Positions 1 to 64,000 of a stretch of DNA of 64,000 nucleotides are shown piece after piece (positions within the stretch are counted from its first letter, which is position 1; each line of letters opens with the position of its first letter). Source of the DNA: Zobellia barbeyronii. Lineage in GTDB: Bacteria; Bacteroidota; Bacteroidia; Flavobacteriales; Flavobacteriaceae. Position numbers and translations under genes: made by a program. The DNA is taken from assembly GCF_018603515.1 (NCBI RefSeq), contig NZ_JACATN010000001.1, positions 744,001 through 808,000 on the forward strand, in the 5' to 3' direction. The notes below the pieces were generated by a model. That model was not told the origin of the DNA and made no database searches. It saw nothing but the letters and a program-made list of their open reading frames with translations.

Positions 1-2450
1 TCATCTATATTTCGCTTTTGATACGCTACTTCACCATTAAGGGTTTTAGTAGTGAACTTTTTATCCTTGGGCACCAAAATCTTTAAAGTATTTTTATGGA
101 TAGGGTGAAAAGAATCAAACTGAAAATAATCTACATGGTCTTTATAAAATCGTCCGCTATTGGCATAGCTGCTTTCATAATCTACATAAATGATATCTCC
201 TATCTCTAAGTTATTAAAAACAATACTAGAACCACTTTTTGAGGCCGGAACTATTTTTTTGTTCGGCTTAACGATTTCAGATTTAGTAATGTGATAGTTA
301 CCACTAAGACCTAGATTTACTTCCTTTAAAGATTCTATACCACTATCGCTAGTAATTTCAACCACGTAACGCGTCTGGGATTTTCCACCACCTTCTGGAT
401 ACAGCTGAAGCAAGCTTTCATCTAGCAAATAATTATAGCCATAGTTACCTATTACACCTTTATCTCTATTTTTGGCCATGAATTCATATATATCCGGCGT
501 CGCTACTTCTTCAAAATAATTTTTACCATTAGAGAGGTCATCTATTTTCTTTCGTAACGAAGTATTTGCCCCATTATGTTTCAATGACTTTTTATACCAA
601 CCCAAAGCTTCTTTTTTCTTTCCAGATTGCTCAAGAGCAGTTCCTTTTAATTCCATGGCAACAAAAGAGTACGGGAAGTTTTTAAGCATCTGGTCTATGT
701 AAGGCAGAGACTCTTCATACTTCTTGTATTCATGCTGATACGCTATGTAATCTGATAAGTAAATATTATCATGATCCACCAAATTGTAACGTTTTTCAAA
801 AAGAGCCAAAGCTTCTTTTTTTCTATCTTGTTTATTGTAAAAACCAGCAAGCGACTGCAATGCGCCATAGTCAAAATAGGTATCATCAATCTCTTCAAGT
901 ATTTTTATCGCCTTATCATCTTCATTCAAATAAGCCGAATAAATATTGAGATAAACCTTTAAAATACTAAGCTGATCCTTATAGTTTTCAGTAATTTTTT
1001 TTAAGGTTTCTTTTACCGCAGACTTGTCTTCTTGCCTGATATTCAGTAATAATTGAGCAGATTTTTTCAAAATATCCATATCTGTCGAAGCAGAAAATTC
1101 TTCTACAAAACCTTCAAATTCTGGTAAAGGCAGTTTAAACAGTTCTCTAGAATCTTCAAAGCGATAGATGTAAGACAAATAATATTGCTCGTCATCGCTT
1201 TCTATATTTTTCTGAAGTTCTTTAGCAGAAGTATAGTCCTTTTCTTTTGTGTAGCATTCAATAAGATATTTTCTTAAAAACGAGCTTTCAGGATATGCAT
1301 CTATCCAAGGTTGCAATGTTTCCTTGGCCTCATTAAATTTGGAATTCCTTAAATAGGCACTTACCAAACACACCGTATTGAAAAAATTGTTCGGGTCTTG
1401 CTTTAACCTGTTCTGAAAAAATTCTTCTACCGAATGCGGAAGTTCTTTGGGAGCAATAGCTTCTATTGAACTTTTTTTATAGGCACTTGGAGCTGCGTTA
1501 TATTTTAAATCGTTGAAAGCATTACCTTCTTCGTCCGTAATTCTAACAATGAAATAAGCAATCCCACTTTGATCGGCACTTTTAACCAAGAGACGGTTAT
1601 TACCAGAAGGAAGATTTACCAAAACATTATAGGCATCCATATCCGTTATACCATCATTAGTATTTTCATAGATCAATACATCATTTAACCACACTCTGGC
1701 AAAAGATGAACTTCCTAAGCGCACTACAGCTTTTTTAGCAGTTGGGTTTGTAATAAAAGTCTGGGCGTAATTTACGCCGCCACCATACTCCGAGTGGTTA
1801 GAATAATATTGATATGCATCTTTCTCACGACCTCTTTGGTCATACCAATTAACGAATCCGTTGCTGTTGGCATTAAAGTCCGTTGTAGAAGTTACATTCT
1901 TTTCAGGAGCATATTCCGTAGCCAAACCACTACCGTTTAAATTCTCGAAACTTCCACAAAATTGCCATGCTTTAATAGCTGGTATAGCATTATTCAGTTG
2001 ATCATACGTTCCCCAATCATCTGAATGCTGGGCTACAGCAGATTTTAAATATCGAAGCGATTCCTTTACGGTCGCATTTTTAATACGGTCTAATGGTATA
2101 CCATTTATATTAGTAATATTTTTTCTATTGAAACCCGTACTTAGATAAGAATCAAAAAAGAAACTCTGGTTCCATAAAGCATACAGATAGTATTCAAAAT
2201 CTGGTTGAGAAATTACATTCTCTATAAACCCATCTGCAGCGGTAAATGTACCGTTCTCGTTGGCTATGATTTCATTGGTTAATATATCTGATAAACTACC
2301 CTTATTCTTTTTCTGGAATTTGATTTGGGCTTCCTGTCGTTGATTCTTTAGGAGTAGTTGCCAATAAGAGTCAATTTTCTTGCTTTCTTGTGCTTGGGAA
2401 CAAGTTGCCGAAAAGACAAAGGCCACTAGTAGAAGACGGTAAAATCTCAT
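1..2450 (-). CDS. DUF3857 / TPR domain secreted protein (C-terminus outside window)
   Basis: The reading frame is open from an ATG at 2448-2450 to the left edge, about 816 residues, so the 3' part is missing. The first 20 or so residues form a signal peptide (MRFYRLLLVAFVF). The middle third has alternating helical segments of TPR type, for example around 'FNEAKETLQPWIDAYP' and 'KKKEALGWYKKSL'. The last 170 visible residues (from 'LLDESLLQLYPEGGG') resemble the start of a DUF3857 domain, which in Bacteroidota usually precedes a transglutaminase-like domain. Family members are large exported proteins of unknown function. The reaction, if any, cannot be judged because the transglutaminase part would lie outside the window. 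Identification rests on family resemblance recalled by eye. Confidence 0.75.
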   Translation of the reverse strand, partial: MRFYRLLLVAFVFSATCSQAQESKKIDSYWQLLLKNQRQEAQIKFQKKNKGSLSDILTNEIIANENGTFTAADGFIENVISQPDFEYYLYALWNQSFFFDSYLSTGFNRKNITNINGIPLDRIKNATVKESLRYLKSAVAQHSDDWGTYDQLNNAIPAIKAWQFCGSFENLNGSGLATEYAPEKNVTSTTDFNANSNGFVNWYDQRGREKDAYQYYSNHSEYGGGVNYAQTFITNPTAKKAVVRLGSSSFARVWLNDVLIYENTNDGITDMDAYNVLVNLPSGNNRLLVKSADQSGIAYFIVRITDEEGNAFNDLKYNAAPSAYKKSSIEAIAPKELPHSVEEFFQNRLKQDPNNFFNTVCLVSAYLRNSKFNEAKETLQPWIDAYPESSFLRKYLIECYTKEKDYTSAKELQKNIESDDEQYYLSYIYRFEDSRELFKLPLPEFEGFVEEFSASTDMDILKKSAQLLLNIRQEDKSAVKETLKKITENYKDQLSILKVYLNIYSAYLNEDDKAIKILEEIDDTYFDYGALQSLAGFYNKQDRKKEALALFEKRYNLVDHDNIYLSDYIAYQHEYKKYEESLPYIDQMLKNFPYSFVAMELKGTALEQSGKKKEALGWYKKSLKHNGANTSLRKKIDDLSNGKNYFEEVATPDIYEFMAKNRDKGVIGNYGYNYLLDESLLQLYPEGGGKSQTRYVVEITSDSGIESLKEVNLGLSGNYHITKSEIVKPNKKIVPASKSGSSIVFNNLEIGDIIYVDYESSYANSGRFYKDHVDYFQFDSFHPIHKNTLKILVPKDKKFTTKTLNGEVAYQKRNID

Positions 2451-2688
2451 GCGTAGGTAGGTTAATTAAGGTTTGGATAAATAATAACGCAACTTTTCTC
2501 CAAATGGTATGCCTTATTTCACGTCACATTAAAAATCAAGTATATCCAATACTTCCCTTTGTTGAAATTAAATACCACACAACGAATTTATACAATAAGC
2601 CAAAGCAACAGGCGTTGATTCATAAGGTGTTAGTAAATAGCACTTTCTTAAATCAGGAGACCCCAAATCCTCCTAAAAAAATAGAATT

Positions 2689-3105
2689 ATGAAAAAGCGC
2701 ATTGTATACCTACTTTGCAGTGTTGTTCTGGTAATATCAGCAAGCTGTTCAAAAGACAACGAAGAAGTTAGTCTTGTAAACGGAGAAGCAAAAATTTCTA
2801 ATGACACAGGAATTTCCTTTGCAAATTCAACAGGATTTTCAGCAGACTACGTAACTTTTAAGCTTAGACACGGTACTGGAGCAGAAAAAGAATACGGTCA
2901 AAGTCTAAAGACCTACAGTTTAACATTATTGGAACAAGGACCTCGCACCATTTATCAAGTAGAAGCATTTAACGACGGTGAACAAATTTCATTCAAATCG
3001 TTTACTTACAATGAAGATGGCAGCAAAAATGAGGTTAAATCAACTTCAATTATCGAAATAAAAGCGAATGAAGTTCTACAAATTGTTTTAGAAAATGTAG
3101 AGTAA
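2689..3105 (+). CDS. Small lipoprotein of unknown function
   Basis: A 138-residue protein with a clear lipoprotein signal: basic start (MKKR), hydrophobic core, then SASC with the lipidated Cys at about residue 20 and an acidic SKDNEE linker. The remainder is short beta-rich sequence ending in 'EVLQIVLENVE', compatible with a single immunoglobulin-like sandwich. No family recognised. It sits alone between the DUF3857 gene (divergent) and the symporter (convergent). The 2451-2688 spacer before it must hold both start regions, but I could not fix a -7 element there. Codon use looks like its neighbours, so a real gene is likely. Confidence 0.6.
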   Translation: MKKRIVYLLCSVVLVISASCSKDNEEVSLVNGEAKISNDTGISFANSTGFSADYVTFKLRHGTGAEKEYGQSLKTYSLTLLEQGPRTIYQVEAFNDGEQISFKSFTYNEDGSKNEVKSTSIIEIKANEVLQIVLENVE

Positions 3106-3129
3106 TTAACCTCTTCTTTGCAGACCGTA

Positions 3130-4941
3130 CTATAGAATATTTTCTTTCATTTTATTCCATGCCCTTATTAGCAGGAAGCCAGATATTACGGCTACTCCCG
3201 TAAGCAATAGTGCAGCTTCGGTTCTACCGTATATCCAATAACCCGTTGCGAACATAATGGTGTAGATAAGAACACACCCAAGAAGCATTGCGGTTATACC
3301 CTGCGGCACACTCCATTTTTCGTTGTCTTTGGTTATTTTTTCTCCGTCAGCATTAGCATCTTTTACCACTTTTGCCCAACCTGGACCACCTGGTTGAATT
3401 CGCGTATAAAATGAGCGAAGGGTCTCTTTAGATTCTGGTTGCGTCATAAATGTAGCCGATAACCATATGGCAGTTGTAACCAATACTACAAAAGGATACT
3501 CCATCCAATCTGGAAAAACTCCTGTTGTTTCAGCAAAAAGAAAAGGGCCTAAATCGGTTGTTTTTAATAATATGGATATAATTCCTGATGCAAACATGGC
3601 CGTAATTTCACTCCACGCATTAATTCGCCACCAAAACCATCTCAATATAAAAATGAGTCCAGTACCCGCTCCAAAGGTTAGTAATATATCAAATATCTGA
3701 AGTGCATTTTCAAGCGCCAAAGCTAGTCCCGCACTTAAAATCATAAGCACTACCGTAGAAATTCTACCCACGGCTACCATTTGTTTTTCTGTAGCATTTG
3801 GATTTACCTGCTGCTTATAAAAATCAAAAACAATATATGAGGACCCCCAGTTTAACTGTGTTGAAATGGTACTCATGTAAGCAGCAATCAAAGAAGCAAG
3901 AACTACACCTAAGAGCCCACTTGGTAATTTGGTTAACATGGCAGAATATGCCAAATCATGACCTAATTTGTCTTCAGCAATATGCGGAAAAGCTTCATGA
4001 ATACTTGCAACATCTGGGTACACTACCAATGATGCCAAAGCCACTAAAATCCATGGCCAAGGTCTAAGTGCGTAGTGCATAATATTAAAGAAGAAAGTGG
4101 CGCCAATAGCATGGTTTTCATCTTTTGCAGCCAACATTCTTTGTGCAATATAACCTCCACCACCTGGTTCCGCTCCTGGATACCAAGAACTCCACCATTG
4201 TACTGCCAGCGGAATAATAAAGAGAGTAATCAGCGCTTTCTTATTGCTAAAATCAGGTAGAATATTCAATTTGTCCGTCACATTTTCATTTGCCATCAAC
4301 GCCTCTATACCTCCTACTTCCGGAATATTCACCAGATAATATGCAGCTCCAATAGCACCTGCCATAGCAACAAAGAACAAAACAAAATCAGTATAAACAA
4401 CACCCTTAAAACCTCCAAGAGCACTAAACGTTACGGTAATTAAACCGGCACCAACTACAGTTTCCCATGGCTCAAGACCTAACATGATACCGCCAATCTT
4501 TATAGCTGCCAAGGTTACGGAAGCCATAGTAATAATATTGAATAACGCCCCTAAATAAATGGCGCGAAATTTTCTCAAGAAACTTGCAGGAGCTCCTCCG
4601 TAACGCATTTCATAAAACTCTAAATCCGTATTTACGTTAGATTTACGCCAAAGCTTAGCATATACAAAAACAGTCAAAAGACCCGTAATTAAAAAAGCCC
4701 ACCAAACCCAGTTACCGGATACACCGTTTGTTCTAACAATATCCGTAACCAAATTGGGTGTATCCGTAGAAAACGTAGTAGCTACCATTGAAAGCCCCAG
4801 TAACCACCAAGGCATTGTTCTGCCAGAAAGAAAAAACTCAGATGAATTCTTCCCAGATTTTTTAGAAACATAAAACCCTATACCTAAAACAATAGAGAAA
4901 AAAACAATGATGAAACTGTAGTCTAAAGTAGATAACTCCAT
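3130..4941 (-). CDS. Sodium:solute symporter family transporter (SSS)
   Basis: A 603-residue inner-membrane protein with about 13-14 hydrophobic segments. The N-terminus ('LDYSFIIVFFSIVLGIG') and the following 'SEFFLSGRTMPWWLLGLSM' are typical of the SSS family (sodium/glucose, proline and sialic acid symporters). It would use the sodium gradient to import a small organic solute. The substrate cannot be read from the sequence; sugars and sugar acids are common for flavobacterial members of this length. It is transcribed alone, divergent from the TauE/SafE gene, with 83 bp between the two start codons. A degenerate TATCTTTA lies at 4969-4976 on its strand and could be its -7 element. Confidence 0.85.
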   Translation of the reverse strand: MELSTLDYSFIIVFFSIVLGIGFYVSKKSGKNSSEFFLSGRTMPWWLLGLSMVATTFSTDTPNLVTDIVRTNGVSGNWVWWAFLITGLLTVFVYAKLWRKSNVNTDLEFYEMRYGGAPASFLRKFRAIYLGALFNIITMASVTLAAIKIGGIMLGLEPWETVVGAGLITVTFSALGGFKGVVYTDFVLFFVAMAGAIGAAYYLVNIPEVGGIEALMANENVTDKLNILPDFSNKKALITLFIIPLAVQWWSSWYPGAEPGGGGYIAQRMLAAKDENHAIGATFFFNIMHYALRPWPWILVALASLVVYPDVASIHEAFPHIAEDKLGHDLAYSAMLTKLPSGLLGVVLASLIAAYMSTISTQLNWGSSYIVFDFYKQQVNPNATEKQMVAVGRISTVVLMILSAGLALALENALQIFDILLTFGAGTGLIFILRWFWWRINAWSEITAMFASGIISILLKTTDLGPFLFAETTGVFPDWMEYPFVVLVTTAIWLSATFMTQPESKETLRSFYTRIQPGGPGWAKVVKDANADGEKITKDNEKWSVPQGITAMLLGCVLIYTIMFATGYWIYGRTEAALLLTGVAVISGFLLIRAWNKMKENIL

Positions 4942-4991
4942 TAATAATAAAGGGTTTTAGGTGAATCGTTAAAGATATTGTTTTTTTAGGA

Positions 4992-4999
4992 TACTTTTG
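4992..4999 (+). promoter_or_regulatory. -7 promoter element (TACTTTTG) of the TauE/SafE gene
   Basis: A perfect match to the Bacteroidota -7 consensus TAnnTTTG, 25 bp ahead of the GTG start at 5025, predicting a leader of roughly 20 nt. No convincing -33 TTG at the expected spacing. Confidence 0.45.
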
Positions 5000-5024
5000 C
5001 CCTTTATAAACCAAACCTATTCTT

Positions 5025-5780
5025 GTGCTTTTAACTACCACTTTTGATATTACACTTACCGCTTGGGCCCTTGCATTTACAGCCGCAACCGTTATCGGAC
5101 TCTCAAAGGCTGGCATTAAAGGAATTGCAATTGTTAATGTGACTCTAATGGCTCTTGCATTTACTGCAAAAGCTTCCACGGGCATAGTAGTTCCTCTACT
5201 GGTCGTAGGCGATATTTTTGCAGTAATCTATTATAATAGGCACGCCAATTGGACACATATTTTGAAATTTCTACCATGGATTTTGGTAGGTATTGTCTGT
5301 GGTGTCTTTATTGGAAACGATTTGGATGAAGGTCTTTTCAAAATTGCCATGGCCATTATAATCTTAGTAAGTGTGGTCATGATGTACTGGTGGGACAGAC
5401 GAAAATCACAAGCCGTACCCACGCATTGGCTTTTTGCAGGCTTAGTAGGAACTATTGCCGGTATTACTACTATGATAGGTAATTTAGGTGGCGCATTCAG
5501 TAACATTTACTTCTTGGCCATGCGCGTTCCAAAAAACGAATTTATAGGTACTGCCGCTTGGTTATTCCTTATAATTAATGTACTCAAATTACCCTTACAC
5601 ATTTTTGTTTGGGAGACCATAACCGTTGAAACCCTTCTGTTTGACTTGAAGTTGGTACCCGGCATTATTTTAGGTGTTTTCTTGGGTATCCGTCTAGTGA
5701 AGATCATCAAAGAAGATTTTTATCGAAAAATGATTTTGGTATTGACGGCCCTGGGTGCCGTAATGATTCTAATACGATAG
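5025..5780 (+). CDS. Sulfite exporter TauE/SafE family permease
   Basis: A 251-residue integral membrane protein with about eight hydrophobic helices. Two related halves each contain the family-type 'AATVIGLSKAGIKG' and 'AGITTMIGNLGGAF' glycine-rich segments. TauE/SafE proteins move sulfite, sulfoacetate or other organic anions across the inner membrane; the substrate is not predictable here. The start is GTG at 5025, since no ATG precedes the first helix, and it fits the TACTTTTG promoter element at 4992-4999. Monocistronic: the next plus-strand gene begins 330 bp later. Confidence 0.8.
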   Translation: MLLTTTFDITLTAWALAFTAATVIGLSKAGIKGIAIVNVTLMALAFTAKASTGIVVPLLVVGDIFAVIYYNRHANWTHILKFLPWILVGIVCGVFIGNDLDEGLFKIAMAIIILVSVVMMYWWDRRKSQAVPTHWLFAGLVGTIAGITTMIGNLGGAFSNIYFLAMRVPKNEFIGTAAWLFLIINVLKLPLHIFVWETITVETLLFDLKLVPGIILGVFLGIRLVKIIKEDFYRKMILVLTALGAVMILIR

Positions 5781-6110
5781 AAAATTTACAGATTGCCATT
5801 TCTCCCAATCACCAAAACCGTTTGCTTTGTTGTTTTTCGATTTTAAAATTGACATCCACCTAACAGAATTGTATATTGAACTCATCTTTTTTGTTGGGAT
5901 TGCCGTATATAACTACGGTTGCAGGGGCAAGCTTGTTAAGGCCAATGCAATTTTCTGTTAAAAGCGAATAAGACTTAGCCAAAACCATACTAAAGTAGAA
6001 ACTGACACGTTCGCTACTTATACGAAGACCCATCACGGGCACATTTTAAGGGGCAAATACCGACTAAAACCTATAATCCTAAATTATAGGAGCGGTGAAT
6101 TTTTATATCA
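5781..6110. other. 330-bp gene-poor spacer with possible DUF302-like remnant
   Basis: No intact gene. A 60-codon minus-strand frame (5860-6042) ends in 'KLAPATVVIYGNPNKKDE', which faintly resembles the 'ptrvlifGNPk' core of DUF302 proteins and could be a decayed fragment. This is weak. The spacer also carries the hairpin at 6070-6090. Confidence 0.3.
6070..6090 (+). repeat. Inverted repeat upstream of the metalloprotease gene
   Basis: Perfect 8-bp arms CCTATAAT (6070-6077) and ATTATAGG (6083-6090) around a 5-nt loop, ending 20 bp before the ATG at 6111. No T-run follows, so it is more likely an operator or 5' leader hairpin than a terminator. Confidence 0.4.
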
Positions 6111-8675
6111 ATGAAACAACTTTTTACATACATAGGGTTGCTACTGTTGGCTGTATCTTGCAGCACCATTGGCGTGGCTCGAAAATCAAACAAAAAAGGT
6201 AAAGTAGAAAGCCTAGCGGCAACGGGCGCTAAAGCTTACGACCGCTTAATTACTAGTGAAGCTGTATCTAAAGCAGGTCTCTTTGATGTCCACAAAGTAG
6301 GAGATAAGTATTATTTTGAAATACCCGATAGCCTTTTCAATCGTGAGATGCTTGTGGTAACAAGATTTATAAAAACACCTTCTGGAGGTGGAAACTACGG
6401 TGGAGAGAAAATTTCAGAAAACACCATAACCTTCGAAAAAGGTCCTTCAAATAATATTTTTCTTCGCATTGCCACATTGGTTAGCGCAGCTAGCGAAGAC
6501 GATGCCATATCAAAAGCGGTGAATAATTCTAACATCACCCCTATTCTTGAAGCTTTCACTATTAAGGCTACCAATGATGACAAGCAATCTCAAATAATAG
6601 ATGTAACGGATTTCATAAATGGCGAAAATCCCCTTTTAGCGCTTAGTGGCGACAAAAAGGACGATTACAAACTGACTTCCCTTGAAAAAGATAAATCCTA
6701 TATAAAGGAAATAAATTCATTTCCATTAAATACCGAAATAAAGACCGTTAAAACCTATAAGGCCAAATCGGGGTTAGACAAAAGAAAAGAACTTCCAGCA
6801 GCCATTCTTGCAGGAGTAGTTACTTTAGAAATCAATAATTCCTTTATTCTGCTTCCAAAGGTTCCTATGAGAAAAAGACTGTACGATGACCGTGTAGGTT
6901 ATTTTGCAAGCTCATATTTAGAATATGGCGATGACCAACAACAGGTAGATCGCAACACCTATATTCATAGATGGCGATTAGAACCTAAAGCCGAAGATTC
7001 CTTAAAATGGAAGCAAGGTGAGTTGGTAGAACCAAAAAATCCTATTGTCTATTATATTGATCCTGCTACTCCTAAAAAGTGGAGACCTTTTCTTATACAA
7101 GGAATAAACGATTGGCAAGTGGCTTTTGAACAGGCCGGATTTAAAAATGCAATTGTTGGAAAGCCTTGGCCAGAAAATGATAAAAGCATGAGTCTTGAAG
7201 ATTCTCGTTTTTCAGTTCTTCGTTATTTTGCTTCGCCTTCAAAAAATGCATACGGGCCCAATATTGTAGACCCTAGGAGTGGCGAAATATTGGAAAGTCA
7301 TATTGGGTGGTATCACAATCTTATGAGCCTATTGCATAGCTGGTATATGGTTCAAGCTGGTGCTGTTGATGAACGTGCTAGAAAAATGGAATATGATACG
7401 GAACTTATGGGGAACCTCATCCGTTTTGTAGCCTCTCATGAAGTTGGTCATACGTTAGGACTTAGACACAATATGGGGGCTAGCTCTGCAACTCCTGTGG
7501 AAAAATTACGTGATGCAGAATTTCTAAAAAAGAACGGACACACAAGTTCAATAATGGACTATGCTCGTTTTAATTATGTAGCGCAACCAGAAGATAGTAT
7601 TCCTGCGGAAGATTTAATGCCTCGCATAGGCGATTACGACAAATGGGCCATTCAATGGGGCTATTCTAGATTCGCAGATGACTTGTCTATTAAAGACGAG
7701 AAAGACCTTTTAAGCCAAATGGTAGTGGATAGCGTTTCATCCAATCCAAGGCTTTGGTTTGGTGGCGAAGGCCGTGATTTTGACCCTAGGTCTCAGACCG
7801 AAGATTTAGGTGATGATGCCATGCAGGCTAGTATGTACGGTATTCTAAACTTACAACGTATTGCACCTTTCTTGAAAAAATGGACACAAGAGAAAAGTAG
7901 CGATGACTATGCCAATCTAGATCAAATTTATAAGGACCTTGTTGGGCAGTATAGCGATTACATTTTTCATGTATCCAAAAATATTGCGGGTATTTATGTT
8001 ACTCCAAAAACCATGGGAGAAGAAGGTGAAGTGTACCGTCCTGTGGAAAAGCAAAAGCAAAAGCAGGCATTGGTCTTCTTGAATAATTATATCTTCAAAG
8101 AGCCTAAATGGTTGTTAAGAAACGATATACTAAATGCCATACAATCTCCGCAATCAAAAGAATCCGTTACGAAGACTATGGAAAGTATTATGCTCAATCT
8201 TTTAGGCGGAAGTCGATTAAGTAGAATGACATTTATTGCCGAACGTTACGAAGACGAAGACCCTTATCTTCCGCAAGATTATATGGATGATTTGAACCAG
8301 TTGGTTTGGGGAGATATGAATGTTTTCTACCAAACCAACGCCTACCGAAGAAAATTACAGAAATCATATGTCTCTAACTTAATTACCCTCTACAAACCCG
8401 ATGAAGCAGAAGGGATGGTAGAAGGTATTTTAGCTAAACTTTCTGAAGGCTATACGTCCAATACGGATGTTCGCTCTTTAGCATTAGATAACCTTATAAA
8501 TCTTCAAGGTAAAATTAAGAGAACCATTCCTGTAATGACGGACAGGCTAACCATTGCCCATTTAAATTACTTGAAAAGAGAAATAGAATCGGTTGTGGGT
8601 GAGACAAAAGATGTTGATCCTTTATTCATTCCATTCCGAAGGGATATCTCTATTCAGGAGAGTAAAGAAAACTAG
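6111..8675 (+). CDS. Zinc-dependent metalloprotease, DUF5117 family lipoprotein
   Basis: An 854-residue protein with a lipoprotein signal (hydrophobic core then AVSC, Cys at about 17), placing it on the cell surface or in the periplasm. The extended zinc-binding site HEVGHTLGLRH is present: H443, E444, H447 and H453, the HExxHxxGxxH signature of the metzincin clan. The N-terminal part (residues 80-330) and the region after the zinc site match the DUF5117/DUF4953 arrangement common in Bacteroidota. It probably degrades peptides outside the cytoplasm. It converges on the dgcA-like gene with only 4 bp between stops, so it is not co-transcribed with it. A peptide-supply role for the adjacent operon is inference only. 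Confidence 0.85.
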   Translation: MKQLFTYIGLLLLAVSCSTIGVARKSNKKGKVESLAATGAKAYDRLITSEAVSKAGLFDVHKVGDKYYFEIPDSLFNREMLVVTRFIKTPSGGGNYGGEKISENTITFEKGPSNNIFLRIATLVSAASEDDAISKAVNNSNITPILEAFTIKATNDDKQSQIIDVTDFINGENPLLALSGDKKDDYKLTSLEKDKSYIKEINSFPLNTEIKTVKTYKAKSGLDKRKELPAAILAGVVTLEINNSFILLPKVPMRKRLYDDRVGYFASSYLEYGDDQQQVDRNTYIHRWRLEPKAEDSLKWKQGELVEPKNPIVYYIDPATPKKWRPFLIQGINDWQVAFEQAGFKNAIVGKPWPENDKSMSLEDSRFSVLRYFASPSKNAYGPNIVDPRSGEILESHIGWYHNLMSLLHSWYMVQAGAVDERARKMEYDTELMGNLIRFVASHEVGHTLGLRHNMGASSATPVEKLRDAEFLKKNGHTSSIMDYARFNYVAQPEDSIPAEDLMPRIGDYDKWAIQWGYSRFADDLSIKDEKDLLSQMVVDSVSSNPRLWFGGEGRDFDPRSQTEDLGDDAMQASMYGILNLQRIAPFLKKWTQEKSSDDYANLDQIYKDLVGQYSDYIFHVSKNIAGIYVTPKTMGEEGEVYRPVEKQKQKQALVFLNNYIFKEPKWLLRNDILNAIQSPQSKESVTKTMESIMLNLLGGSRLSRMTFIAERYEDEDPYLPQDYMDDLNQLVWGDMNVFYQTNAYRRKLQKSYVSNLITLYKPDEAEGMVEGILAKLSEGYTSNTDVRSLALDNLINLQGKIKRTIPVMTDRLTIAHLNYLKREIESVVGETKDVDPLFIPFRRDISIQESKEN

Positions 8676-8679
8676 TCAA

Positions 8680-9741
8680 TTACAAACTTATTTTTCCTAA
8701 TCCTGGAGCATCCGATGGGTATAGGACGCCTTTTTCTAATCTGAACAAACCTTTAAAAGGGTCATCCACCACATCTAAATGCCCATCTAAATCGGCATAC
8801 CGGATATTGGGTCTGGAAAGTGCAAAATGAAGTCCTGCGGATATACCTAAAGCACATTCATCATTGCAACCCACCATGGTTTCAATACCAGCTGATTTTG
8901 CTACGGAATTAATATGCATTCCCTCAAAAATGCCTCCAACCTTCATCAGCTTAATATTCACCATATCTACCCGTTCATTTTGGGCAAGTCTGAAAACATC
9001 AGTAAGGGTTTTTAAACTTTCATCGGCCATTAACGGTATGTCTATCTGATCCATAACCTGGCCCAAGCGCTCTTCCTTTTCCTGTTTCGTAGGCTGTTCA
9101 AAAATTTCGATTCCAATTTGACTTGTTGCCTTTACGAATGCAACAGAATCAACCACCGTATATCCTTGATTTCCATCAAATCGGAAAGTAACCTCAGGAA
9201 ATTTCTCATGTAACAACGTCATTTTTTCAATGTCATCCGCAAGGCTATGTCCCCCTTTAACTTTCAGGATAGAAAAACCCTGCTGTACAAAATCCTTTGC
9301 TTGCGCCAGAGTGTCATCTAAAGATAAAATACCAATCGTTATACTTGTGGCAATGCTCTGGCGGTAACCGCCTAAAAACTTATAAAGTGGTACATCTGCC
9401 TTTTTAGACATTAAGTCATAAAGTGCCATATCTACCATGGCCAAGGAAGATGATTTTCTTCCTAAAAGCTTTTTAAGCTCCATTAAGAGAAAGGCATAGG
9501 TAAAAGGGTCCTTGCCTTTTAGGTAGGGAATGATAAGCTCTTTTAGAGCCATCTCTACTTCTTTGGGGTGTTCTCCTGTTACACTCTTATCAGGAGCCCC
9601 GCAACCGTATCCTACAATAGCACTATCTGTCTCAATTTTAAGTATAAAATTTACCGTATTATCTATCGTTTCATAAGCGATAGTATAAGGTTCTGAGAGT
9701 TTTAGATCAAGCCTCTCATAAGACACATTTGTTATTTTCAT
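8680..9741 (-). CDS. dgcA: Dipeptide epimerase / N-acetyl-D-glutamate racemase-like (enolase superfamily)
   Basis: A 353-residue enzyme of the muconate-lactonizing subgroup of the enolase superfamily. The catalytic KxK motif is at K160-V-K162, the second base lysine at K264 ('NIKLMKVGG'), and metal ligands lie in 'FRFDGNQGY', 'EIFEQP' and 'LMADESL'. Family members epimerise L-Ala-D/L-Glu dipeptides; the subgroup encoded beside DgcN is assigned to racemising N-acetyl-D-glutamate. Its ATG overlaps the dgcN-like stop by 4 bp (ATGA), implying translational coupling and joint function. Which substrate is used here cannot be decided from sequence alone. Cytoplasmic. Confidence 0.8.
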   Translation of the reverse strand: MKITNVSYERLDLKLSEPYTIAYETIDNTVNFILKIETDSAIVGYGCGAPDKSVTGEHPKEVEMALKELIIPYLKGKDPFTYAFLLMELKKLLGRKSSSLAMVDMALYDLMSKKADVPLYKFLGGYRQSIATSITIGILSLDDTLAQAKDFVQQGFSILKVKGGHSLADDIEKMTLLHEKFPEVTFRFDGNQGYTVVDSVAFVKATSQIGIEIFEQPTKQEKEERLGQVMDQIDIPLMADESLKTLTDVFRLAQNERVDMVNIKLMKVGGIFEGMHINSVAKSAGIETMVGCNDECALGISAGLHFALSRPNIRYADLDGHLDVVDDPFKGLFRLEKGVLYPSDAPGLGKISL

Positions 9742-10811
9742 TGAATTTTTTCCTTTAATAATGCCACTAGTTCTTTTGCTCCATACTTTAAAACATCAAA
9801 AGCAGGGAGTTTTGTTTCTAGGGTAATTTGTTTGCACGCCTCTAGAATCTCATCTTCTTCCATATCTTCATGGTTTACAGTAATGGCTATTACCTTTTTA
9901 CCAGAAATAACTTCAATAGCATTTATCTGCTCTGCTAGAGAATGCATTTTATAGCCTGGAAACCCATCATATTCCAATCGTTTTGGGGCATGTTGCAATA
10001 TGACATAATCAGGTCTTCCGGCTGCCAAAATCTCAAATCCCCCTGGGTAAGCAGGGTTCATAAGACTGCCCTGACCTTCAATAACGATAACATCAGGGTT
10101 TTCATTTTTATACGCACTTACAACGGCATGCTCAATCTCACCCGAAACAAAATCGTTGATGCAACTATCCATTACCATACTATATTTTGCACCTTGCATC
10201 CAAGCAGTCTGGCCAGTTCCGATCATCTCCGCTTTTTGACCTGCATCTCTCAAACCATGAACTAAAAGCCATGCTGTTGTACGTTTGCCAAGTGCAGAAT
10301 CTGTACCCAAAACAGCCAATTTAAGGCAATCTACTTTTTCTATATCTCCTGTAAAAAAATGGAGTTTATCCCTGTCCGGTGTTTTACGTACATCACGAAT
10401 GCGACAGTTATTTTTGGTAGCAATTGCCATCAATGCTGCATCGTTGGTCAAAAAGTCGTGCAGTCCGCTATCTACATTCCAACCCATTTCCAAAGCTTTA
10501 GAAATAGTAGTTTTTGCTTCATGCGGTAACCGGCCACCATCAGGTGCTAAACCAATAACAAGTGATTCAGGTATGTTACCAGAAGCTTTTAAAGTTTCAA
10601 CAGCTTGATCTATAGTTGCAAAAACCGGGATTCCGCTAGGTTTCCCATCAAGAACTTCACCTGCATCCCTTCCTGCGTAATTAATATCTATCACTCCTAC
10701 AACATCGTAGCGTTCTGTAAAACGAACTAGACCGTGCGCAGTTTTTCCATTCGGCGTATTGAAAGCTCCATCGCAATAGACTAGAGCATTTCCATCAATT
10801 GATTTTTTCAT
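9738..10811 (-). CDS. dgcN: DgcN-like DUF1611 family protein (D-glutamate N-acetyltransferase-like)
   Basis: A 357-residue cytoplasmic protein of the DUF1611 family. A P-loop-like 'GTDSALGKRTTA' lies at about residues 168-179, followed by 'IVIEGQGSLMNPAYPGG', characteristic of this family. N-terminally there is a nucleotide-binding-like fold with 'AHGLVRF'. In published D-glutamate catabolism clusters the family member DgcN is assigned as the N-acetyltransferase acting on D-glutamate and is paired with the DgcA racemase; that pairing is reproduced here. It starts 10 bp after the PLP enzyme stop and overlaps dgcA by 4 bp. The biochemical role is transferred from the family. Confidence 0.75.
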   Translation of the reverse strand: MKKSIDGNALVYCDGAFNTPNGKTAHGLVRFTERYDVVGVIDINYAGRDAGEVLDGKPSGIPVFATIDQAVETLKASGNIPESLVIGLAPDGGRLPHEAKTTISKALEMGWNVDSGLHDFLTNDAALMAIATKNNCRIRDVRKTPDRDKLHFFTGDIEKVDCLKLAVLGTDSALGKRTTAWLLVHGLRDAGQKAEMIGTGQTAWMQGAKYSMVMDSCINDFVSGEIEHAVVSAYKNENPDVIVIEGQGSLMNPAYPGGFEILAAGRPDYVILQHAPKRLEYDGFPGYKMHSLAEQINAIEVISGKKVIAITVNHEDMEEDEILEACKQITLETKLPAFDVLKYGAKELVALLKEKIQ

Positions 10812-10821
10812 TCTCTTAATA

Positions 10822-11883
10822 TTAATTTTTTGCTGTCAGTACCGCAACAAAACGGTCTGGTTCAAAATTCATTTTTTCATCAAGTTCTAGCAATGCTATA
10901 AGTCCTGCAGTAGATGCCGGTAAAATACGAAAGCCTTCTTTCTTTGCTAATAAGGCTGTCATGTCTTTCAGTTTTTTATCACTGATATTGTATGCCTCAC
11001 CACCAGACTCTTTTAATGCATACAAAGCCTCTTCTCCATCAAAACTGTGCCAGTTTATAAGTGGTTCATTGTACTTGGTTTCTTTGATTGTATCCGGATT
11101 CAAATCTTTACAATGGTCTAGACCTTGCAAGAACGATTGAATAATAGGATTTTTTCTAGAGGATGACGCTGCAATCATTTTTGGTATTCTAGAGGTTTTC
11201 CCTCTCTTGTACAGACTAACAAACCCACGATAAATTCCCGCGAAAAGCGTACCGTTGGAAACCGGAACTGCGCAATACTTAGGTGCATCTCCTAAATCTT
11301 CGAAAATCTCTGTTGCAATCTGGGAGTACGCACTAATCTGTAAAGGTGTATTCGCTCCTCCAGGATTAGCATCATACCAATCGTTATTTTTTGCGAGTTC
11401 GCTACTTTCTTTTACGACATCTTCATAACTACCGGGCATCCGAATAATCTCGGCTCCAAGTAATTGCATCTCAACAACACGGTCTGTATGAAAACTCTCG
11501 GGAATATAAATTCTACAGGCAATACCAGCCAAGTTCGCCGCCAAAGCAACCGCAACTCCATAATTACCACAAGTAGCCAAAGAAACCACTTTAAATTCCC
11601 TTCGGAGTGCATCGTAGATTTGTGCAAAAGCAATACGATCCTTTTGCGTACCAGTAGGGTTATCGCCCTCGTACTTTATATAAAGCTGGCGAATATCAAA
11701 CTCACGCTCCATGGTTTTGGCACGGTGTAAACCCGTATCTCCCACCTCAAGATTTATAATGTCTTCATACGACTCCAAGCGGTCCACCAAAGATTTACTT
11801 TTGTCCTTTACAAATTCGCTTAGTTTTTTAGTCTCGGAAGACACTTTATTTTCTGCGGTTTTAACACCGTCTCTTAAATCCAT
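10822..11883 (-). CDS. PLP-dependent enzyme, threonine synthase/dehydratase-like
   Basis: A 353-residue fold-type II PLP enzyme. The Schiff-base lysine is K81 in 'NPTGTQKDR', equivalent to PTGSFKDR of threonine synthase, and the phosphate-binding loop region includes 'ATCGNYGVA' and 'VSNGTLFAG'. It lacks the long N-terminal extension of the biosynthetic enzyme, so it may be an amino acid lyase or racemase-type member. It is first in a minus-strand operon with DgcN- and DgcA-like genes, 10 bp upstream of the former, which suggests it acts on the same amino acid or peptide pool. The exact reaction is unknown. Confidence 0.75.
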   Translation of the reverse strand: MDLRDGVKTAENKVSSETKKLSEFVKDKSKSLVDRLESYEDIINLEVGDTGLHRAKTMEREFDIRQLYIKYEGDNPTGTQKDRIAFAQIYDALRREFKVVSLATCGNYGVAVALAANLAGIACRIYIPESFHTDRVVEMQLLGAEIIRMPGSYEDVVKESSELAKNNDWYDANPGGANTPLQISAYSQIATEIFEDLGDAPKYCAVPVSNGTLFAGIYRGFVSLYKRGKTSRIPKMIAASSSRKNPIIQSFLQGLDHCKDLNPDTIKETKYNEPLINWHSFDGEEALYALKESGGEAYNISDKKLKDMTALLAKKEGFRILPASTAGLIALLELDEKMNFEPDRFVAVLTAKN

Positions 11884-11900
11884 TTATATAATTTGATTTG

Positions 11901-11922
11901 GGGAAATTCCCTATCAAATGTA
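11901..11922 (-). promoter_or_regulatory. Promoter and small palindrome ahead of the PLP-DgcN-DgcA operon
   Basis: A perfect -7 element TACATTTG reads on the minus strand at 11922-11915, giving a leader of about 24 nt to the ATG at 11883. An 11-bp palindrome GGGAAATTCCC covers 11901-11911 at the predicted transcription start and may be an operator. Confidence 0.45.
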
Positions 11923-11975
11923 ATATGTTTTTTGGCACGATTTAAAAAATAATTTTAAAATTATTCTACTGAAAA

Positions 11976-13016
11976 TCAATCTTCTACACCAAATTTTTCC
12001 ATAGTGGTTAGTTCAGGAGACCCTCCTCTATTTCCACATCCGGAAGCAATGTATAAATCGTCTTCAAAAAGCACCAGACCACTACCGTGTCTGCCCTCTA
12101 TCATGGCTGGTAGCTTATGCCATTTATGCGTATTTAAATCCAAGACCTCAACTTCAGCATGTGCTTTTTCCTGCGCTGTAGATTCACCGCCAACCACTAT
12201 AACTTCATTATTGTAAAGTGTGGCTGCATTTCCGGCGCGTTGGGTTGGAATATTTTCTGGTAAAGTCTCCCAAGTATTACTTTTTATATCATACACATCA
12301 ACCTCTCCTATGGTCCCTCCAAAAACAGAATCAGGATCAAGACCCGAGTTTCTGCCCGCTGGGGCGTAAATCTTTCCATCTGCCAAAACCGCTTGAAAAT
12401 GGTCTCTTGCACGAGGTGCATCTGCTAAAACCTCCCACTCACCTGTACTTGGATCGTAACTGTCCATCCATTTTTTATGGTCTCCTATATGACCATTTTT
12501 TATTCCACAAGAAATATAGACTTTACCTTCGTACAGTACATTTCCTGTAGAACCACGTCTTCTTTCTTTGGGGATTTCATCACCCTTTGACCACTCATCA
12601 TTGGCAGGGTCATAAATATAAATATGCTCCGTTGGAGTTTCAGCAGGGTATTTCCCCGTCAACGCCGAAATAAGGTATATTTTGTTCTGATAAATTACAG
12701 GTTGAAAATGATGCATTTCAATAGGTGGCTTAGCACCTTTAGACCAAACTTTAGTATTCGTGTCATAAATACTCACAGGGCGGATGTCTCTTCCCCCTAA
12801 TAAATAAAATTTATCATCTACACGAACAAATGCAGCTTCGTGACGGGCCACAGGTTTACTGCCATCTGCGGACGCAACCGACTCCCATTTCATTGTCGGC
12901 TTTTGAATGGTTATCTCGTCTACAGGGTTTTCTACTTCCTTGTTTTTGTCAGGATTGTTTTTGCAAGCCGTGAATAGTAAAATACAACTTAACAGAGCAA
13001 TATACTTTTTGTTCAT
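11976..13016 (-). CDS. Kelch-repeat lipoprotein
   Basis: A 346-residue protein with a lipoprotein signal (MNKKYIALLSCILLFTAC, lipidated Cys about residue 18) and an acidic linker. The rest is a series of Kelch blades, each with hydrophobic-Gly-Gly and distant Tyr/Trp positions, for example 'KFYLLGGRDIRPVSIYD', 'VYISCGIKNG' and 'EVIVVGGEST', consistent with a six-bladed beta-propeller. Some family relatives are N-acetylneuraminate epimerases or sugar-binding propellers, but the sequence does not single out a function. It is transcribed alone from a TACATTTG element just upstream. Confidence 0.8.
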   Translation of the reverse strand: MNKKYIALLSCILLFTACKNNPDKNKEVENPVDEITIQKPTMKWESVASADGSKPVARHEAAFVRVDDKFYLLGGRDIRPVSIYDTNTKVWSKGAKPPIEMHHFQPVIYQNKIYLISALTGKYPAETPTEHIYIYDPANDEWSKGDEIPKERRRGSTGNVLYEGKVYISCGIKNGHIGDHKKWMDSYDPSTGEWEVLADAPRARDHFQAVLADGKIYAPAGRNSGLDPDSVFGGTIGEVDVYDIKSNTWETLPENIPTQRAGNAATLYNNEVIVVGGESTAQEKAHAEVEVLDLNTHKWHKLPAMIEGRHGSGLVLFEDDLYIASGCGNRGGSPELTTMEKFGVED

Positions 13017-13040
13017 TTGGAATGGTATTTAGGTACTATC

Positions 13041-13048
13041 CAAATGTA
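13041..13048 (-). promoter_or_regulatory. -7 promoter element (TACATTTG) of the Kelch gene
   Basis: A perfect TAnnTTTG match on the minus strand, 25 bp ahead of the ATG at 13016, predicting a leader of just under 20 nt. It also overlaps the end of the rubredoxin-tailed gene region, so the Kelch gene has its own transcription. Confidence 0.45.
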
Positions 13049-13055
13049 ATAAAAA

Positions 13056-14495
13056 TCAGCACGAATAATTCAATTCAGTTTTTTCGAATTGTGATTTTGT
13101 TGCTTCACAAACGGCACAGACATACGTATCCGGCAAATCTTCAAACGCTGTGCCCACAGGAATATCAGCTACTAAATCGCCATATAACGGATCATAGACG
13201 GTAAAACAAGATTGACATTGATGAATAGTTTTCATCTCTTGCTCTATAGCCTTCTTAGGTGCTTCAGTTTTTTCAACTTCTCTACCCAATTGATCAAAGT
13301 ACTTTTTACTGAGTTCCATTAATAGACCCGGTAACTCAATTTTATCTACGTCTTGAGCATAAGCCAAATATTTTTGGGTGTTAGGGTCAAAATTCTGAAA
13401 GTGAAGTACGTTATATGTAGGGCGCACATCAAAATCTTTTACGATTGTAGGCGAACTATTTTTTTCTATAACCACCGAAGCAAAATGAGATCTCTTGCCC
13501 ACATCGTTGCTTATGCCAAATGTAAGTCCGTAGGTACTAATATCATTTTGGTCAAAACTGCGAACCAAAAATTTCTTAAGTTCTAAAGCCTCGTTATCAT
13601 CTACTGGTAGATGCCAATTCATTTCTAATTGCGAATGCCTGACATTTATACCCCACTGTCCTAAAAACCGCTCTAATGCCTGCCTGCTCTGCTTCTGAAT
13701 ACCTTTTACAACAAACGATTTCCAAGGGGTGATACAAATTTTACCAATACTGTTATCTAAACAAAAACCACAGAATTCTTTTAAGAACGATAGGTCATAC
13801 CTATTGTTCCGCCAATATAGACCTAACCAATATTGATCAAGCCCCATACGGTTCATACCCTCATAATAAGGAAAAGTTAGATAAGGCACTTTTAGCTCTT
13901 TTTCTATGGTCTTGTTATTGGTATCGAGATTCTTGTTCAAGATAAAAAACAGTTCTTCTACATCTTGAATATCTTCATGAATCTCTTCAATGGCCTTGGA
14001 AATAGTGGTAATATCCCAACTGTAAATCAAAACGGGATAGAATGCTGCTTTCTCCCAATGTGGTAGCTTAATATTCAAGTACCAATAATCTTCATTCTCA
14101 GAAGCTATAAAATTTAGGTTTCCACTAAAGAGAGGAACCAACCTTTGCTTAGGATCTGTGATATTTATTTTTAGCTCCGGAAGAAAATCAAATCCCTCTA
14201 GGATATAGAGATAGGTAGATCCTTTAAGCCAGTGGGTCATATCAAAAATATCTGCAGTAACGTAAGAGCTTACAATATTCTGATACTGTCTTTCATTAAT
14301 GATATTAGTATTGAACTTTGATATATGCTCTAGCTGATTTTCTTCAACCCCTTTTAGTGGAAAAAGTAAATCTTGTCTTGAACCGAAGTAAACTTCGCTC
14401 AATCCCGCAGCTTCCAATAAACCTATAATATCCTTGAGTTCCCCTGGTGAAGTAACTCCTCCTTTTATTAATATACGGTGCAGATCATCGTTCAT
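13056..14495 (-). CDS. Rubredoxin-tailed, nitrite/sulfite reductase-like protein without siroheme motif
   Basis: A 479-residue two-part protein. The N-terminal region begins '[19 protein letters not shown]' and continues '[13 protein letters not shown]', matching the ferredoxin-like half domain of nitrite/sulfite reductases (kgG..sp.eL, R-Q). A second such half follows at about residues 215-330 with '[13 protein letters not shown]'. The Cx5C...CxxxC motif that binds siroheme and 4Fe-4S in true reductases is missing. The C-terminal 54 residues are a rubredoxin: C427-x2-C430, 'VYDPLYGD', 'DLPDTYVC', C460-x2-C463, binding one iron. It starts 12 bp after nasA, so it is co-transcribed. An electron-transfer role towards nitrate reductase is inferred from position. 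Confidence 0.75.
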
Positions 14496-14507
14496 AATCC
14501 CGATTTT

Positions 14508-17500
14508 TTAATTTGCTAATTGTAGTTGTTTGTTCAATATGGCCTTGACTTCTGGTTTACAGCTGCCACATCCTAATCCTGCTCCTGTTTCTGAGCACAA
14601 TGTGTTAAATTCCGAGCAGCCACCGGCAATAGCATCAATAACATTGCCTTCGCCCACTTGGCTGCAAGAACAGACCAGTTTTCCTTTTAAAGGAACAGTA
14701 GTTGATGCTCCTCTAAGCAGCTCGTTTCGCTTTTCTGATAGTTCTATTTCTTCTTCTATCAAACGCTTGAACTCGGCGAACTCATTCTTATCACCCATTA
14801 ATATCGCTCCTTTTAAAGTATCATTTTTAACGATACATTTTTTATAGAAGCGTTTACTAACATCCATCAAAATAATCTCTTCGTAACTACTATCTCCTGA
14901 AGGTGCATTCACCATCCCAATACTACACAAATCTAGATTTTCGAACTTCAGAATATTCATGAGAACAGAGCCGTTATAAATACTGCTATAATCGCCTAAA
15001 ATGTAGTTAGCAGCAATATCTGCCTGTTGTTCCGCCGCCGATGTTATTCCGAAAAGGGAGTTATTGAACTCAGCAATTTCGCCCAAGGCGAAAACAGATG
15101 GGTCATTGGTTTGTAAATATGAATTGACAATTACGCCACGTCTAGTATTCAAATCGGCTTTTTTCGCCAATTCAATATTCGGTCTTGTTCCTATAGCGTA
15201 AACAATGGCATTACATTGAATGGTTCTTCCTGTTTTTAGGTTAACCAATAATCTAAACGGATTCTCTTTTTCCTCAAAAACCGTACTTACCTCACTATCA
15301 AAATAAAGGTTGATGTTTCTTTCGAGAACATCTTCTGCCAAAAGACGACTTGCAACACTATCTAACTGACGTTCCATAAGGCGTGGTGCCCTTTGAACGA
15401 TACTAATATTGATGTCTATCTTTTTAAGCGCAGCCGCCAACTCTAGCCCTAACAAACCACCACCAACGATAACCACATGTTGTTCGTTTGCCGGTAGCCC
15501 TGTTTTTTGCAGGTACTGTTTCAACTTATCCGCATCTCCACGTTCACGCATCGTAAAACGACCAGGTAAATCTATCTGCACCTCACTAGGTACAAAAGCA
15601 CGGCTACCCGTAGCCATTATTAGCAAATCATACGAATGTATTAATCCGTCACTATCGGTAACCTGCTTCATAGATGTATTTACATCACTGATACCGATTC
15701 CGGAGTGCAAGTTCACATTCAGCTTTTGTAATTCTCCTGATTTTAGTTTCTCTAGCGCTTCCCATGAAAGTTCATCACTTACATATTCAGGCAACAGAAC
15801 ACGGTTATAAAATGGATCTTTCTCTTTAGAAAAAACATGCAGCTCATCCTTTTTATTTTTCTCTCTATAAGATTGAATAAAGCGATAAGCAGCCGCACCT
15901 GCTCCAATAACAATAATTTTCTGAGCTGGTTTTACAAACTTTTCTACCTGAACGGCACAGTATTTAAAATCCGGCTCCTTAGAAATAGGATCTACTAAAT
16001 CATTGGTAAGATTATTGGCCCTACCAAAATCATTATTTAAGACTTTACCCCAGTGCATGGGAAGAAAAACTACACGTTCGCGAATATCAAAATTGATTTT
16101 CACCTTAACCTGTACTTCTCCTCTTCTACTTTTAATAACCGCAATATCCCCTTCTTTTAACTTCCGTAGAAAAGCATCTACTTTGTTCATTTCTAGGTAC
16201 GGTTGCGGAACATGGGTAAGCAAACGCTTTACTTTTCCGGTTTTTGTTCGCGTATGCCATTGATCTCTTACCCTTCCCGTATTTAATACTAAAGGATATT
16301 CTATATCTGTGGCTTCTGATTTATTATAAAGACTTCGTGGCGCATTAAAATGTGCCTTTTTATCGTTCGTGTGAAAGTTTAAATCTGTGAACAAACGCGG
16401 TGTACCCGGATGGGTTTTATGGGGAACCGGCCATTGGAAACTTCCCTCGTTTTTTAAGCGTTCGTGAGACAGACCTGTAATATCTATATTCGTGCCCTTT
16501 GTTAAAAGGCAATGTTCATCATAAACTTCAGCTGCGTTTTTATAATCAAAGCCTTCATACCCCATAGCTTGAGCAAAACGCCAAAGAATTTCTGCATCTG
16601 GCAAAGCCTCTCCTGGAGCATCAATAACTTTAGGTAAATAACTAATTCTTCTTTCAGAATTGGTCATAGTGCCCTCTTTCTCTAACCATCCTGCAGCCGG
16701 AAGCACCAAATCTGCAAACTTGGTAGTTTCGGAATTATGGCTAATATCTTGAACCACTACAAACGCAGCCTTCTTTAAAGCTTTTTCAATCTTATTGGCA
16801 TTTGGCATACTCACCACAGGATTGGTACAGATAATCCATATGGCTTTCAATTTTCCGCTTTCCAAGGCATTGAACATTTCTGTTGCGGTATAGCCCGGTT
16901 CAGAATTAATTTCTTTTCCTCCCCAAAAATCAGAGACTTCTTTTCTATGTTGGGGGTTACCCAAATCTTTATGTGCTGCCAAAAGGTTTGCCATACCACC
17001 TACTTCACGACCACCCATAGCATTGGGTTGACCCGTTAATGAAAACGGACCGCAACCAGGTTTACCTATTTGCCCAGTTAGCAATGAAAGGTTTAGTAAA
17101 GACACGTTTTTAGAAACCCCAATCACACTTTGATTGAGTCCCATGGTCCACATGCTGATAAATTTGTTGGCATCACCAATGTACTGCGCTGCTTTACGGA
17201 TATCAGCAACAGGCACGCCACATTTTTCAGCTGCTTGGCGTAGAGAAAGTGTAAAAGCACTCTCTTTGCAAGCATCAAAATTAGAAGTATGTTTTTTAAT
17301 AAAACTCTTATCTATTTTCTTCTTTTCAATAAGCCACCTAGCTATGGCATTAAACAGAATAACATCTGTTCCAGGAAGAATTTGTAAATGTAAATCTGCC
17401 GAAGCACAGGTCTGTGTTACTCTAGGGTCTACAACTATTATTTTTACATTGGGATTATCTTCTTTATGTTGTTCCAGACGTCTGTATAGAATAGGATGAC

Positions 17501-18038
17501 ACCAAGCAGGGTTAGCTCCTGCAATCAAAAAACAATCTGCCAATTCAATATCCTCATATGAAATGGGCACAGAATCTTCACCCAAAGCTTTTTTATAGCC
17601 CACAACAGCAGAACTCATACAAAGGCGACTATTAGTGTCCACATTGTTGGTGCCAATAAAACCTTTGGTAATTTTATTTACCAAATAATATTCTTCAGTA
17701 AGACATTGACCTGATACATAGAAACCAACGCTATCCGGCCCGTGTTTGTCAATGATACTTTTAAAAACGGCCGCAGCACGTTCAAAAGCGGTGTCCCAGC
17801 TTACTTTTTGCAATGGATGGTTTCTACTCCATCTCATTTCTGGATGCATAATTCTGTCACTAGTGTCTTGCGCAACGTAATTAAGATTTCTTCCTTTAGA
17901 GCATAACATGCCTTTATTGGAAGGGTATTCCGGATCACCGTCTACCTCTATCTTACCTTTGCTGTCTACATCTACCAGTATACCGCATCCTACGCCGCAG
18001 TAGGAACAAACGGTCTTATGTGTTTTTTTTTTCAACAT
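14508..18038 (-). CDS. nasA: Assimilatory nitrate reductase fused to NirB-like FAD and BFD [2Fe-2S] domains
   Basis: The main subunit for nitrate to nitrite reduction in the cytoplasm. From an ATG at 18038 it has 1176 residues. An alternative ATG at 18059 adds seven residues, but the promoter element at 18065-18072 would leave that start with no leader. Numbering from 18059: 4Fe-4S ligands C18, C21, C25 and C53; molybdenum-ligand candidate C147 in 'SRLCMSSAV'; molybdopterin oxidoreductase to about 570 and dinucleotide-binding domain to about 690. An FAD/NAD(P)-binding domain starts at 'IIVIGAGAAAYRF' (about 712) and runs to about 1100. A BFD-like domain with 'CSCSQVGEG' and 'GCGSCKPEV' ends the protein. 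The fusion lets one chain take electrons from a nicotinamide or ferredoxin-type donor. Followed at 12 bp by the rubredoxin gene. Confidence 0.88.
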   Translation of the reverse strand: MLKKKTHKTVCSYCGVGCGILVDVDSKGKIEVDGDPEYPSNKGMLCSKGRNLNYVAQDTSDRIMHPEMRWSRNHPLQKVSWDTAFERAAAVFKSIIDKHGPDSVGFYVSGQCLTEEYYLVNKITKGFIGTNNVDTNSRLCMSSAVVGYKKALGEDSVPISYEDIELADCFLIAGANPAWCHPILYRRLEQHKEDNPNVKIIVVDPRVTQTCASADLHLQILPGTDVILFNAIARWLIEKKKIDKSFIKKHTSNFDACKESAFTLSLRQAAEKCGVPVADIRKAAQYIGDANKFISMWTMGLNQSVIGVSKNVSLLNLSLLTGQIGKPGCGPFSLTGQPNAMGGREVGGMANLLAAHKDLGNPQHRKEVSDFWGGKEINSEPGYTATEMFNALESGKLKAIWIICTNPVVSMPNANKIEKALKKAAFVVVQDISHNSETTKFADLVLPAAGWLEKEGTMTNSERRISYLPKVIDAPGEALPDAEILWRFAQAMGYEGFDYKNAAEVYDEHCLLTKGTNIDITGLSHERLKNEGSFQWPVPHKTHPGTPRLFTDLNFHTNDKKAHFNAPRSLYNKSEATDIEYPLVLNTGRVRDQWHTRTKTGKVKRLLTHVPQPYLEMNKVDAFLRKLKEGDIAVIKSRRGEVQVKVKINFDIRERVVFLPMHWGKVLNNDFGRANNLTNDLVDPISKEPDFKYCAVQVEKFVKPAQKIIVIGAGAAAYRFIQSYREKNKKDELHVFSKEKDPFYNRVLLPEYVSDELSWEALEKLKSGELQKLNVNLHSGIGISDVNTSMKQVTDSDGLIHSYDLLIMATGSRAFVPSEVQIDLPGRFTMRERGDADKLKQYLQKTGLPANEQHVVIVGGGLLGLELAAALKKIDINISIVQRAPRLMERQLDSVASRLLAEDVLERNINLYFDSEVSTVFEEKENPFRLLVNLKTGRTIQCNAIVYAIGTRPNIELAKKADLNTRRGVIVNSYLQTNDPSVFALGEIAEFNNSLFGITSAAEQQADIAANYILGDYSSIYNGSVLMNILKFENLDLCSIGMVNAPSGDSSYEEIILMDVSKRFYKKCIVKNDTLKGAILMGDKNEFAEFKRLIEEEIELSEKRNELLRGASTTVPLKGKLVCSCSQVGEGNVIDAIAGGCSEFNTLCSETGAGLGCGSCKPEVKAILNKQLQLAN

Positions 18039-18064
18039 TGCATTTCCTTTTTGATGCAAGACAC

Positions 18065-18072
18065 CAAAATTA
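18065..18072 (-). promoter_or_regulatory. -7 promoter element (TAATTTTG) of nasA
   Basis: A perfect TAnnTTTG on the minus strand. It predicts transcription starting near 18060, which favours the ATG at 18038 as the nasA start with a leader of about 22 nt. It lies about 40 bp from the centre of the ACGTA-N4-TACGT site at 18094-18107, the spacing expected for a class II FNR/CRP activator. Confidence 0.45.
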
Positions 18073-18092
18073 GATACAGCAAGTTATAAAAT

Positions 18093-18108
18093 TACGTATA
18101 TATACGTA
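18093..18108. promoter_or_regulatory. ACGTA-N4-TACGT operator, nasA
   Basis: A 16-bp perfect palindrome TACGTATATATACGTA. Its 5-4-5 half-site spacing is the same as an FNR box (TTGAT-N4-ATCAA) but with different bases. The proximal half runs into a second -7-like TAATTTTA. Proposed binding site of the FNR-like regulator encoded at 26300-27055. Confidence 0.55.
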
Positions 18109-18180
18109 GTGTTTTTTTCGTAATAGTTTGAGGTTTTAATCGTACATCAACAAAAAAAGAGCCTTTTCACTACTTTTCGA

Positions 18181-19524
18181 TCAATGACTCAAGATGCGTC
18201 CCCAGCATGGTGGAACTTCTACAGAAAGACCTGTTTTATTGGATGTTGAAGTATATCCGGTGTTCAAAAGATCCGTATAAACTCCTGAGGACAACCCTTT
18301 AAAATCAACATTTACTTTAACTGATTTGTTTGAAGCATTTACAATTATAACAATGGTCTTATACGTACTTTTTCTAGAGAAAGCGTATTGTTGATTGGTA
18401 ACCAACAATGTCTCATAAGAACCATTTACAAGGGTTTCGCAATTCTTATGAACTAGTATAAATTGTTTTATGGCTTCTAACAGCTTCGGATGTTTTGCCT
18501 GCGCCCCTAAGTCATTTAGCTTTACCCGTGGGCGCAACAAATAATCGCTATGTGCAGTTTTCTTTCCTTCAAAACCCCACTCACTTCCGTAGTAAATAGC
18601 AGGTATTCCTGGTAGCGTAAACAGTAGAAGGTATAATGGAAATAAATGCTCTGGCTTCTTCAAAGTACTAGCGGCACGGTTAACGTCATGATTATCCACA
18701 AAAGAATAGAGTTCCAGATTTTTATAAACTCCTTTAGGGCCAAAATCTAGTTCCACCATTTCGGAAATTTTACTAAAATCCTTTAGATTAAAGCTTTCAT
18801 AAATAGGAGTGTGGTAATCATAATTGGTAACGGAATCTAACATAACAGGATTTACCCACTTATTATAATCGCCATGAACTACTTCCCCCATTAACCAAAA
18901 CTCCGGATTTTCTTTTTTACAAAAGAGCCTAAGTTCTTTCATAAAATCAAAATCTAACACATCTGCAGTATCCAAACGCAGGCCATCAATTTTATAAATT
19001 TCAATCCACTTTTTAACCGCACCAAAAAGGTAATCACGGACCTCCTTATTTTTAAGATTAAGTTTTACTAGTTGATAGTAGCCTGCCCAAGTATCATAGG
19101 TAAAAGCATCCTTTAAGGGGCTTTTCTTCTTAAAATTTACATTTGAAAACCAATCAGTATATTTTGAATTCTTCCCAAATTCTTGAAGGTCTTTGAAAGC
19201 GAAGAAATCCCTGCCCACATGATTGAAAACCCCATCTAAAACCACTTTTATTCCGAACTCCTGGGCTTTCTCTATGAAAGCGATTAAGGAAGCATCATCA
19301 CCTAATCTTCTGTCTACTTCATAATAGTCTGCAGTATCGTAGCCATGGGTTGATGATTCAAACACTGGACCTATATAGAGTGCGTTGCACCCTAAGTCTA
19401 CCATATGCTCCAACCAACCATTAAGCTCTGAAAATCTATCAACCGGAATAGAAGCCAAATCATTGGTTTTCTCCGCACCCAAAAGGCCTAAAGGATAAAT
19501 ATGATAAAAGATAGCATGTTTCAT
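18181..19524 (-). CDS. Alpha-amylase family glycoside hydrolase (GH13)
   Basis: A 447-residue (beta/alpha)8 GH13 enzyme without a signal peptide, hence cytoplasmic. The conserved regions are present: 'GVFNHVG' (region I), nucleophile D185 in 'GLRLDTAD' (region II), acid/base E214 in 'GEVVHGD' (region III) and D280 in 'FVDNHDVNR' (region IV). A short C-terminal beta domain starts at about 370. It would hydrolyse alpha-1,4-glucans or maltodextrins. It lies between the NarL-like regulator (55 bp upstream) and nasA (about 120-140 bp downstream) on the same strand, so it may be transcribed with the nitrate genes. Why an intracellular glycan hydrolase sits here is not obvious. Confidence 0.87.
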   Translation of the reverse strand: MKHAIFYHIYPLGLLGAEKTNDLASIPVDRFSELNGWLEHMVDLGCNALYIGPVFESSTHGYDTADYYEVDRRLGDDASLIAFIEKAQEFGIKVVLDGVFNHVGRDFFAFKDLQEFGKNSKYTDWFSNVNFKKKSPLKDAFTYDTWAGYYQLVKLNLKNKEVRDYLFGAVKKWIEIYKIDGLRLDTADVLDFDFMKELRLFCKKENPEFWLMGEVVHGDYNKWVNPVMLDSVTNYDYHTPIYESFNLKDFSKISEMVELDFGPKGVYKNLELYSFVDNHDVNRAASTLKKPEHLFPLYLLLFTLPGIPAIYYGSEWGFEGKKTAHSDYLLRPRVKLNDLGAQAKHPKLLEAIKQFILVHKNCETLVNGSYETLLVTNQQYAFSRKSTYKTIVIIVNASNKSVKVNVDFKGLSSGVYTDLLNTGYTSTSNKTGLSVEVPPCWGRILSH

Positions 19525-19579
19525 GTACAGGAATAGTACCGAATTAGTAAATCACAAAGTAAAGATGAAATGCAGAAAA

Positions 19580-20251
19580 CTAAACCAAATTAAACTGCTG
19601 TGCTTTTTTTGAAAGGTCTATTAAATTCTTGACCTCCATTTTACGCATAAGGTTAAAACGGTGTGTTTCTACCGTACGCTTACTATTCTGAAGTTTTTCA
19701 GAGATTTGCTTATTCGTCAAACCAGACAGAACCAATTCCAGCACCTGAAGTTCTTTATTGGTCAAATCAAACTCATTACTTGTGGGAACAGCTTTTACAG
19801 GTGCTTCTGTTATTTTCGCAGATGAACTCAATAAATTATTAACCAAAACATTAGAAATATCACCACTGTAATACTTACCGCCGTCTCTAACGGTATGAAT
19901 AGCCTTAATAAATTCCGTTTTCCCTGTATCTTTTAAAAGGTAACCAAGAGCTCCGGCCTTCACAGACTTTAAAATATACTCTTCCGAATCGTGCATGGAA
20001 AGAATAATACATTTAACTGGTGAATTTTGGGCATTGAGTTTTTCAACAGCCTCTATACCGGTCATACGCGGCATTCTGATATCGATAATTAATAGATCAG
20101 GTGAGTTTTTGTTCACCATTTCAATCGCTTCAACACCGTCAGAAGCTTCTCCAATAACTTTTAAGTCAGATTCGCTTTCTAATAAAGCCCTTATGCCGTC
20201 ACGAACCAATGAATGGTCGTCCGCTAAAATGATACTTGTTGTCTGGTTCAA
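19580..20251 (-). CDS. NarL/LuxR-type response regulator
   Basis: A 223-residue regulator. The receiver domain (1-125) has the acidic pair D11/D12, phospho-acceptor D57 in 'LIIDIRMPRM', and a conserved Lys in 'LLKDTGK'. The C-terminal LuxR helix-turn-helix includes 'LTNKELQVLELVLSGLTNK'. The start is TTG at 20249-20251; no ATG fits the start of the receiver fold. The likely kinase partner is the NarX-like HisKA_3 kinase at 33361-35214, because both lie in the same nitrate locus and no other such kinase is present. An ACGTA-type operator covers its promoter, suggesting control by the FNR-like protein. Confidence 0.85.
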   Translation of the reverse strand: MNQTTSIILADDHSLVRDGIRALLESESDLKVIGEASDGVEAIEMVNKNSPDLLIIDIRMPRMTGIEAVEKLNAQNSPVKCIILSMHDSEEYILKSVKAGALGYLLKDTGKTEFIKAIHTVRDGGKYYSGDISNVLVNNLLSSSAKITEAPVKAVPTSNEFDLTNKELQVLELVLSGLTNKQISEKLQNSKRTVETHRFNLMRKMEVKNLIDLSKKAQQFNLV

Positions 20252-20256
20252 AATAT

Positions 20257-20279
20257 GCGTATTTATACGTACAAATATA
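20257..20279 (-). promoter_or_regulatory. Promoter plus ACGTA-type operator of the response regulator
   Basis: On the minus strand a perfect -7 element TATATTTG (20279-20272) is directly followed by TACGTA and then the rest of the palindrome: GCGTA-TTTA-TACGT at 20257-20270 on the plus strand, one mismatch from consensus. The operator would cover the transcription start, a repressor-like geometry. Confidence 0.5.
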
Positions 20280-20419
20280 GTGGATTTTTACAAAGGTAGA
20301 TTTACAATAACCTATGACTATCCTTAGGCTAAGAATAAAAACCTGATTATTATGTCTCCATTTATACTCAGGACAATCTATAGATGTGAAATACACACCA
20401 TTTAAGTAGAATTACATAT

Positions 20420-20456
20420 AAAAAAAGAACCGCTACAACAAAAAGGTTGTAACGGC
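20420..20456 (-). terminator. Rho-independent terminator of the nrtABCD-porin operon
   Basis: On the minus strand a 10-bp stem (20455-20446 with 20439-20430, one G-T pair) encloses a 6-nt loop and is followed by a run of T. It lies about 30 bp past the porin stop at 20485, closing that operon before the response regulator gene. Confidence 0.75.
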
Positions 20457-20484
20457 CCTATCGAAGCATCTTTATAAATGTGGA

Positions 20485-21789
20485 CTATTCTTTTGCCGTG
20501 TTCAAAAACTTAGGTTTCATGGTTAACTGTACCCATGCCCAGTTTTGAACGCTACCGGCAGCATCTTCCGTAATTCCCTTTAATTCGTACATACCATCAC
20601 TAGCAAACATTTGTGAGTAACCAATTGCCAGACCGTATCCTTTGAAGTTTTTAGCAAAAACCAAGTCAACTTCGGTACCCAGTGATTTTTCACCACTTCC
20701 CAATTCTTGTTCTCCACTAAAATTCAAAACTTTCACCAATAAACTAGAAGTTTCACCTAATGCAAATTTGGCACTAGCATGAATATCTGTAAGTCCTATT
20801 GAATTGGCATGATTCCCTACGTAGAAATAATCCATAAACCCATTGAATTTATGGTTCGTTCCATAGAGTGGAAAAAACGCTTCTGTCTTATCCGTAGTAC
20901 TTGCATCATTTCCGCTAATAATCTCAGCTCCAAGCCCTAAAGAAACACCTTTTGATACTTTGTAGCTCAGGTCTAATCCTAAAAGATATGCCCCGCTTAC
21001 ATCTACACTATTTTGGCGCTCCCCAGTTTGTAGATACCCATTAAATGCAGCTCCAAAATTTCCTTTTTTATAATCTAAGTGCGTACCCAAAGTAATTAAA
21101 TTGCTAACACCATCTGCTACAAGTGCATCTGCTTCGCCAGTAAAATTCTGGAAACCATTGTTCAAGATGAGCCCACTAACAGAAAAGGCTTCCCCCTTAT
21201 GTTTCGCATATAAGTATTGCATGCTTTTATAAGAGAAGAATCCCGTGGTATTATAAGCCGTACCTGCAGACTGAAATCCACCTGGGTTTGCGGTGGTAGC
21301 TGTAAAATCTTGATTAAAAGCTAGACCTAGGTCTATCATGAACTTTCCTTTACCATACTTTAATAAAGCTGCATCATGATTACGAGCTTGCATGGCCCAA
21401 TCAACTCCACCAAGAATTCTTTGGTCATCATACACGAGCATTTGGCGACCTATTTTTGTAGAGAATCCTTCACCTAATTTAATATCTGCCCAAGCTTGAA
21501 AAACAGAAAACGAATTATTACTGTCCTCAGGTTTTAATTGTCTATTTTCTCCCCAAACCATTACATCTTGAAGGCTCATATAGAATTTAAACGCTTCCGT
21601 TTGATAGCCCGCGTTCAAACGTAACCGAGTAGCAATTCCAAAGCCTGCATCAGCTGCATCCGGAATAATACTACCAAAACCATTTCGGTATTCGGTACGA
21701 GGTTTAAACTCACCATCGAGTTCAAATTGTGCAGAAGCAAACTGAATCGATAGGACTAGTAGGATTATTAATGTGTACTGTCTTTTCAT
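20485..21789 (-). CDS. Outer-membrane porin of the alginate-export family
   Basis: A 434-residue outer-membrane beta-barrel with a cleavable signal (MKRQYTLIILLVLSIQFASA) and many alternating amphipathic strands. 'RQMLVYDDQRILGG' is typical of the alginate_exp domain family. It is the last gene of an operon with the four nrt genes (35 bp after nrtD) and ahead of a clear terminator. Its position predicts a channel for nitrate or nitrite across the outer membrane rather than alginate export. The family name describes fold, not substrate. Confidence 0.8.
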   Translation of the reverse strand: MKRQYTLIILLVLSIQFASAQFELDGEFKPRTEYRNGFGSIIPDAADAGFGIATRLRLNAGYQTEAFKFYMSLQDVMVWGENRQLKPEDSNNSFSVFQAWADIKLGEGFSTKIGRQMLVYDDQRILGGVDWAMQARNHDAALLKYGKGKFMIDLGLAFNQDFTATTANPGGFQSAGTAYNTTGFFSYKSMQYLYAKHKGEAFSVSGLILNNGFQNFTGEADALVADGVSNLITLGTHLDYKKGNFGAAFNGYLQTGERQNSVDVSGAYLLGLDLSYKVSKGVSLGLGAEIISGNDASTTDKTEAFFPLYGTNHKFNGFMDYFYVGNHANSIGLTDIHASAKFALGETSSLLVKVLNFSGEQELGSGEKSLGTEVDLVFAKNFKGYGLAIGYSQMFASDGMYELKGITEDAAGSVQNWAWVQLTMKPKFLNTAKE

Positions 21790-21824
21790 AATCTAGGTAT
21801 ATTAAAAAAGTTTGTTGTTATGGT

Positions 21825-22649
21825 TTAATGTTCTAAAAAGTCAATTAAATGTTTTCTGTAGGTGTAGTAATCGTCATGTTCTAAAACTGATTTTCTTGTA
21901 CGAGGTCTTTCAAACTCTATATCTAGGATATCACCAATTTTTGCACTTGGTCCGCTAGTCATCATCACGACGCGATCTGCCAGGAAAATGGCCTCGTCCA
22001 CATCATGAGTAATCATGACCGCGGTAATTTTTTCTTTGTTCCATATTTCAATTAAGATGTCTTGCAATTCACCACGAGTTAAAGAATCTAGCATTCCAAA
22101 AGGTTCATCTAACAACAATACTTTAGGCTTGATTGCAAAAGCTCTTGCAATACCTACACGTTGCTGCATACCTTGTGACAATTCAATAGCTTTTTTATCA
22201 AAAGCGCCATCAAGACCTACCTTATGTAAGTAGTATTTGGCAATATCTTTGCGTTGTGCTTTGGTAGCATGAGGAAATACCTGGTTCACGCCCAAAAGCA
22301 CATTTTCTAAAGCGGTCATCCACGGCATTAAACTGGGAGATTGAAAAATAACGCCACGATCTGGTCCTGGCCCTTTGACAGGATTTCCTAAAACGGCAAT
22401 ATTTCCCCCAGAAATAGGGTTCAAGCCTGCAATCATAGAAAGCATCGTAGTTTTTCCACAACCAGAATGCCCGATGATAGTTACAAATTCTTCCTTCATA
22501 ATCTGAAGGTTTAGATTTTCTAATACCACATAATCCCCTTTAGGTGTGGGATACACTTTCTTTAGGTTAGATAAATCCAGCATCACTTTTGAAGGAAATA
22601 CAATTCCGTTCTGCGTTGTGCCTTTGTTAAGTATGGTTTCTGTGCTCAT
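21825..22649 (-). CDS. nrtD: Nitrate ABC transporter ATP-binding protein (NrtD-like)
   Basis: A 274-residue ABC ATPase: Walker A 'GHSGCGKTT' at about 59-67, signature '[14 protein letters not shown]', Walker B '[12 protein letters not shown]' and switch His in 'MITHDVDEA'. The sequence belongs to the nitrate/sulfonate/taurine importer group. It carries no C-terminal solute-binding domain of the kind fused to cyanobacterial NrtC. It is the second of two ATPases, 14 bp after nrtC, and would form a heterodimer with it beneath the NrtB permease. Confidence 0.85.
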
Positions 22650-22663
22650 TGGTTATTTTTTTA

Positions 22664-23503
22664 TTAGGCCACAAAACTTTTAGGTGCTATATCAGGAAGC
22701 TCATAGATTTCGTTAGAAACTGATTTACGTGCCTCGCCAATATCCATCAAATATTCTATGATGGCATTTCTGGTCTTTTTGAAATTAGGATTATCATTCA
22801 TAGCTGTTTTGTCGCGAGGTCGTTCAATATCAATTTTAAATTCCGGACCTAAAGTTGCATTGGGGCCTGGTTTTAAAGGGATAATTCTATCTGCCATATA
22901 AATACCCTCATCAACATCATTAGTAATCAATAAAGCGGTACGCTTATCTTGACTCCAGATATTCAATATTTCATCTTGTAAATTTCCTCTAGTCAAAGCA
23001 TCTAAAGCACCTAAAGGCTCATCCATTATTATCATTTCCGGATTCATCGCTAAGGCTCTTGCAACCGCAACACGTTGGCGCATTCCTCCAGATAATTCTT
23101 TAGGTCTTTTATTAATGGCCGGTGTTAAACTTACCATCCCCACATAATCCTTTACACGTTTCATTAGAAAAGCTTTCTTTTCTTTTGGAAAAGCCTCTTT
23201 TACCGCCATATATACATTCTGCCCTACAGTTAACCACGGTAACAAAGAATAGTTTTGAAAAATCACCCCTCGTTCATGACTGGTATCAACTACCGGTTCT
23301 CCTTTAAATAAAACCTCACCACTTGTGGGTTTTAAGAGTCCGTTAATTAAGTTTACTAAGGTTGTTTTTCCACTGCCTGTAAAACCTACAATGGCAACAA
23401 ACTCTCCTTCTTCAATGGAAAGGTTAATATTGGATAATACATCCGTTCGGTTATCTCCTTCTCCGTAGGATTTATAAACATTATTTAGTTCTAGGTATGC
23501 CAT
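22664..23503 (-). CDS. nrtC: Nitrate ABC transporter ATP-binding protein (NrtC-like)
   Basis: A 279-residue ABC ATPase with Walker A 'GFTGSGKTT', signature 'LSGGMRQRVAVARA' and Walker B 'MIIMDEPLGALD'. After Walker B the usual switch histidine region reads 'LLITNDVDEG', with Asn in place of the catalytic His. If confirmed, this would be an asymmetric pair in which only the NrtD partner has a complete switch. It starts 21 bp after nrtB and ends 14 bp before nrtD. About 35 extra residues follow the ATPase core ('KSVSNEIYELPDIAPKS'). Confidence 0.85.
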   Translation of the reverse strand: MAYLELNNVYKSYGEGDNRTDVLSNINLSIEEGEFVAIVGFTGSGKTTLVNLINGLLKPTSGEVLFKGEPVVDTSHERGVIFQNYSLLPWLTVGQNVYMAVKEAFPKEKKAFLMKRVKDYVGMVSLTPAINKRPKELSGGMRQRVAVARALAMNPEMIIMDEPLGALDALTRGNLQDEILNIWSQDKRTALLITNDVDEGIYMADRIIPLKPGPNATLGPEFKIDIERPRDKTAMNDNPNFKKTRNAIIEYLMDIGEARKSVSNEIYELPDIAPKSFVA

Positions 23504-23524
23504 CTTCTATTTTTTTAGGTGAGG

Positions 23525-24625
23525 TTATACTCCTTCGTTTTTGTTGAAAGACACCATATTCTGCACACTCAACATAATTCTGTCCAATAGAAAACCAATA
23601 ATACCAATGACAAACATGGCAACGATAATCTTCGCGTTGGAATCGTTAGCTCCATTTTGGAATTCCTCCCAAACGAATAAGCCTAAACCTTGACTTTGTG
23701 CTAATAGTTCAATAGCAATCAATACCATCCAAGCCACCGAAAGCGTAATTCGTAATCCTGTAAATATTAATGGTAATGATGATGGTAAAATCACTTTAAA
23801 TATTTTTTGAAAAGTTCCTAGTTTTAAAACCTTTGCTACATTGATATAATCTTTATCTACGGAGGAGACGCCCATTGCTGTGTTAACCAACGTAGCCCAC
23901 ATAGCGCACAAGCCTACACTTATAAAAGAGATTACAAAGGCATTATCAGAACTATCTCCGATATACAAGGTTTTTACAATCATAAAAACAAGCAAGTACC
24001 AAACTACAGGAGAAACCGGTTTAAAAATTTGAATGAACCAGTTAAAAGCGCTCCGCAACGAGGGACTCAAACCAATAACGACACCAATAGGTACAGCAAT
24101 TAGCAGCGCCAATAAGAAGCCCGCAAACACCGTTTTTATACTCGTAAGCACAATATCAACAAACGAGGCACGACCGGTATAAACAATAGCATTTTTACCT
24201 TTTGCTACTAATTTGGCATTTGTTGCAGCCATCTTTTGATTAAAAGCCGCTTTGTCTGCATTGATTACTTTATGGTCTGCAATTAAAGTTTGCAATGACG
24301 CCCATACCTGAGTAGGAGATGGCAAAGTGTTAGGCTGGCAACTACTTTCCCCGGAAGCGATACAATCACGCTCGGCATCAGCAGCAACCTGACCTTGTTC
24401 AGTCAATGCTTTTTCAATCTTGTAATTCGCTTCTATATTATATAGTGCCTTAGAACCCATGTGCCAGAGTCCCAAAAATAGTAGGATGGATAGTAAGGTA
24501 ATGCCCGATTTTTTGAGCCATGGTACCAAATCTCCCTTTTGAAACTTAGGAGTAAATTTGGCCACCAAAGGTTTTAGAAACGCTAGGCCTTGTCCTTCTT
24601 TATTTAATGTGATGTCTTGTTCCAT
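23525..24625 (-). CDS. nrtB: Nitrate ABC transporter permease (NrtB-like)
   Basis: A 366-residue inner-membrane permease. The first hydrophobic helix is at about 37-55. A long extracytoplasmic insert of about 90 residues (about 60-155, with two Cys in 'ERDCIASGESSCQ') precedes the remaining five or so helices. The cytoplasmic EAA-type loop is around 'DYINVAKVLKLGTFQ'. The family is usually about 270-300 residues, so the insert is an extension; it is common in Bacteroidota relatives as far as I recall. Partner of NrtC, NrtD and the NrtA lipoprotein. Confidence 0.85.
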   Translation of the reverse strand: MEQDITLNKEGQGLAFLKPLVAKFTPKFQKGDLVPWLKKSGITLLSILLFLGLWHMGSKALYNIEANYKIEKALTEQGQVAADAERDCIASGESSCQPNTLPSPTQVWASLQTLIADHKVINADKAAFNQKMAATNAKLVAKGKNAIVYTGRASFVDIVLTSIKTVFAGFLLALLIAVPIGVVIGLSPSLRSAFNWFIQIFKPVSPVVWYLLVFMIVKTLYIGDSSDNAFVISFISVGLCAMWATLVNTAMGVSSVDKDYINVAKVLKLGTFQKIFKVILPSSLPLIFTGLRITLSVAWMVLIAIELLAQSQGLGLFVWEEFQNGANDSNAKIIVAMFVIGIIGFLLDRIMLSVQNMVSFNKNEGV

Positions 24626-24664
24626 GATTGTATGCTTTTGCTTCGATAAATTGTACTGTAAACC

Positions 24665-26050
24665 TTAATCTTTGTTTCCGATAGAGAAACTATTGATGTA
24701 ACCAATAGGGTCTTTCGCATCATAAGAGGTACCGTCAATAAAATCTGTTGTTGCTGCTTTAAAGCCATCGGTTTCAGGAACATCTGTTGCAGGAATTTGT
24801 CCTTCGGCAACTAGTAAGTCTGCTGCTTTTTTCCAAATGTCAGGACGATAAATATCTTTAATCGTTTCGCTATACCATTCCGTAGTTTTTGTTTCTGGGA
24901 TTTGTCCCCATCTGCGCATTTGTGTCAAGAACCAAATACCATCTGAGTAGAAAGGATAGGTAGCATTATACTTATAGAACACATTGAAATCTGGCATATC
25001 TCTTTTATCGCCTTTTTCAAATTCGAAAGTACCCGTCATAGAATTGGCTAATACCTCTTCTGGTGCACCAACGTACTGAGACATGGAAAGAATTTTTACA
25101 GCTTCTGCTCTATTTGATGGTTCATCTAACCATTTTCCTGCGCGAATCATTGCTTTGGTAACTGCAACTGCAGTATTTGGATTATCATTAACGAATTTCT
25201 TTGTCATTACAAATACCTTTTCAGGGTTGTTTTTCCAGATATCATAGTTGGTTACTACAGGTACACCAATACCTTTAAAAACAGCTTGCTGATTCCAAGG
25301 CTCACCTACACAGTAGCCATAAATAGTACCTGACTCTAAAGTGGCTGGCATTTGTGGCGGAGGTGTAACAGATAGTAATACCTCAGCATCTATTTGACCT
25401 TGAACATTATCAGCAGTATACATACCTGGGTGAATACCAGCAGCTGCTAACCAATAACGTATTTCATAATTGTGCGTGGAAACAGGAAAAACCATTCCCA
25501 TTTTAAAAGGCTTACCGCTATTTTTGTATTCAGTAATTACAGGCTTTAAAGCATCTGCTTTAATAGGATGCACAGGTTTGCCATCTGCACCGACGGGTAC
25601 ATTAGGTTTCATTTTAGACCAAACATCGTTAGAAACCGTAATCCCATTTCCATTTAAATCCATTGAAAAGGGAGTCACCAATTCAGCTTGTCTTCCAAAT
25701 CCTGCACCAGCAGCAATAGGCTGTCCTGCCAACATATGCGAACCATCTAATTGGCCATCAATAACTCGGTCTAAAACGTTTTTCCAGTTGGATTGTGCTT
25801 CTACAGAAACAAAAAGCCCTTCATCTTCAAAGAATCCTTTTTCTTTAGCGATAGCTAAAGGTGCCATATCGGTTAATTTGATAAAACCAAACGTAAGTTG
25901 TGGCTTTTCAATATCTAATTGTTTTGTTTTTGAAGTAACTGCTTCTGTTGCTTCTTCCGTTGTTGCTTTTTTAGCATCTTTTCCACCGCAGGCTACTAGG
26001 AGCATCGCTGCTGATAGAAAGAGTGCTGTTTTTTTAAAGATTGATTTCAT
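24665..26050 (-). CDS. nrtA: Nitrate-binding lipoprotein, CmpA/NrtA family
   Basis: A 461-residue substrate-binding protein anchored by an N-terminal lipid ([12 protein letters not shown], Cys about residue 21). '[19 protein letters not shown]', '[18 protein letters not shown]' and '[14 protein letters not shown]' are typical of NrtA/CmpA nitrate or bicarbonate binders. Co-occurrence with nitrate reductase genes supports nitrate. First gene of the nrtABCD-porin operon, preceded by a perfect -7 element and ACGTA-type operators. Confidence 0.88.
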
Positions 26051-26073
26051 AATGTATGGTTTAATTATTTACT

Positions 26074-26109
26074 ACGTATTAGTACTTACTTTTGGCAAAT
26101 ATATACGTA
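26074..26109 (-). promoter_or_regulatory. nrtA promoter with ACGTA-type operators
   Basis: On the minus strand TACGTA (26109-26104) abuts a perfect -7 element TATATTTG (26103-26096), predicting a leader of about 42 nt. Downstream of the predicted start lies ACGTA-TTAG-TACTT at 26074-26087 (plus-strand reading), one mismatch from the palindrome. Operators on both sides of the -7 element suggest tight control. Confidence 0.5.
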
Positions 26110-26247
26110 ATTAGTTTTTTCACATATGGGATATGATAGGTTGTTTCCTCTTTTTACACCATACCAATACCTGCTATAAAACAGGTTATTCAGGTAACAC
26201 AAACAATTACTGCACATTAAAATACACGCACCTATATACTTATAGAT

Positions 26248-26261
26248 ACGTATTGTTACTT
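26248..26261. promoter_or_regulatory. ACGTA-N4-TACTT site in the fnr-nrtA spacer
   Basis: ACGTA-TTGT-TACTT, one mismatch from the 5-4-5 palindrome, lying between the regulator stop (26300) and the nrtA promoter, about 155 bp upstream of the predicted nrtA transcription start. It could be an auxiliary site for looping or simply a chance match. Confidence 0.3.
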
Positions 26262-26299
26262 ATTAAAAAAATGTGGTAAAGCGTAAGGCGGAATGAGAC

Positions 26300-27055
26300 T
26301 TAGCTATCTAGATAGAAGTTGTGTTCGGATATTTCCTGCTGCAAAAGTGAGGTATCGGTAATACCTATGTGCTTGCCTTTGGTTACGATAAGTTCTTCTT
26401 TTTTCAGAGCCGAAAAAACACGAATTACTTGCTCCTCAGTAGTGCCGGCATAATCGGCATACTCCCTTCGGCTTAACAATATGGATATAAAATTATGTTG
26501 CTGACCGAACTTTCTATGAACATACAACAAGGTATCAATAACTCTTTCCCGGACACTCATCTGTGAAAGTGTCTTTACTTTTGCCTCGCTTTTATTCAGT
26601 TCGTTTGCATAGAATAACATGAGGTCATAAGTAAACGTAGGTTCTGTTCGTAATACTTCTTGTAGATTTTCTTTGGAAAAATAACATAGCGTGCAATCTT
26701 CAAGGGCAACAGCACTTATAGTATAAGATTCTTCTGTTCCAAAACCCCTATGACCAATAATTTCGCCTTCTTTAGCAAAACGGACAATTTGTTCTTTACC
26801 ATGAAGTCCTGTGCGCAGTACTTTAACCTTTCCTTTTAATACAAAGAAAAGGCCAGTTACTGCGGCACCTTCCATAATAAATTGTTGTCCTTTTTTACAA
26901 CGTATCTCCTTTCGCTGTTTGACAAAAGTAGAACCTACTGAAGATTTCATGTTTCTCTTTATCAAGCAGTATTCGTTGGAACAAGCCATACAAACCGTAT
27001 TCACCAAATTCATATCATTGGTTAATCCACTTGTTTTATTTGAGATTGAAATCAT
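26300..27055 (-). CDS. FNR-like Crp/Fnr family transcription regulator
   Basis: A 251-residue regulator. An N-terminal cluster C22-x2-C25-x4-C30 and a further C124 ('LCYFS') inside the cyclic-nucleotide-type beta-roll occupy the same places as the four 4Fe-4S ligands of E. coli FNR (C20, C23, C29, C122). The helix-turn-helix is near residues 190-215 with 'SRREYADYAGTTEEQVIRV'; the FNR E-x2-S-R recognition motif reads E-x2-I-R. It probably senses oxygen, redox state or nitrosative stress through an iron-sulfur cluster. It follows narK by 14 bp in one operon. The ACGTA-N4-TACGT palindromes across this locus have FNR-type spacing and are the natural candidate targets. Confidence 0.82.
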   Translation of the reverse strand: MISISNKTSGLTNDMNLVNTVCMACSNEYCLIKRNMKSSVGSTFVKQRKEIRCKKGQQFIMEGAAVTGLFFVLKGKVKVLRTGLHGKEQIVRFAKEGEIIGHRGFGTEESYTISAVALEDCTLCYFSKENLQEVLRTEPTFTYDLMLFYANELNKSEAKVKTLSQMSVRERVIDTLLYVHRKFGQQHNFISILLSRREYADYAGTTEEQVIRVFSALKKEELIVTKGKHIGITDTSLLQQEISEHNFYLDS

Positions 27056-27069
27056 AGTTCACTACTATT

Positions 27070-28485
27070 TTATTTATCCGCGGCAGCGAATGCCAATTCA
27101 ACTTTTAGCTCTTCCTTTACCGCTTTTTCATCGGCAGTAGAGAACTTAATGGCTAGGGTAGTTAATGCCGTCACAGCAACGAAACCACCAATTACAAAAT
27201 AACCACTGGATACTGCACCAGAAGCTGCAGCAGCTTGTGCAGCTTTCATAGCTTCTTCTCCCAAATTAGAATTAGTAGCCAATGCCGCAGTCTCAGCAAC
27301 TGAAGATTTTGATTTTAAAAACATAGCAGCCATGAATGCTCCAACGTTTCCTCCTGCACCTACGATACCGGAAATAGAACCAATCGCTTTTTTATTTATA
27401 AAAGGAACCACAGAGAAAGTTGCTCCTTCTGCCATTTGTACGGAAAGGCTGAACAATATCAAGAAAATCATACCGAAAGCAATGCTTGTGGTGGTTGAAA
27501 AAATCGTTAACATAACACCTTCTACGGCCAGAATCATCGTCAGAAAAAGAACCCTACCACGAAGGCCTTTTAATTTTCCGAACCTATCTCCGAAAAAGCC
27601 ACCTAACGTACGAGCGAAAATATTCATTAAAGCAAATGAAAGCACTAAATTACCGGCCATTGACCGTGAAACACCAAAGGTGTTCTGAAGGTAATCATCC
27701 ATTGTTCCATAAACAGTTAGTTCTATACCAAAAGAAGCACCGTAAACAACAAAAAGAATCCATACCCTATAATCTTTCAGAACGCTCATAAAGCCTTCTT
27801 CATCTTTCTTTATAGTAGGCATTCTACCTTCTTCCTTCAACTGTGCAAAATTACCTTCAGGAGTATCTTGTGTAAAAAAGTAATACACCACACCCATTAA
27901 CATGGCAATAACACCAGCTATTACCATAGAATAACGCCATGCTATTTCATCAGCAACACCAAAACTAACAACGGCTGCTGCAATTAAAGGCATTCCTAAA
28001 CGGTTAGCGCCACCACCTAAATTTCCCCAACCTGCAGATGTGGCGTTAGCCGTACCAACAATATTAGGCGCGAACATTATAGAGGTGTGAAATTGAGTAA
28101 TAACAAAAGACGCCCCAATAAAACCGATAAATAAGCGGCAAACTAGAAATTGCGTTGGGGTTTGTACAAATCCTAAAAGGATAACAGGTATAGCACCAAT
28201 AATTAATAGGTACGTATAACATAACCTAGGACCATACTTATCACATAATTTACCTATTAGTAGTCTAGCAAATACGGTTCCTGTAACTGCTAATATAATG
28301 GAGTTCCATTTTTGCTCTGGAGTAAGACCTAAGTCTTTAACTACGTCTGGCATGAAAGGTACAATACCAAACCATGCAAAAAAGCAAATGAAGAATGCTA
28401 TTGAAGTAATCCAAAATGTTCGGATTGGCATACTTTTTAAATCGGTCAGTTTTAAAGTAGTCGATTTTTTAGATTGTGTTTCCAT
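27070..28485 (-). CDS. narK: Nitrate/nitrite MFS transporter NarK
   Basis: A 471-residue inner-membrane protein with 12 helices. Two glycine-rich nitrate signature stretches are visible: 'AGWGNLGGGANRLG' in the first half (about 152-165) and 'GIVGAGGNVGAF' in the second (about 376-387). A loop of about 30 residues ('SGAVSSGY' region) separates the last helices. NarK proteins carry out nitrate/proton symport or nitrate/nitrite exchange. Together with NrtABCD this gives the cell two nitrate uptake routes, likely low and high affinity. Encoded just ahead of the FNR-like regulator. Confidence 0.9.
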   Translation of the reverse strand: METQSKKSTTLKLTDLKSMPIRTFWITSIAFFICFFAWFGIVPFMPDVVKDLGLTPEQKWNSIILAVTGTVFARLLIGKLCDKYGPRLCYTYLLIIGAIPVILLGFVQTPTQFLVCRLFIGFIGASFVITQFHTSIMFAPNIVGTANATSAGWGNLGGGANRLGMPLIAAAVVSFGVADEIAWRYSMVIAGVIAMLMGVVYYFFTQDTPEGNFAQLKEEGRMPTIKKDEEGFMSVLKDYRVWILFVVYGASFGIELTVYGTMDDYLQNTFGVSRSMAGNLVLSFALMNIFARTLGGFFGDRFGKLKGLRGRVLFLTMILAVEGVMLTIFSTTTSIAFGMIFLILFSLSVQMAEGATFSVVPFINKKAIGSISGIVGAGGNVGAFMAAMFLKSKSSVAETAALATNSNLGEEAMKAAQAAAASGAVSSGYFVIGGFVAVTALTTLAIKFSTADEKAVKEELKVELAFAAADK

Positions 28486-28514
28486 AATACTGATGTTTTA
28501 AGTTTAAGGATAAT

Positions 28515-28547
28515 CAAAACTACGTATTTATATACGTAGTAGTACGT
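28515..28547 (-). promoter_or_regulatory. narK promoter fused to ACGTA-type operators
   Basis: A perfect -7 element TAGTTTTG reads on the minus strand at 28522-28515, fused to TACGTA. Two overlapping palindromes follow upstream: ACGTA-N6-TACGT (28522-28537) and ACGTA-GTAG-TACGT (28534-28547), the latter with the 5-4-5 spacing. Predicted leader about 25 nt. Confidence 0.5.
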
Positions 28548-28671
28548 ATATATTAAAAAACTGATGTATTTCTAAGTATTTTTACGATATTAAAAGAGAG
28601 AACAAACAAAAAATATAGAATTACAGAAAAAGTGAAGTCAATTTTGAATAAATGGAATTTTTACCAAAGTA

Positions 28672-28716
28672 AATCGCTCTATACAAGACTTATTACAAGC
28701 ATGATATAGAGCGATT
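28672..28716. repeat. Long inverted repeat between cobA and narK
   Basis: Perfect 12-bp arms AATCGCTCTATA (28672-28683) and TATAGAGCGATT (28705-28716) with a 21-nt loop, about 37 bp past the cobA stop. There is no clear T-run on either side, so it is a possible cobA 3' hairpin or mRNA stabiliser rather than a classical terminator. Confidence 0.5.
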
Positions 28717-28752
28717 ATATAGAAAAATACGTATCCGTAATATGTAGGCGCT

Positions 28753-29526
28753 TTAAAAGCTAGAATGAAGCACACGCTGTACCTCCTCTTCAAAAAAGGA
28801 AGGATGCTCAGCAACCACATCTCCTATTACAATGATGCCGGGTTTAGAAATATCTATATCAGAAGCACCAGAACCAATGCCTCCCAAATTGCCCACTATA
28901 CAAGATTCATTTTGCATTGTGCCATTCTGAATAACTGCCATTGGTGTTGAAGAGCCTCTATATTTACTTACCTCGGCGGATATTTCAGCTAGCTTCCTAA
29001 CTCCCATTAGTATAACCATCGTTGCAGAAGATTGAGATGCAAATTTTAAATCTTCAGAAAATGAGCCGTCTCTTTTTGTTGCCGTCATTACCCAGAAACT
29101 ACTACTAACTCCTCTACGTGTCATTGGTATACCTTGACTAGATGGAACGGCAATAGCACTAGAAACCCCAGGAACTACGGTTACCGGAATACCAAAAGAT
29201 TCTACATAAGCTATCTCTTCATGAGCTCTTCCAAAGACAAATGGATCACCACCTTTTAAACGAACCACATGGCCATGTTCAAATGCTCTTTCCACTATCA
29301 ATATATTAATATCATCCTGATTAAAGGAATGCACTCCACAACGTTTTCCTACGTATAATTTTGGAATACTTTCATCAATCTGCATTAATAGGTCTTCGTC
29401 TATCAAAGCATCATACAACACTACATCAGCAGCCTTTAAAGCCTTCAAACCCCTAACTGTGATAAGGTCTGCGCTTCCTGGACCTGCTCCTATTAATGTA
29501 ACCTTTGGCTCCTTAACTGTTTTCAT
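28753..29526 (-). CDS. cobA: Uroporphyrinogen-III C-methyltransferase (siroheme branch)
   Basis: A 257-residue SAM-dependent methyltransferase that makes precorrin-2, the first step from uroporphyrinogen III to siroheme. The start at 29526 is chosen because 'VTLIGAGPGSADLITVRG' begins there; a longer frame upstream has no family sequence. Further motifs are 'YVGKRCG', 'RLKGGDPFVFGR' and 'VPGVSSA'. It is a stand-alone CobA, with the dehydrogenase/ferrochelatase step encoded separately at 35201-35788. Divergent from nirB, its product's main consumer, with a shared 124-bp control region. Confidence 0.9.
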   Translation of the reverse strand: MKTVKEPKVTLIGAGPGSADLITVRGLKALKAADVVLYDALIDEDLLMQIDESIPKLYVGKRCGVHSFNQDDINILIVERAFEHGHVVRLKGGDPFVFGRAHEEIAYVESFGIPVTVVPGVSSAIAVPSSQGIPMTRRGVSSSFWVMTATKRDGSFSEDLKFASQSSATMVILMGVRKLAEISAEVSKYRGSSTPMAVIQNGTMQNESCIVGNLGGIGSGASDIDISKPGIIVIGDVVAEHPSFFEEEVQRVLHSSF

Positions 29527-29565
29527 ACCTAGTGATTTTATAGGATTGTTTTGGTAATTCCTCAA

Positions 29566-29573
29566 CAAAACTA
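29566..29573 (-). promoter_or_regulatory. -7 promoter element (TAGTTTTG) of cobA
   Basis: A perfect TAnnTTTG on the minus strand, fused to a TACGTA half-site exactly as in the narK promoter (TACGTAGTTTTG in both). Predicted leader about 36 nt. Confidence 0.5.
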
Positions 29574-29604
29574 CGTAATTATTTCCATAAAAACAGATGT
29601 CATG

Positions 29605-29626
29605 TACGTATTTATACGTAATATTG
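29605..29626 (+). promoter_or_regulatory. ACGTA-N4-TACGT operator with nirB promoter
   Basis: A 16-bp palindrome TACGTA-TTTA-TACGTA at 29605-29620 lies in the cobA-nirB divergent region. Its nirB-side half merges into TAATATTG (29619-29626), one mismatch from TAnnTTTG, which would give nirB a leader of about 21 nt. The site is roughly 50 bp from the cobA start point, so one operator could serve both genes. Confidence 0.55.
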
Positions 29627-29650
29627 CTAAGTAGTTTAAAATCGAAGCCT

Positions 29651-32167
29651 ATGAAAACTATTATTGTTGTCGGAAACGGCATGGTCGGATACAAGTTCTG
29701 TGAAAAACTCGCAGCCCGAGAAGAATCTAAAAATTTTAAAATCATCGTTTTCGGTGAAGAACCCCGAGCAGCCTATGACCGTGTGCACCTTAGTGAGTTC
29801 TTTGGAAACAGGGATGCTAAGTCATTAGAACTTGCTCCCGCTAGTTGGTATACAGAAAACAACATAGAATTAGTGGTTAACGAACGTGTTACGGACATTC
29901 ACCGTAAAACAAAGACAATAACTACCGGAAGTGACAAAGAATACTCGTATGATTATTTGGTACTCGCAACAGGGTCCAGTCCTTTTGTTCCTCCTATAAA
30001 CGGGGTAGAAAAAGAAGGTGTATTCGTATACCGTACTATAGAAGATTTAGAAGCCATGCTAGATTATGCCGAAAAGATAAAGGCTAAAAAATCAGATGGT
30101 CGTGCCGCTATATTAGGTGGTGGTCTTCTAGGTTTAGAAGCGGGTAAAGCAGTAATGGACATGGGTCTAGAGCCACATGTAGTGGAGTTTGCACCTAAAC
30201 TAATGCCAAGGCAGCTAGATTCCAGAAGTAGTAATGTGCTTCAACTTACCTTAGAAAACATAGGAATAAATATTCATTTAGGAAAAGCTACCAATCGTAT
30301 TTTAGGAAATGGCGCCATAACCGGAATGGACTTTGGTGAAGACGATTCCCTAGAAGTAGATATGTTGGTTATTTCAGCAGGTATTCGTCCTCGTGATGAA
30401 CTTGGTAAAACCTGTAATTTGGCAATGGGAGTTCGCGGTGGTATCGTAGTTAATGATAGAATGCAAACTTCTGACCCTAATATATTTGCTATTGGAGAGG
30501 TAGCACTTTACAATCAGATGATATATGGGCTTGTGGCTCCAGGATATGAAATGGCAGAAGTGGCCGTAAATCAGATTATGGAAAGCTTAGAGGTTGTAAT
30601 GAGCGCAGAAATAGACATGTCTACCAAACTGAAACTGATAGGAGTAGATGTTGCTAGTTTTGGGGTTCCTTATATGCCTGCGGATAAGGGGCTTTCTATT
30701 ATTTACGAAAACAAAACTAAAGGACTATATAAAAGAATAAACGTAAGCCTTGACGGAAAAACCTTGTTAGGAGGGATTATGGTTGGTGATGCTGAAGATT
30801 ATAGCATTCTACACCAAATGTACCTCAATAACCTTCCTTTACCAGATAATGCCGAAGAACTCATAGTGGGCTCAAGAGGTGAAGGTGGCTCAGCATTTGG
30901 AAGTGCTATGGACCTACCTGATACCGCAGTAATCTGTTCTTGTGAAGCTGTAACTAAAGGAGCTGTTTGTTGTTCCGTAATAGACGATGGCAACGAAACA
31001 GTAAAAGAGGTTGCAAAGGCTACAAAAGCTACCACAGGTTGTGGAGGTTGTAAGCCAATGGTTGCTGATTTAGTGAAGGAAAGTCTGAAGACATTAGGGA
31101 AAACGGTCAAGGAAAGTATTTGCGAACATTTTGACCACTCTAGACAGGAGCTCTATGATATTGTAAAACTCAAGGGTGTTCAAGATTACGATCAATTGCT
31201 AGATGAAGTTGGAAAAGGGGATGGCTGCGAAGTCTGTAAGCCTCTTGCTGCTTCTATTTTCGCAAGTATTTATAATGAAACGGCTAACCGTCAAGAAACT
31301 ATTCAAGATAGTAATGACCGTTATTTGGCCAACATACAACGAAACGGAACATACTCCGTAGTACCTAGAGTAGCCGGTGGGGAAATCTCTCCAAAACAAT
31401 TAATGGCTATGGGTAGAATTGCTAAGAAATATGATTTATACACGAAGATAACAGGAGGACAGCGAATTGATATGTTCGGCGCCAAACTGCACGAACTTCC
31501 TCTTATTTGGGAAGAACTTATAGCGGAAGGTTTTGAAACGGGTCAAGCCTATGGAAAATCCCTTCGGACCGTGAAAAGTTGCGTTGGTTCTACATGGTGC
31601 CGTTACGGTATGGATGAAAGTGTAAGTTTTGCTATTGAGATAGAAAACAGATACAAAGGTATACGCTCTCCACACAAATTTAAAGGCGGTGTTTCCGGTT
31701 GTATTCGAGAATGTGCCGAAGCCCGTTCTAAAGATTTTGGTTTCATTGCCGTTGAAGGCGGATGGAACGTATACGTAGGCGGAAATGGCGGTGCAACCCC
31801 AAGACATGCTGAATTACTTGCTGAAAAAGTAGATAAGGAAACAGCCATAAAATATGTAGATCGTTTTATGATGTTCTACATAAAAACTGCACCACCACTT
31901 ACTAGAACATCTGCTTGGTTAGAAAAACTAGAAGGTGGCATTACATACCTTAAAAACGTAGTTATTAATGACTCATTGGGTATCGTAGAAGAATTGGACG
32001 CAGGCATGCAAAACTTCGTGAATACATACAAATGTGAATGGAAAGAGGCTGTAGAGACTCCAGAGATAAGAGAGCGTTATACACACTTTATCAACTCGGA
32101 AGAAACAGATGATAACATAGAATTTGTATCACTTCGAGAGCAAAAAATGCCTAAAGAGTGGGCTTAA
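29651..32167 (+). CDS. nirB: Assimilatory NAD(P)H-nitrite reductase large subunit
   Basis: An 838-residue cytoplasmic flavo-siroheme enzyme that reduces nitrite to ammonium with six electrons from NAD(P)H. The start at 29651 is where the FAD-binding 'IIVVGNGMVGYKF' begins. Order: FAD/NAD(P) reductase (1-400), BFD-like [2Fe-2S] segments with 'CSCEAVTKG', 'GCGGCKPMV' and 'GCEVCKPLA' (about 425-550), then two nitrite/sulfite reductase half domains. The siroheme/4Fe-4S ligands C644-x5-C650 and C684-x3-C688 are all present. NirD follows after 91 bp. Full length for the family. Confidence 0.92.
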   Translation: MKTIIVVGNGMVGYKFCEKLAAREESKNFKIIVFGEEPRAAYDRVHLSEFFGNRDAKSLELAPASWYTENNIELVVNERVTDIHRKTKTITTGSDKEYSYDYLVLATGSSPFVPPINGVEKEGVFVYRTIEDLEAMLDYAEKIKAKKSDGRAAILGGGLLGLEAGKAVMDMGLEPHVVEFAPKLMPRQLDSRSSNVLQLTLENIGINIHLGKATNRILGNGAITGMDFGEDDSLEVDMLVISAGIRPRDELGKTCNLAMGVRGGIVVNDRMQTSDPNIFAIGEVALYNQMIYGLVAPGYEMAEVAVNQIMESLEVVMSAEIDMSTKLKLIGVDVASFGVPYMPADKGLSIIYENKTKGLYKRINVSLDGKTLLGGIMVGDAEDYSILHQMYLNNLPLPDNAEELIVGSRGEGGSAFGSAMDLPDTAVICSCEAVTKGAVCCSVIDDGNETVKEVAKATKATTGCGGCKPMVADLVKESLKTLGKTVKESICEHFDHSRQELYDIVKLKGVQDYDQLLDEVGKGDGCEVCKPLAASIFASIYNETANRQETIQDSNDRYLANIQRNGTYSVVPRVAGGEISPKQLMAMGRIAKKYDLYTKITGGQRIDMFGAKLHELPLIWEELIAEGFETGQAYGKSLRTVKSCVGSTWCRYGMDESVSFAIEIENRYKGIRSPHKFKGGVSGCIRECAEARSKDFGFIAVEGGWNVYVGGNGGATPRHAELLAEKVDKETAIKYVDRFMMFYIKTAPPLTRTSAWLEKLEGGITYLKNVVINDSLGIVEELDAGMQNFVNTYKCEWKEAVETPEIRERYTHFINSEETDDNIEFVSLREQKMPKEWA

Positions 32168-32191
32168 TCGAAGTTAAAAAACCGAAGTGAC

Positions 32192-32236
32192 GGTTATACT
32201 TAATCTTGACGAAACTACTTCCGATTTGGTATAACC
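32192..32236 (+). repeat. Inverted repeat in the nirB-nirD spacer
   Basis: 8-bp arms GGTTATAC (32192-32199) and GTATAACC (32229-32236) flank a 29-nt loop. With no T-run it may be an mRNA processing or attenuation hairpin that sets the NirB to NirD ratio. Confidence 0.35.
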
Positions 32237-32258
32237 TCAATCCTAAAAAAATTACATT

Positions 32259-32636
32259 ATGATTGCAAACTTAAGTACATACGAAAGCGTAAAAACCGAT
32301 AGTGTAAAGGTCTGGTTCAAAGCCGGTCCAGCTAGTAAATTTCCTAAAAATGGTGGGGCCTGTATAAAATATAAAGACAAACAAATTGCTGTCTTCAACT
32401 TTACACGTCAAGCTACATGGTACGCATGTCAGAATTTATGTCCACATAAAATGGAAATGGTACTCTCACGTGGTATGATCGGAGAAGAAAACATGCAACC
32501 AAAAGTTGCTTGTCCCCTTCATAAAAACACGTTTTCGCTAAAAACGGGAGAAAACCTAAACGGAACTCTAGACGCCATTGCCACCTATCCCATTAAGGTA
32601 GAAGACGGATTTGTATTTGTTGGATTTTCAGAATAG
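32259..32636 (+). CDS. nirD: Nitrite reductase small subunit, Rieske-type
   Basis: A 125-residue Rieske-fold protein. Iron-sulfur ligands are C61-x-H63 ('LCPHK') and C85-x2-H88 ('ACPLHK'), the complete Rieske set; some NirD proteins lack these, so this one probably binds a [2Fe-2S] cluster. 'PHKMEMVLSRGMIG' is specific to the NirD group. It is the partner of NirB, encoded directly downstream in the same orientation. Confidence 0.9.
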   Translation: MIANLSTYESVKTDSVKVWFKAGPASKFPKNGGACIKYKDKQIAVFNFTRQATWYACQNLCPHKMEMVLSRGMIGEENMQPKVACPLHKNTFSLKTGENLNGTLDAIATYPIKVEDGFVFVGFSE

Positions 32637-32737
32637 TTGCTTTTTAGCTAAATCTTTAGAAAAAGACATCAATAGGTATAGAATAGATTCCGTACAGGTC
32701 TGAAGGTATTTGTATCTTAGACCAAAATTTTAGACCT

Positions 32738-33331
32738 ATGTCAATTTCTGATAAATTACAGCAAGCCTTTACATTGTTCGATGAGGCAAATGGGCAAGAT
32801 CCACATACAGAAACAACTCCTTCAGGAAAAACATATCCAAAAGAGTTGCTATATGCACTTCGGATGACGGAGAAGCTGAACGATTTTGCACCCAAAGCAC
32901 CTGAAGCTTTAAAGCTAACAGCTAGGTCTCAGCATATTTGCCGATGGGAGATTCCACGGGAGTCTTATGAAATGAACCGTGCGGGATATCTAAAATGGCG
33001 TCAGGACTTGAAAAAGTTTCATGCAAAAAAAGCAACTTCAATTTTAGAAGAGGTTGGTTATGACCAAGCAACTATTGATAAAGTGGCTTTTTTGTTGGAG
33101 AAAAAACAACTGAAAAAAAATGAAGACACCCAGACCCTAGAAGATGTTATCTGTTTGGTGTTTTTAGAACATTATTTTGAGCCTTTTGCTTCTGAACACG
33201 AAGATGCCAAGGTTATTGATATTCTTCAAAAAACCTGGCGTAAAATGTCTGAAGAAGGGCATAAGGCCGCATTAAAATTACCCCTTTCTAAAAATTCACT
33301 GGCGTTGGTGTCTAAAGCCATAGCCGGTTAA
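32738..33331 (+). CDS. DUF4202 domain-containing protein
   Basis: A 197-residue soluble, mostly helical protein of the DUF4202 family. Conserved-looking stretches are 'ARSQHICRWEIPRESYEMN', 'YLKWRQDLKKFHAKK' and 'VCLVFLEHYF'. The His, Arg and Asp/Glu residues in these stretches suggest a helical metal- or nucleotide-binding site of HD type, but no reaction is known. It sits between nirD (101 bp upstream) and the NarX-like kinase (29 bp downstream) on the same strand, so a role in nitrogen assimilation is inferred from context. Confidence 0.75.
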   Translation: MSISDKLQQAFTLFDEANGQDPHTETTPSGKTYPKELLYALRMTEKLNDFAPKAPEALKLTARSQHICRWEIPRESYEMNRAGYLKWRQDLKKFHAKKATSILEEVGYDQATIDKVAFLLEKKQLKKNEDTQTLEDVICLVFLEHYFEPFASEHEDAKVIDILQKTWRKMSEEGHKAALKLPLSKNSLALVSKAIAG

Positions 33332-33360
33332 CTTAAGGGCAGTTACCTGATACGTGTACT

Positions 33361-35214
33361 ATGCCAAATGACAAAACCCAATTACCTTTAGATTCTGAGA
33401 CTTTTCTAAGTATCAGAAAATGGTATCTATGGGCTTTGGCAGGCATTGCTGTCACCATTATTATCTCACAGATTTTGATTCAATTACACCTGAATTCGCA
33501 ATTGAGTGATTCTCGTGTTATTAATGTAGCGGGGTTCCAAAGAGCTTACAGTCAAAAGTTGACGAAGGAATTATTACTCATTAAAAGCGACTTTCTCAAA
33601 ACTGAAATTGCTCCAAAAATAAAAGAGCTCTCTAAGACCATTTCTATTTGGAAACACTCTCATATTGCCTTACAAAATGGTGATAAAGATAAAGGCCTTC
33701 CCAATGAGGATGATACTGAAATTTTAGAGTTGTTCAATACGCTAGAGCCACATCATTCGGCAATGGTACAAGCTGCAGAAACAATAATTACCTCTTATCA
33801 TAATAATAGTCTAACTGAAGCTAGTTTAGAACAAAATGTTGCTGTTGTACTGCAAAACGAAAATCGTTTTCTACAACTGATGGATGACATCGTAAATCAA
33901 TATGACGAACGCAGTAAGACCAAACTAAAAAACTTAAAGCAAAAAGAGTATATCCTTCTTTGCATTTCCTTGCTCATATTGTTACTTGAGATTGTGTTTA
34001 TCTTTAAACCCCTTTCATTACAAATTCGTAAGACTATTGGCAATCTAATGCAAAACCAAGTAAATTCAGATGCTCGCGCCAAAGAAGTACAGCAACTGTA
34101 TTCAGAGAAAGAAAAATCCCTCCAAGAATTACAAGAGCTGAATTTTGTAATAGATAATGCAGCCCTGTTTGCAAGTGCACGGAAAGATGGCAGCATTGTT
34201 TTTATCAGTAAAAAATTTCTAGGCTTGCTGGGTATTACCGAAAACCAATTAAATAAGCCCTTAGCAGAAATTCTCACAACAGACTCTGGCCAACAAGAGT
34301 ACCTTAGAGAGGTGCTTAAGGGTAATAGAAAAAATGTAATCCGTACAGAGGAAATTAAAATCACCACTTTAGAAGGAAAGGATTTTTGGCTGGACATGTC
34401 CATAGTGCCTATGCATCAATCTAGCAGGCAACAAAGCATTCTTATTCTGTGTTCGGACATTACGGAGCGTAAAGAAAACAGTCTTAAAGTAGAGCAGCTT
34501 ACCAAACAGAATTTTGAAGAACGAATGCTTCAGAAAAAAGTTCAAGCAAGCCAAATCGTAGAGGGGCAAGAAGAGGAGCGGAAGCGTATTGCCAAAGATA
34601 TCCATGATGGAATTGGCCAAATGCTGACCGCTTTAAAATTTAATATTGAATCTATTGATCCTGAGAACAAGGATAAGACAATAGAAAAGATTGCCTACTT
34701 GAAGACCCTGACCTCAGATTTGATTAAGGGTGTGCGTACGGCCACATTTAACCTTACTCCCCCAGAACTTAGTGATCATGGCATTTTTCCTGCACTTCAA
34801 AAAATGACGGTAGAGCTGTCTAAACTGACAGGGAAAACAATTCTTTTTGACAATAAGACTGATGAACACATTAGATTTGATTCACTAGCAGAAACCAACG
34901 TTTATAGGGTTGTACAGGAAGCAGTCAATAATGCCATCAAATATGCCGAAGCAAGTTATATACTAGTAACCATTAATTACAAAAACGATATCTTAAGTGT
35001 TGTAATTGATGATGATGGAAAAGGTTTTGACGATTCCATTTTAGGTCAAGTGCCTAAAAATAATAGCGAAGGCGGAATGGGACTCTTTTTTATGAAAGAG
35101 CGAATAGATTATATAAACGGAAGGCTGTTTATTAATTCTATTCTAGGCGAAGGAACGCGTGTTACCATCAATTATAGAACAGAAAAACAAGAAGAAGAGC
35201 ATGGAGCGGAATGA
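33361..35214 (+). CDS. NarX-like nitrate-sensor histidine kinase
   Basis: A 617-residue membrane sensor kinase. TM1 is at about 22-45. A periplasmic four-helix domain (45-195, PilJ/NarX type) carries 'RVINVAGFQRAYSQKL' at residues 52-67, closely resembling the nitrate-binding P-box of NarX (AINKAGSLRMQSYRL). TM2 is at about 198-220, a coiled coil at 225-255 and a PAS domain at about 258-375. The HisKA_3 phospho-acceptor H415 lies in 'RIAKDIHDGIGQ', and a HATPase has 'DDDGKGFD' and 'GGMGLFFMKER'. It most likely senses nitrate or nitrite and phosphorylates the NarL-type regulator at 19580-20251. Its stop overlaps the siroheme gene by 14 bp. Confidence 0.85.
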   Translation: MPNDKTQLPLDSETFLSIRKWYLWALAGIAVTIIISQILIQLHLNSQLSDSRVINVAGFQRAYSQKLTKELLLIKSDFLKTEIAPKIKELSKTISIWKHSHIALQNGDKDKGLPNEDDTEILELFNTLEPHHSAMVQAAETIITSYHNNSLTEASLEQNVAVVLQNENRFLQLMDDIVNQYDERSKTKLKNLKQKEYILLCISLLILLLEIVFIFKPLSLQIRKTIGNLMQNQVNSDARAKEVQQLYSEKEKSLQELQELNFVIDNAALFASARKDGSIVFISKKFLGLLGITENQLNKPLAEILTTDSGQQEYLREVLKGNRKNVIRTEEIKITTLEGKDFWLDMSIVPMHQSSRQQSILILCSDITERKENSLKVEQLTKQNFEERMLQKKVQASQIVEGQEEERKRIAKDIHDGIGQMLTALKFNIESIDPENKDKTIEKIAYLKTLTSDLIKGVRTATFNLTPPELSDHGIFPALQKMTVELSKLTGKTILFDNKTDEHIRFDSLAETNVYRVVQEAVNNAIKYAEASYILVTINYKNDILSVVIDDDGKGFDDSILGQVPKNNSEGGMGLFFMKERIDYINGRLFINSILGEGTRVTINYRTEKQEEEHGAE

Positions 35215-35788
35215 ACTGTACCCGGTATTTCTTAAAGTATCGAATTTAAATATTTTAATTGTAGGCGGCGGAAATGTAGCTTTAGAAAAATTGACTTTTT
35301 TATTGAAGTCAAGCCCTAATGCTCAAGTAGAAATGGTATCCCCCATGTTTAGGGAAGAAACAATTGCATTGGCCAATAAGTTTGGAATTACCATGCATTT
35401 AAACGAGTACAATGAAACCTTCTTAAAAGGAAAACACATGGTAGTTGCTACAACGGATATAGTTAAGGTAAACGAGCAAGTATATCATGATTGTAGAGCG
35501 CAAAGTATATTGGTAAACGTAGCAGATAACCCTCCTTTTTGTGATTTCTATATGGGTGGCATCGTTACCAAAGGAAATGTAAAAGTGGCTATTTCTACCA
35601 ATGGAAAATCTCCCACTACAGCCAAACGATTACGTCAGTTTTTTGAAGATGTCATTCCAGACAACATAGATGATTTGGTAAAGAACCTCAACGAGTTCAG
35701 AAAGACGATAAAGGGTGATTTTGAGGAAAAAGTAGAAACCCTGAACGAATTTACAAAAGGGTTGGTCAACAAGAAAGATGAAGATTAG
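35201..35788 (+). CDS. Precorrin-2 dehydrogenase / sirohydrochlorin ferrochelatase (CysG N-terminal type)
   Basis: A 195-residue protein matching the N-terminal half of CysG (Met8/SirC type): NAD-binding 'LNILIVGGGNVALEKL' near the start, then 'VNVADNPPFCDFYMGGIV' and 'VAISTNGKSPTTAKRLR', which are strongly conserved in this family. It oxidises precorrin-2 to sirohydrochlorin and may insert iron to finish siroheme for NirB. The ATG at 35201 is used because family sequence starts there; it overlaps the kinase gene by 14 bp. It complements the separate CobA at 28753-29526. Confidence 0.88.
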   Translation: MERNELYPVFLKVSNLNILIVGGGNVALEKLTFLLKSSPNAQVEMVSPMFREETIALANKFGITMHLNEYNETFLKGKHMVVATTDIVKVNEQVYHDCRAQSILVNVADNPPFCDFYMGGIVTKGNVKVAISTNGKSPTTAKRLRQFFEDVIPDNIDDLVKNLNEFRKTIKGDFEEKVETLNEFTKGLVNKKDED

Positions 35789-35817
35789 GCTACGTAAATC
35801 ATAGCCTAATCTTCATC
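35777..35817. terminator. Bidirectional terminator-like hairpin overlapping the siroheme gene stop
   Basis: Perfect 16-bp arms (35777-35792 and 35802-35817, beginning GATGAAGATTAGGC) around a 9-nt loop. The left arm contains the last codons and stop of the siroheme gene, and the right arm ends 5 bp before the convergent flavin-monooxygenase stop at 35822. U-rich tails are weak but the stem is long. Confidence 0.7.
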
Positions 35818-35821
35818 AATT

Positions 35822-36832
35822 TTACATTTCATTCATTACCTCAGAGAAAAGACGGAACGAATTAATTCTATCTTTTTGGTCGTAAATATGTGAAACTGCA
35901 ATTACTTCATTTACTCCTGTCTGTTTGATAAAAGCTTCCGTTTTTTCTTTAACTGTGGCCTTGCTTCCAACAAAAGAATATTTAAGCATACGCTGAAATG
36001 CTGGGTCTACGGAAACCTGTTTTAATTCTGGCGTCATTTTTATTGCTGGCTGCATATAATCAATCTTTCCGGTCATAACGCCCAACATTAAACGCAACAT
36101 AGAAGTAGATATCGTATCTGCTTCCTCATCAGTTTCTGCAGCAACCACATTTATAGCGGCAACCGAATACGGTTCTTGCAAATATTTTGAAGGCTGAAAA
36201 TTATTGTAATAAATATTTAAAGCTTCTAAGAGATGTGTAGGTGCAAAATGGCTGGCAAAAACATAAGGAAGCCCCTCTTTTGCCGCTAAATAAGCACTAT
36301 CGGTACTAGAACCCAAAATATAGATAGGCACGTCTACACCCTCTGCAATAGGCGCCCTAACTTTTGCATCCTTATTATCTTTTGAAAAATACTTCTGAAT
36401 GTTATGCATTTCTTCAGGAAAACGGTAGACCGCTTCCATTCTATCCGGCCTAATAGCGTTCGCTGTTACCTGGTCCGTTCCCGGAGCCCTTCCTAGACCT
36501 AAATCTATACGCCCCGGGTACAATGAAGCCAAGGTACCAAACTGTTCCGCTATGAGCAGAGATGAGTGGTTTGGCAGCATTATACCACCTGAACCTACAC
36601 GTATTTTTTTTGTTCCGCCAGCAATGTGCCCCATAAGCACAGAAGTAGCAGAACTAGCAATACTCAACATATTATGGTGTTCCGCCAACCAAAAACGGTT
36701 ATATCCAAATTCTTCGGCTTTTTGGGCCAATTCTAAACTATTATCAAAAACTTCTTTTGGCGTAAAACCAGCTCCTACGGTTGCTAATTCTAATATGGAA
36801 TACGGTATTTTATTTGTTTTTATTTCTTTCAT
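35822..36832 (-). CDS. LLM-class flavin-dependent oxidoreductase
   Basis: A 336-residue luciferase-like monooxygenase family TIM-barrel. 'SILELATVGAGFTPKEVF', 'RFWLAEHHNML', 'RVGSGGIMLPNHSSLLIAE' and 'GRIDLGLGRAPGTD' are typical of the single-component group related to E. coli YhbW. It probably uses FMNH2 supplied by a reductase; substrate unknown. The ATG at 36832 is preferred over a TTG two codons earlier because it fits the TAATTTTG element at 36847-36854. Monocistronic, convergent with the siroheme gene. Confidence 0.85.
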   Translation of the reverse strand: MKEIKTNKIPYSILELATVGAGFTPKEVFDNSLELAQKAEEFGYNRFWLAEHHNMLSIASSATSVLMGHIAGGTKKIRVGSGGIMLPNHSSLLIAEQFGTLASLYPGRIDLGLGRAPGTDQVTANAIRPDRMEAVYRFPEEMHNIQKYFSKDNKDAKVRAPIAEGVDVPIYILGSSTDSAYLAAKEGLPYVFASHFAPTHLLEALNIYYNNFQPSKYLQEPYSVAAINVVAAETDEEADTISTSMLRLMLGVMTGKIDYMQPAIKMTPELKQVSVDPAFQRMLKYSFVGSKATVKEKTEAFIKQTGVNEVIAVSHIYDQKDRINSFRLFSEVMNEM

Positions 36833-36846
36833 AATCAATCTATCAT

Positions 36847-36854
36847 CAAAATTA
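36847..36854 (-). promoter_or_regulatory. -7 promoter element (TAATTTTG) of the LLM oxidoreductase
   Basis: A perfect TAnnTTTG on the minus strand 15 bp ahead of the ATG at 36832, implying a short leader of about 11 nt. The rest of the 36855-37021 spacer shows nothing recognisable. Confidence 0.4.
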
Positions 36855-37021
36855 TAGAATAACCCCTTTTTTGAACTAAATTAATGTAGCTCAGTGCGTT
36901 GCAAAAAATTCATTTTAAAAGGGAAATATAAGTCGTTCTAAAAGCCAAAACCTTACAACCAAAAGGGTCATATGAATACAAGCAAAATTAGAAATTAAGA
37001 CTTAATTGGTAGAGGATAAAT

Positions 37022-38047
37022 TTAAACCTTTAGAGGCATTTTTTTAGCGCTGGATTCGTAGATTTTTTCCAATACCAAAATATTCGGAATGTAACTGGCA
37101 ACGTCGGTTTCAAAGGGAGTTCCCGCTCTAAGGTTAGAGACAAAATGTTGCTGCGTGGCAAAAACACAGTCTCCTGCAAAATTTTGTTTTTTAAAGCTAT
37201 ACTTGTGTTCTTGCTCTTCTTTTCCCAAAAGTTGAATGGTAATCTTTCCGTCATCATAAAGACGTAAACTACCCTTGTCTCCTTCAATAAGTACGGTACC
37301 AAAGGTTAACCTTGGGTCTTCGGAAGTGTTTTCATTATATCTATTTGCATCTAAAAAACCAAGACCGCCATTGGCAAAATCAAAGTTGACCCAAGCAAAA
37401 TCTTCCCCTTTAATATTTGTATTGAGTGTTCTAAGTTTAGCGTATACCTCCGTGATTTCTCCTCCCAGATATCTAAATACATCTATAAAATGAATTCCAG
37501 TTTCATAAATAAGCAACCGTTCCATTTCCCTAAAATAAGGTTGTCTGTTCATATATGCATCGGTCTGCCAACCATCGCCCATTCGCATACGCAAATTGAT
37601 GGTGTGTAATTTGGAACCAATTACCTGAGTATCCAAAAGCTTTTTAAGTTCCCGGTGCCAGGGTTGAAATCGGAAATTTTCGTGCACCATCATTCTAACA
37701 CTGGAATTGGAAATAAGCGATTCAATCTCCTGAGCCTCCTCTAAAGTAGGTGCTAAAGGTTTTTGACAAATAATCTGAATGTTATGTGCTACCGCTAATT
37801 TACAAAGCTCCAAATGGCTTTCCGGAGGAGTTATGATATCTACAAAATCTGGCTTCTCATTAAGAAACATTTCTTCAACACTAGTGTAAGCCTTCTTAAA
37901 ACCGTAGGTATCAACTATGCCCTCTACTCGTTCTTTAACCGAGTCACAAACACCAACAATCTCAACAGCATCGATTCTTTTCCATGCTTCAAAATGAAAC
38001 TGACTAAAATAACCCGCTCCTATACAAACTCCTTTTAATTTTACCAT
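37022..38047 (-). CDS. Gfo/Idh/MocA family oxidoreductase
   Basis: A 341-residue NAD(P)-dependent dehydrogenase. The Rossmann glycine motif is 'CIGAGYFSQFHF' at about 7-18, and the family catalytic lysine lies in 'QKPLAPTLEEAQ' (usually EKP, here QKP). The C-terminal half is the alpha/beta substrate domain. Such enzymes oxidise a hydroxyl of sugars, inositols or sugar acids. It is the last gene of the five-gene sugar-acid operon, 10 bp after the transporter, so it likely prepares the imported substrate. The exact substrate is not visible. Confidence 0.85.
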   Translation of the reverse strand: MVKLKGVCIGAGYFSQFHFEAWKRIDAVEIVGVCDSVKERVEGIVDTYGFKKAYTSVEEMFLNEKPDFVDIITPPESHLELCKLAVAHNIQIICQKPLAPTLEEAQEIESLISNSSVRMMVHENFRFQPWHRELKKLLDTQVIGSKLHTINLRMRMGDGWQTDAYMNRQPYFREMERLLIYETGIHFIDVFRYLGGEITEVYAKLRTLNTNIKGEDFAWVNFDFANGGLGFLDANRYNENTSEDPRLTFGTVLIEGDKGSLRLYDDGKITIQLLGKEEQEHKYSFKKQNFAGDCVFATQQHFVSNLRAGTPFETDVASYIPNILVLEKIYESSAKKMPLKV

Positions 38048-38057
38048 ACCGCCTTTA

Positions 38058-39326
38058 TTAATAGGTAGAGAAATGCCTTTGAGGTTTCATGTTGTACCAC
38101 ATTAGAATTGCAATACTATTCAAAACTGCCCCTACTACAAAGAATGGGGTGGTAGATTCTGTCCAAGACTGTAAATACGGAAAAGCCAATGCCGTTAAAA
38201 ACGCACCAATATTTCCTGCCATATTCATTGTTCCTGATACTGCTCCTGAATGTTCTTTACCAATATCTACACAGAAAGCCCATGAGGATGGCAACGTCAT
38301 ATCCGCACCAAAAATAGCAAGACTTAAAAACAGAATGGCACCTTCCACTGAATCCATATAAATACTTCCAATAAGTCCTACTGCAGCTAGAAAAAACCCA
38401 ATTGAAGCAGGAAGAATACGAGACCTGTCCCAATTGCCTTTTTTATAGATACGGTCACTAAGTGCTCCTGATGTCCAATTTCCAAAAGCACCGAAAATTA
38501 AGGGAATTGCAGTATATAAACCGGCTTCCATAGTGTTTAGACCATACTCGCTTTTTACGTGTGGGAAGAGCCAGGTAAGAGCAAAGAAAAAAGTAAAATT
38601 ACTACAGAAGTATTGCCCCATAGCCAACCATATATTTTTGGACTTCAACAGGTCGCCCATGTTTATTTTTTTGGCTTTTACCCCTGTATCTTGTGGCTGC
38701 CTTGTGGCAAGTATGAATTCTTTTTCTTCGTTTGAAATATGGGGATGCTCTTCCGGCATATCTCTAAAAAACACAAACCAAGCGACTGCCCAAGCTACAC
38801 CAACGACCCCTAAAATCATAAAAGAAGACCGCCATCCAAAATCATCTATCATCCAAGCTACTACAGGAAGGGCGAATGCCGCCCCCAATCTAGAGCCAGA
38901 AAAATTAATACCAGTAACAAGCCCTCTTTCTTGCAAGGGAATCCACGTATAAATAGCCCTTGACATTCCTGGAAAAGCACCAGCTTCACCTGCACCAAAA
39001 AGAAAACGTACTACTAATAGCGATATAAAATTAAACGCAGCACCGGTTAAAGCAGTAAAAACGGACCAAATAGCTACAATAGCCGAAAGTACTTTTCGCG
39101 GACCTAAAGAATCAGAAAGCATACCGGCCGGAGTTTGAAAAAGAGCATACCCCAACGAAAAGGCCGCCAAGACCCATCCCATCTGTTTATCGCTTAAATC
39201 CAAAGCTGCTGAAATTGGCTCCTTTGCTACAGAAATGCAAACACGATCCACATAAAGCAGCAAGGCCAATAGAAAAGTCCCTAAAACCATAAAATACCGC
39301 TTCGGAAAATAGCCCTGTTCCTTCAT
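38058..39326 (-). CDS. MFS transporter, anion:cation symporter (hexuronate/galactonate-like)
   Basis: A 422-residue 12-helix inner-membrane transporter of the ACS family. 'YFMVLGTFLLALLLYVDRV', 'LSDKQMGWVLAAFSLGYAL' and 'PAGMLSDSLGPRKVL' match the D-galactonate/hexuronate transporter group, which imports sugar acids with protons. It lies 6 bp from the kinase gene and 10 bp from the Gfo/Idh/MocA gene, so an acidic sugar derivative such as a tetronate or hexonate is the expected substrate. Confidence 0.85.
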   Translation of the reverse strand: MKEQGYFPKRYFMVLGTFLLALLLYVDRVCISVAKEPISAALDLSDKQMGWVLAAFSLGYALFQTPAGMLSDSLGPRKVLSAIVAIWSVFTALTGAAFNFISLLVVRFLFGAGEAGAFPGMSRAIYTWIPLQERGLVTGINFSGSRLGAAFALPVVAWMIDDFGWRSSFMILGVVGVAWAVAWFVFFRDMPEEHPHISNEEKEFILATRQPQDTGVKAKKINMGDLLKSKNIWLAMGQYFCSNFTFFFALTWLFPHVKSEYGLNTMEAGLYTAIPLIFGAFGNWTSGALSDRIYKKGNWDRSRILPASIGFFLAAVGLIGSIYMDSVEGAILFLSLAIFGADMTLPSSWAFCVDIGKEHSGAVSGTMNMAGNIGAFLTALAFPYLQSWTESTTPFFVVGAVLNSIAILMWYNMKPQRHFSTY

Positions 39327-39332
39327 AATTTT

Positions 39333-40718
39333 TTATTTCAATAAGGAAATCAGTTCATATAAGGCCATATCATCTCCAACGTTACCAGGAAATACAATAT
39401 ACGCCATATTAGGAAATTTAGCATCCTTATCCAGCTGCCAAACGGGTACTCCCTTAAGCACTTGTCCCAGAACATTTGCACGGCGCACATTAAGGCCTTT
39501 TGTAGCAATGTCACTAGAAGTAATACCTCCTTTTGCAAGAATATATTTAGGCTGCACCCTAATTTTTTTAATTACAGATATGAGTGCATTAGAAACCCTA
39601 TTTACGATATCAAGACTCTCGTTTTTTGTGGTTCCTTTTTTAACTTCTCTACTGGTAAAAATGACTACGTCTTTACCTGTTTTAAGACTGCTTTCAACTT
39701 TCTCGACAAGTAAGACCAGTTCTTTGCAGAAAACTCCAATATCGAACACATTAGTTACATCCAATTCTAAGAAAACCGCATTGCTTCGCTCTTTTAAATA
39801 CGCCAGTTGAGCAGTGGTTTTGGGAACATAGGAACCAATCACTAAAAGTGCTCCATTTAGCGATGGGATTTTTAGAATTTGATCTTTTGTTAAACATGGT
39901 TTAATAGCAATGCCCGAAATGGCATTGATAAAAGAAGCCGCAGTTCTAAAAACAAAAGAACTATCACTCTTTAAAATTGCAAGCGCCATTGCCTGCAAAT
40001 CGGGATATGATGTAGCGTTCGTTATAATATGGGTTGTCTCCGGTTGTTCTATTATCGATTTTATTTCTTCGGATATTCTATTTCTAAGGGCTTGAACGGA
40101 AATGCTTGAAATACTATTTTTATCTACCTTGCCTTCCGATTTCTCAACAATCCAATCTTTCAAATTAGATGAAGTATACCCAAAGGTGTTGTCTTTTGCG
40201 AACGGAGTCTCTGCCGCAGGAACGAAATTATTCCCCTCCTTTACGTAATGGATATCATCAAAAGTATAGCGTCCCCCTTCAAAAAAAGCAGGGGCCAATA
40301 TTTGCCTTGCTTCATTTATATTCATTCCTTTTGCTAAAGCGTCAACTTCGTTAGGGTAATGCCCTCTTAAAGTAGAATCGCTTCGGCTAATGACAATTAA
40401 TTTTTTTTGATGTTTATCAGCTAATTTCTGCAATCGCTCTCCTAGCAACTGACCCAAAGCATTCGCTTCTTCTGCCTGTAAACTTCTAGAATTAGTGAGT
40501 ATAAAAAATACCGGACTTGCTAGTAATTCTTTCTCTAAAATTTCTTCCGTCCACTCTGTAATTACCGGAACATTACACACAGTTTGGGTGCCTGTTGGGT
40601 CATCATCTAAAATAACAATGGACTTTGGATTTTTGGCCAGCTCTGCACGGATTTCTGCTTCATGCCCTAAAAGCTTGTCTCCTTCTTCAATAGATTTTAA
40701 AAGTGCTGAGTGAGACAT
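39333..40718 (-). CDS. Four-carbon acid sugar kinase family protein (DUF1537)
   Basis: A 461-residue kinase of the DUF1537 family that includes OtnK and DtnK. The N-terminal domain shows 'IVILDDDPTGTQTVCNVPV' and 'VISRSDSTLRGHYPNEV', both family hallmarks for binding the acid sugar. The C-terminal ATP-binding domain contains 'AKGGITSSDIATKGL' and 'FPGNVGDD'. It phosphorylates C4 of erythronate, threonate or a related acid. Neighbouring dehydrogenase and transporter genes 6 bp away on each side support a catabolic role. Confidence 0.88.
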   Translation of the reverse strand: MSHSALLKSIEEGDKLLGHEAEIRAELAKNPKSIVILDDDPTGTQTVCNVPVITEWTEEILEKELLASPVFFILTNSRSLQAEEANALGQLLGERLQKLADKHQKKLIVISRSDSTLRGHYPNEVDALAKGMNINEARQILAPAFFEGGRYTFDDIHYVKEGNNFVPAAETPFAKDNTFGYTSSNLKDWIVEKSEGKVDKNSISSISVQALRNRISEEIKSIIEQPETTHIITNATSYPDLQAMALAILKSDSSFVFRTAASFINAISGIAIKPCLTKDQILKIPSLNGALLVIGSYVPKTTAQLAYLKERSNAVFLELDVTNVFDIGVFCKELVLLVEKVESSLKTGKDVVIFTSREVKKGTTKNESLDIVNRVSNALISVIKKIRVQPKYILAKGGITSSDIATKGLNVRRANVLGQVLKGVPVWQLDKDAKFPNMAYIVFPGNVGDDMALYELISLLK

Positions 40719-40724
40719 AAAAGG

Positions 40725-41363
40725 CTAGTTTTCTATTGCAATGATACGCGCAGGAGCTCCGTCGCCATTTTTAACTTTTAATGGCAAAGCCACCAAGGTT
40801 ACTTTTGGCTGCGAAAGCGCTTCTAGATTGGTAAGGCCTTCAACTATAATGATGTCGTTTTTCATTAAAATCGTATGCACTTCCGTTACTTCTTCAATAA
40901 CATTAACATCAGCTACAGAGGGCGGTTCAACACCAAGGATATTCACCTTTTTTTCTCCTAGCCAATGGGCTAGCTCTGGACTAATTCTAGGTAAAGCATT
41001 ACGATATTCATCCGTGCCCAATTTTTTACTCCAACCCGTGTGTAAAAGCAAACTTTGTCCTTGTTCTACTTTTTCTGCAATAGCTCCCAAATGAGCAACC
41101 GTAATAGATTCTTTAGGTTTGATATTCGTAAGGTTAACAACCCATGCTTCAGAAACAAAGCGGTCAACAGGAAGTTGGTCTATAGTCTGATCATTGACCT
41201 CAAAATGTACAGGAGCATCCATATGGGTACCACTATGAGAATACAAGTGTAAGGTGGTAGCATTCCAACCATCTTTTTCCAAAGTTTTGGTCTGGTCTAT
41301 AGCTACTCCTTTAACGCCTGCTTCAATAGGCAAAGTGAGGTCAATAATTTTTCTATTTACCAT
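40725..41363 (-). CDS. Cyclase family protein (kynurenine formamidase-like metal hydrolase)
   Basis: A 212-residue protein of the cyclase family (kynurenine formamidase fold). The metal-binding motif 'SHSGTHMDAPVHF' (HxGTHxDxPxHF) is complete at about residues 43-55, with a later His in 'EVHTILMKN'. Members hydrolyse amides or cyclic esters using zinc or manganese. In this operon it might open a lactone or process a carboxylated intermediate, but this is inference. 6 bp to both neighbouring genes. Confidence 0.82.
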   Translation of the reverse strand: MVNRKIIDLTLPIEAGVKGVAIDQTKTLEKDGWNATTLHLYSHSGTHMDAPVHFEVNDQTIDQLPVDRFVSEAWVVNLTNIKPKESITVAHLGAIAEKVEQGQSLLLHTGWSKKLGTDEYRNALPRISPELAHWLGEKKVNILGVEPPSVADVNVIEEVTEVHTILMKNDIIIVEGLTNLEALSQPKVTLVALPLKVKNGDGAPARIIAIEN

Positions 41364-41369
41364 TCTATT

Positions 41370-42449
41370 TTATATGGTTGATAATTTTGTTACGTTGATA
41401 AACTGAACTACACTTTCCGCAACTTCAGAAGTTGAGGCCGTACCGCGAAGGTCCTTTGTTAAGTTACCTTTGGAAGTGGTTGCACCTATACCTGCCATAA
41501 TCTCTTTTGCCGCTTCGGTTTCTCCTAAATGGTCTAACATAATTGCTGCAGACCAAATTTGCCCAATTGGATTTGCAATGTTCTGCCCCGCAATATCCGG
41601 TGCAGAACCATGAATAGGCTCAAACATAGAAGGAAAATCTTTCTCAGGATTAATATTTCCACTACCTCCAAGACCTAAACTACCCATAATGGCACCACCA
41701 AGATCGGATAAAATATCTCCAAAAAGGTTGGTTGTCAAAATAACATCAAAAATCTCTGGGCGCAATACAAAACTTGCCGAAGCATTATCAATATACATTT
41801 TGCTATATTCTACATCTGGGTACTCTTGTGCCACCTCTGCAATAACCCTATCCCAATAGGCCAAACTATTAATAAGTGTGTTGGATTTAGTTACATTGGT
41901 AACTTTGCTGTTTCGTTTACGTGCCAATTTAAAAGAATAATGAGCAATTCTCTCAATACCAAATCTAGTAAAGATGCTGGTATCCATGGCCATACCTCCC
42001 GGCTTGTCTCCATGCATTATTTTTCCGCTCTGAACGAACTCGCCTTCATTATTCTCCCGAACAACCACAAAGTCTATATCTTTTTCAGTTTTATATCGAA
42101 GCGGACTTTCTACACCTGGAAATAATTTTACAGGTCTATAATTTACATACTGCTCAAAGGAAGTTCTTACTCGAAATGTATAATCTCTTGCAGGCAACGT
42201 ATCATCTACCTCTGGTAAACCTACTGCACCAAAAAATATAGCATCAAATTCTTTAAGGGTTTCTAAAGCGTCATCTGACATGAATTTGCCATGCTCTTTA
42301 AAATATCCCGCTCCAAAAGGAAACTCTTGTTTATCTAGTTTAAATCCATATTTATTGGCTACCGCGTCTAGCACGGAAACTCCAGCAGGAACAATTTCAG
42401 CTCCTATTCCGTCGCCATTAACTACAGCGATTTTGTACGTTTTTCCCAT
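41370..42449 (-). CDS. Isocitrate/isopropylmalate dehydrogenase family protein (tartrate/D-malate dehydrogenase-like)
   Basis: A 359-residue NAD-dependent beta-decarboxylating dehydrogenase. 'IAVVNGDGIGAEIVPAGV', 'FFGAVGLPEVDDTLPARDY', 'VVRENNEGEF' and the active site 'TNLFGDILSDLGGAIMGS' place it in the TtuC/tartrate dehydrogenase-D-malate dehydrogenase branch. The substrate loop differs from LeuB. It is the first gene of the operon, next to a four-carbon acid kinase, so its substrate may be a tetronate 4-phosphate, tartrate or malate. The operator-rich region 42450-42793 lies upstream. Confidence 0.85.
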   Translation of the reverse strand: MGKTYKIAVVNGDGIGAEIVPAGVSVLDAVANKYGFKLDKQEFPFGAGYFKEHGKFMSDDALETLKEFDAIFFGAVGLPEVDDTLPARDYTFRVRTSFEQYVNYRPVKLFPGVESPLRYKTEKDIDFVVVRENNEGEFVQSGKIMHGDKPGGMAMDTSIFTRFGIERIAHYSFKLARKRNSKVTNVTKSNTLINSLAYWDRVIAEVAQEYPDVEYSKMYIDNASASFVLRPEIFDVILTTNLFGDILSDLGGAIMGSLGLGGSGNINPEKDFPSMFEPIHGSAPDIAGQNIANPIGQIWSAAIMLDHLGETEAAKEIMAGIGATTSKGNLTKDLRGTASTSEVAESVVQFINVTKLSTI

Positions 42450-42793
42450 TTTAATTCTTTCTAATTGTCGTTATACTATATTTTGCACAATATTTGCGCA
42501 AAATAATATTAAGTTGATAATATCAACGAATATAGTATAAATATCTATTAAAAGTATCACAACGAGTAAACATGTTTGTATTTTAAAATATAAATGCGCA
42601 ATATTTTGCATTAAAATAAAATATATTATACGTGTTTCAACAATCCAAAAAATACATTTGAATACCTAAAGATAAATTAGAGTAATGAGTGCTTCTCGAG
42701 AAGAATTGTTAGATTGAAAAAACATATTGAACATATCGTTTTTCCGTTTATATGAAAGAATTTTAAGCTCCGCAGCTAAAATTTTAGCTTGCT
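42450..42793 (-). promoter_or_regulatory. Operator-rich control region of the sugar-acid operon
   Basis: A 344-bp region with no gene and many palindromes. It holds the LacI-type motif TGCRCAATATTT twice (42485-42496 and 42595-42606), TTTGCGCAAA at 42493-42502, and a 15-bp palindrome GTTGATAATATCAAC at 42513-42527. A pair of perfect 12-bp arms TTATACTATATT (42471-42482) and AATATAGTATAA (42529-42540) encloses these. Further perfect palindromes are TTCTCGAGAA (42693-42702) and AGCTAAAATTTTAGCT (42774-42789); the last sits just past the lacI stop and may be its 3' hairpin. Consistent with DNA looping by a LacI tetramer or dimer pair. Confidence 0.55.
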
Positions 42794-43816
42794 CTAAGAC
42801 TTATTTTTATTAGTAGAATTACGAATCACCAATTCTGATTTTAAGACCACCCGAGATACATCTTTCTCGTAATTTTCAATCCGATCTATAATCAACTTTG
42901 CAGACTCCACACCCATTTGGTAGCTGGGCTGGTCAATACTTGTTAGTGAAGGCTCTAAAAGCTCATCAATAGGCTCATTATTAAAGCCGATAATTGCTAA
43001 ATCTTCCGCCATTTTCAGACCTCGTTCTTTGGCTGCTAGCATTACTCCTATGGCCACCTGATCACTAAAAGCCAATACGCCATCTGGATGCTCTGGAGAA
43101 TACAATAATTTTCTTGCTGTGCTGAGGTTTCCTTCCCGCGTAAAGTTGGTGTTTTCAATAAGCTTCTCCTCCACCGGTAAGTTAGCGTCCACTAAGGCTT
43201 TCTTATATCCCAAAAGTCGGGTTGAACTAATTTGTAAAATCTTTGGTCCACCTATATATGCAATGCGCTTACATCCCACGGAAATTAGATGCTGAGTAGC
43301 GTCGTAAGCCGCTTTGAAATTATCAATAATAACCTTATCCGATTCTACCTCATCACAAAGACGATTGAAAAACACTAATGGAATCTTTCTTTTTTTAGCT
43401 TCTAAAAAATGGTCGAATTCTTTTGTCTCACTAGCTAAAGACACAATCAGTCCTGATACACCAATATCCAATAGCTCTTTTACCAATATTTTCTCCCTCT
43501 CGTAGGACTCGTTAGATTGGCAGATAATGATTTGCATCTGGTGTTTTTCTAGTATTTCTTCTATACCAGAAATAGCCATAGCATACAGGTGATACTTTAT
43601 GCTGGGCACAATAACACCAACCGCCTGTATTTTCTTTTTAGCAAAAGGGTTTATGTGTTTAGTCTGAAAATAATTGTACTCTTTTGCTAACTCAAGTACT
43701 TTCTCTCTGGTTTGTGCGCTAATACGAGGATTGCCTTGTAATGCTCTGGAAACTGTAGAAATAGAAACATTAAGTTTCGCGGCAATATCCTTTAATGTCG
43801 TTTGTTTTTTGTCCAA
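42794..43816 (-). CDS. LacI family transcription regulator
   Basis: A 340-residue repressor. The N-terminal helix-turn-helix has 'TLKDIAAKLNVSISTVSRA' at about 6-24 and the hinge 'TREKVLELAKEYNY'. The periplasmic-binding-protein-like effector domain starts at about 60 ('AVGVIVPSIKYHLYAMAIS') and includes 'DGVLAFSDQVAIG'. The start codon is TTG (43814-43816); no in-frame ATG precedes the HTH. Its gene lies directly upstream of the operon it most likely controls, and the spacer holds LacI-type operators with TTTGCGCAAA cores. The effector would be the imported sugar acid or its phosphate. Confidence 0.88.
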   Translation of the reverse strand: MDKKQTTLKDIAAKLNVSISTVSRALQGNPRISAQTREKVLELAKEYNYFQTKHINPFAKKKIQAVGVIVPSIKYHLYAMAISGIEEILEKHQMQIIICQSNESYEREKILVKELLDIGVSGLIVSLASETKEFDHFLEAKKRKIPLVFFNRLCDEVESDKVIIDNFKAAYDATQHLISVGCKRIAYIGGPKILQISSTRLLGYKKALVDANLPVEEKLIENTNFTREGNLSTARKLLYSPEHPDGVLAFSDQVAIGVMLAAKERGLKMAEDLAIIGFNNEPIDELLEPSLTSIDQPSYQMGVESAKLIIDRIENYEKDVSRVVLKSELVIRNSTNKNKS

Positions 43817-43912
43817 ATCACTAATAATGAGTGCAGCAAATATAACTTAAATTTCTCTGGACCATTGCCACACCCTAAGATTCGCAAACCTCTACCCACA
43901 CTTCAAACGATA

Positions 43913-45181
43913 TTAATGCTTGCTTTTTTGATTCATCATAGATTTTTTACCCTGTAACTGTGCAGCAGCATCAACTGTAAAAGTTCCGTTCACCACAATT
44001 TCTTCGCCATTTTCTAGTCCATCTATTATAGTTACATTCTCTCCGGTACTATTCCCAATAGTCACTTCTCTCATTTCAAAAACAGGTTCTTCAAAGTCCG
44101 ACTTTACATACACCAACGAGCGTTTTCCTGTCCACATCACGGCTGATGTTGGCACAGTAATTACACTTTCATTAACCGTAGTATTAGAATTTACTTTACC
44201 CTGAACGAACATGCCAGGTTTAAAGACCTCATCCTTATTATTTAATACCGCCCTAAGCGTTACAGTTCTGGTCTGGACGTTTAGAATAGGGTCTATATAA
44301 GACACTTTAGCTTTAAAAACTTTATTAGGATACGCATTAGTGGTTACCCGTATCTGCTCCCCTTTTTTAAACTGGGAAATCTGATTTTCATACACATCAA
44401 AATCTGCCCATACCGTATTTAGGTTAGACACTTTAAAAATTGGTTTTCCGTCCATAATATGAGCTCCATCGCTCACAGCTATTTCCGTTACGATACCAGA
44501 GACATGAGAATAAATGGTAAAACTCTCTTTTGTTTTTCCTGTCTTTACAACCTCGTCTAATTCTGGACCATGGACTTTCCAATTCTTAAATTTAGCTTGT
44601 ACCGCTTTGTACAATTGAGGTTGAGATTCCCTTAATTTATAAGCTGTAATCAACTCTTGTTGTGCAGCAACTAACCCTGGTGAATACACTTTAGCCACTG
44701 CCTGCCCTTTGTTTACTTTTTGGCCTAAGGAGGTAACATATAACTTCTCTATCCGTCCGTCAAAATGTGCTGGCTGTATGGCTGTTTCATCTCCATTTAT
44801 TGCTATTCTACCAGAGAGCATAACCCCACCTTCCGAAGCGACGCTATTTTCTCCCACCAAAACGGTTTGAATATTAGCCAAGGCCATAGCGTTTTCGGTT
44901 AGTTTAAACTGTTCTGCCAACAAACCATTAGCACCCACTTCTGCAGGAATCAAGTCCATACCACAAATAGGACAAGCGCCAGCTTCAGGAAGCATAATCT
45001 GAGGATGCATGGAACATGTCCACATTTCATCCGCACTTTCTCCCGAATGATTATGTTCTCCCGTAGAAACCTGTATTGCTTCTTTAGACACTGTATTATT
45101 AGAGGTTTCTCCAAAGATTAACCAACCCGCTAAGAGGCCTACCACTGCGGCAATGCTTATGTACAAGATATTTTTATTCAT
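43913..45181 (-). CDS. cusB: Copper efflux RND periplasmic adaptor (CusB-like) with metal-binding domain
   Basis: A 422-residue membrane-fusion protein. One N-terminal anchor helix (4-24) is followed by a heavy-metal-binding domain with 'WTCSMHPQI' and 'GACPICGMDLIP' at about 53-80. The barrel-sandwich and beta-barrel domains include 'RIEKLYVTSLGQKVNKGQAV' and 'IYSHVSGIVTEIAVSDG'. It would link the CusA pump to the TolC-type channel and hand over Cu(I). Last gene of the copper locus, 48 bp after the P-type ATPase. The extra metal-binding domain is common in Bacteroidota homologues. Confidence 0.87.
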   Translation of the reverse strand: MNKNILYISIAAVVGLLAGWLIFGETSNNTVSKEAIQVSTGEHNHSGESADEMWTCSMHPQIMLPEAGACPICGMDLIPAEVGANGLLAEQFKLTENAMALANIQTVLVGENSVASEGGVMLSGRIAINGDETAIQPAHFDGRIEKLYVTSLGQKVNKGQAVAKVYSPGLVAAQQELITAYKLRESQPQLYKAVQAKFKNWKVHGPELDEVVKTGKTKESFTIYSHVSGIVTEIAVSDGAHIMDGKPIFKVSNLNTVWADFDVYENQISQFKKGEQIRVTTNAYPNKVFKAKVSYIDPILNVQTRTVTLRAVLNNKDEVFKPGMFVQGKVNSNTTVNESVITVPTSAVMWTGKRSLVYVKSDFEEPVFEMREVTIGNSTGENVTIIDGLENGEEIVVNGTFTVDAAAQLQGKKSMMNQKSKH

Positions 45182-45229
45182 GGCTTTTATTTTAAATTTC
45201 CTTAAACCTCATTAAGCGTTTTTGAATTG

Positions 45230-47731
45230 TTATCCAATTTTAACTGTCCTCAATCTAAGTGCGTTTGCAATGACAGATACCGAGCTAAAACTCATAGCAA
45301 GCGCCGCAATCATTGGTGATAACAAGAGTCCAAAAACAGGATACAATACGCCTGCTGCAATTGGAATACCAATGGTATTATAGATTAATGCGAAAAACAG
45401 ATTTTGCTTAATGTTCTTCATTACGGCATCACTAAGGTTCCTAGCTTTTACAATACCGTGCAAATCGCCTTTTACGAGGGTTATCATAGCACTTTCAATA
45501 GCTACGTCTGTTCCTGTTCCCATAGCAATACCTACATCACTTTTTGCTAAAGCAGGTGCATCATTAATACCATCTCCTGCCATAGCCACTACATGACCCT
45601 CTTCTTGCAGTTTTTTGACCTCAGCTAGTTTGTCTTCAGGAAGCATTCCTGCTTTAAAATCTTGAAGGTTCAGCTCTTTGGCCACTGCTTGCGCAGTATC
45701 ATGATTATCTCCTGTAAGCATTATAACGACTATTCCTTTTTCTTGAAGTGCTTTAATAGCTTTGGCACTTGTTTCTTTTATTTTATCGCCAATAACAACA
45801 AAGCCAACAACCGCTTCATCAATAGCTAAATAGGATACCGTTTTGCCTTTCTTTTGATGCTCGTTGGCCTCGTTTTGGAAGTCAGTGCTTAAAGCCGCAT
45901 TAACATGTTCCATCATTTTGATGTTACCCAACGCCACTTTTTTACCATCAATTTTTCCTTCTACCCCTTTACCTGTTACAGCATTAAAATTTTCGGTTTT
46001 CAACACTTCAACACCTTGTTCTTTTCCGTATTTAACCGTTGCCTCCGCAAGTGGGTGTTCACTAGAACTATTCAGAGAAGCTATGAATTGCAATACTTCG
46101 TTTTCGGAATAATCTCCTTTTGAAGTACCAATAGCTTCCACAGTTGGTTTTCCTTCGGTGATGGTTCCTGTTTTATCAACAATCAGCGTATCTACTTTGT
46201 ACATTTTCTCTAGAGCTTCGGCATTCTTCACCAATACACCGTTTTGAGCTCCTTTACCAACCCCAACCATAATAGACATAGGTGTTGCAAGACCTAAAGC
46301 ACAAGGACACGCAATAATTAAAACAGCAATAGCATTCACTAGGGCAAATACATACGCAGGTTCTGGACCCCAAACAGCCCAAACTGCAAATGTGATTACC
46401 GAAATAATTACCACAACGGGCACAAAATAACTAGAAACGGTATCTGCCAACTTCTGAATAGGTGCACGACTACGACTAGCGTCGTTCACCATTTGTACAA
46501 TTTGAGACAGCAAGGTATCATTCCCTACTTTTTCAGCCTTCATTAAGAAAGTCTGATTCCCGTTTATAGTACCACTACTTACTTTATCGTCTATTATTTT
46601 ATTAACCGGAATAGGTTCACCCGAAATCATAGATTCATCAACAGTGGTCTGCCCTTCAGTAATAACACCATCCACAGGAATTTTTTCACCTGGTTTCACA
46701 CGTAGTGTATCTCCTTTTTGAATTTTTTCAATCGAAACTTCTTCTTCAACTCCATCTACAACACGGACTGCTTTATTAGGGGCAAGTTTCAACAATTCCT
46801 TTACTGCAGAATTGGTCTTACTATGTGCTCGTGCTTCAAGTACTTGCCCCATTAAAACCAACGTTAGAATGACGGTTGCCGCCTCAAAATAGACATGTAC
46901 CGCGCCAGATTCCGTTTTAAATTGTGGCGGAAAAAAGTCCGGAAACAACATTCCAAAAACACTGAATAACCAAGCCACACCGGCACCAATACCAATGAGG
47001 GTGAACATATTTAGGTTCCAAGTTTTTATACTGCGATAAGCACGTTCAAAAAACATCCATGTGGCGTAGAAAACAACTGGAATAGAAAGTGCAAACTGAA
47101 TCCAGTTCCACCATTTCTGCTCCATAACATCGTACAGCGGATTATTAGGAATCATCTCACTCATGGCAATGAGAAAAATAGGCAAGGTTAAAGCCCCTGC
47201 AATCCAGAATTTTTTTGAAAGTTTTTTATACGTTTTCTCTTCCGCAGAAAGGTCCGGTTGTAAAGGCACCAAGTCCATACCACAAATAGGACAACTACCC
47301 GGTTCATCACGAATAATTTCCGGGTGCATAGGGCATGTCCATTGTTCTGCAGTGGTTGCGCTTAGATTTTGTTCCTCTACCAGATCCATGCCACAAACGG
47401 GGCAATCACCTGCCTCATCATAGGTTTTATCATCCTCACAATGCATTGGGCAATAGAAAATGCCAGTTCCCTTACCTTTTGGCTTTTCGGCTTTTTCTAC
47501 TGGGTGCTGTTGATGTTCTCCCACATTATGAATACTGTATGAACCTCCATCATCTAACAGCGTTTTTTGGAAAGTTTCGATAGGAATGTGAGACTCCATC
47601 TCAATAGTAGCCTCTGCCTTCTCTAAATTTACCGAAGCACTGGTTACACCAGCTACCTTAGAAAGCGTTTGTTCTACATGACCGCGACATCCGTTGCAAG
47701 TCATTCCGTGTATATGATAGGTATGTGTCAT
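45230..47731 (-). CDS. copA: Copper-translocating P-type ATPase (CopA-like)
   Basis: An 833-residue Cu(I) exporter. The start at 47731 begins the HMA domain with C12-x2-C15 ('HGMTCNGC'); an upstream TTG adds 15 unrelated residues. Two heavy-metal-binding modules follow ('IFYCPMHCEDD...CPVCGMD' and 'WTCPMHPEI...CPICGMD') at about 85-165. The core has the membrane metal motif 'IACPCALG', phosphorylation site 'DKTGT' and hinge 'GDGINDAP'. Three stacked soluble metal-binding modules is more than most CopA proteins have. It removes copper from the cytoplasm. 70 bp after the HMA-AraC regulator gene. Confidence 0.9.
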   Translation of the reverse strand: MTHTYHIHGMTCNGCRGHVEQTLSKVAGVTSASVNLEKAEATIEMESHIPIETFQKTLLDDGGSYSIHNVGEHQQHPVEKAEKPKGKGTGIFYCPMHCEDDKTYDEAGDCPVCGMDLVEEQNLSATTAEQWTCPMHPEIIRDEPGSCPICGMDLVPLQPDLSAEEKTYKKLSKKFWIAGALTLPIFLIAMSEMIPNNPLYDVMEQKWWNWIQFALSIPVVFYATWMFFERAYRSIKTWNLNMFTLIGIGAGVAWLFSVFGMLFPDFFPPQFKTESGAVHVYFEAATVILTLVLMGQVLEARAHSKTNSAVKELLKLAPNKAVRVVDGVEEEVSIEKIQKGDTLRVKPGEKIPVDGVITEGQTTVDESMISGEPIPVNKIIDDKVSSGTINGNQTFLMKAEKVGNDTLLSQIVQMVNDASRSRAPIQKLADTVSSYFVPVVVIISVITFAVWAVWGPEPAYVFALVNAIAVLIIACPCALGLATPMSIMVGVGKGAQNGVLVKNAEALEKMYKVDTLIVDKTGTITEGKPTVEAIGTSKGDYSENEVLQFIASLNSSSEHPLAEATVKYGKEQGVEVLKTENFNAVTGKGVEGKIDGKKVALGNIKMMEHVNAALSTDFQNEANEHQKKGKTVSYLAIDEAVVGFVVIGDKIKETSAKAIKALQEKGIVVIMLTGDNHDTAQAVAKELNLQDFKAGMLPEDKLAEVKKLQEEGHVVAMAGDGINDAPALAKSDVGIAMGTGTDVAIESAMITLVKGDLHGIVKARNLSDAVMKNIKQNLFFALIYNTIGIPIAAGVLYPVFGLLLSPMIAALAMSFSSVSVIANALRLRTVKIG

Positions 47732-47801
47732 TTTAGATTTATTTTGTTCGGTAAAATTAAAAAGAGCTAGTGCCAATCCTTTTCACAATTCCGATTCTTA
47801 T

Positions 47802-48359
47802 TTATACAATTTGGTCCAACGTCTTTCTGTTCCAGTTTTTAAAACTTTTATAATCGCTCATAGACATTCCGGTAACTGTTTTAAACTGCCTTGCCAAATG
47901 GCTGCTAGTTTTATAGTTAAGGGCGTATGCTATTTCAGAAAAATTAAGCTGTCCCAATTGTATAAATTCTTTTACTTTTTCAATTTTTAAGTTGATGGTG
48001 TACTTTTCCAAGGTCATCCCTTCTGACTTACTGAACATTTTGCTTAAAGCCGTCTCCGTCTTGCTAAACTCTTCTGCTAAAGATTGAAATAGGTGTTCTG
48101 TTTCACCCGTTTCAATTTTATGAATCAGCTTCACTTTTATCTGTTCAACAACCGTATCCGTTTCGTTTTCAATGAGCTCAAACCCTATTTTAGTCAAAGC
48201 GTTGGCTAAGTTTTCCTTGCGGCTTTCTTGTCCTTCCACAGCGACCACTTTCCCTAATTCAATGGACTCTACCGTATAATTTTCGATATTAAATATTTCT
48301 AAAACCGAAGCTATACAGCGGTTACAGACCATATTTTTTATGTAGAAAGTTTCGTTCAT
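47802..48359 (-). CDS. AraC-type regulator with N-terminal metal-binding (HMA-like) domain
   Basis: A 185-residue protein. Residues 1-70 form an HMA-like ferredoxin fold with C12-x2-C15 ('NMVCNRC'). Residues 85-185 are an AraC helix-turn-helix with 'NLKIEKVKEFIQLGQLNFSE' and 'SSHLARQFKTVTGMSM'. The combination suggests a one-component copper sensor in which metal bound by the CxxC changes DNA binding. It stands 12 bp after the DUF3347 gene and ahead of the ATPase, so it likely regulates this locus. No separate CueR- or CsoR-type regulator is visible here. Confidence 0.83.
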   Translation of the reverse strand: MNETFYIKNMVCNRCIASVLEIFNIENYTVESIELGKVVAVEGQESRKENLANALTKIGFELIENETDTVVEQIKVKLIHKIETGETEHLFQSLAEEFSKTETALSKMFSKSEGMTLEKYTINLKIEKVKEFIQLGQLNFSEIAYALNYKTSSHLARQFKTVTGMSMSDYKSFKNWNRKTLDQIV

Positions 48360-48371
48360 TATTTTCTTAAA

Positions 48372-48980
48372 TTATATTTCTCTTTGAACCTTGCCACATT
48401 GCAACATCGTACTGCCATAATACGGATTTTGGATTTCATCGCTCATACTTAACCAAGTACTACCACCTTCATACATGGGACAAAATTGTTCATATACCTT
48501 GTTTGTAGACCCTGTAATAGCAATTATCTTCGTTACTTCTTCCGTTAGCAATTTAAAATAGCGGCGTTGTTTCTTGATAGTACTATTAGAAATTTCTTCT
48601 GCATGTGCTTTTGCATTTTCAATAATGTCCTTTAACATAGATTGGTCTTCTTCTGAATACTTAGAAATATTGAAATCTTTAAGTGTAATAACTAAATTAC
48701 TTCCATATTCAGCAGCTTCTTTAGTGTTGTCTGCCACTAAAGCATCTTTTAATTCAAAATACTCAGCAAAAACAACTTCCGCTTTCATATCCGACCCATT
48801 ACTAGTCATTGTTTTTTTGGAGCTATCCGTTTTGTCGTCTCCCATCGCATCCTGTTCCATTTTACCAGAGTGATTGCCATCTTCATCATTATGTTCCTTT
48901 TTCGTATCCTTACACGATGCTACAGTCAAAGCTATCAAGACAATAGCCAAAATACCTTTTGCCATACTTACCTTTTTCAT
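48372..48980 (-). CDS. DUF3347 domain lipoprotein, copper-related
   Basis: A 202-residue lipoprotein: signal 'LAIVLIALTVASC' with the lipidated Cys at about residue 23, then a His/Asp-rich linker ('KKEHNDEDGNHSG') and a helical DUF3347 domain ('EYFELKDALVADNTKEAAEY'). C-terminal 'QFCPMYEGGSTWLSM' and 'CGKVQREI' carry Cys and Met residues like those seen in copper-binding relatives of CusB-associated proteins. It probably binds copper in the periplasm. Between the multicopper oxidase (43 bp) and the AraC regulator (12 bp). Confidence 0.82.
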   Translation of the reverse strand: MKKVSMAKGILAIVLIALTVASCKDTKKEHNDEDGNHSGKMEQDAMGDDKTDSSKKTMTSNGSDMKAEVVFAEYFELKDALVADNTKEAAEYGSNLVITLKDFNISKYSEEDQSMLKDIIENAKAHAEEISNSTIKKQRRYFKLLTEEVTKIIAITGSTNKVYEQFCPMYEGGSTWLSMSDEIQNPYYGSTMLQCGKVQREI

Positions 48981-49023
48981 TTTTAAAATATTTAGTTGTT
49001 AGTACTCATTTATAAATTATTCA

Positions 49024-51351
49024 TTAGAACCGAACGGATAACCCACCGCCAGCACCATATCTATTGTCATAACTTCCCATTAGAGAAAAGTTTCTGGATA
49101 GCATGTATTCGGCTCCAGCACTCCAGACCGTTTCTGATGTGAAATTTTCATCTATTGGCAGGTCATTTACCCAACCTAAATCAATTTGATATTCGTAATA
49201 CCCAAATATTGAAAATTTTGGGAATACCATGATGCTCCTTCCTATTCCTATTCTTGGCCGTAGTTCATTATCTATACGCACATCTAAATTGAACAAATAC
49301 GGTGTTAAATAACGTACGCCTAATACAGCAGTGGTCTTAAATTCACCAAGACTTTTGCTCGTCTCATTTTCGATATTTACACCTCCAAAAACACGTAAGT
49401 AATCATGTAGATAGCGTTCATAGGTAAACTCTGCTTCTAAATTTTTGTTCCAACCGTACTCAAAAGAAGTATTGAACTGGTTTCTAATGTTGGAGCTGAC
49501 CAAATTTAAGCCGGTCATATGCGAAGCAACATCTACCATACCCCAGGTATAGTATTGATTTGTCTCGTGAACCAATTTTGAAACTGGGTATTCCTTTAAC
49601 CGAACATCCCTTGGCGTATCATAACTAAAAATACGGGTCATTCCACTCATCATATGATATAAAATATGACAATGAAAAAACCAGTCTCCATACTCATTGC
49701 CATAGAATTCAATGGTTACCTGCTGCATGGGCGGCACATTTACCGTATGCTTTAAAGGAGAATATTCATCATTGTTATTAATGACTCTAAAGAAATGGCC
49801 ATGCAAGTGCATTGGGTGATGCATCATGGTTAAATTATTAAAAGTAATCCGGGTTACCCCTCCACTTTTTATCTTGATTTTATCCGTTTCCGAAAGGGGC
49901 ACCCCATTCATGCTCCAGATATAACGGTTCATGTTTCCAGTAAGGTTCAACAATATCTTATTTACTGGCGCGCCGTCTACATAGGTGGTTTTTTCTGGAG
50001 ATTTTAGATACTCATAATTGTATTCCGCAAACAACCCCATGCCTTTCATACCGGAATCATTCTTACTTTTCATAGAATCTGTCTTGTTCATATCCATCGC
50101 TGACATTTTGGAATGGTCCATCTTAGAGTGGTCTACCATCATGGTGTCTTTGGGCATATTCATTTCCATGTCCTTTATATCATGGTTTTTGCCCATTTGC
50201 ATATCTTTCATTCCATCCATTTGCATCCCATATTCCTCTTTCATCTTAAAACGGTCGTCTTTTTTAGGGCGATATTTAAGGGCATGAGCACCCATTTTCA
50301 TATCCATTTTGGCCATTACCTGCATCATTCCAATCTTATCTGGCTTGGGAATATCCATGGCCGGAAGCACCTCTCCATTACCAATAAACGCAGATGCTTG
50401 ACCAGAACCATCTTGCGCGGTAATACGAAACTCCATTTTACCCGTTTCAGGAACGGTTACAATAAAATCGTACGTTTCGGCAACTCCTATAAATGTTTTG
50501 TTTTTTTCAACTGGAACCACATCCAATCCATCTGCAGAAACCAGAAGAGGAGTACCTCCCCCAAAAGTCATCCAAAATGAAGTTGAGGCAGCCCCATCTA
50601 TAATGCGAAGGCGTATTTTTTCACCAGGTGTAAAATCTGGATATGCAACACTTTGTTCTCCGTTTATTAAAAAAGCCGGATAATACACATCTGCAATGTC
50701 CGCGCCTTCCATACGCTGTTTCCAAAAATTAAGTTGGGCCCCAAAAGCTCCCCGACTAATAACTTTATTTAACGGGGTAGAAGTTCCTTTCTTAATACCG
50801 TACCACTCGTTACCACGTTTTAGGTTTCGTAGAACATTCATGGGCTTTTCGTTCGTCCAGTCAGATAACATCAACACCAAATCTTTATCATAATCCAGAG
50901 TTTTTTTCTTTGGCTTAATCACCAGAGAACCAAAAACCCCACTTTGCTCTTGTAACATGGTATGAGAATGATACCAGTAGGTACCCGATTGCTTTAATGC
51001 AAATTCATATTTAAAAGTAGCGCCAGGCTTAATAGGCGGTGTATTTAAATACGGCACACCATCATAGAAATTGGGAAGTAAAATACCGTGCCAATGCACG
51101 GAAGTCTCTACGTTCATTTCATTTTTTACGTGAATAACCGCATACTCTCCTTCTGTAAATTCTAGTGTTGGTCCAGGAATTGTTCCGTTTACCGCCATTC
51201 CCATAACCTCTTTCCCTGCTTTATTTACTTGGATTTCTTTAATACTAATCGTGTATTCATGTACAGGAAGGTTATCAATATTACCCTCTTGTGATTGTCC
51301 AAAAGATAATTGGAGTGTTATGAATACTAGTACGTATTTTAAATAGTTCAT
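49024..51351 (-). CDS. copA: Multicopper oxidase fused to a CopB-like outer-membrane barrel
   Basis: A 775-residue exported protein; the ATG at 51351 is used because a signal peptide begins there. Three cupredoxin domains carry the copper motifs 'HWHGILLP', 'YWYHSHTM', 'HPMHLHGHFF' and 'FFHCHILYHMMSGM'. A Met-rich insert ('MQMDGMKDMQMGK', 'DHSKMDHSKM') at about residues 345-440 would bind Cu(I). From about 595 onward the sequence changes to amphipathic strands like CopB ('EAEFTYERYLHDYLRVFGGV', 'GGGLSVRF' at the end). The oxidase part (PcoA/CopA type) oxidises Cu(I) outside the cytoplasm. The oxidase-CopB fusion is unusual in proteobacteria, where they are separate genes. Confidence 0.85.
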   Translation of the reverse strand: MNYLKYVLVFITLQLSFGQSQEGNIDNLPVHEYTISIKEIQVNKAGKEVMGMAVNGTIPGPTLEFTEGEYAVIHVKNEMNVETSVHWHGILLPNFYDGVPYLNTPPIKPGATFKYEFALKQSGTYWYHSHTMLQEQSGVFGSLVIKPKKKTLDYDKDLVLMLSDWTNEKPMNVLRNLKRGNEWYGIKKGTSTPLNKVISRGAFGAQLNFWKQRMEGADIADVYYPAFLINGEQSVAYPDFTPGEKIRLRIIDGAASTSFWMTFGGGTPLLVSADGLDVVPVEKNKTFIGVAETYDFIVTVPETGKMEFRITAQDGSGQASAFIGNGEVLPAMDIPKPDKIGMMQVMAKMDMKMGAHALKYRPKKDDRFKMKEEYGMQMDGMKDMQMGKNHDIKDMEMNMPKDTMMVDHSKMDHSKMSAMDMNKTDSMKSKNDSGMKGMGLFAEYNYEYLKSPEKTTYVDGAPVNKILLNLTGNMNRYIWSMNGVPLSETDKIKIKSGGVTRITFNNLTMMHHPMHLHGHFFRVINNNDEYSPLKHTVNVPPMQQVTIEFYGNEYGDWFFHCHILYHMMSGMTRIFSYDTPRDVRLKEYPVSKLVHETNQYYTWGMVDVASHMTGLNLVSSNIRNQFNTSFEYGWNKNLEAEFTYERYLHDYLRVFGGVNIENETSKSLGEFKTTAVLGVRYLTPYLFNLDVRIDNELRPRIGIGRSIMVFPKFSIFGYYEYQIDLGWVNDLPIDENFTSETVWSAGAEYMLSRNFSLMGSYDNRYGAGGGLSVRF

Positions 51352-51420
51352 GTCAAATTTTTTAAATATCCTAAATGAAGCCATAAAAATCGATAGACAT
51401 TACATCTATCAATCTCAATA

Positions 51421-52662
51421 TTAATTCATTAGATAATTCACGACAGCAGATTGCGAGTAGTACACCTGTACTGCATCAATCTGGTTCATTGCGAATTTTA
51501 ATTGTAATTCTTGAATGTCCAGTACGTCGTTAAAATCTATGGTACCCGTTTCATAACTACTAATTAGGATTTCTTCTGCATCCTTTGCCTGTTTCAAATT
51601 TTTAACCTGCGTGGTATATTTTATTCTTGCTTGGTTTCGTAGTCCTTTTGCTTTTGCAAAAGCGGTCTGCAAAACATTTAATCTTTCATCTTTCTGAAGC
51701 TGTAGCTCTTGTTGGCGCAAATCATTCTGTTTTGAAATGGATTTATAGCGCTTATTAAAAATGGGGACCGAAACCGAAAGCATGGGCATAAAAATATCCT
51801 TGCCATTTTTACTAATTTCTATATCGGTACGTTCGGAAAGCGCTATATAATCAAAACCAAAACCTATAGAAGGTTTTCCTTCTGATTGGTTCAACAATTC
51901 TGATTGCTCAACAGATTCATACAACTTATCATACTTTAATATTTCTGGGTGCAACTGCATATTTTCTTTTATAAATGCCGCCTCATCCTCAATTAGTTCC
52001 AGTGACTGTACCACCGCTATTGGACTATCTTCATTTCGGTTAAGCAGTTTGTTAAATGCAGTCCGCTCAGATAAAAAAGCCTCTTCTAACACTTCCTTGT
52101 CTTGTTGTATCTCATTCTGCCGAATTTGTAACCGCAACACATCTACTGCAGAAGCGTTCCCAACTTCTATAGAGGTTAAAGCCAATTGTTCATAGGTGTT
52201 CAATAATTGAATATTCTCCTCTAAAACTGCCTGTTGAGCACGGATTTCATACAACTGATAGTACGACTGAGAAACTGACAATGCCAACTTCCGTTTTGCA
52301 ATAACAATGGATACGAATTCTGCTTCCGCCAAAGAACTTGCATAATTTTCACGAGCCGTTATCGTACCGAACCAAGGCATCATTTGCTTTGCCGAAAACT
52401 TCCCTATTTGCGTACCAGTCCTTGTTTCCGTAGGAACCACAAAATAACCCGCACTAAACTCCGTATTAGGTAAGGAATTGGCTTCGTTCTTTTTTTCCTC
52501 GGCAATGCTATACCGCACTTCAAAAGCTTGGATTTCCGGATTGTTTGCCTCTGCTTCTTGAATGTACTCCAAAAGTGTTTGCGCTTTCTCGGCTGTTTGG
52601 CAAAAGGTAGACGACACCAAGAAAATTGTCAATAGACCTGACATTAGTATTTTATTTTTCAT
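51421..52662 (-). CDS. TolC-family outer-membrane efflux channel (CusC-like)
   Basis: A 413-residue outer-membrane factor. A signal peptide ('LLTIFLVSSTFCQ') is followed by two OEP repeats of long helices, for example 'LEYIQEAEANNPEIQAF' and 'ELQLQKDERLNVLQTAF'. It provides the exit duct for CusBA. Its ATG overlaps the cusA stop by 4 bp, showing coupled translation. Confidence 0.87.
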   Translation of the reverse strand: MKNKILMSGLLTIFLVSSTFCQTAEKAQTLLEYIQEAEANNPEIQAFEVRYSIAEEKKNEANSLPNTEFSAGYFVVPTETRTGTQIGKFSAKQMMPWFGTITARENYASSLAEAEFVSIVIAKRKLALSVSQSYYQLYEIRAQQAVLEENIQLLNTYEQLALTSIEVGNASAVDVLRLQIRQNEIQQDKEVLEEAFLSERTAFNKLLNRNEDSPIAVVQSLELIEDEAAFIKENMQLHPEILKYDKLYESVEQSELLNQSEGKPSIGFGFDYIALSERTDIEISKNGKDIFMPMLSVSVPIFNKRYKSISKQNDLRQQELQLQKDERLNVLQTAFAKAKGLRNQARIKYTTQVKNLKQAKDAEEILISSYETGTIDFNDVLDIQELQLKFAMNQIDAVQVYYSQSAVVNYLMN

Positions 52663-55600
52663 CGGATGGCTTTTTTAAGTTGAACTTCTTTTCTCCAACT
52701 GTAAAGTACAGGCACTATAAAATAAGAGGTAACGTCTATGATCATTCCTCCAAAGATCGGGATGGCCATAGGCATCATAATATCACTACCTTTTCCTGTA
52801 GACGTCAATACGGGCAACAATGCAAGAATGGTAGTCACCGTGGTCATTAAACAGGGGCGAATCCGTTTTTCTGCGGCTACCAAAGCAGCCTGTCGTATGC
52901 CTTTCTTATCTGTTGGTTTTTCCCGGTCAAAACTTTGTGTGAGATATGTAGCCATAACAACACCGTCATCTGTTGCAATACCAAAAAGGGCTATAAATCC
53001 AACCCATACGGCTACACTAAGATTGATGGTCTTCATATTGAAAAGCTCCCTCATGTTCTCTCCAAAGAAGCTAAAATTGAAGAACCAATCTTGACCATAT
53101 AGCCATATCATGATAAAACCACCGGCAAATGCCACCGTAATTCCTGTAAAGACCATTAAAGAGGTAGCTACCGACCTAAACTGGAAGTAGAGAATTAAAA
53201 AGATAATTAGTAGTGCCAAGGGCACTACTACAGATAGTGTTTTTTCTGCCCGAAGTTGGTTTTCATATGTTCCTGTGAACATATAGCTAATACCTTTGGG
53301 AACAACCAATTCGCCAGAATCTATATGTTCCTGAATCAGCTTCTGGGCATTTTCCACCACATTCACCTCCGCAAAACCATCTAGCTTATCAAAAAGTACA
53401 TAGCCCACTAAAAAGGTGTCTTCACTTTTAATAACCTGCGGACCTTGTTCATAGCGGATGTCTACTAACTCACCTAAAGGCACTGGGCTTCCTTTTTCTA
53501 CGGGTACGTAAATTTTCTTTAGGTCGTCTGGTGTTGCTCGTAATTCGCGAGGATAACGAACTCTAACTGCATAACGCTCACGCCCTTCTACTGTCTGCGT
53601 TAGTGGAACTCCCCCAACAGCAATTTGTAGAATTTCTTGAACATCTACAACAGAGATTCCGTAACGGGCAAGCTGGTCTCGTTTAATATCGATCAACAAG
53701 TAGGGCTTACCAACAATGCGGTCCGCAAAAACGGCCTGTTCTTTTACGCCTTCCGCCTGTTTTAGTAGGGCTTCCAATTTTAACCCAAAAGCTTCAATCT
53801 CATGTAAATCCTGCCCTTTTATTTTTATTCCCATAGGAGCGCGCATACCCGTTTGCAACATAACCAATCGCGTTTCTATAGGTTGTAATTTGGGTGCAGA
53901 AGTAACCCCTGGTAATTTGGTGACCTCAACAATTTTGTTCCAAATGTCATCTGGGCTTTTAATTTCAGGTCGCCAGATTCTGTAATACTCTCCGTCTTCA
54001 TCCGTAATTAGGTCTTTCCTCGATACATTGCTTATGGTTGACAAGCTTCCGTTGTTACGCGCATTATCAACTGTGCTAGAACTGACTTCTGTATTTTTAT
54101 TATGAAACAATTTTCCATCGGCTAAAACAAAAAGACCTTCTTCATTTACCTTATATCGCTGACGTTCTCCATCAGCATTTCGCATAAATTCAGGTTTATA
54201 CTGAATCATGTTTTCATACATTGATAAAGGTGCCGGATCCAAAGCAGATTCTGTTCGTCCAGCTTTACCTACTACGGTTTCAATCTCTGGAATACTAGCC
54301 ACGGCCATATCTAACTGCTGCAACACACGCCTATTTTCTTCCACACCGGCATGTGGTAAAGAGGTAGGCATCAATAAAAAGGAACCTTCGTTCAATGATG
54401 GCATAAATTCCTTTCCGGTATTCATCATAATGGAAGCGCCTAAAATGACGATAGTAGTGGGAATGCTAAGAAATAGCAATCGGTTATGAAGCGCCCAAGT
54501 TAGAATACTTGTGTAAAATTTTCTGAAAACGATAAACACACCTAGTAATCCAAAGCAAATAATACTTACAAACAGAACATTCATAACAATGCTTCTATCA
54601 AACCCTAGTGGTCGCCAATGTTCTGCCAAAAGAAATACAATGGCAATTGCAGAAATGATAATATTCAAGTAATTGGCCTGCTTTGCATCTACATAACTCC
54701 GTGTAACCGCAATACCTACTAATCCAAAAGCAACAAGTACCAAACCTGTTCCATATCCGTAAAACATTACCACTACCCCAAAGACAATTAAAGCAGCATT
54801 TATGATAGTCTTACTTACTTTTTGAATGCTATTTTTCTTGAAAAGGAACGCTGCAAAAGGTGGAATTAAAAACAACGCAATAATTAACGAAGCCGTAAGT
54901 GCCATGGTTTTTGTGAATGCTAAAGGCCTAAAAAGTTTGCCCTCTGCTCCAATCATAGTAAAAACAGGCACAAAGCTGATAATCGTAGTCAAAACAGCAG
55001 TTAGAATAGCTCCCGAAACTTCCGAAGTTGCATTATAAATCACTTCATTAACGGACAAATTAGGGTCGCGTTCTGGGTCCTCCAAATGCCTAATCATGTT
55101 TTCTGCCAGTATGACTCCTACATCTACCATGGTACCAATAGCAATAGCAATACCAGATAGCGCCACAATATTAGCATCTACATTAAACAGCTTCATGGCC
55201 ACAAACACCATTAACACAGCAACAGGTAAAAGTCCGGAAATTAAAATAGACGCACGCAGGTTAAAAACCATGATAATAATCACCAAAATAGTAATCAGTA
55301 TCTCCATGGTGAGCGCTTCACTTAGGGTATCCAATGTTTCTTTTATAAGTTCTGTACGGTCATAAAAAGGAACGATGGTCAGTTGAGAAGAAGTGCCATC
55401 AGACAATACTTTTGAAGGTAGTCCGCCACTTAGTTCATTAATTTGTTCTTTTACATTATTTATGACCTCCATAGGGTTGGCACCATGCCGGGCAACGATT
55501 ACGCCACCAACAACTTCCGCACCTTCCTTATCCAAAATACCACGACGCGCTTCTGGCCCCAGTTTTACCGTTGCCACATCTTTAATACGGATAGCAGTAA

Positions 55601-56411
55601 AATTCTCTGAGCTTACCACGGCATTTTCAATATCCGCAACAGATTTCACATACCCCAAGCCACGTACGAGATATTCCGCCTGGTTCATTTCTAAAGTCTG
55701 TGCACCGATCTCTTTATTGCTATCCTTAACCGCCTTTGCAATATCGCTCAGTCCAATATTGTATTGCCGCATCAATTCCGGGTTTACATCCACCTGATAT
55801 TCCTGAACAAAACCACCAATAGATGCTACTTCAGAAACGCCACTTGCAGATGATAACGCGTACTTAACATAGTAATCTTGAATACTGCGAAGCTCTTGCA
55901 AATCCCATCCACCAGTAACATTGCCTTCTGGGTCCCGCCCTTCTAACGTATACCAGAAAATCTGCCCCAAACCTGTAGCATCCGGCCCTAATGAAGGATT
56001 TACCCCTTCAGGTAAAAGTCCGGCTGGGAGCGAATTCAGTTTTTCAAGAATACGGCTGCGCGACCAATAGAACTCTACATCTTCTTCAAAAATGATATAG
56101 ATACTAGAAAAACCGAACATGGAAGAACTACGAACCGTCTTTACTCCAGGAACCCCCAAAAGCGATGTGGTTAAAGGATAGGTAATCTGGTCCTCAATAT
56201 CTTGCGGCGAACGACCTTGCCATTTGGTGTAGACAATTTGCTGGTTTTCACCAATATCTGGGATAGCATCTACCGCAACGGGGTTGGACGGCAGAAGTCC
56301 GGTATCCCACCCAAAAGGGGCATTTACCGTTCCCCAACCCACAAAAAGGGCCAGTAAAAGTACCGCGACAAGCTTATTCTCTATGAGAAATTTAATAGCC
56401 TTATTCAGCAT
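52659..56411 (-). CDS. cusA: Heavy-metal efflux RND pump, CusA/CzcA family
   Basis: A 1250-residue inner-membrane proton/metal antiporter. 'AIPDIGENQQIVYTKWQGRS' near the start and 'ATDDGVVMATYLTQSF' near the end mark the CusA branch. It is about 200 residues longer than E. coli CusA because of two insertions: about 524-632 adds hydrophobic segments in the middle of the membrane domain, and about 734-817 adds a hydrophilic stretch in the second porter domain. These appear to be lineage-specific. It exports Cu(I) or Ag(I) with CusB and the TolC protein encoded downstream. Confidence 0.9.
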   Translation of the reverse strand: MLNKAIKFLIENKLVAVLLLALFVGWGTVNAPFGWDTGLLPSNPVAVDAIPDIGENQQIVYTKWQGRSPQDIEDQITYPLTTSLLGVPGVKTVRSSSMFGFSSIYIIFEEDVEFYWSRSRILEKLNSLPAGLLPEGVNPSLGPDATGLGQIFWYTLEGRDPEGNVTGGWDLQELRSIQDYYVKYALSSASGVSEVASIGGFVQEYQVDVNPELMRQYNIGLSDIAKAVKDSNKEIGAQTLEMNQAEYLVRGLGYVKSVADIENAVVSSENFTAIRIKDVATVKLGPEARRGILDKEGAEVVGGVIVARHGANPMEVINNVKEQINELSGGLPSKVLSDGTSSQLTIVPFYDRTELIKETLDTLSEALTMEILITILVIIIMVFNLRASILISGLLPVAVLMVFVAMKLFNVDANIVALSGIAIAIGTMVDVGVILAENMIRHLEDPERDPNLSVNEVIYNATSEVSGAILTAVLTTIISFVPVFTMIGAEGKLFRPLAFTKTMALTASLIIALFLIPPFAAFLFKKNSIQKVSKTIINAALIVFGVVVMFYGYGTGLVLVAFGLVGIAVTRSYVDAKQANYLNIIISAIAIVFLLAEHWRPLGFDRSIVMNVLFVSIICFGLLGVFIVFRKFYTSILTWALHNRLLFLSIPTTIVILGASIMMNTGKEFMPSLNEGSFLLMPTSLPHAGVEENRRVLQQLDMAVASIPEIETVVGKAGRTESALDPAPLSMYENMIQYKPEFMRNADGERQRYKVNEEGLFVLADGKLFHNKNTEVSSSTVDNARNNGSLSTISNVSRKDLITDEDGEYYRIWRPEIKSPDDIWNKIVEVTKLPGVTSAPKLQPIETRLVMLQTGMRAPMGIKIKGQDLHEIEAFGLKLEALLKQAEGVKEQAVFADRIVGKPYLLIDIKRDQLARYGISVVDVQEILQIAVGGVPLTQTVEGRERYAVRVRYPRELRATPDDLKKIYVPVEKGSPVPLGELVDIRYEQGPQVIKSEDTFLVGYVLFDKLDGFAEVNVVENAQKLIQEHIDSGELVVPKGISYMFTGTYENQLRAEKTLSVVVPLALLIIFLILYFQFRSVATSLMVFTGITVAFAGGFIMIWLYGQDWFFNFSFFGENMRELFNMKTINLSVAVWVGFIALFGIATDDGVVMATYLTQSFDREKPTDKKGIRQAALVAAEKRIRPCLMTTVTTILALLPVLTSTGKGSDIMMPMAIPIFGGMIIDVTSYFIVPVLYSWRKEVQLKKAIR

Positions 56412-56474
56412 ATAAATTGATAATTAAACAGTTAGAAATACCAGTTATAAAAACATGGAATACAACACATGCAA

Positions 56475-56498
56475 CCCAAGATGGAATTTTCCATTGGG
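56475..56498. repeat. Inverted repeat in the cusA leader region
   Basis: CCCAAGATGGAA pairs with TTCCATTGGG (one base bulged) around a very small loop, in the 122-bp spacer between the HYC_CC_PP stop and the cusA start. No T-run follows; attenuator or mRNA hairpin possible. I could not find a clean -7 element for cusA in this spacer, so cusA may be read from the upstream promoter. Confidence 0.35.
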
Positions 56499-56533
56499 CT
56501 GTGGTTCCCGTATTAGCGGGACTGTTTAAAAAA

Positions 56534-56950
56534 TCAGATTAAATAGCTCTCGTGCAGAATCTGCACGTCCTGTATGAGATAGGGAGGGGAGTAATCTTTA
56601 AAAGGAACGATGTTCTCGTCCAGTCCTTCAAAAAGATTGATATATGAATAAACAAAACTGGCAACAAAAGTTTGTTGCTCAAGCGTTAGTTGTTCAAATG
56701 AAGTTTTTAAATCATCTTGACCTTCCACAACCAGTTGCTCATCTGAACAACATGATTTTTCCGAAAGCGAATCTTTATCAGACTCAGGCATTTGCATTTT
56801 TTCCATACCGCAAGTCTCGGTTTCTTGGAAAATCGAAAAGTCTACTAAAGTATCTCCACAATAATGCGCATCTAATGTAAATGACATTGCAGTGAACATC
56901 ACCACGAACGCCATACAGACAGCACTAATTTTATGGAATACCTTTTTCAT
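56534..56950 (-). CDS. HYC_CC_PP family exported protein
   Basis: A 138-residue secreted protein with a signal peptide (about 1-28, 'VCMAFVVMFTAMSFTLDA') and the defining 'HYCGDTLVDF', then 'CGMEKMQM', 'SCCSDEQ' and a 'YSPPYLIQDVQI' tail. The family is named after HYC, CC and PP motifs and is often found beside copper resistance genes. The Cys, His and Met residues suggest periplasmic copper binding. First gene of the copper locus on this strand, 122 bp before cusA. Confidence 0.85.
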   Translation of the reverse strand: MKKVFHKISAVCMAFVVMFTAMSFTLDAHYCGDTLVDFSIFQETETCGMEKMQMPESDKDSLSEKSCCSDEQLVVEGQDDLKTSFEQLTLEQQTFVASFVYSYINLFEGLDENIVPFKDYSPPYLIQDVQILHESYLI

Positions 56951-56957
56951 ATTGAAA

Positions 56958-56979
56958 CAAAGGTAGTTAAGTTTAACTA
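56958..56979 (-). promoter_or_regulatory. Promoter with overlapping palindrome ahead of the copper locus
   Basis: A perfect -7 element TACCTTTG (minus strand 56965-56958) lies just ahead of the HYC_CC_PP start, giving a very short leader. A palindrome TAGTTAA-GT-TTAACTA (56964-56979) overlaps its upstream edge and is a candidate operator for a copper regulator. Confidence 0.45.
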
Positions 56980-57078
56980 GCTGCTTTTGTAATTAACAAT
57001 TTTTTAGAGAATGACCGGCTAAGTGAATGACCCTATTTTAATAAGTTCAATTTAATATATCGATACAGAAAGGAGTAA

Positions 57079-57219
57079 TTACTGTTTCTGGATTATTTCA
57101 ATTGCTTTTTCCAACAGCTCATCTTTTTTATTTCTTATACCGTCTAGTGTTGGTTTCACTTCTATATCCTTTTCAAACCCTTTTGATTGAGTTACAAAAG
57201 AGAAAAAGGTGAAGTTCAT
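57079..57219 (-). pseudogene. Fragment of an S41 peptidase C-terminus
   Basis: A 46-codon minus-strand frame ends in 'KGFEKDIEVKPTLDGIRN' and 'KKDELLEKAIEIIQKQ', which resembles the extreme C-terminus of S41 (C-terminal-processing) peptidases (PDIeV.PT..GI..GKD..LekAle.I). An in-frame stop precedes it and no protease or PDZ domain is nearby, so only the tail of a former gene remains. It lies in the otherwise gene-free 56966-57370 spacer. Recognition is by eye on about 35 residues. Confidence 0.45.
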
Positions 57220-57370
57220 CTATTGCTAATCGATAACCTACCTAAACTTTTAACAAAAAAAATTTTTGTTCCAAAGCTTTAAATAATGTAGCGGTTTATA
57301 CAGAATCTTCCAATATATTTAATTTGAAACCCAAACATTTTTAATTAAAAACACAATAAAAACACCTCTT

Positions 57371-57550
57371 ATGCCTTTATACTTTTATTACTTTTTTTTC
57401 GGACTTACATTCTCAATCATTGCATCGGAAATTGACAAATTGGATGTTGAAGACGATACAGAGAACACACTGACCAACACTGATAAAATTATTTACATCT
57501 TACTCTGGCCCGTCATAATCATTTATGCAATTAAAAATTTTAAAAAATAA
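57371..57550 (+). CDS. Small two-helix membrane protein, unknown
   Basis: A 59-residue frame with one hydrophobic stretch at each end ('YFYYFFFGLTFSIIAS' and 'IIYILLWPVIIIYAI') and an acidic middle ('DVEDDTENT'), predicting a hairpin membrane protein. The last 26 bp overlap the start of the next gene in another frame, suggesting coupling. No family recognised. AT-rich like the following two genes, with which it may form a three-gene unit. Confidence 0.4.
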   Translation: MPLYFYYFFFGLTFSIIASEIDKLDVEDDTENTLTNTDKIIYILLWPVIIIYAIKNFKK

Positions 57551-58241
57551 ATCTTTTCCAATGTGGAATCTCCTATACAATTCTTTAAAAGAATTTGAAG
57601 TCAAGGATATCAATATCCATGACTACAAAAATGATAATAGCGTTCAAAAAATCCTAAGTGACATTTGTGACTATCTAGTAAAAGAAAAATGTAATGAAAA
57701 TACAAATATCTCTGTTATTCTTTATCAAAAAAAGGCCATCGGATATTTATATGGCAGTCATATACTAAACCTAAAAATAGATACGTTTTATTCAGAATTA
57801 GTACAGACCGTATTACCTATTGAAACTACATACTCAAGTATAAAAAATGCTTTAAGCGTCATTATTAATCGAATTATAAAAGAAAAGGATTCCTTAATTG
57901 CCCCCAAAGAGCTCAAAATTTTGCAAGAAGTTTTTCCTCAACAGGGTAACATGTCTTTTACAAACAACATCTATTGCATTGATAGCTCTGACTTTTCTAA
58001 ACTACGGTTATATCATATCTGTCACACAAGATATTTTAAACAAATTAAAAACAAGTATTCTAAAAAATGGAATACAATAGTCTCTATGAAAGATTTCACG
58101 GTGACTAAGCTTTTTTATAAAAAACACCTCTTAATTGGTTTTTCACTTTACCGAAAAGAAGATGGTGAACAGTTCTTTTGGAGTGGACAATTCCAGGAGG
58201 TTTTAGAGAGTTTAATAATTAAAATAAAGAATAATGATTAG
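57525..58241 (+). CDS. Hypothetical protein, AT-rich patch
   Basis: A 238-residue soluble protein, rich in Lys, Ile and Asn, with no signal peptide and no motif I recognise. A second ATG at 57561 (residue 13, 'MWNLLYNSL') is an alternative start that would avoid most of the overlap with the small membrane gene. Cys/His residues in 'LRLYHICHTRYF' (about 163-174) could bind a metal. Its stop overlaps the next ATG by 8 bp, so the two proteins are probably made together. The base composition differs from the surrounding genes and suggests recent acquisition. Confidence 0.55.
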   Translation: MQLKILKNKSFPMWNLLYNSLKEFEVKDINIHDYKNDNSVQKILSDICDYLVKEKCNENTNISVILYQKKAIGYLYGSHILNLKIDTFYSELVQTVLPIETTYSSIKNALSVIINRIIKEKDSLIAPKELKILQEVFPQQGNMSFTNNIYCIDSSDFSKLRLYHICHTRYFKQIKNKYSKKWNTIVSMKDFTVTKLFYKKHLLIGFSLYRKEDGEQFFWSGQFQEVLESLIIKIKNND

Positions 58242-58803
58242 AGTAGAACATCAGTTTTTAAACATGCCTTTTTATACGCCAGACTGGGAAATTTCACATT
58301 TGTTTTTAGGGACTTTTAACCCCGAAGGAGGCGATAAAGTAAATTACTTTTATGGACGGAGTAAAAATAAAACATGGAAGCTAATAAGTGAAGTATTTAA
58401 GGACGATTTTAATCCTGAGGAATTCGAATTTTTTTTAGCCAAACTTAAAAAAAACAAAATTGCTTGTATGGATATGATTAAATCCGCAAATGTTCCAGAG
58501 GAAAGAATCACCTCAATAAATGGCAATGGATACTCTGATAGCAAACTAATAAATAATTCAATTCAAAGAGATTATAACACCCAGAATATTCTAAATATTA
58601 TTAGTCAAAATAAAAATATAAAAGTTTATTCTACTTGGGGAGCAGGTCCTCAAATTGCAAATTGGACAGATGAAATAAAAAAACTAAAAAAAATTATTCC
58701 GCTTGTGTCTCCAAGTATGGCTGCAAGAGTGCCATTAGGAACTGAAAAATTTAAATATATGTTGGATGATTGGTCTCAAAAAATAGCTCCAACTAATCTT
58801 TAA
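58234..58803 (+). CDS. Uracil-DNA-glycosylase-like protein
   Basis: A 189-residue protein. 'LFLGTFNPEGGDKVNYFYG' followed by 'RSKNKTWKLI' matches the motif-1 region of the UDG/Mug superfamily (vlGt.PG...yYghp.N.FW.ll). A later 'VYSTWGAGPQIANW' and 'VSPSMAARVP' are in the position of the strand and motif 2 (usually hPSP). The catalytic Asp/Asn cannot be assigned confidently; N28 in 'FNPEG' is the candidate. It may act on DNA bases, or be a diverged relative in a defence or repair module. Overlaps the upstream unknown gene by 8 bp. Confidence 0.6.
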   Translation: MIRVEHQFLNMPFYTPDWEISHLFLGTFNPEGGDKVNYFYGRSKNKTWKLISEVFKDDFNPEEFEFFLAKLKKNKIACMDMIKSANVPEERITSINGNGYSDSKLINNSIQRDYNTQNILNIISQNKNIKVYSTWGAGPQIANWTDEIKKLKKIIPLVSPSMAARVPLGTEKFKYMLDDWSQKIAPTNL

Positions 58804-59010
58804 ACCTAAAAAAATTAATTGTTGACAGTCAAAATGTTTTGTAAAAAGGTTCAACGGAGGTTGCAAACGTGCGAAGTACAACAGCCTCCTAAATATATTC
58901 TCAGAAAAAAAACTTATAGGCGACTACTAGTAAAAATTGACCGAGTTGGACAGAATATCTAAATAAGAACATTATTAAAATATGAGGTGTTTTGGGCAGG
59001 CGTAATAGTT

Positions 59011-59607
59011 TCAATTTATGTCAATCCCCACCGAAAGCCCTACGCTTTCAAAATTATAATTATCATATAACCTTTGTGAGTTGTCAAAAGATTGTTCTAA
59101 ATTCTGATAGGTATAAATTATTGAAACATCCGAAAAGACTGTCTTATATACCCGAAACCTATACCCGAACAAAAATCTATGAAAACCACCTCTTTTACTA
59201 CTATTTGTAAAATGCCCTCCTATTTGAAACTCCGTATGAAAACTACTTCTTTCTACACCTCCATTTATAGCAATTCTGGTGTATAATGGCACATAGCTAA
59301 AATTGGGTTGTGTAAATTTTTCGATGCCACTTCCAACACCTACCGAAAGACCGTTTATGATGTTGTAATTAACGGAAAGGTTTAGACCGGTAAGCTTGGT
59401 GCCGTCAGTAAAATCATAAGGATTGTCTACCTCTAATTCTGATTTTTCTCCATAATTGCTAATAAATGCCAAAAAACGTGTCCCTATCGTAATGCGCTTA
59501 AATTTAAAATTTTGCTCTTCCTCCTCAGGTTGCTGAGAATACCCGTAAACCACAGAGAATAGTAATATAATGGTTAAGGATTTTCTAAAAAATGATTCTA
59601 TTACCAT
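59011..59607 (-). CDS. Outer-membrane beta-barrel protein, unknown
   Basis: A 198-residue exported protein with a signal peptide (about 1-24, 'SLTIILLFSVVYGYSQ') and about eight amphipathic strands ('LTGLNLSVNYNIINGLSVGV', 'RFLFGYRFRVYK') ending in 'SVGLSVGIDIN' with a near-terminal hydrophobic strand typical of small outer-membrane barrels. No specific family recognised. The 58804-59010 spacer downstream contains nothing I can name. Confidence 0.65.
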   Translation of the reverse strand: MVIESFFRKSLTIILLFSVVYGYSQQPEEEEQNFKFKRITIGTRFLAFISNYGEKSELEVDNPYDFTDGTKLTGLNLSVNYNIINGLSVGVGSGIEKFTQPNFSYVPLYTRIAINGGVERSSFHTEFQIGGHFTNSSKRGGFHRFLFGYRFRVYKTVFSDVSIIYTYQNLEQSFDNSQRLYDNYNFESVGLSVGIDIN

Positions 59608-59647
59608 ATGCTTTTTGATTAATTATTCAGATGGTGTTTTTTACTTG

Positions 59648-60175
59648 CTATTCTGTTAAATACCCAATTTCAATATTTGGGTTTTCTTTTCTCCACGCTT
59701 CTATATCGCTATTATTGATATGATTTCCGGAAAGGTATAAAAACTGAAGTTTCTTTAATTTTTTTAGCTTAGGAAGTTCATTAGAAATAGTCAGTTTGTT
59801 ATGAGATAAATCTAGATGTTGTAAGTTCTCTAGTTTCTCCAAATCTGCTGGAAGGGTTTGTAAATCTAGACCAATCAATGTTAGCTTTTGGAGTTTCTTA
59901 AGGCTTAATAATTCAGATGGAATAGTTCTGAACGGTGGCATATCTACCCATTGATCAGCAGCACTAAGGGGTGGATAAATTGTCCAATCATCGGTTCGGG
60001 TAATTTCTAACTCTTTGGCATTTTTAAGGGTTCCTATTTCTTTGGGTACACTGTCTAGCCCATACAAATCCAATGCAATAAACACCTTTTCTTTATCAAC
60101 AAGACTTTTAAATTTGTGATCAGATTCACAGGAAACCGTAAATATTAAAAGTGTAAGAAAACTAAAGCTCTTCAT
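59648..60175 (-). CDS. Leucine-rich-repeat lipoprotein
   Basis: A 175-residue lipoprotein (signal 'FSFLTLLIFTVSC', lipidated Cys about residue 16) with four to five LRR units of the bacterial type: 'LKKLQKLTLIGLDLQTLP', 'LENLQHLDLSHNKLTIS' and 'LKKLQFLYLSGNHINN'. LRRs bind proteins; the partner is unknown. 40 bp upstream of the outer-membrane protein gene on the same strand, so the two may be co-transcribed. Confidence 0.8.
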   Translation of the reverse strand: MKSFSFLTLLIFTVSCESDHKFKSLVDKEKVFIALDLYGLDSVPKEIGTLKNAKELEITRTDDWTIYPPLSAADQWVDMPPFRTIPSELLSLKKLQKLTLIGLDLQTLPADLEKLENLQHLDLSHNKLTISNELPKLKKLKKLQFLYLSGNHINNSDIEAWRKENPNIEIGYLTE

Positions 60176-60347
60176 TTAATGATTTTGGGGATACCATCAT
60201 AAATATCGGTATTTGTAGTAAAATACTACCATAATTTGATACATTTTCTACATTAGTTTAACTGTTATTTTCGGAATCCTTTGAAATTATAGAAGAAGGA
60301 ATCTTAGTCCCAAACCCAAGGTTAACAATAGAAGAGCCTATAATTAT

Positions 60348-60394
60348 CACTCAAAAAGAAAAAACCTCTCAAGAACAGATGTTCTGAGAGGTTT
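60348..60394 (-). terminator. Terminator after the tRNA gene
   Basis: On the minus strand a long stem (AAAACCTCTCA with TGAGAGGTTTT, plus inner pairs GAACA/TGTTC) is followed by a T-rich stretch. It begins 5 bp past the tRNA 3' end. Confidence 0.7.
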
Positions 60395-60398
60395 TCTG

Positions 60399-60472
60399 TG
60401 GTCCCACCTGGACTCGAACCAGGGACCACCTGATTATGAGTCAGGTGCTCTAACCAGCTGAGCTATAGGACC
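60399..60472 (-). tRNA. tRNA with CAU anticodon (Met, or Ile2 after lysidine modification)
   Basis: A 74-nt cloverleaf: acceptor GGTCCTA pairs with the 3' end TGGGACC, D-arm AGCTCAGCTGGTTAGAGC, anticodon loop CTCATAA, T-loop GGTTCGAGTCC. The anticodon CAU fits elongator Met or the Ile tRNA whose C is changed to lysidine. The acceptor and T-arm look slightly more Ile2-like, but I cannot decide. CCA is not encoded. Confidence 0.9.
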
Positions 60473-60715
60473 GGTTACAATTCAAAATTTAGCTTTGTAA
60501 ATCCTTTTTTCGATTAAAACCGATAAAGACTGGTGCTCAAACCAGCTATTACAGAACTCGCGAATTGCGGATGCAATATTACTACTTATTTTTAACTGAC
60601 ACAAGAATTTTATGGATAGTTGTGGAATACATTGGGTCATACCCAAAAGAAACTTTCTAACCTATAATGTCCTTAAACTATGCTAAATGTTACACTGGGT
60701 TCTAAAACCGCATAC

Positions 60716-61120
60716 TTACTCTCTAATTTCTTGACACAACTCTATCAATACCCCATTACTACTCTTGGGATGAAGAAAAGCAACTAACTTATTATCAGCG
60801 CCTTTTTTAGGTTTCTCGTTGATTAAGACAAAACCTTCGGCCTTTAATCGTTTCATTTCTTTTTCAATATCATCTACTGCAAAAGCGATATGGTGCATAC
60901 CCTCCCCGTTTTTGCTCAAGAACTTGGCAATGGGACCATTAGTATCCGTAGATTCCAAAAGTTCAATCTTACTTTCTCCCGTTTTAAAAAACGAAGTGCG
61001 GACACCCTCTGAGAGTACGTCTTCAATCTTATAATGTGGTTGCCCTAAAAGCTTACCAAAGCGTTCGTTTGCAGCCTCTAAATCGTTTACGGCAATGCCT
61101 ATGTGCTCTATTTTTTCCAA
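60716..61120 (-). CDS. mce: Methylmalonyl-CoA epimerase
   Basis: A 134-residue vicinal-oxygen-chelate enzyme that interconverts (R)- and (S)-methylmalonyl-CoA, linking propionate or odd-chain breakdown to succinyl-CoA. Metal ligands are visible as H6 in 'EHIGIAV', His in 'GMHHIAFAV' and Glu in 'GVLIELCQE'. Full length for the family. The start codon is TTG (61118-61120); no ATG lies close enough to encode the conserved 'IEHIGIAV' start. Divergent from rbfA. Confidence 0.9.
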   Translation of the reverse strand: MEKIEHIGIAVNDLEAANERFGKLLGQPHYKIEDVLSEGVRTSFFKTGESKIELLESTDTNGPIAKFLSKNGEGMHHIAFAVDDIEKEMKRLKAEGFVLINEKPKKGADNKLVAFLHPKSSNGVLIELCQEIRE

Positions 61121-61179
61121 ATGAAGGGTGAATTTTGTTCGTATCGGTGTTTATCCCCCTAAATTACGCTATTTCTACG

Positions 61180-61187
61180 TATTTTTG
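61180..61187 (+). promoter_or_regulatory. -7 promoter element (TATTTTTG) of rbfA
   Basis: A perfect TAnnTTTG ending 4 bp before the rbfA ATG at 61192. The predicted transcript would start at or next to the start codon, giving a leaderless or nearly leaderless message. Confidence 0.4.
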
Positions 61188-61191
61188 CGGT

Positions 61192-61584
61192 ATGGAAACA
61201 CAACGACAGAAAAAGATTTCAGGGGTCATACAAGGAGATATCGTAGATATTCTGCAACGTGCCGCTATTGAAGGTGGGTTGAAGGGTACGTTGATTTCGG
61301 TTTCGAAAGTTTCGGTAACTACTGACCTCTCTATTGCCAAAGTATATATTAGTATTTTTCCTAACAAAGATGCCAAAGAGCTGATGGAAGGGATTAAATC
61401 TAACCAACCGCTCATAAAGCACGAACTATCTCAGCGTACCAAAAACCAATTGCGGAGGGTACCTGAATTGTTGTTCTTTTTAGATGATTCATTGGATTAT
61501 ATTGAAAATATTGAAAAATCGCTTAAAGGCGAAGACAACCCTATTGAGAACAGAGACCTTTTGGACAAAAGAAAAAAGATATAA
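61192..61584 (+). CDS. rbfA: 30S ribosome-binding factor RbfA
   Basis: A 130-residue ribosome assembly factor that helps mature the 30S subunit. 'QRQKKISGVIQGDIVDIL' at the start and 'VSVTTDLSIAKVYISIFP' followed by 'RRVPELLFFLDDSLDYI' are diagnostic. The ATG at 61192 is chosen; an upstream frame extension has no family sequence and lies before the promoter. Its stop is 2 bp ahead of the FtsX-like gene, so the two form an operon. Confidence 0.92.
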   Translation: METQRQKKISGVIQGDIVDILQRAAIEGGLKGTLISVSKVSVTTDLSIAKVYISIFPNKDAKELMEGIKSNQPLIKHELSQRTKNQLRRVPELLFFLDDSLDYIENIEKSLKGEDNPIENRDLLDKRKKI

Positions 61585-61586
61585 GG

Positions 61587-62780
61587 TTGAATTTTCCGTT
61601 CTACATCGCCAAACGCTATGTCCGTTCTAAAAGCAGCCAAAATGCGGTGAACGTCATCAACTTTATTACCTTTTTGGTAACGGTTATAGGCTCTGCGGCA
61701 TTATTTGTAGTGCTTTCCGGTTTTGCAGGACTAAAAACCTTTAGTCTTTCCTTTAGTAATACTTTTGATCCTGATTTAAAGGCTTTACCTGCTTCTGGTA
61801 AATTCTTTTCCATTACGCCCAACCAAGAAGAACAACTTGCCCAAATTGAAGACCTTGCTTTTTACTCTAAAGAACTTGAAGAAAAAGTATACCTAAAACA
61901 TCGTGAAAAAGGACATATTGCTTTCATAAAAGGCATAGATACCAATTATACCCACGTTATGGGTATGGATAGTATGCTCTTGTACGGTACTTGGCGAATA
62001 AATAGCCAAGAAGCTGTAGCTGGTATTGGCATAACGAACATTCTGGGACTCACTATCAACCAATATCAGAATCCTTTGGTGGTTCTTGCTCTAAAACCAG
62101 GAAAGGGTTCGCTTACCCAGAAATCGCTTAAAACAAAATCCCTTGTCCTTAGCGGTGTATATTCCGTGGAAGAGAACTTGGATAAAAAATACGTTTTTGC
62201 TGAATTGCCATCGGTACAACAGTTATTGGAAAAGCTGCCCAACCAAGTATCTGGTGTGAATTTTAAGGTGAAGAATAAGAAACAATTGGCAGATGTTAAG
62301 AATAAAATTGCTGCCGTTCTTGGGAATGAAGTAATCATAAAAGATCGGCAAGAGCTTAATAGTACATTACACCGTATGCTTAACACGGAAAATTTAGCCA
62401 CCTACCTTGTCTTTACCTTGGTTTTGATTATTGCTCTTTTTAATGTGGTGGGTGCGATTATTATGATGATTCTGGACAAGCTTCAAAACCTAAAAACCCT
62501 CTATAGTTTAGGTACTACACTAAAAGAGTTGCGAAGTATTTATTTTGTTCAAGGTATATTGGTTACAGGCCTAGGCGGACTTATTGGGGTAGGATTGGCA
62601 TCGCTTTTAATATGGTCTCAAATAGCTTTCGGGTGGTTGAAAATCATACCAAGCCTACCCTATCCTGTAGAATATCAATTTATAAATGTCTTGATTGTTT
62701 TTGGTACGATATTCATTTTGGGAGTAATTGCTTCTAAAATTGCAAGTAGTAGAATTACCAAAAAAATGATTTCGATTTAA
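61587..62780 (+). CDS. ABC transporter permease, LolC/FtsX family
   Basis: A 397-residue inner-membrane protein with the MacB/FtsX layout: TM1 at about 20-43, a large periplasmic domain (45-260) and three C-terminal helices ('LVFTLVLIIALFNVVGAI', 'GILVTGLGGLIGVGLASLLI' and 'LIVFGTIFILGVIA'). The start 'NFPFYIAKRYVRSKSSQNAV' is typical of Bacteroidota LolC/LolE-like lipoprotein-release permeases. The start codon is TTG at 61587, 2 bp after the rbfA stop. The matching ATPase gene is not adjacent. Confidence 0.85.
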   Translation: MNFPFYIAKRYVRSKSSQNAVNVINFITFLVTVIGSAALFVVLSGFAGLKTFSLSFSNTFDPDLKALPASGKFFSITPNQEEQLAQIEDLAFYSKELEEKVYLKHREKGHIAFIKGIDTNYTHVMGMDSMLLYGTWRINSQEAVAGIGITNILGLTINQYQNPLVVLALKPGKGSLTQKSLKTKSLVLSGVYSVEENLDKKYVFAELPSVQQLLEKLPNQVSGVNFKVKNKKQLADVKNKIAAVLGNEVIIKDRQELNSTLHRMLNTENLATYLVFTLVLIIALFNVVGAIIMMILDKLQNLKTLYSLGTTLKELRSIYFVQGILVTGLGGLIGVGLASLLIWSQIAFGWLKIIPSLPYPVEYQFINVLIVFGTIFILGVIASKIASSRITKKMISI

Positions 62781-62783
62781 AGA

Positions 62784-63788
62784 CTAGTCGATAGAAGATG
62801 CGAAATCGTAATCGCCAAACTTCTCAAGAACCTCATCAAAAGCTGAAAATACGTCTACAGAATCATCACTAGTTACCATTTTCATTCGGTGCTCCTTAAA
62901 ATTTGGTATCCCTTTGAAGTAGTTGGTATAATGCCTTCTGGTCTCAAAAACACCTAATTTTTCGCCTTTCCAATCAATAGACATTTGTAAATGACGTCTG
63001 GCGGCATCTACACGCTCTTGCATTGTTGGCGGTGCTTTATGTGTTCCTGTTTTAAAATAATGCTTTACCTCATTGAAAAACCATGGGTAACCAATACTGG
63101 CACGGCCGATCATAGCGCCGTCCAACCCGTATTCATCACGCATTTTTATGGCGGCTTCCGGTGTATTTACATCGCCATTACCAAAAACGGGTATATGCAT
63201 GCGTTGGTTGTTCTTAACATCTGCAATAGGTTTCCAATCTGCATCGCCCTTATACATTTGTGCACGGGTTCTACCGTGAATAGCAATTGCCTTACAGCCT
63301 ACATCTTGCAAACGTTCCGCTACCTCAACAATTTTAATAGAATCATGGTCCCAACCCAAACGGGTCTTTACCGTAATTGGTAAGTTGGTATGCTCCACCA
63401 TAGCTTTGGTAAGCGATACCATTAAATCAATATCTTTCAATATTCCCGCACCGGCACCTTTACTAACCACCTTTTTAACAGGGCAACCAAAATTAATATC
63501 GATAATATCCGGTCTTGATTTCTCAACAATTTCTACCGATCGCAACATAGATTCCAAGTTGGCACCAAAAATCTGAATGCCTACAGGCCGTTCCTTTTCA
63601 TAGATATCCAACTTCATGACGCTTTTTGCAGCATCGCGAATTAATCCTTCCGAAGAAATAAATTCAGTATACACCACATCTGCACCTTGCTCTTTACAGA
63701 GCGCGCGAAATGGTGGGTCGCTAACATCTTCCATAGGTGCAAGAAGCAACGGAAAATCAGGTAGTTGTATGTCTCCTATTTTTGGCAT
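62784..63788 (-). CDS. dusB: tRNA-dihydrouridine synthase DusB
   Basis: A 334-residue FMN enzyme that reduces uridine in the tRNA D-loop. 'PLLLAPMEDVSDPPFRALC' opens the TIM barrel, the catalytic cysteine is C102 in 'INFGCPVKKV', and 'AIAIHGRTRAQMYKG' and 'FGNGDVNTPEAA' are conserved flavin/phosphate regions. A helical tRNA-binding domain ends the protein. Full length. It converges with the LolC-like gene (3 bp between stops). The 63789-64000 end of the window holds no supported gene. Confidence 0.92.
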   Translation of the reverse strand: MPKIGDIQLPDFPLLLAPMEDVSDPPFRALCKEQGADVVYTEFISSEGLIRDAAKSVMKLDIYEKERPVGIQIFGANLESMLRSVEIVEKSRPDIIDINFGCPVKKVVSKGAGAGILKDIDLMVSLTKAMVEHTNLPITVKTRLGWDHDSIKIVEVAERLQDVGCKAIAIHGRTRAQMYKGDADWKPIADVKNNQRMHIPVFGNGDVNTPEAAIKMRDEYGLDGAMIGRASIGYPWFFNEVKHYFKTGTHKAPPTMQERVDAARRHLQMSIDWKGEKLGVFETRRHYTNYFKGIPNFKEHRMKMVTSDDSVDVFSAFDEVLEKFGDYDFASSID

Positions 63789-64000
63789 GGCCGCAAATTT
63801 ACAACTAATCTACAAGCCGTTAAAATCCGGAACATAACTATCTTCTCTGAATGCTATTGATGTAACACCACTTGTTATAATAATACTCTTTGGTATAAAA
63901 ATGATTATACAACAGATTACGGCATGTTTGAAGGCTTTAAGTACCTGAATGATTTTAATAAACTTCAATTAGAGACTTAGATACGGTTACGCTCATCAAC

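Follow-up and report, generated by a model that had tools for sequence, protein, structure and literature searches.

A conserved TAMGTA-N4-TACKTA operator in a flavobacterial nitrate locus follows a NarX-like two-component system and not the neighbouring FNR-like regulator

The nitrate genes of Zobellia barbeyronii share a conserved palindromic operator that, among related genomes, follows the kinase/response regulator pair of the locus and not the adjacent FNR-like regulator, and judging from sequence comparison the response regulator is quite likely to be the protein that reads it, whatever the sign of the control. The window (the whole stretch analysed, 64,000 nucleotides) carries on its reverse strand nasA (assimilatory nitrate reductase-like, with a NirB-like C-terminal half; 14508..18059), a narRR-like LuxR/GerE-type response regulator with Response_reg and GerE domains (RR; 19580..20251), an nrtA-like gene for an ABC-transporter substrate-binding protein (24665..26050) after which nrtBCD run on to 21825, the FNR-like regulator (REG; 26300..27055), the nitrate/nitrite MFS transporter gene narK (27070..28485) and cobA, coding for the uroporphyrinogen-III methyltransferase for sirohaem (28753..29526). 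The forward strand carries nirB, the nitrite reductase large subunit (29651..32167), followed by nirD, a DUF gene, the NarX-like histidine kinase that we propose as RR partner (33361..35214) and a cysG-like gene. A sequence-only reading had joined nasA, RR, nrtA, narK and cobA/nirB into a single regulon under one operator read by REG. The operator is indeed conserved upstream of the orthologues, and the regulon stands; the assignment to REG does not.

The five ACGTA-N4-TACGT palindromes on which that reading was built are all present, three of them without mismatch (18094-18107, 28534-28547 and 29606-29619) and two with one (20257-20270 and 26074-26087). Three further one-mismatch sites had been missed, two between REG and nrtA (26238-26251 and 26248-26261) and one within cobA (29341-29354). 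With at most one mismatch there are thus eight places in the window, all inside 18094-29619, whereas 60 dinucleotide shuffles average 0.78 and never exceed 3. With two mismatches the count is weakly above chance (24 places versus a shuffle mean of 17.1, with 3/100 shuffles equally high), and genome-wide there is no enrichment at up to one mismatch (117 places, compared with 164 for the reversed control). The true unit is longer, TAMGTA-N4-TACKTA (M = A or C), with five perfect copies in the window (at 18093, 26073, 26247, 28533 and 29605) and six across the 4.98-Mb genome, the one outside the locus (C31:186513) lying inside an ORF. As this genome total is close to that of the reversed control (five copies), the remarkable part is the clustering, the chance that at least five of six randomly placed sites land in this 11.5 kb being about 4e-13. 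The exact 5-4-5 form occurs seven times in the genome, three of them in the nitrate locus; the one examined of the four copies outside it (C11:855244) is inside an ORF.

Conservation was scored in 80 REG-bearing loci and the window. Perfect copies lie upstream of every scored nrtA (76/76), narK (41/41), nirB (35/35) and cobA (33/33), versus none for the control genes nrtB (0/71) and porin-like (0/68), which refutes a chance AT-rich palindrome in intergenic DNA. The barely raised two-mismatch count and the similar words seen in some genomes without NirB would suit such a chance origin, to which we give a negligible probability, but five of the six perfect genomic sites within 11.5 kb would not. 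Upstream of RR, at least 11 of the 12 positions match in 28/38 loci and all 12 in 14/38, while nasA-like upstream regions hold a perfect site in 26 of the 48 examined and that of REG itself in 40/81 loci. The nir block is separated from the nrt/REG block in four genomes (by tens of kb or on other contigs), and each block has its own sites. Among 149 relatives, perfect sites average 6.8 per NirB genome (control 2.9) and 1.3 in the other 119 (control 1.8). Ten of these 119 (G012, G016, G020, G035, G036, G040, G052, G066, G075 and G083) still hold 5 to 11 perfect copies, which counts against RR as the reader; many of the copies are repeated words. The repeated TACGTAACGTTACGTA is an example of a similar word in genomes without NirB.

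The association with the regulators was scored in 56 NirB-bearing genomes (55 scorable), taking the site as present when at least 11/12 positions matched within 400 bp upstream of nirB. The site is present in 43/44 genomes with an orthologous RR (the RR itself was seen in 44/44 of this group) versus 0/11 of the others, of which nine have no kinase/regulator pair at the locus and two have a divergent RR whose recognition helix is changed; the corresponding Fisher value of 1e-10 overstates the evidence, because the genomes are related and the counts not independent. Of the 149 relatives, the 30 that encode NirB are precisely the 30 that encode the kinase. The exception, G323, has an RR with the same recognition helix as the site-bearing set and no palindrome, and shows six TACGTA in 400 bp at 57% GC, one of them fused to a -7 box. 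The genomes with the two divergent RRs contain no TACGTA in the upstream region examined, but one of them, G334, has four TAAGTA/TACTTA half-sites in 400 bp at 26% GC, and therefore its absence of a site is based on the palindrome alone.

That REG reads ACGTA-N4-TACGT, as first proposed, we consider very improbable. REG is encoded in the locus, its recognition helix was correctly described as departing from FNR (E-x2-I-R, invariant in 81/81 aligned orthologues), the 5-4-5 spacing fits the CRP/FNR family, a perfect site often precedes its own gene, and its orthologues occur in exactly the same 22/149 relatives as NrtA. The sequence-only reading had named, as a refuting test, genomes that keep REG and lack the motif, and the motif was found in 34/34 scored REG genomes; the evidence against REG comes from sites without the regulator, a test outside those proposed there. 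Nine genomes without a REG orthologue retain the site upstream of nirB, four of them also at further nitrate genes, and the contrast holds within genera, as G008, G114 and G319 lack REG and have the site while each genus has REG-bearing members. In one of the nine, a same-genus genome, REG and nrtABCD are missing between narK and the porin-like gene, and the sites at nasA, narK and cobA/nirB are kept. Also at odds with REG as the reader, its contact residues are unchanged between TACGTA-using and TAAGTA-using clades, the operator positions described below (-26 to -11, or about +1 to +18) are not those of CRP/FNR activators, and nrtA has another conserved palindrome exactly at -41.5. In G103 and G009, which have REG, nrtA carries that palindrome (ATG- and CTG-N8-CAT) but no TAMGTA half-site in about 300 bp. 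REG is a neighbour and likely target of the operator, and probably not its reader. A third, unlinked regulator, with the two-component system merely co-occurring with nitrate genes, seems unlikely, though less so than REG. The ten NirB-lacking relatives with at least five perfect sites would agree with it, and the co-occurrence of kinase and RR is partly linkage, because these genes mostly lie close to nirB. However, such a protein would have to be absent or differently reading in the nine NirB genomes without kinase/RR and in the two with changed helices, and the half-site is identical to the FixJ core and the RR helix resembles those of FixJ and SsrB. Nor would a CRP/FNR relative of REG serve as a general answer, since none was found in G114 and G323 at 1e-15.

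We therefore return to RR and its kinase. The phosphoacceptor Asp of RR is conserved (59/59 aligned), and the helix is RTxExHR in the site-bearing set, with RTVETHR in the window. Helix residue 196 co-varies with base 3 of the half-site (C in 153/192 with Thr and in 68/166 with Val), a signal that depends largely on one clade split. The kinase contains PilJ, PAS, HisKA_3 and HATPase_c domains, with no HAMP or GAF match at E 0.001. Its P-box-like INVAGFQRAYSQKL fits the pattern of the nitrate-binding P-box, in which the sensor helix carries an Arg; the pattern was found in 55/72 kinase loci and not in the other 17, five of whose kinases are short and apparently without sensor region. The pair fits the Bacteroidetes narHK/narRR class (sensor/PAS/HisKA_3/HATPase kinase, receiver plus GerE partner), already described and alike in its NarX/NarQ-type sensor, PAS, lack of HAMP/GAF and nitrate-gene neighbours (PMC8199190). 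The available sections of that source give genes and architecture and no DNA targets, whereas the operator, the regulon and the promoter anatomy are added here; no description of the operator of the Bacteroidetes pair was found in the literature searched.

Like NarX-NarL and NarQ-NarP of Enterobacteria, the pair combines a nitrate sensor with a NarL-family regulator, and among solved structures full-length RR matches NarL (1a04) best. NarL sites are TACYYMT heptamers arranged 7-2-7, whereas here TAMGTA pairs lie 4 bp apart, GTA/TAC inward, on the core promoter, so that the enterobacterial NarL DNA specificity is not matched by the conserved TAMGTA-N4-TACKTA sites. The DNA-binding domain of RR aligns with EsrB, SsrB and FixJ, the closest solved domains being SsrB/EsrB (7vim, 2jpc). 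SsrB recognizes an 18-bp 7-4-7 palindrome, with spacer and half-site changes tolerated, but its half-site and genes are others, and its palindrome is described as activating in the sections available (PMC2837388). For FixJ, the SELEX consensus GTAMGTAG includes TAMGTA, and the fixK site TAAGTAATTTCCCTTA shares the TAMGTA or TAAGTA core (PMC4999443). With its half-site inside GTAMGTAG and a helix close to that of FixJ (RTVEVHR), RR is predicted from sequence similarity to be FixJ-like in DNA specificity; FixJ differs in responding to oxygen via FixL and in its upstream sites at fixK, and the available sections of PMC4999443 contain no 6-4-6 palindrome.

The individual sites sit on or next to core promoters. 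The nasA operator (18093..18108, reverse strand) is a perfect TACGTA-N4-TACGTA whose last TA may be that of a -7-like box, TAATTTTA (18087-18094), with an exact box, TAATTTTG, at 18065-18072 as the alternative. The RR operator (11/12; 20256..20271, reverse) lies directly downstream of the box TATATTTG (20272-20279), and that of nrtA (26073..26088, reverse) just downstream of the same word at 26096-26103, near the expected transcription start, with a TACGTA half-site (26104..26109, reverse) adjoining this box. Between REG and nrtA there is a triple half-site with a 10-bp period, TAAGTA-N4-TACGTA-N4-TAAGTA (26237..26262, reverse), which contains the perfect palindrome 26247-26262. The perfect narK operator (28533..28548, reverse) is accompanied by a third half-site (28521-28526) fused to the box TAGTTTTG (28515-28522). 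Between cobA and nirB, the last TA of the perfect operator (29605..29620, forward) is the TA of the nirB -7-like box TAATATTG (29619-29626), while at cobA a TACGTA half-site (29572..29577, reverse) is fused to TAGTTTTG (29566-29573).

Across the related loci, the fused operator spans about -26 to -11 and overlaps the -7-like box at nirB, at nearly all REG and nasA promoters with a site and at about half of narK, where 17 sites are separated from the box by 10 nt. The TACKTA half-site abuts the box in 69/75 nrtA promoters having one, and abuts it or shares its TA at nirB (35/35), REG (39/40) and nasA-like (25/26) promoters with a site. The fused box has at most one mismatch in TTTG in 35/35 nirB promoters (exact in 14) and in 25/26 nasA-like promoters with a perfect site (exact in 9). 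The palindromes of nrtA, globin and RR lie downstream of the -7 box, at the start site (about +1 to +18).

Such positions suggest repression, and with the operator on the -7 box or start site, occlusion is the simplest reading. The palindrome would then belong, as its operator, to the nitrate-sensing two-component system encoded in the locus itself, whose RR would recognize paired TAMGTA half-sites with a 4-bp spacer (6-4-6), at times three in a row at about 10 bp, and keep the nitrate genes off until a signal from the kinase, predicted to be nitrate, lifts the repression. RR could be an activator, a somewhat unlikely variant compatible with its role as reader, if some of the nearest -7 boxes are not the true ones or if it activates from within the promoter. 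NarL, FixJ and SsrB are known mainly for activation, a canonical -33 TTTG (starting 21-25 nt before the box) occurs in 1/119 promoters, a count from fused promoters only, and the alternative nasA box would place the palindrome near -40, an activator position. The TACKTA placement on the -7 box argues against activation, as do the nrtA, globin and RR palindromes downstream of it, where repression is plausible. NarL is reported to repress as well (PMC8199190). A NarL/FixJ-type regulator that mainly represses nitrate genes would be unusual, and the narK sites set apart from the box and the many inexact fused boxes at nirB and nasA-like genes also weigh against this reading.

Returning to repression by RR, REG would form a second layer. 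It has the PF00027 (cNMP-binding fold) and PF13545 (Crp-type HTH) domains and a Cx2Cx4C motif, with C25, C30, C53 and C124 in 81/81 orthologues and C22 in 75/81, the chosen ATG start falling downstream of C22 in the other six. FNR proper has four Cys for its [4Fe-4S] cluster, three N-terminal and the C122 equivalent, and in solved FNR structures a Cys, presumably this Cys122, aligns with C124. REG resembles FNR in its N-terminal Cys motif plus extra Cys, its CRP-type HTH and the -41.5 position of its candidate site, but differs in its helix, in Cys spacing (Cx4C, and Cx5C in FNR) and in the candidate site itself (ATG-N8-CAT, and TTGAT-N4-ATCAA for FNR), and scores below the curated FNR family (PRK11161, 69.4 bits against a cut-off of 228). 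A better candidate REG site than the operator is ATG-N8-CAT, which in 50/75 nrtA promoters is centred exactly at -41.5, its end 22 nt upstream of the -7 box, and is also found at some other promoters; the window copy (26126..26139, reverse) is degenerate in its left half (CTA-N8-CAT). From here REG would activate nrtA and, elsewhere, globin and a porin-like operon.

A joint reading, which we hold only tentatively and find somewhat doubtful, would have a Bacteroidota FixJ-cored NarL-family repressor whose operator is merged into the -7 element (TACKTA sharing the TA of TAnnTTTG), and a REG-nrtABCD cassette bringing an Fe-S FNR-like activator with a new site and adopting the host operator downstream of the start, which would make the promoters of nrtABCD and globin an AND-NOT gate with two inputs.

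The use of nitrate by marine flavobacteria is important for nitrogen in the ocean, and the literature searched yielded no map of its control. How GAF-less Bacteroidetes kinases signal, and the roles of such kinases across organisms, are given as open questions in the sections of PMC8199190 available. With an operator that can be searched as a pattern, the regulon can be read off, its reader predicted, and both put to the test. The case also shows how a regulator named from its location and its helix residues may be the wrong one, and how genomes lacking that regulator set the name right.

The nitrate locus comprises nasA, a LuxR/GerE-type response regulator (RR; 19580..20251, minus strand), a porin-like gene (labelled by eye), nrtDCBA, an FNR-like regulator (REG; 26300..27055, minus strand), narK and cobA, while nirB, nirD, a DUF gene, a NarX-like histidine kinase (HK; 33361..35214, plus strand) and a cysG-like gene run divergently from cobA. 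All five palindromes that the sequence-only reading had placed before nasA (18094-18107), RR (20257-20270), nrtA (26074-26087), narK (28534-28547) and nirB/cobA (29606-29619) were found there. Three more copies with one mismatch occur in the 64-kb window, and every copy with at most one mismatch lies within 18094-29619. The complete genome holds six perfect copies, five in the locus and the sixth inside an ORF; as a reversed control pattern gives five copies in the same genome, it is the clustering and not the total count that is remarkable.

The motif was defined from the best 80 of 135 loci ranked by REG similarity (the named loci) plus the window, so the upstream counts in this set are conditional on REG. 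In a de novo count of spaced palindromes, the top word was ACGTA-N4 upstream of nirB (29/35), cobA (28/33), narK (23/41) and nasA (18/48), and AAGTA-N4 upstream of nrtA (37/76) and REG (22/81), which gives a half-site TAMGTA (M = A or C) and, as the unit, the inverted repeat TAMGTA-N4-TACKTA, with 12 specified positions. Counting upstreams of at least 150 bp in these 80 of 135 loci and the window, a perfect copy lies within 300 bp of nrtA in 76/76, narK in 41/41, nirB in 35/35 and cobA in 33/33, and also precedes RR in 14/38, REG in 40/81 and nasA-like genes in 26/48, the last figure being lowered by the inclusion of distant nasA-like oxidoreductases (about 35% identical). Control upstreams in the same set had a perfect copy in 0/68 (porin-like), 0/71 (nrtB), 2/42 (HK) and 2/37 (nirD), and dinucleotide shuffles, used because sequence reversal preserves palindromes, in 0-0.3%. 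A chance origin of the operator is therefore rejected, both by its clustering in the locus and by its conservation at orthologues compared with control genes and shuffles. Among 149 relatives, the 30 with NirB carry a mean of 6.8 perfect copies per genome (control, 2.9) and the 119 without it 1.3 (control, 1.8). Ten of these 119 also reach 5 to 11 copies; in seven stretches from two of them, G040 and G075, the only nitrate genes like those of the window were one cobA-like and one nrtC-like gene. Clustered repeats of TACGTAACGTTACGTA, TACGTAGTTCTACGTA or similar words were seen in G036, G031, G012, G052 and G016.

The sequence-only reading had named REG as the reader of the operator. The same 22 of the 149 relatives have NrtA and a REG orthologue (E below 1e-75), and the same 30 have NirB and HK; as HK is present in 22/22 REG-bearing relatives, this count does not discriminate between REG and the HK/RR pair. 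The eight NirB relatives without REG do provide a test, and a perfect site precedes nirB in all seven that could be scored (in G123 the contig begins inside nirB). Two genomes, G008 from the same genus and G018, have sites at nasA, narK and cobA/nirB in a locus that carries no REG or nrtABCD next to narK. Of 395 genomes drawn from across the phylum, 28 have NirB at E <=1e-150, 26 of them new, and 55 of the resulting 56 NirB genomes were scored for a site with at least 11 of the 12 specified positions. The site was present in 34/34 genomes with REG and in 9/10 that lack REG and code for an orthologous RR, in 0/2 with a divergent RR and in 0/9 whose locus has no RR and no HK. The REG-bearing class includes 12 of the 13 genomes of groups g117 and g118, whose nir loci lack REG and in which a genome-wide search located it elsewhere; G172 was scored by the better of two flanks, and its site upstream of nirB was seen in a separate look at the locus.

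Orthology of RR was established by genome-wide search in 33 of the 44 RR-bearing genomes (E <=3.7e-65 each), and in the other 11 from sequence stretches (G024, G043, G051, G079; G001, G002, G003 and G005, 91-93% identical) or, for the last three, named loci (G004, G006, G007). The best genome-wide scores were 1.8e-52 and 5.5e-50 for the divergent pair and 1.5e-47 or weaker, or none, for the nine others; for the phylum set, the presence of HK was called on the stretches around the locus. A CRP/FNR relative of REG could in principle read the site where REG is missing, and this was rejected as a general answer, none being found at 1e-15 in G114 or G323. Retention of the site in nine of ten genomes with an orthologous RR and no REG goes against REG, so we propose to reassign the operator to RR, as the predicted target of the HK/RR system. 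As a separate observation, the kinases of L251, L160, L248, L250 and L249 are short (458-519 amino acids), match the HK of the window only from about residue 173-216 and seem to be missing the PilJ sensor part; the operator is kept in four of these five genomes (in L249 the region upstream of nirB is not covered).

Split loci show the sites in trans. The nir block lies tens of kilobases from the REG/nrt block in G051, G079 and G024, and the pieces are on four contigs in G043; a perfect site was found at nirB, nrtA, REG and RR in 4/4 of these genomes, and at narK in the 3/3 where it is covered. In G079 (Flavivirga-type, L142:1337-12553), REG adjoins an operon for a single-domain globin, a Tll0287-type haem protein, a ferredoxin reductase and a multihaem cytochrome, with a nap-like operon (molybdopterin oxidoreductase, NapB, Fe-S protein, NrfD) on its other side, and a similar globin operon is next to REG in G051 (Algibacter-type, L139:8381-13414). 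Operator sites precede REG, the globin gene and nrtA in these stretches, and the neighbourhoods hint that REG may control respiration of NO or nitrate.

The best PDB alignments of the RR DNA-binding domain are to EsrB, SsrB and FixJ (RTVEVHRANVM in FixJ). The parts of the FixJ study consulted give two SELEX consensuses, GTAGTTTCCC and GTAMGTAG, together with TAAGTAATTTCCCTTA as the fixK site (PMC4999443), and those of the SsrB study a 7-4-7 site tolerant of spacer and half-site changes (PMC2837388). The core of GTAMGTAG, TAMGTA, matches the half-site of the operator, a likeness that would fit a FixJ-type reader. RR residue 196 is Thr in a clade with TACGTA-rich sites (C in 153/192 half-sites) and Val in a clade with mixed sites (C in 68/166); this apparent covariation with the half-site base is only suggestive, as it comes from one main clade split plus G323. 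The REG contact residues E208, I211 and R212 are invariant. G323, from another family and with 57% GC in this region, has no perfect site and no REG relative at 1e-15; its RR has Thr196 and the same helix as the site-bearing set, SRRTVETHRFNMM, and six of the seven TACGTA in its 19-kb stretch fall within 400 bp upstream of nirB, at other spacings; one of the six is fused to a -7 box, and TAAGTA is absent. The helices are changed in G334 (SVRTVDNHRANMM) and G392 (SPNTVANQRASII), and TACGTA is absent upstream of nirB in both, G334 (26% GC) being a weaker negative on account of four unpaired TAAGTA/TACTTA words there. Upstream of nirB in the nine genomes without HK/RR, TACGTA occurs in 0/9 and two TAMGTA/TACKTA words in one (G422).

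The flavobacterial -7 box, TAnnTTTG, occupies -12 to -5 in the consulted part of PMC9723704. In the best 80 of 135 loci and the window, counting upstreams of at least 200 bp with a perfect site, this box begins with the last TA of the operator, one mismatch in TTTG being allowed, at nirB in 35/35 (14 exact), REG in 39/40 (29 exact), nasA-like genes in 25/26 (9 exact) and narK in 20/41 (17 exact). At 17 further narK sites the palindrome lies 10 nt before a box, which in the window carries a third half-site; the nasA of the window has an alternative -7 box. A TACKTA half-site abuts the box in 69/75 nrtA promoters of this set (L073, without TAnnTTTG, being left out), and at nrtA, RR and the globin gene the palindrome is downstream of the box. 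TTTG stands at the canonical -33 distance in 1/119 fused promoters of the same loci. Because the palindromes vary in their place with respect to the -7 box, some lying downstream of it, an alternative sigma-factor promoter is rejected. Repressors occupy operator positions of this kind, and RR may thus act as a repressor.

A different element emerges at nrtA: aligned on the -7 box, 50/75 promoters (best 80 of 135 loci and the window) contain ATG-N8-CAT with its centre fixed 29 nt before the box. When both strands of these loci and the window were scanned, a gap of 22 between ATG-N8-CAT and a following TAnnTTTG was seen 68 times, against 0-6 for any of 13 other gaps between 16 and 29, the 68 belonging to nrtA (50), porin-like (12) and other genes (6). 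With the box at -12, the centre falls at -41.5, the classical class II CRP/FNR position, and ATG-N8-CAT is a candidate REG site. In G079 and G051, the variant CTG-N8-CAT precedes the globin gene (read by eye). The nrtA of G103 has the element in the ATG form and that of G009 in the CTG form, both with no TAMGTA half-site in about 300 bp. The element was not found in the stretch examined of G323, a genome without REG and with an nrtA-like gene (74%); the nrtA copy of the window is degenerate, with CTA as its left half. The 75 nrtA promoters (same 80 of 135 loci and window) also share a very conserved A-tract, four As at 99-100%, which occupies positions 52-49 nt ahead of the -7 box, upstream of ATG-N8-CAT; a comparable tract occurs in two globin promoters.

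The combined reading, with RR as a repressor on an operator merged into the -7 box and a REG-nrtABCD cassette with an activator site of its own, strikes us as possible and rather less than even in probability; the limited number of exact fusions with the box, and the coverage of only half of narK, count against it. The HK/RR pair is already known from a sequence survey, in the portion consulted (PMC8199190), and no description of the operator, its regulon or the REG site was found in the open-access literature, among the matches listed. The system is thus of a known kind, and the operator and promoter arrangement is newly defined, with the regulator corrected.

Several features of gene content accompany these loci. 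REG copies are doubled in tandem in G103 (L250:11639-13212) and separately in G009 (L251:5656-11453), and L153 (at 11448-11551) and L152 (at 13900-14011) have no REG and nrtABCD block separating narK from the porin-like gene, as if it were a cassette. A glycoside-hydrolase-like gene (amylase-type by eye) lies between nasA and RR at 18181-19524, with a counterpart in L153 of the same genus and, among the named loci (best 80 of 135), in L056 and L058 only. Within this one genus, nirB of G002, G003 and G006 is 71-72% identical to that of the window, against 94-96% in the other genomes, while their HK is 81-95% identical, which suggests a replacement of nirB.
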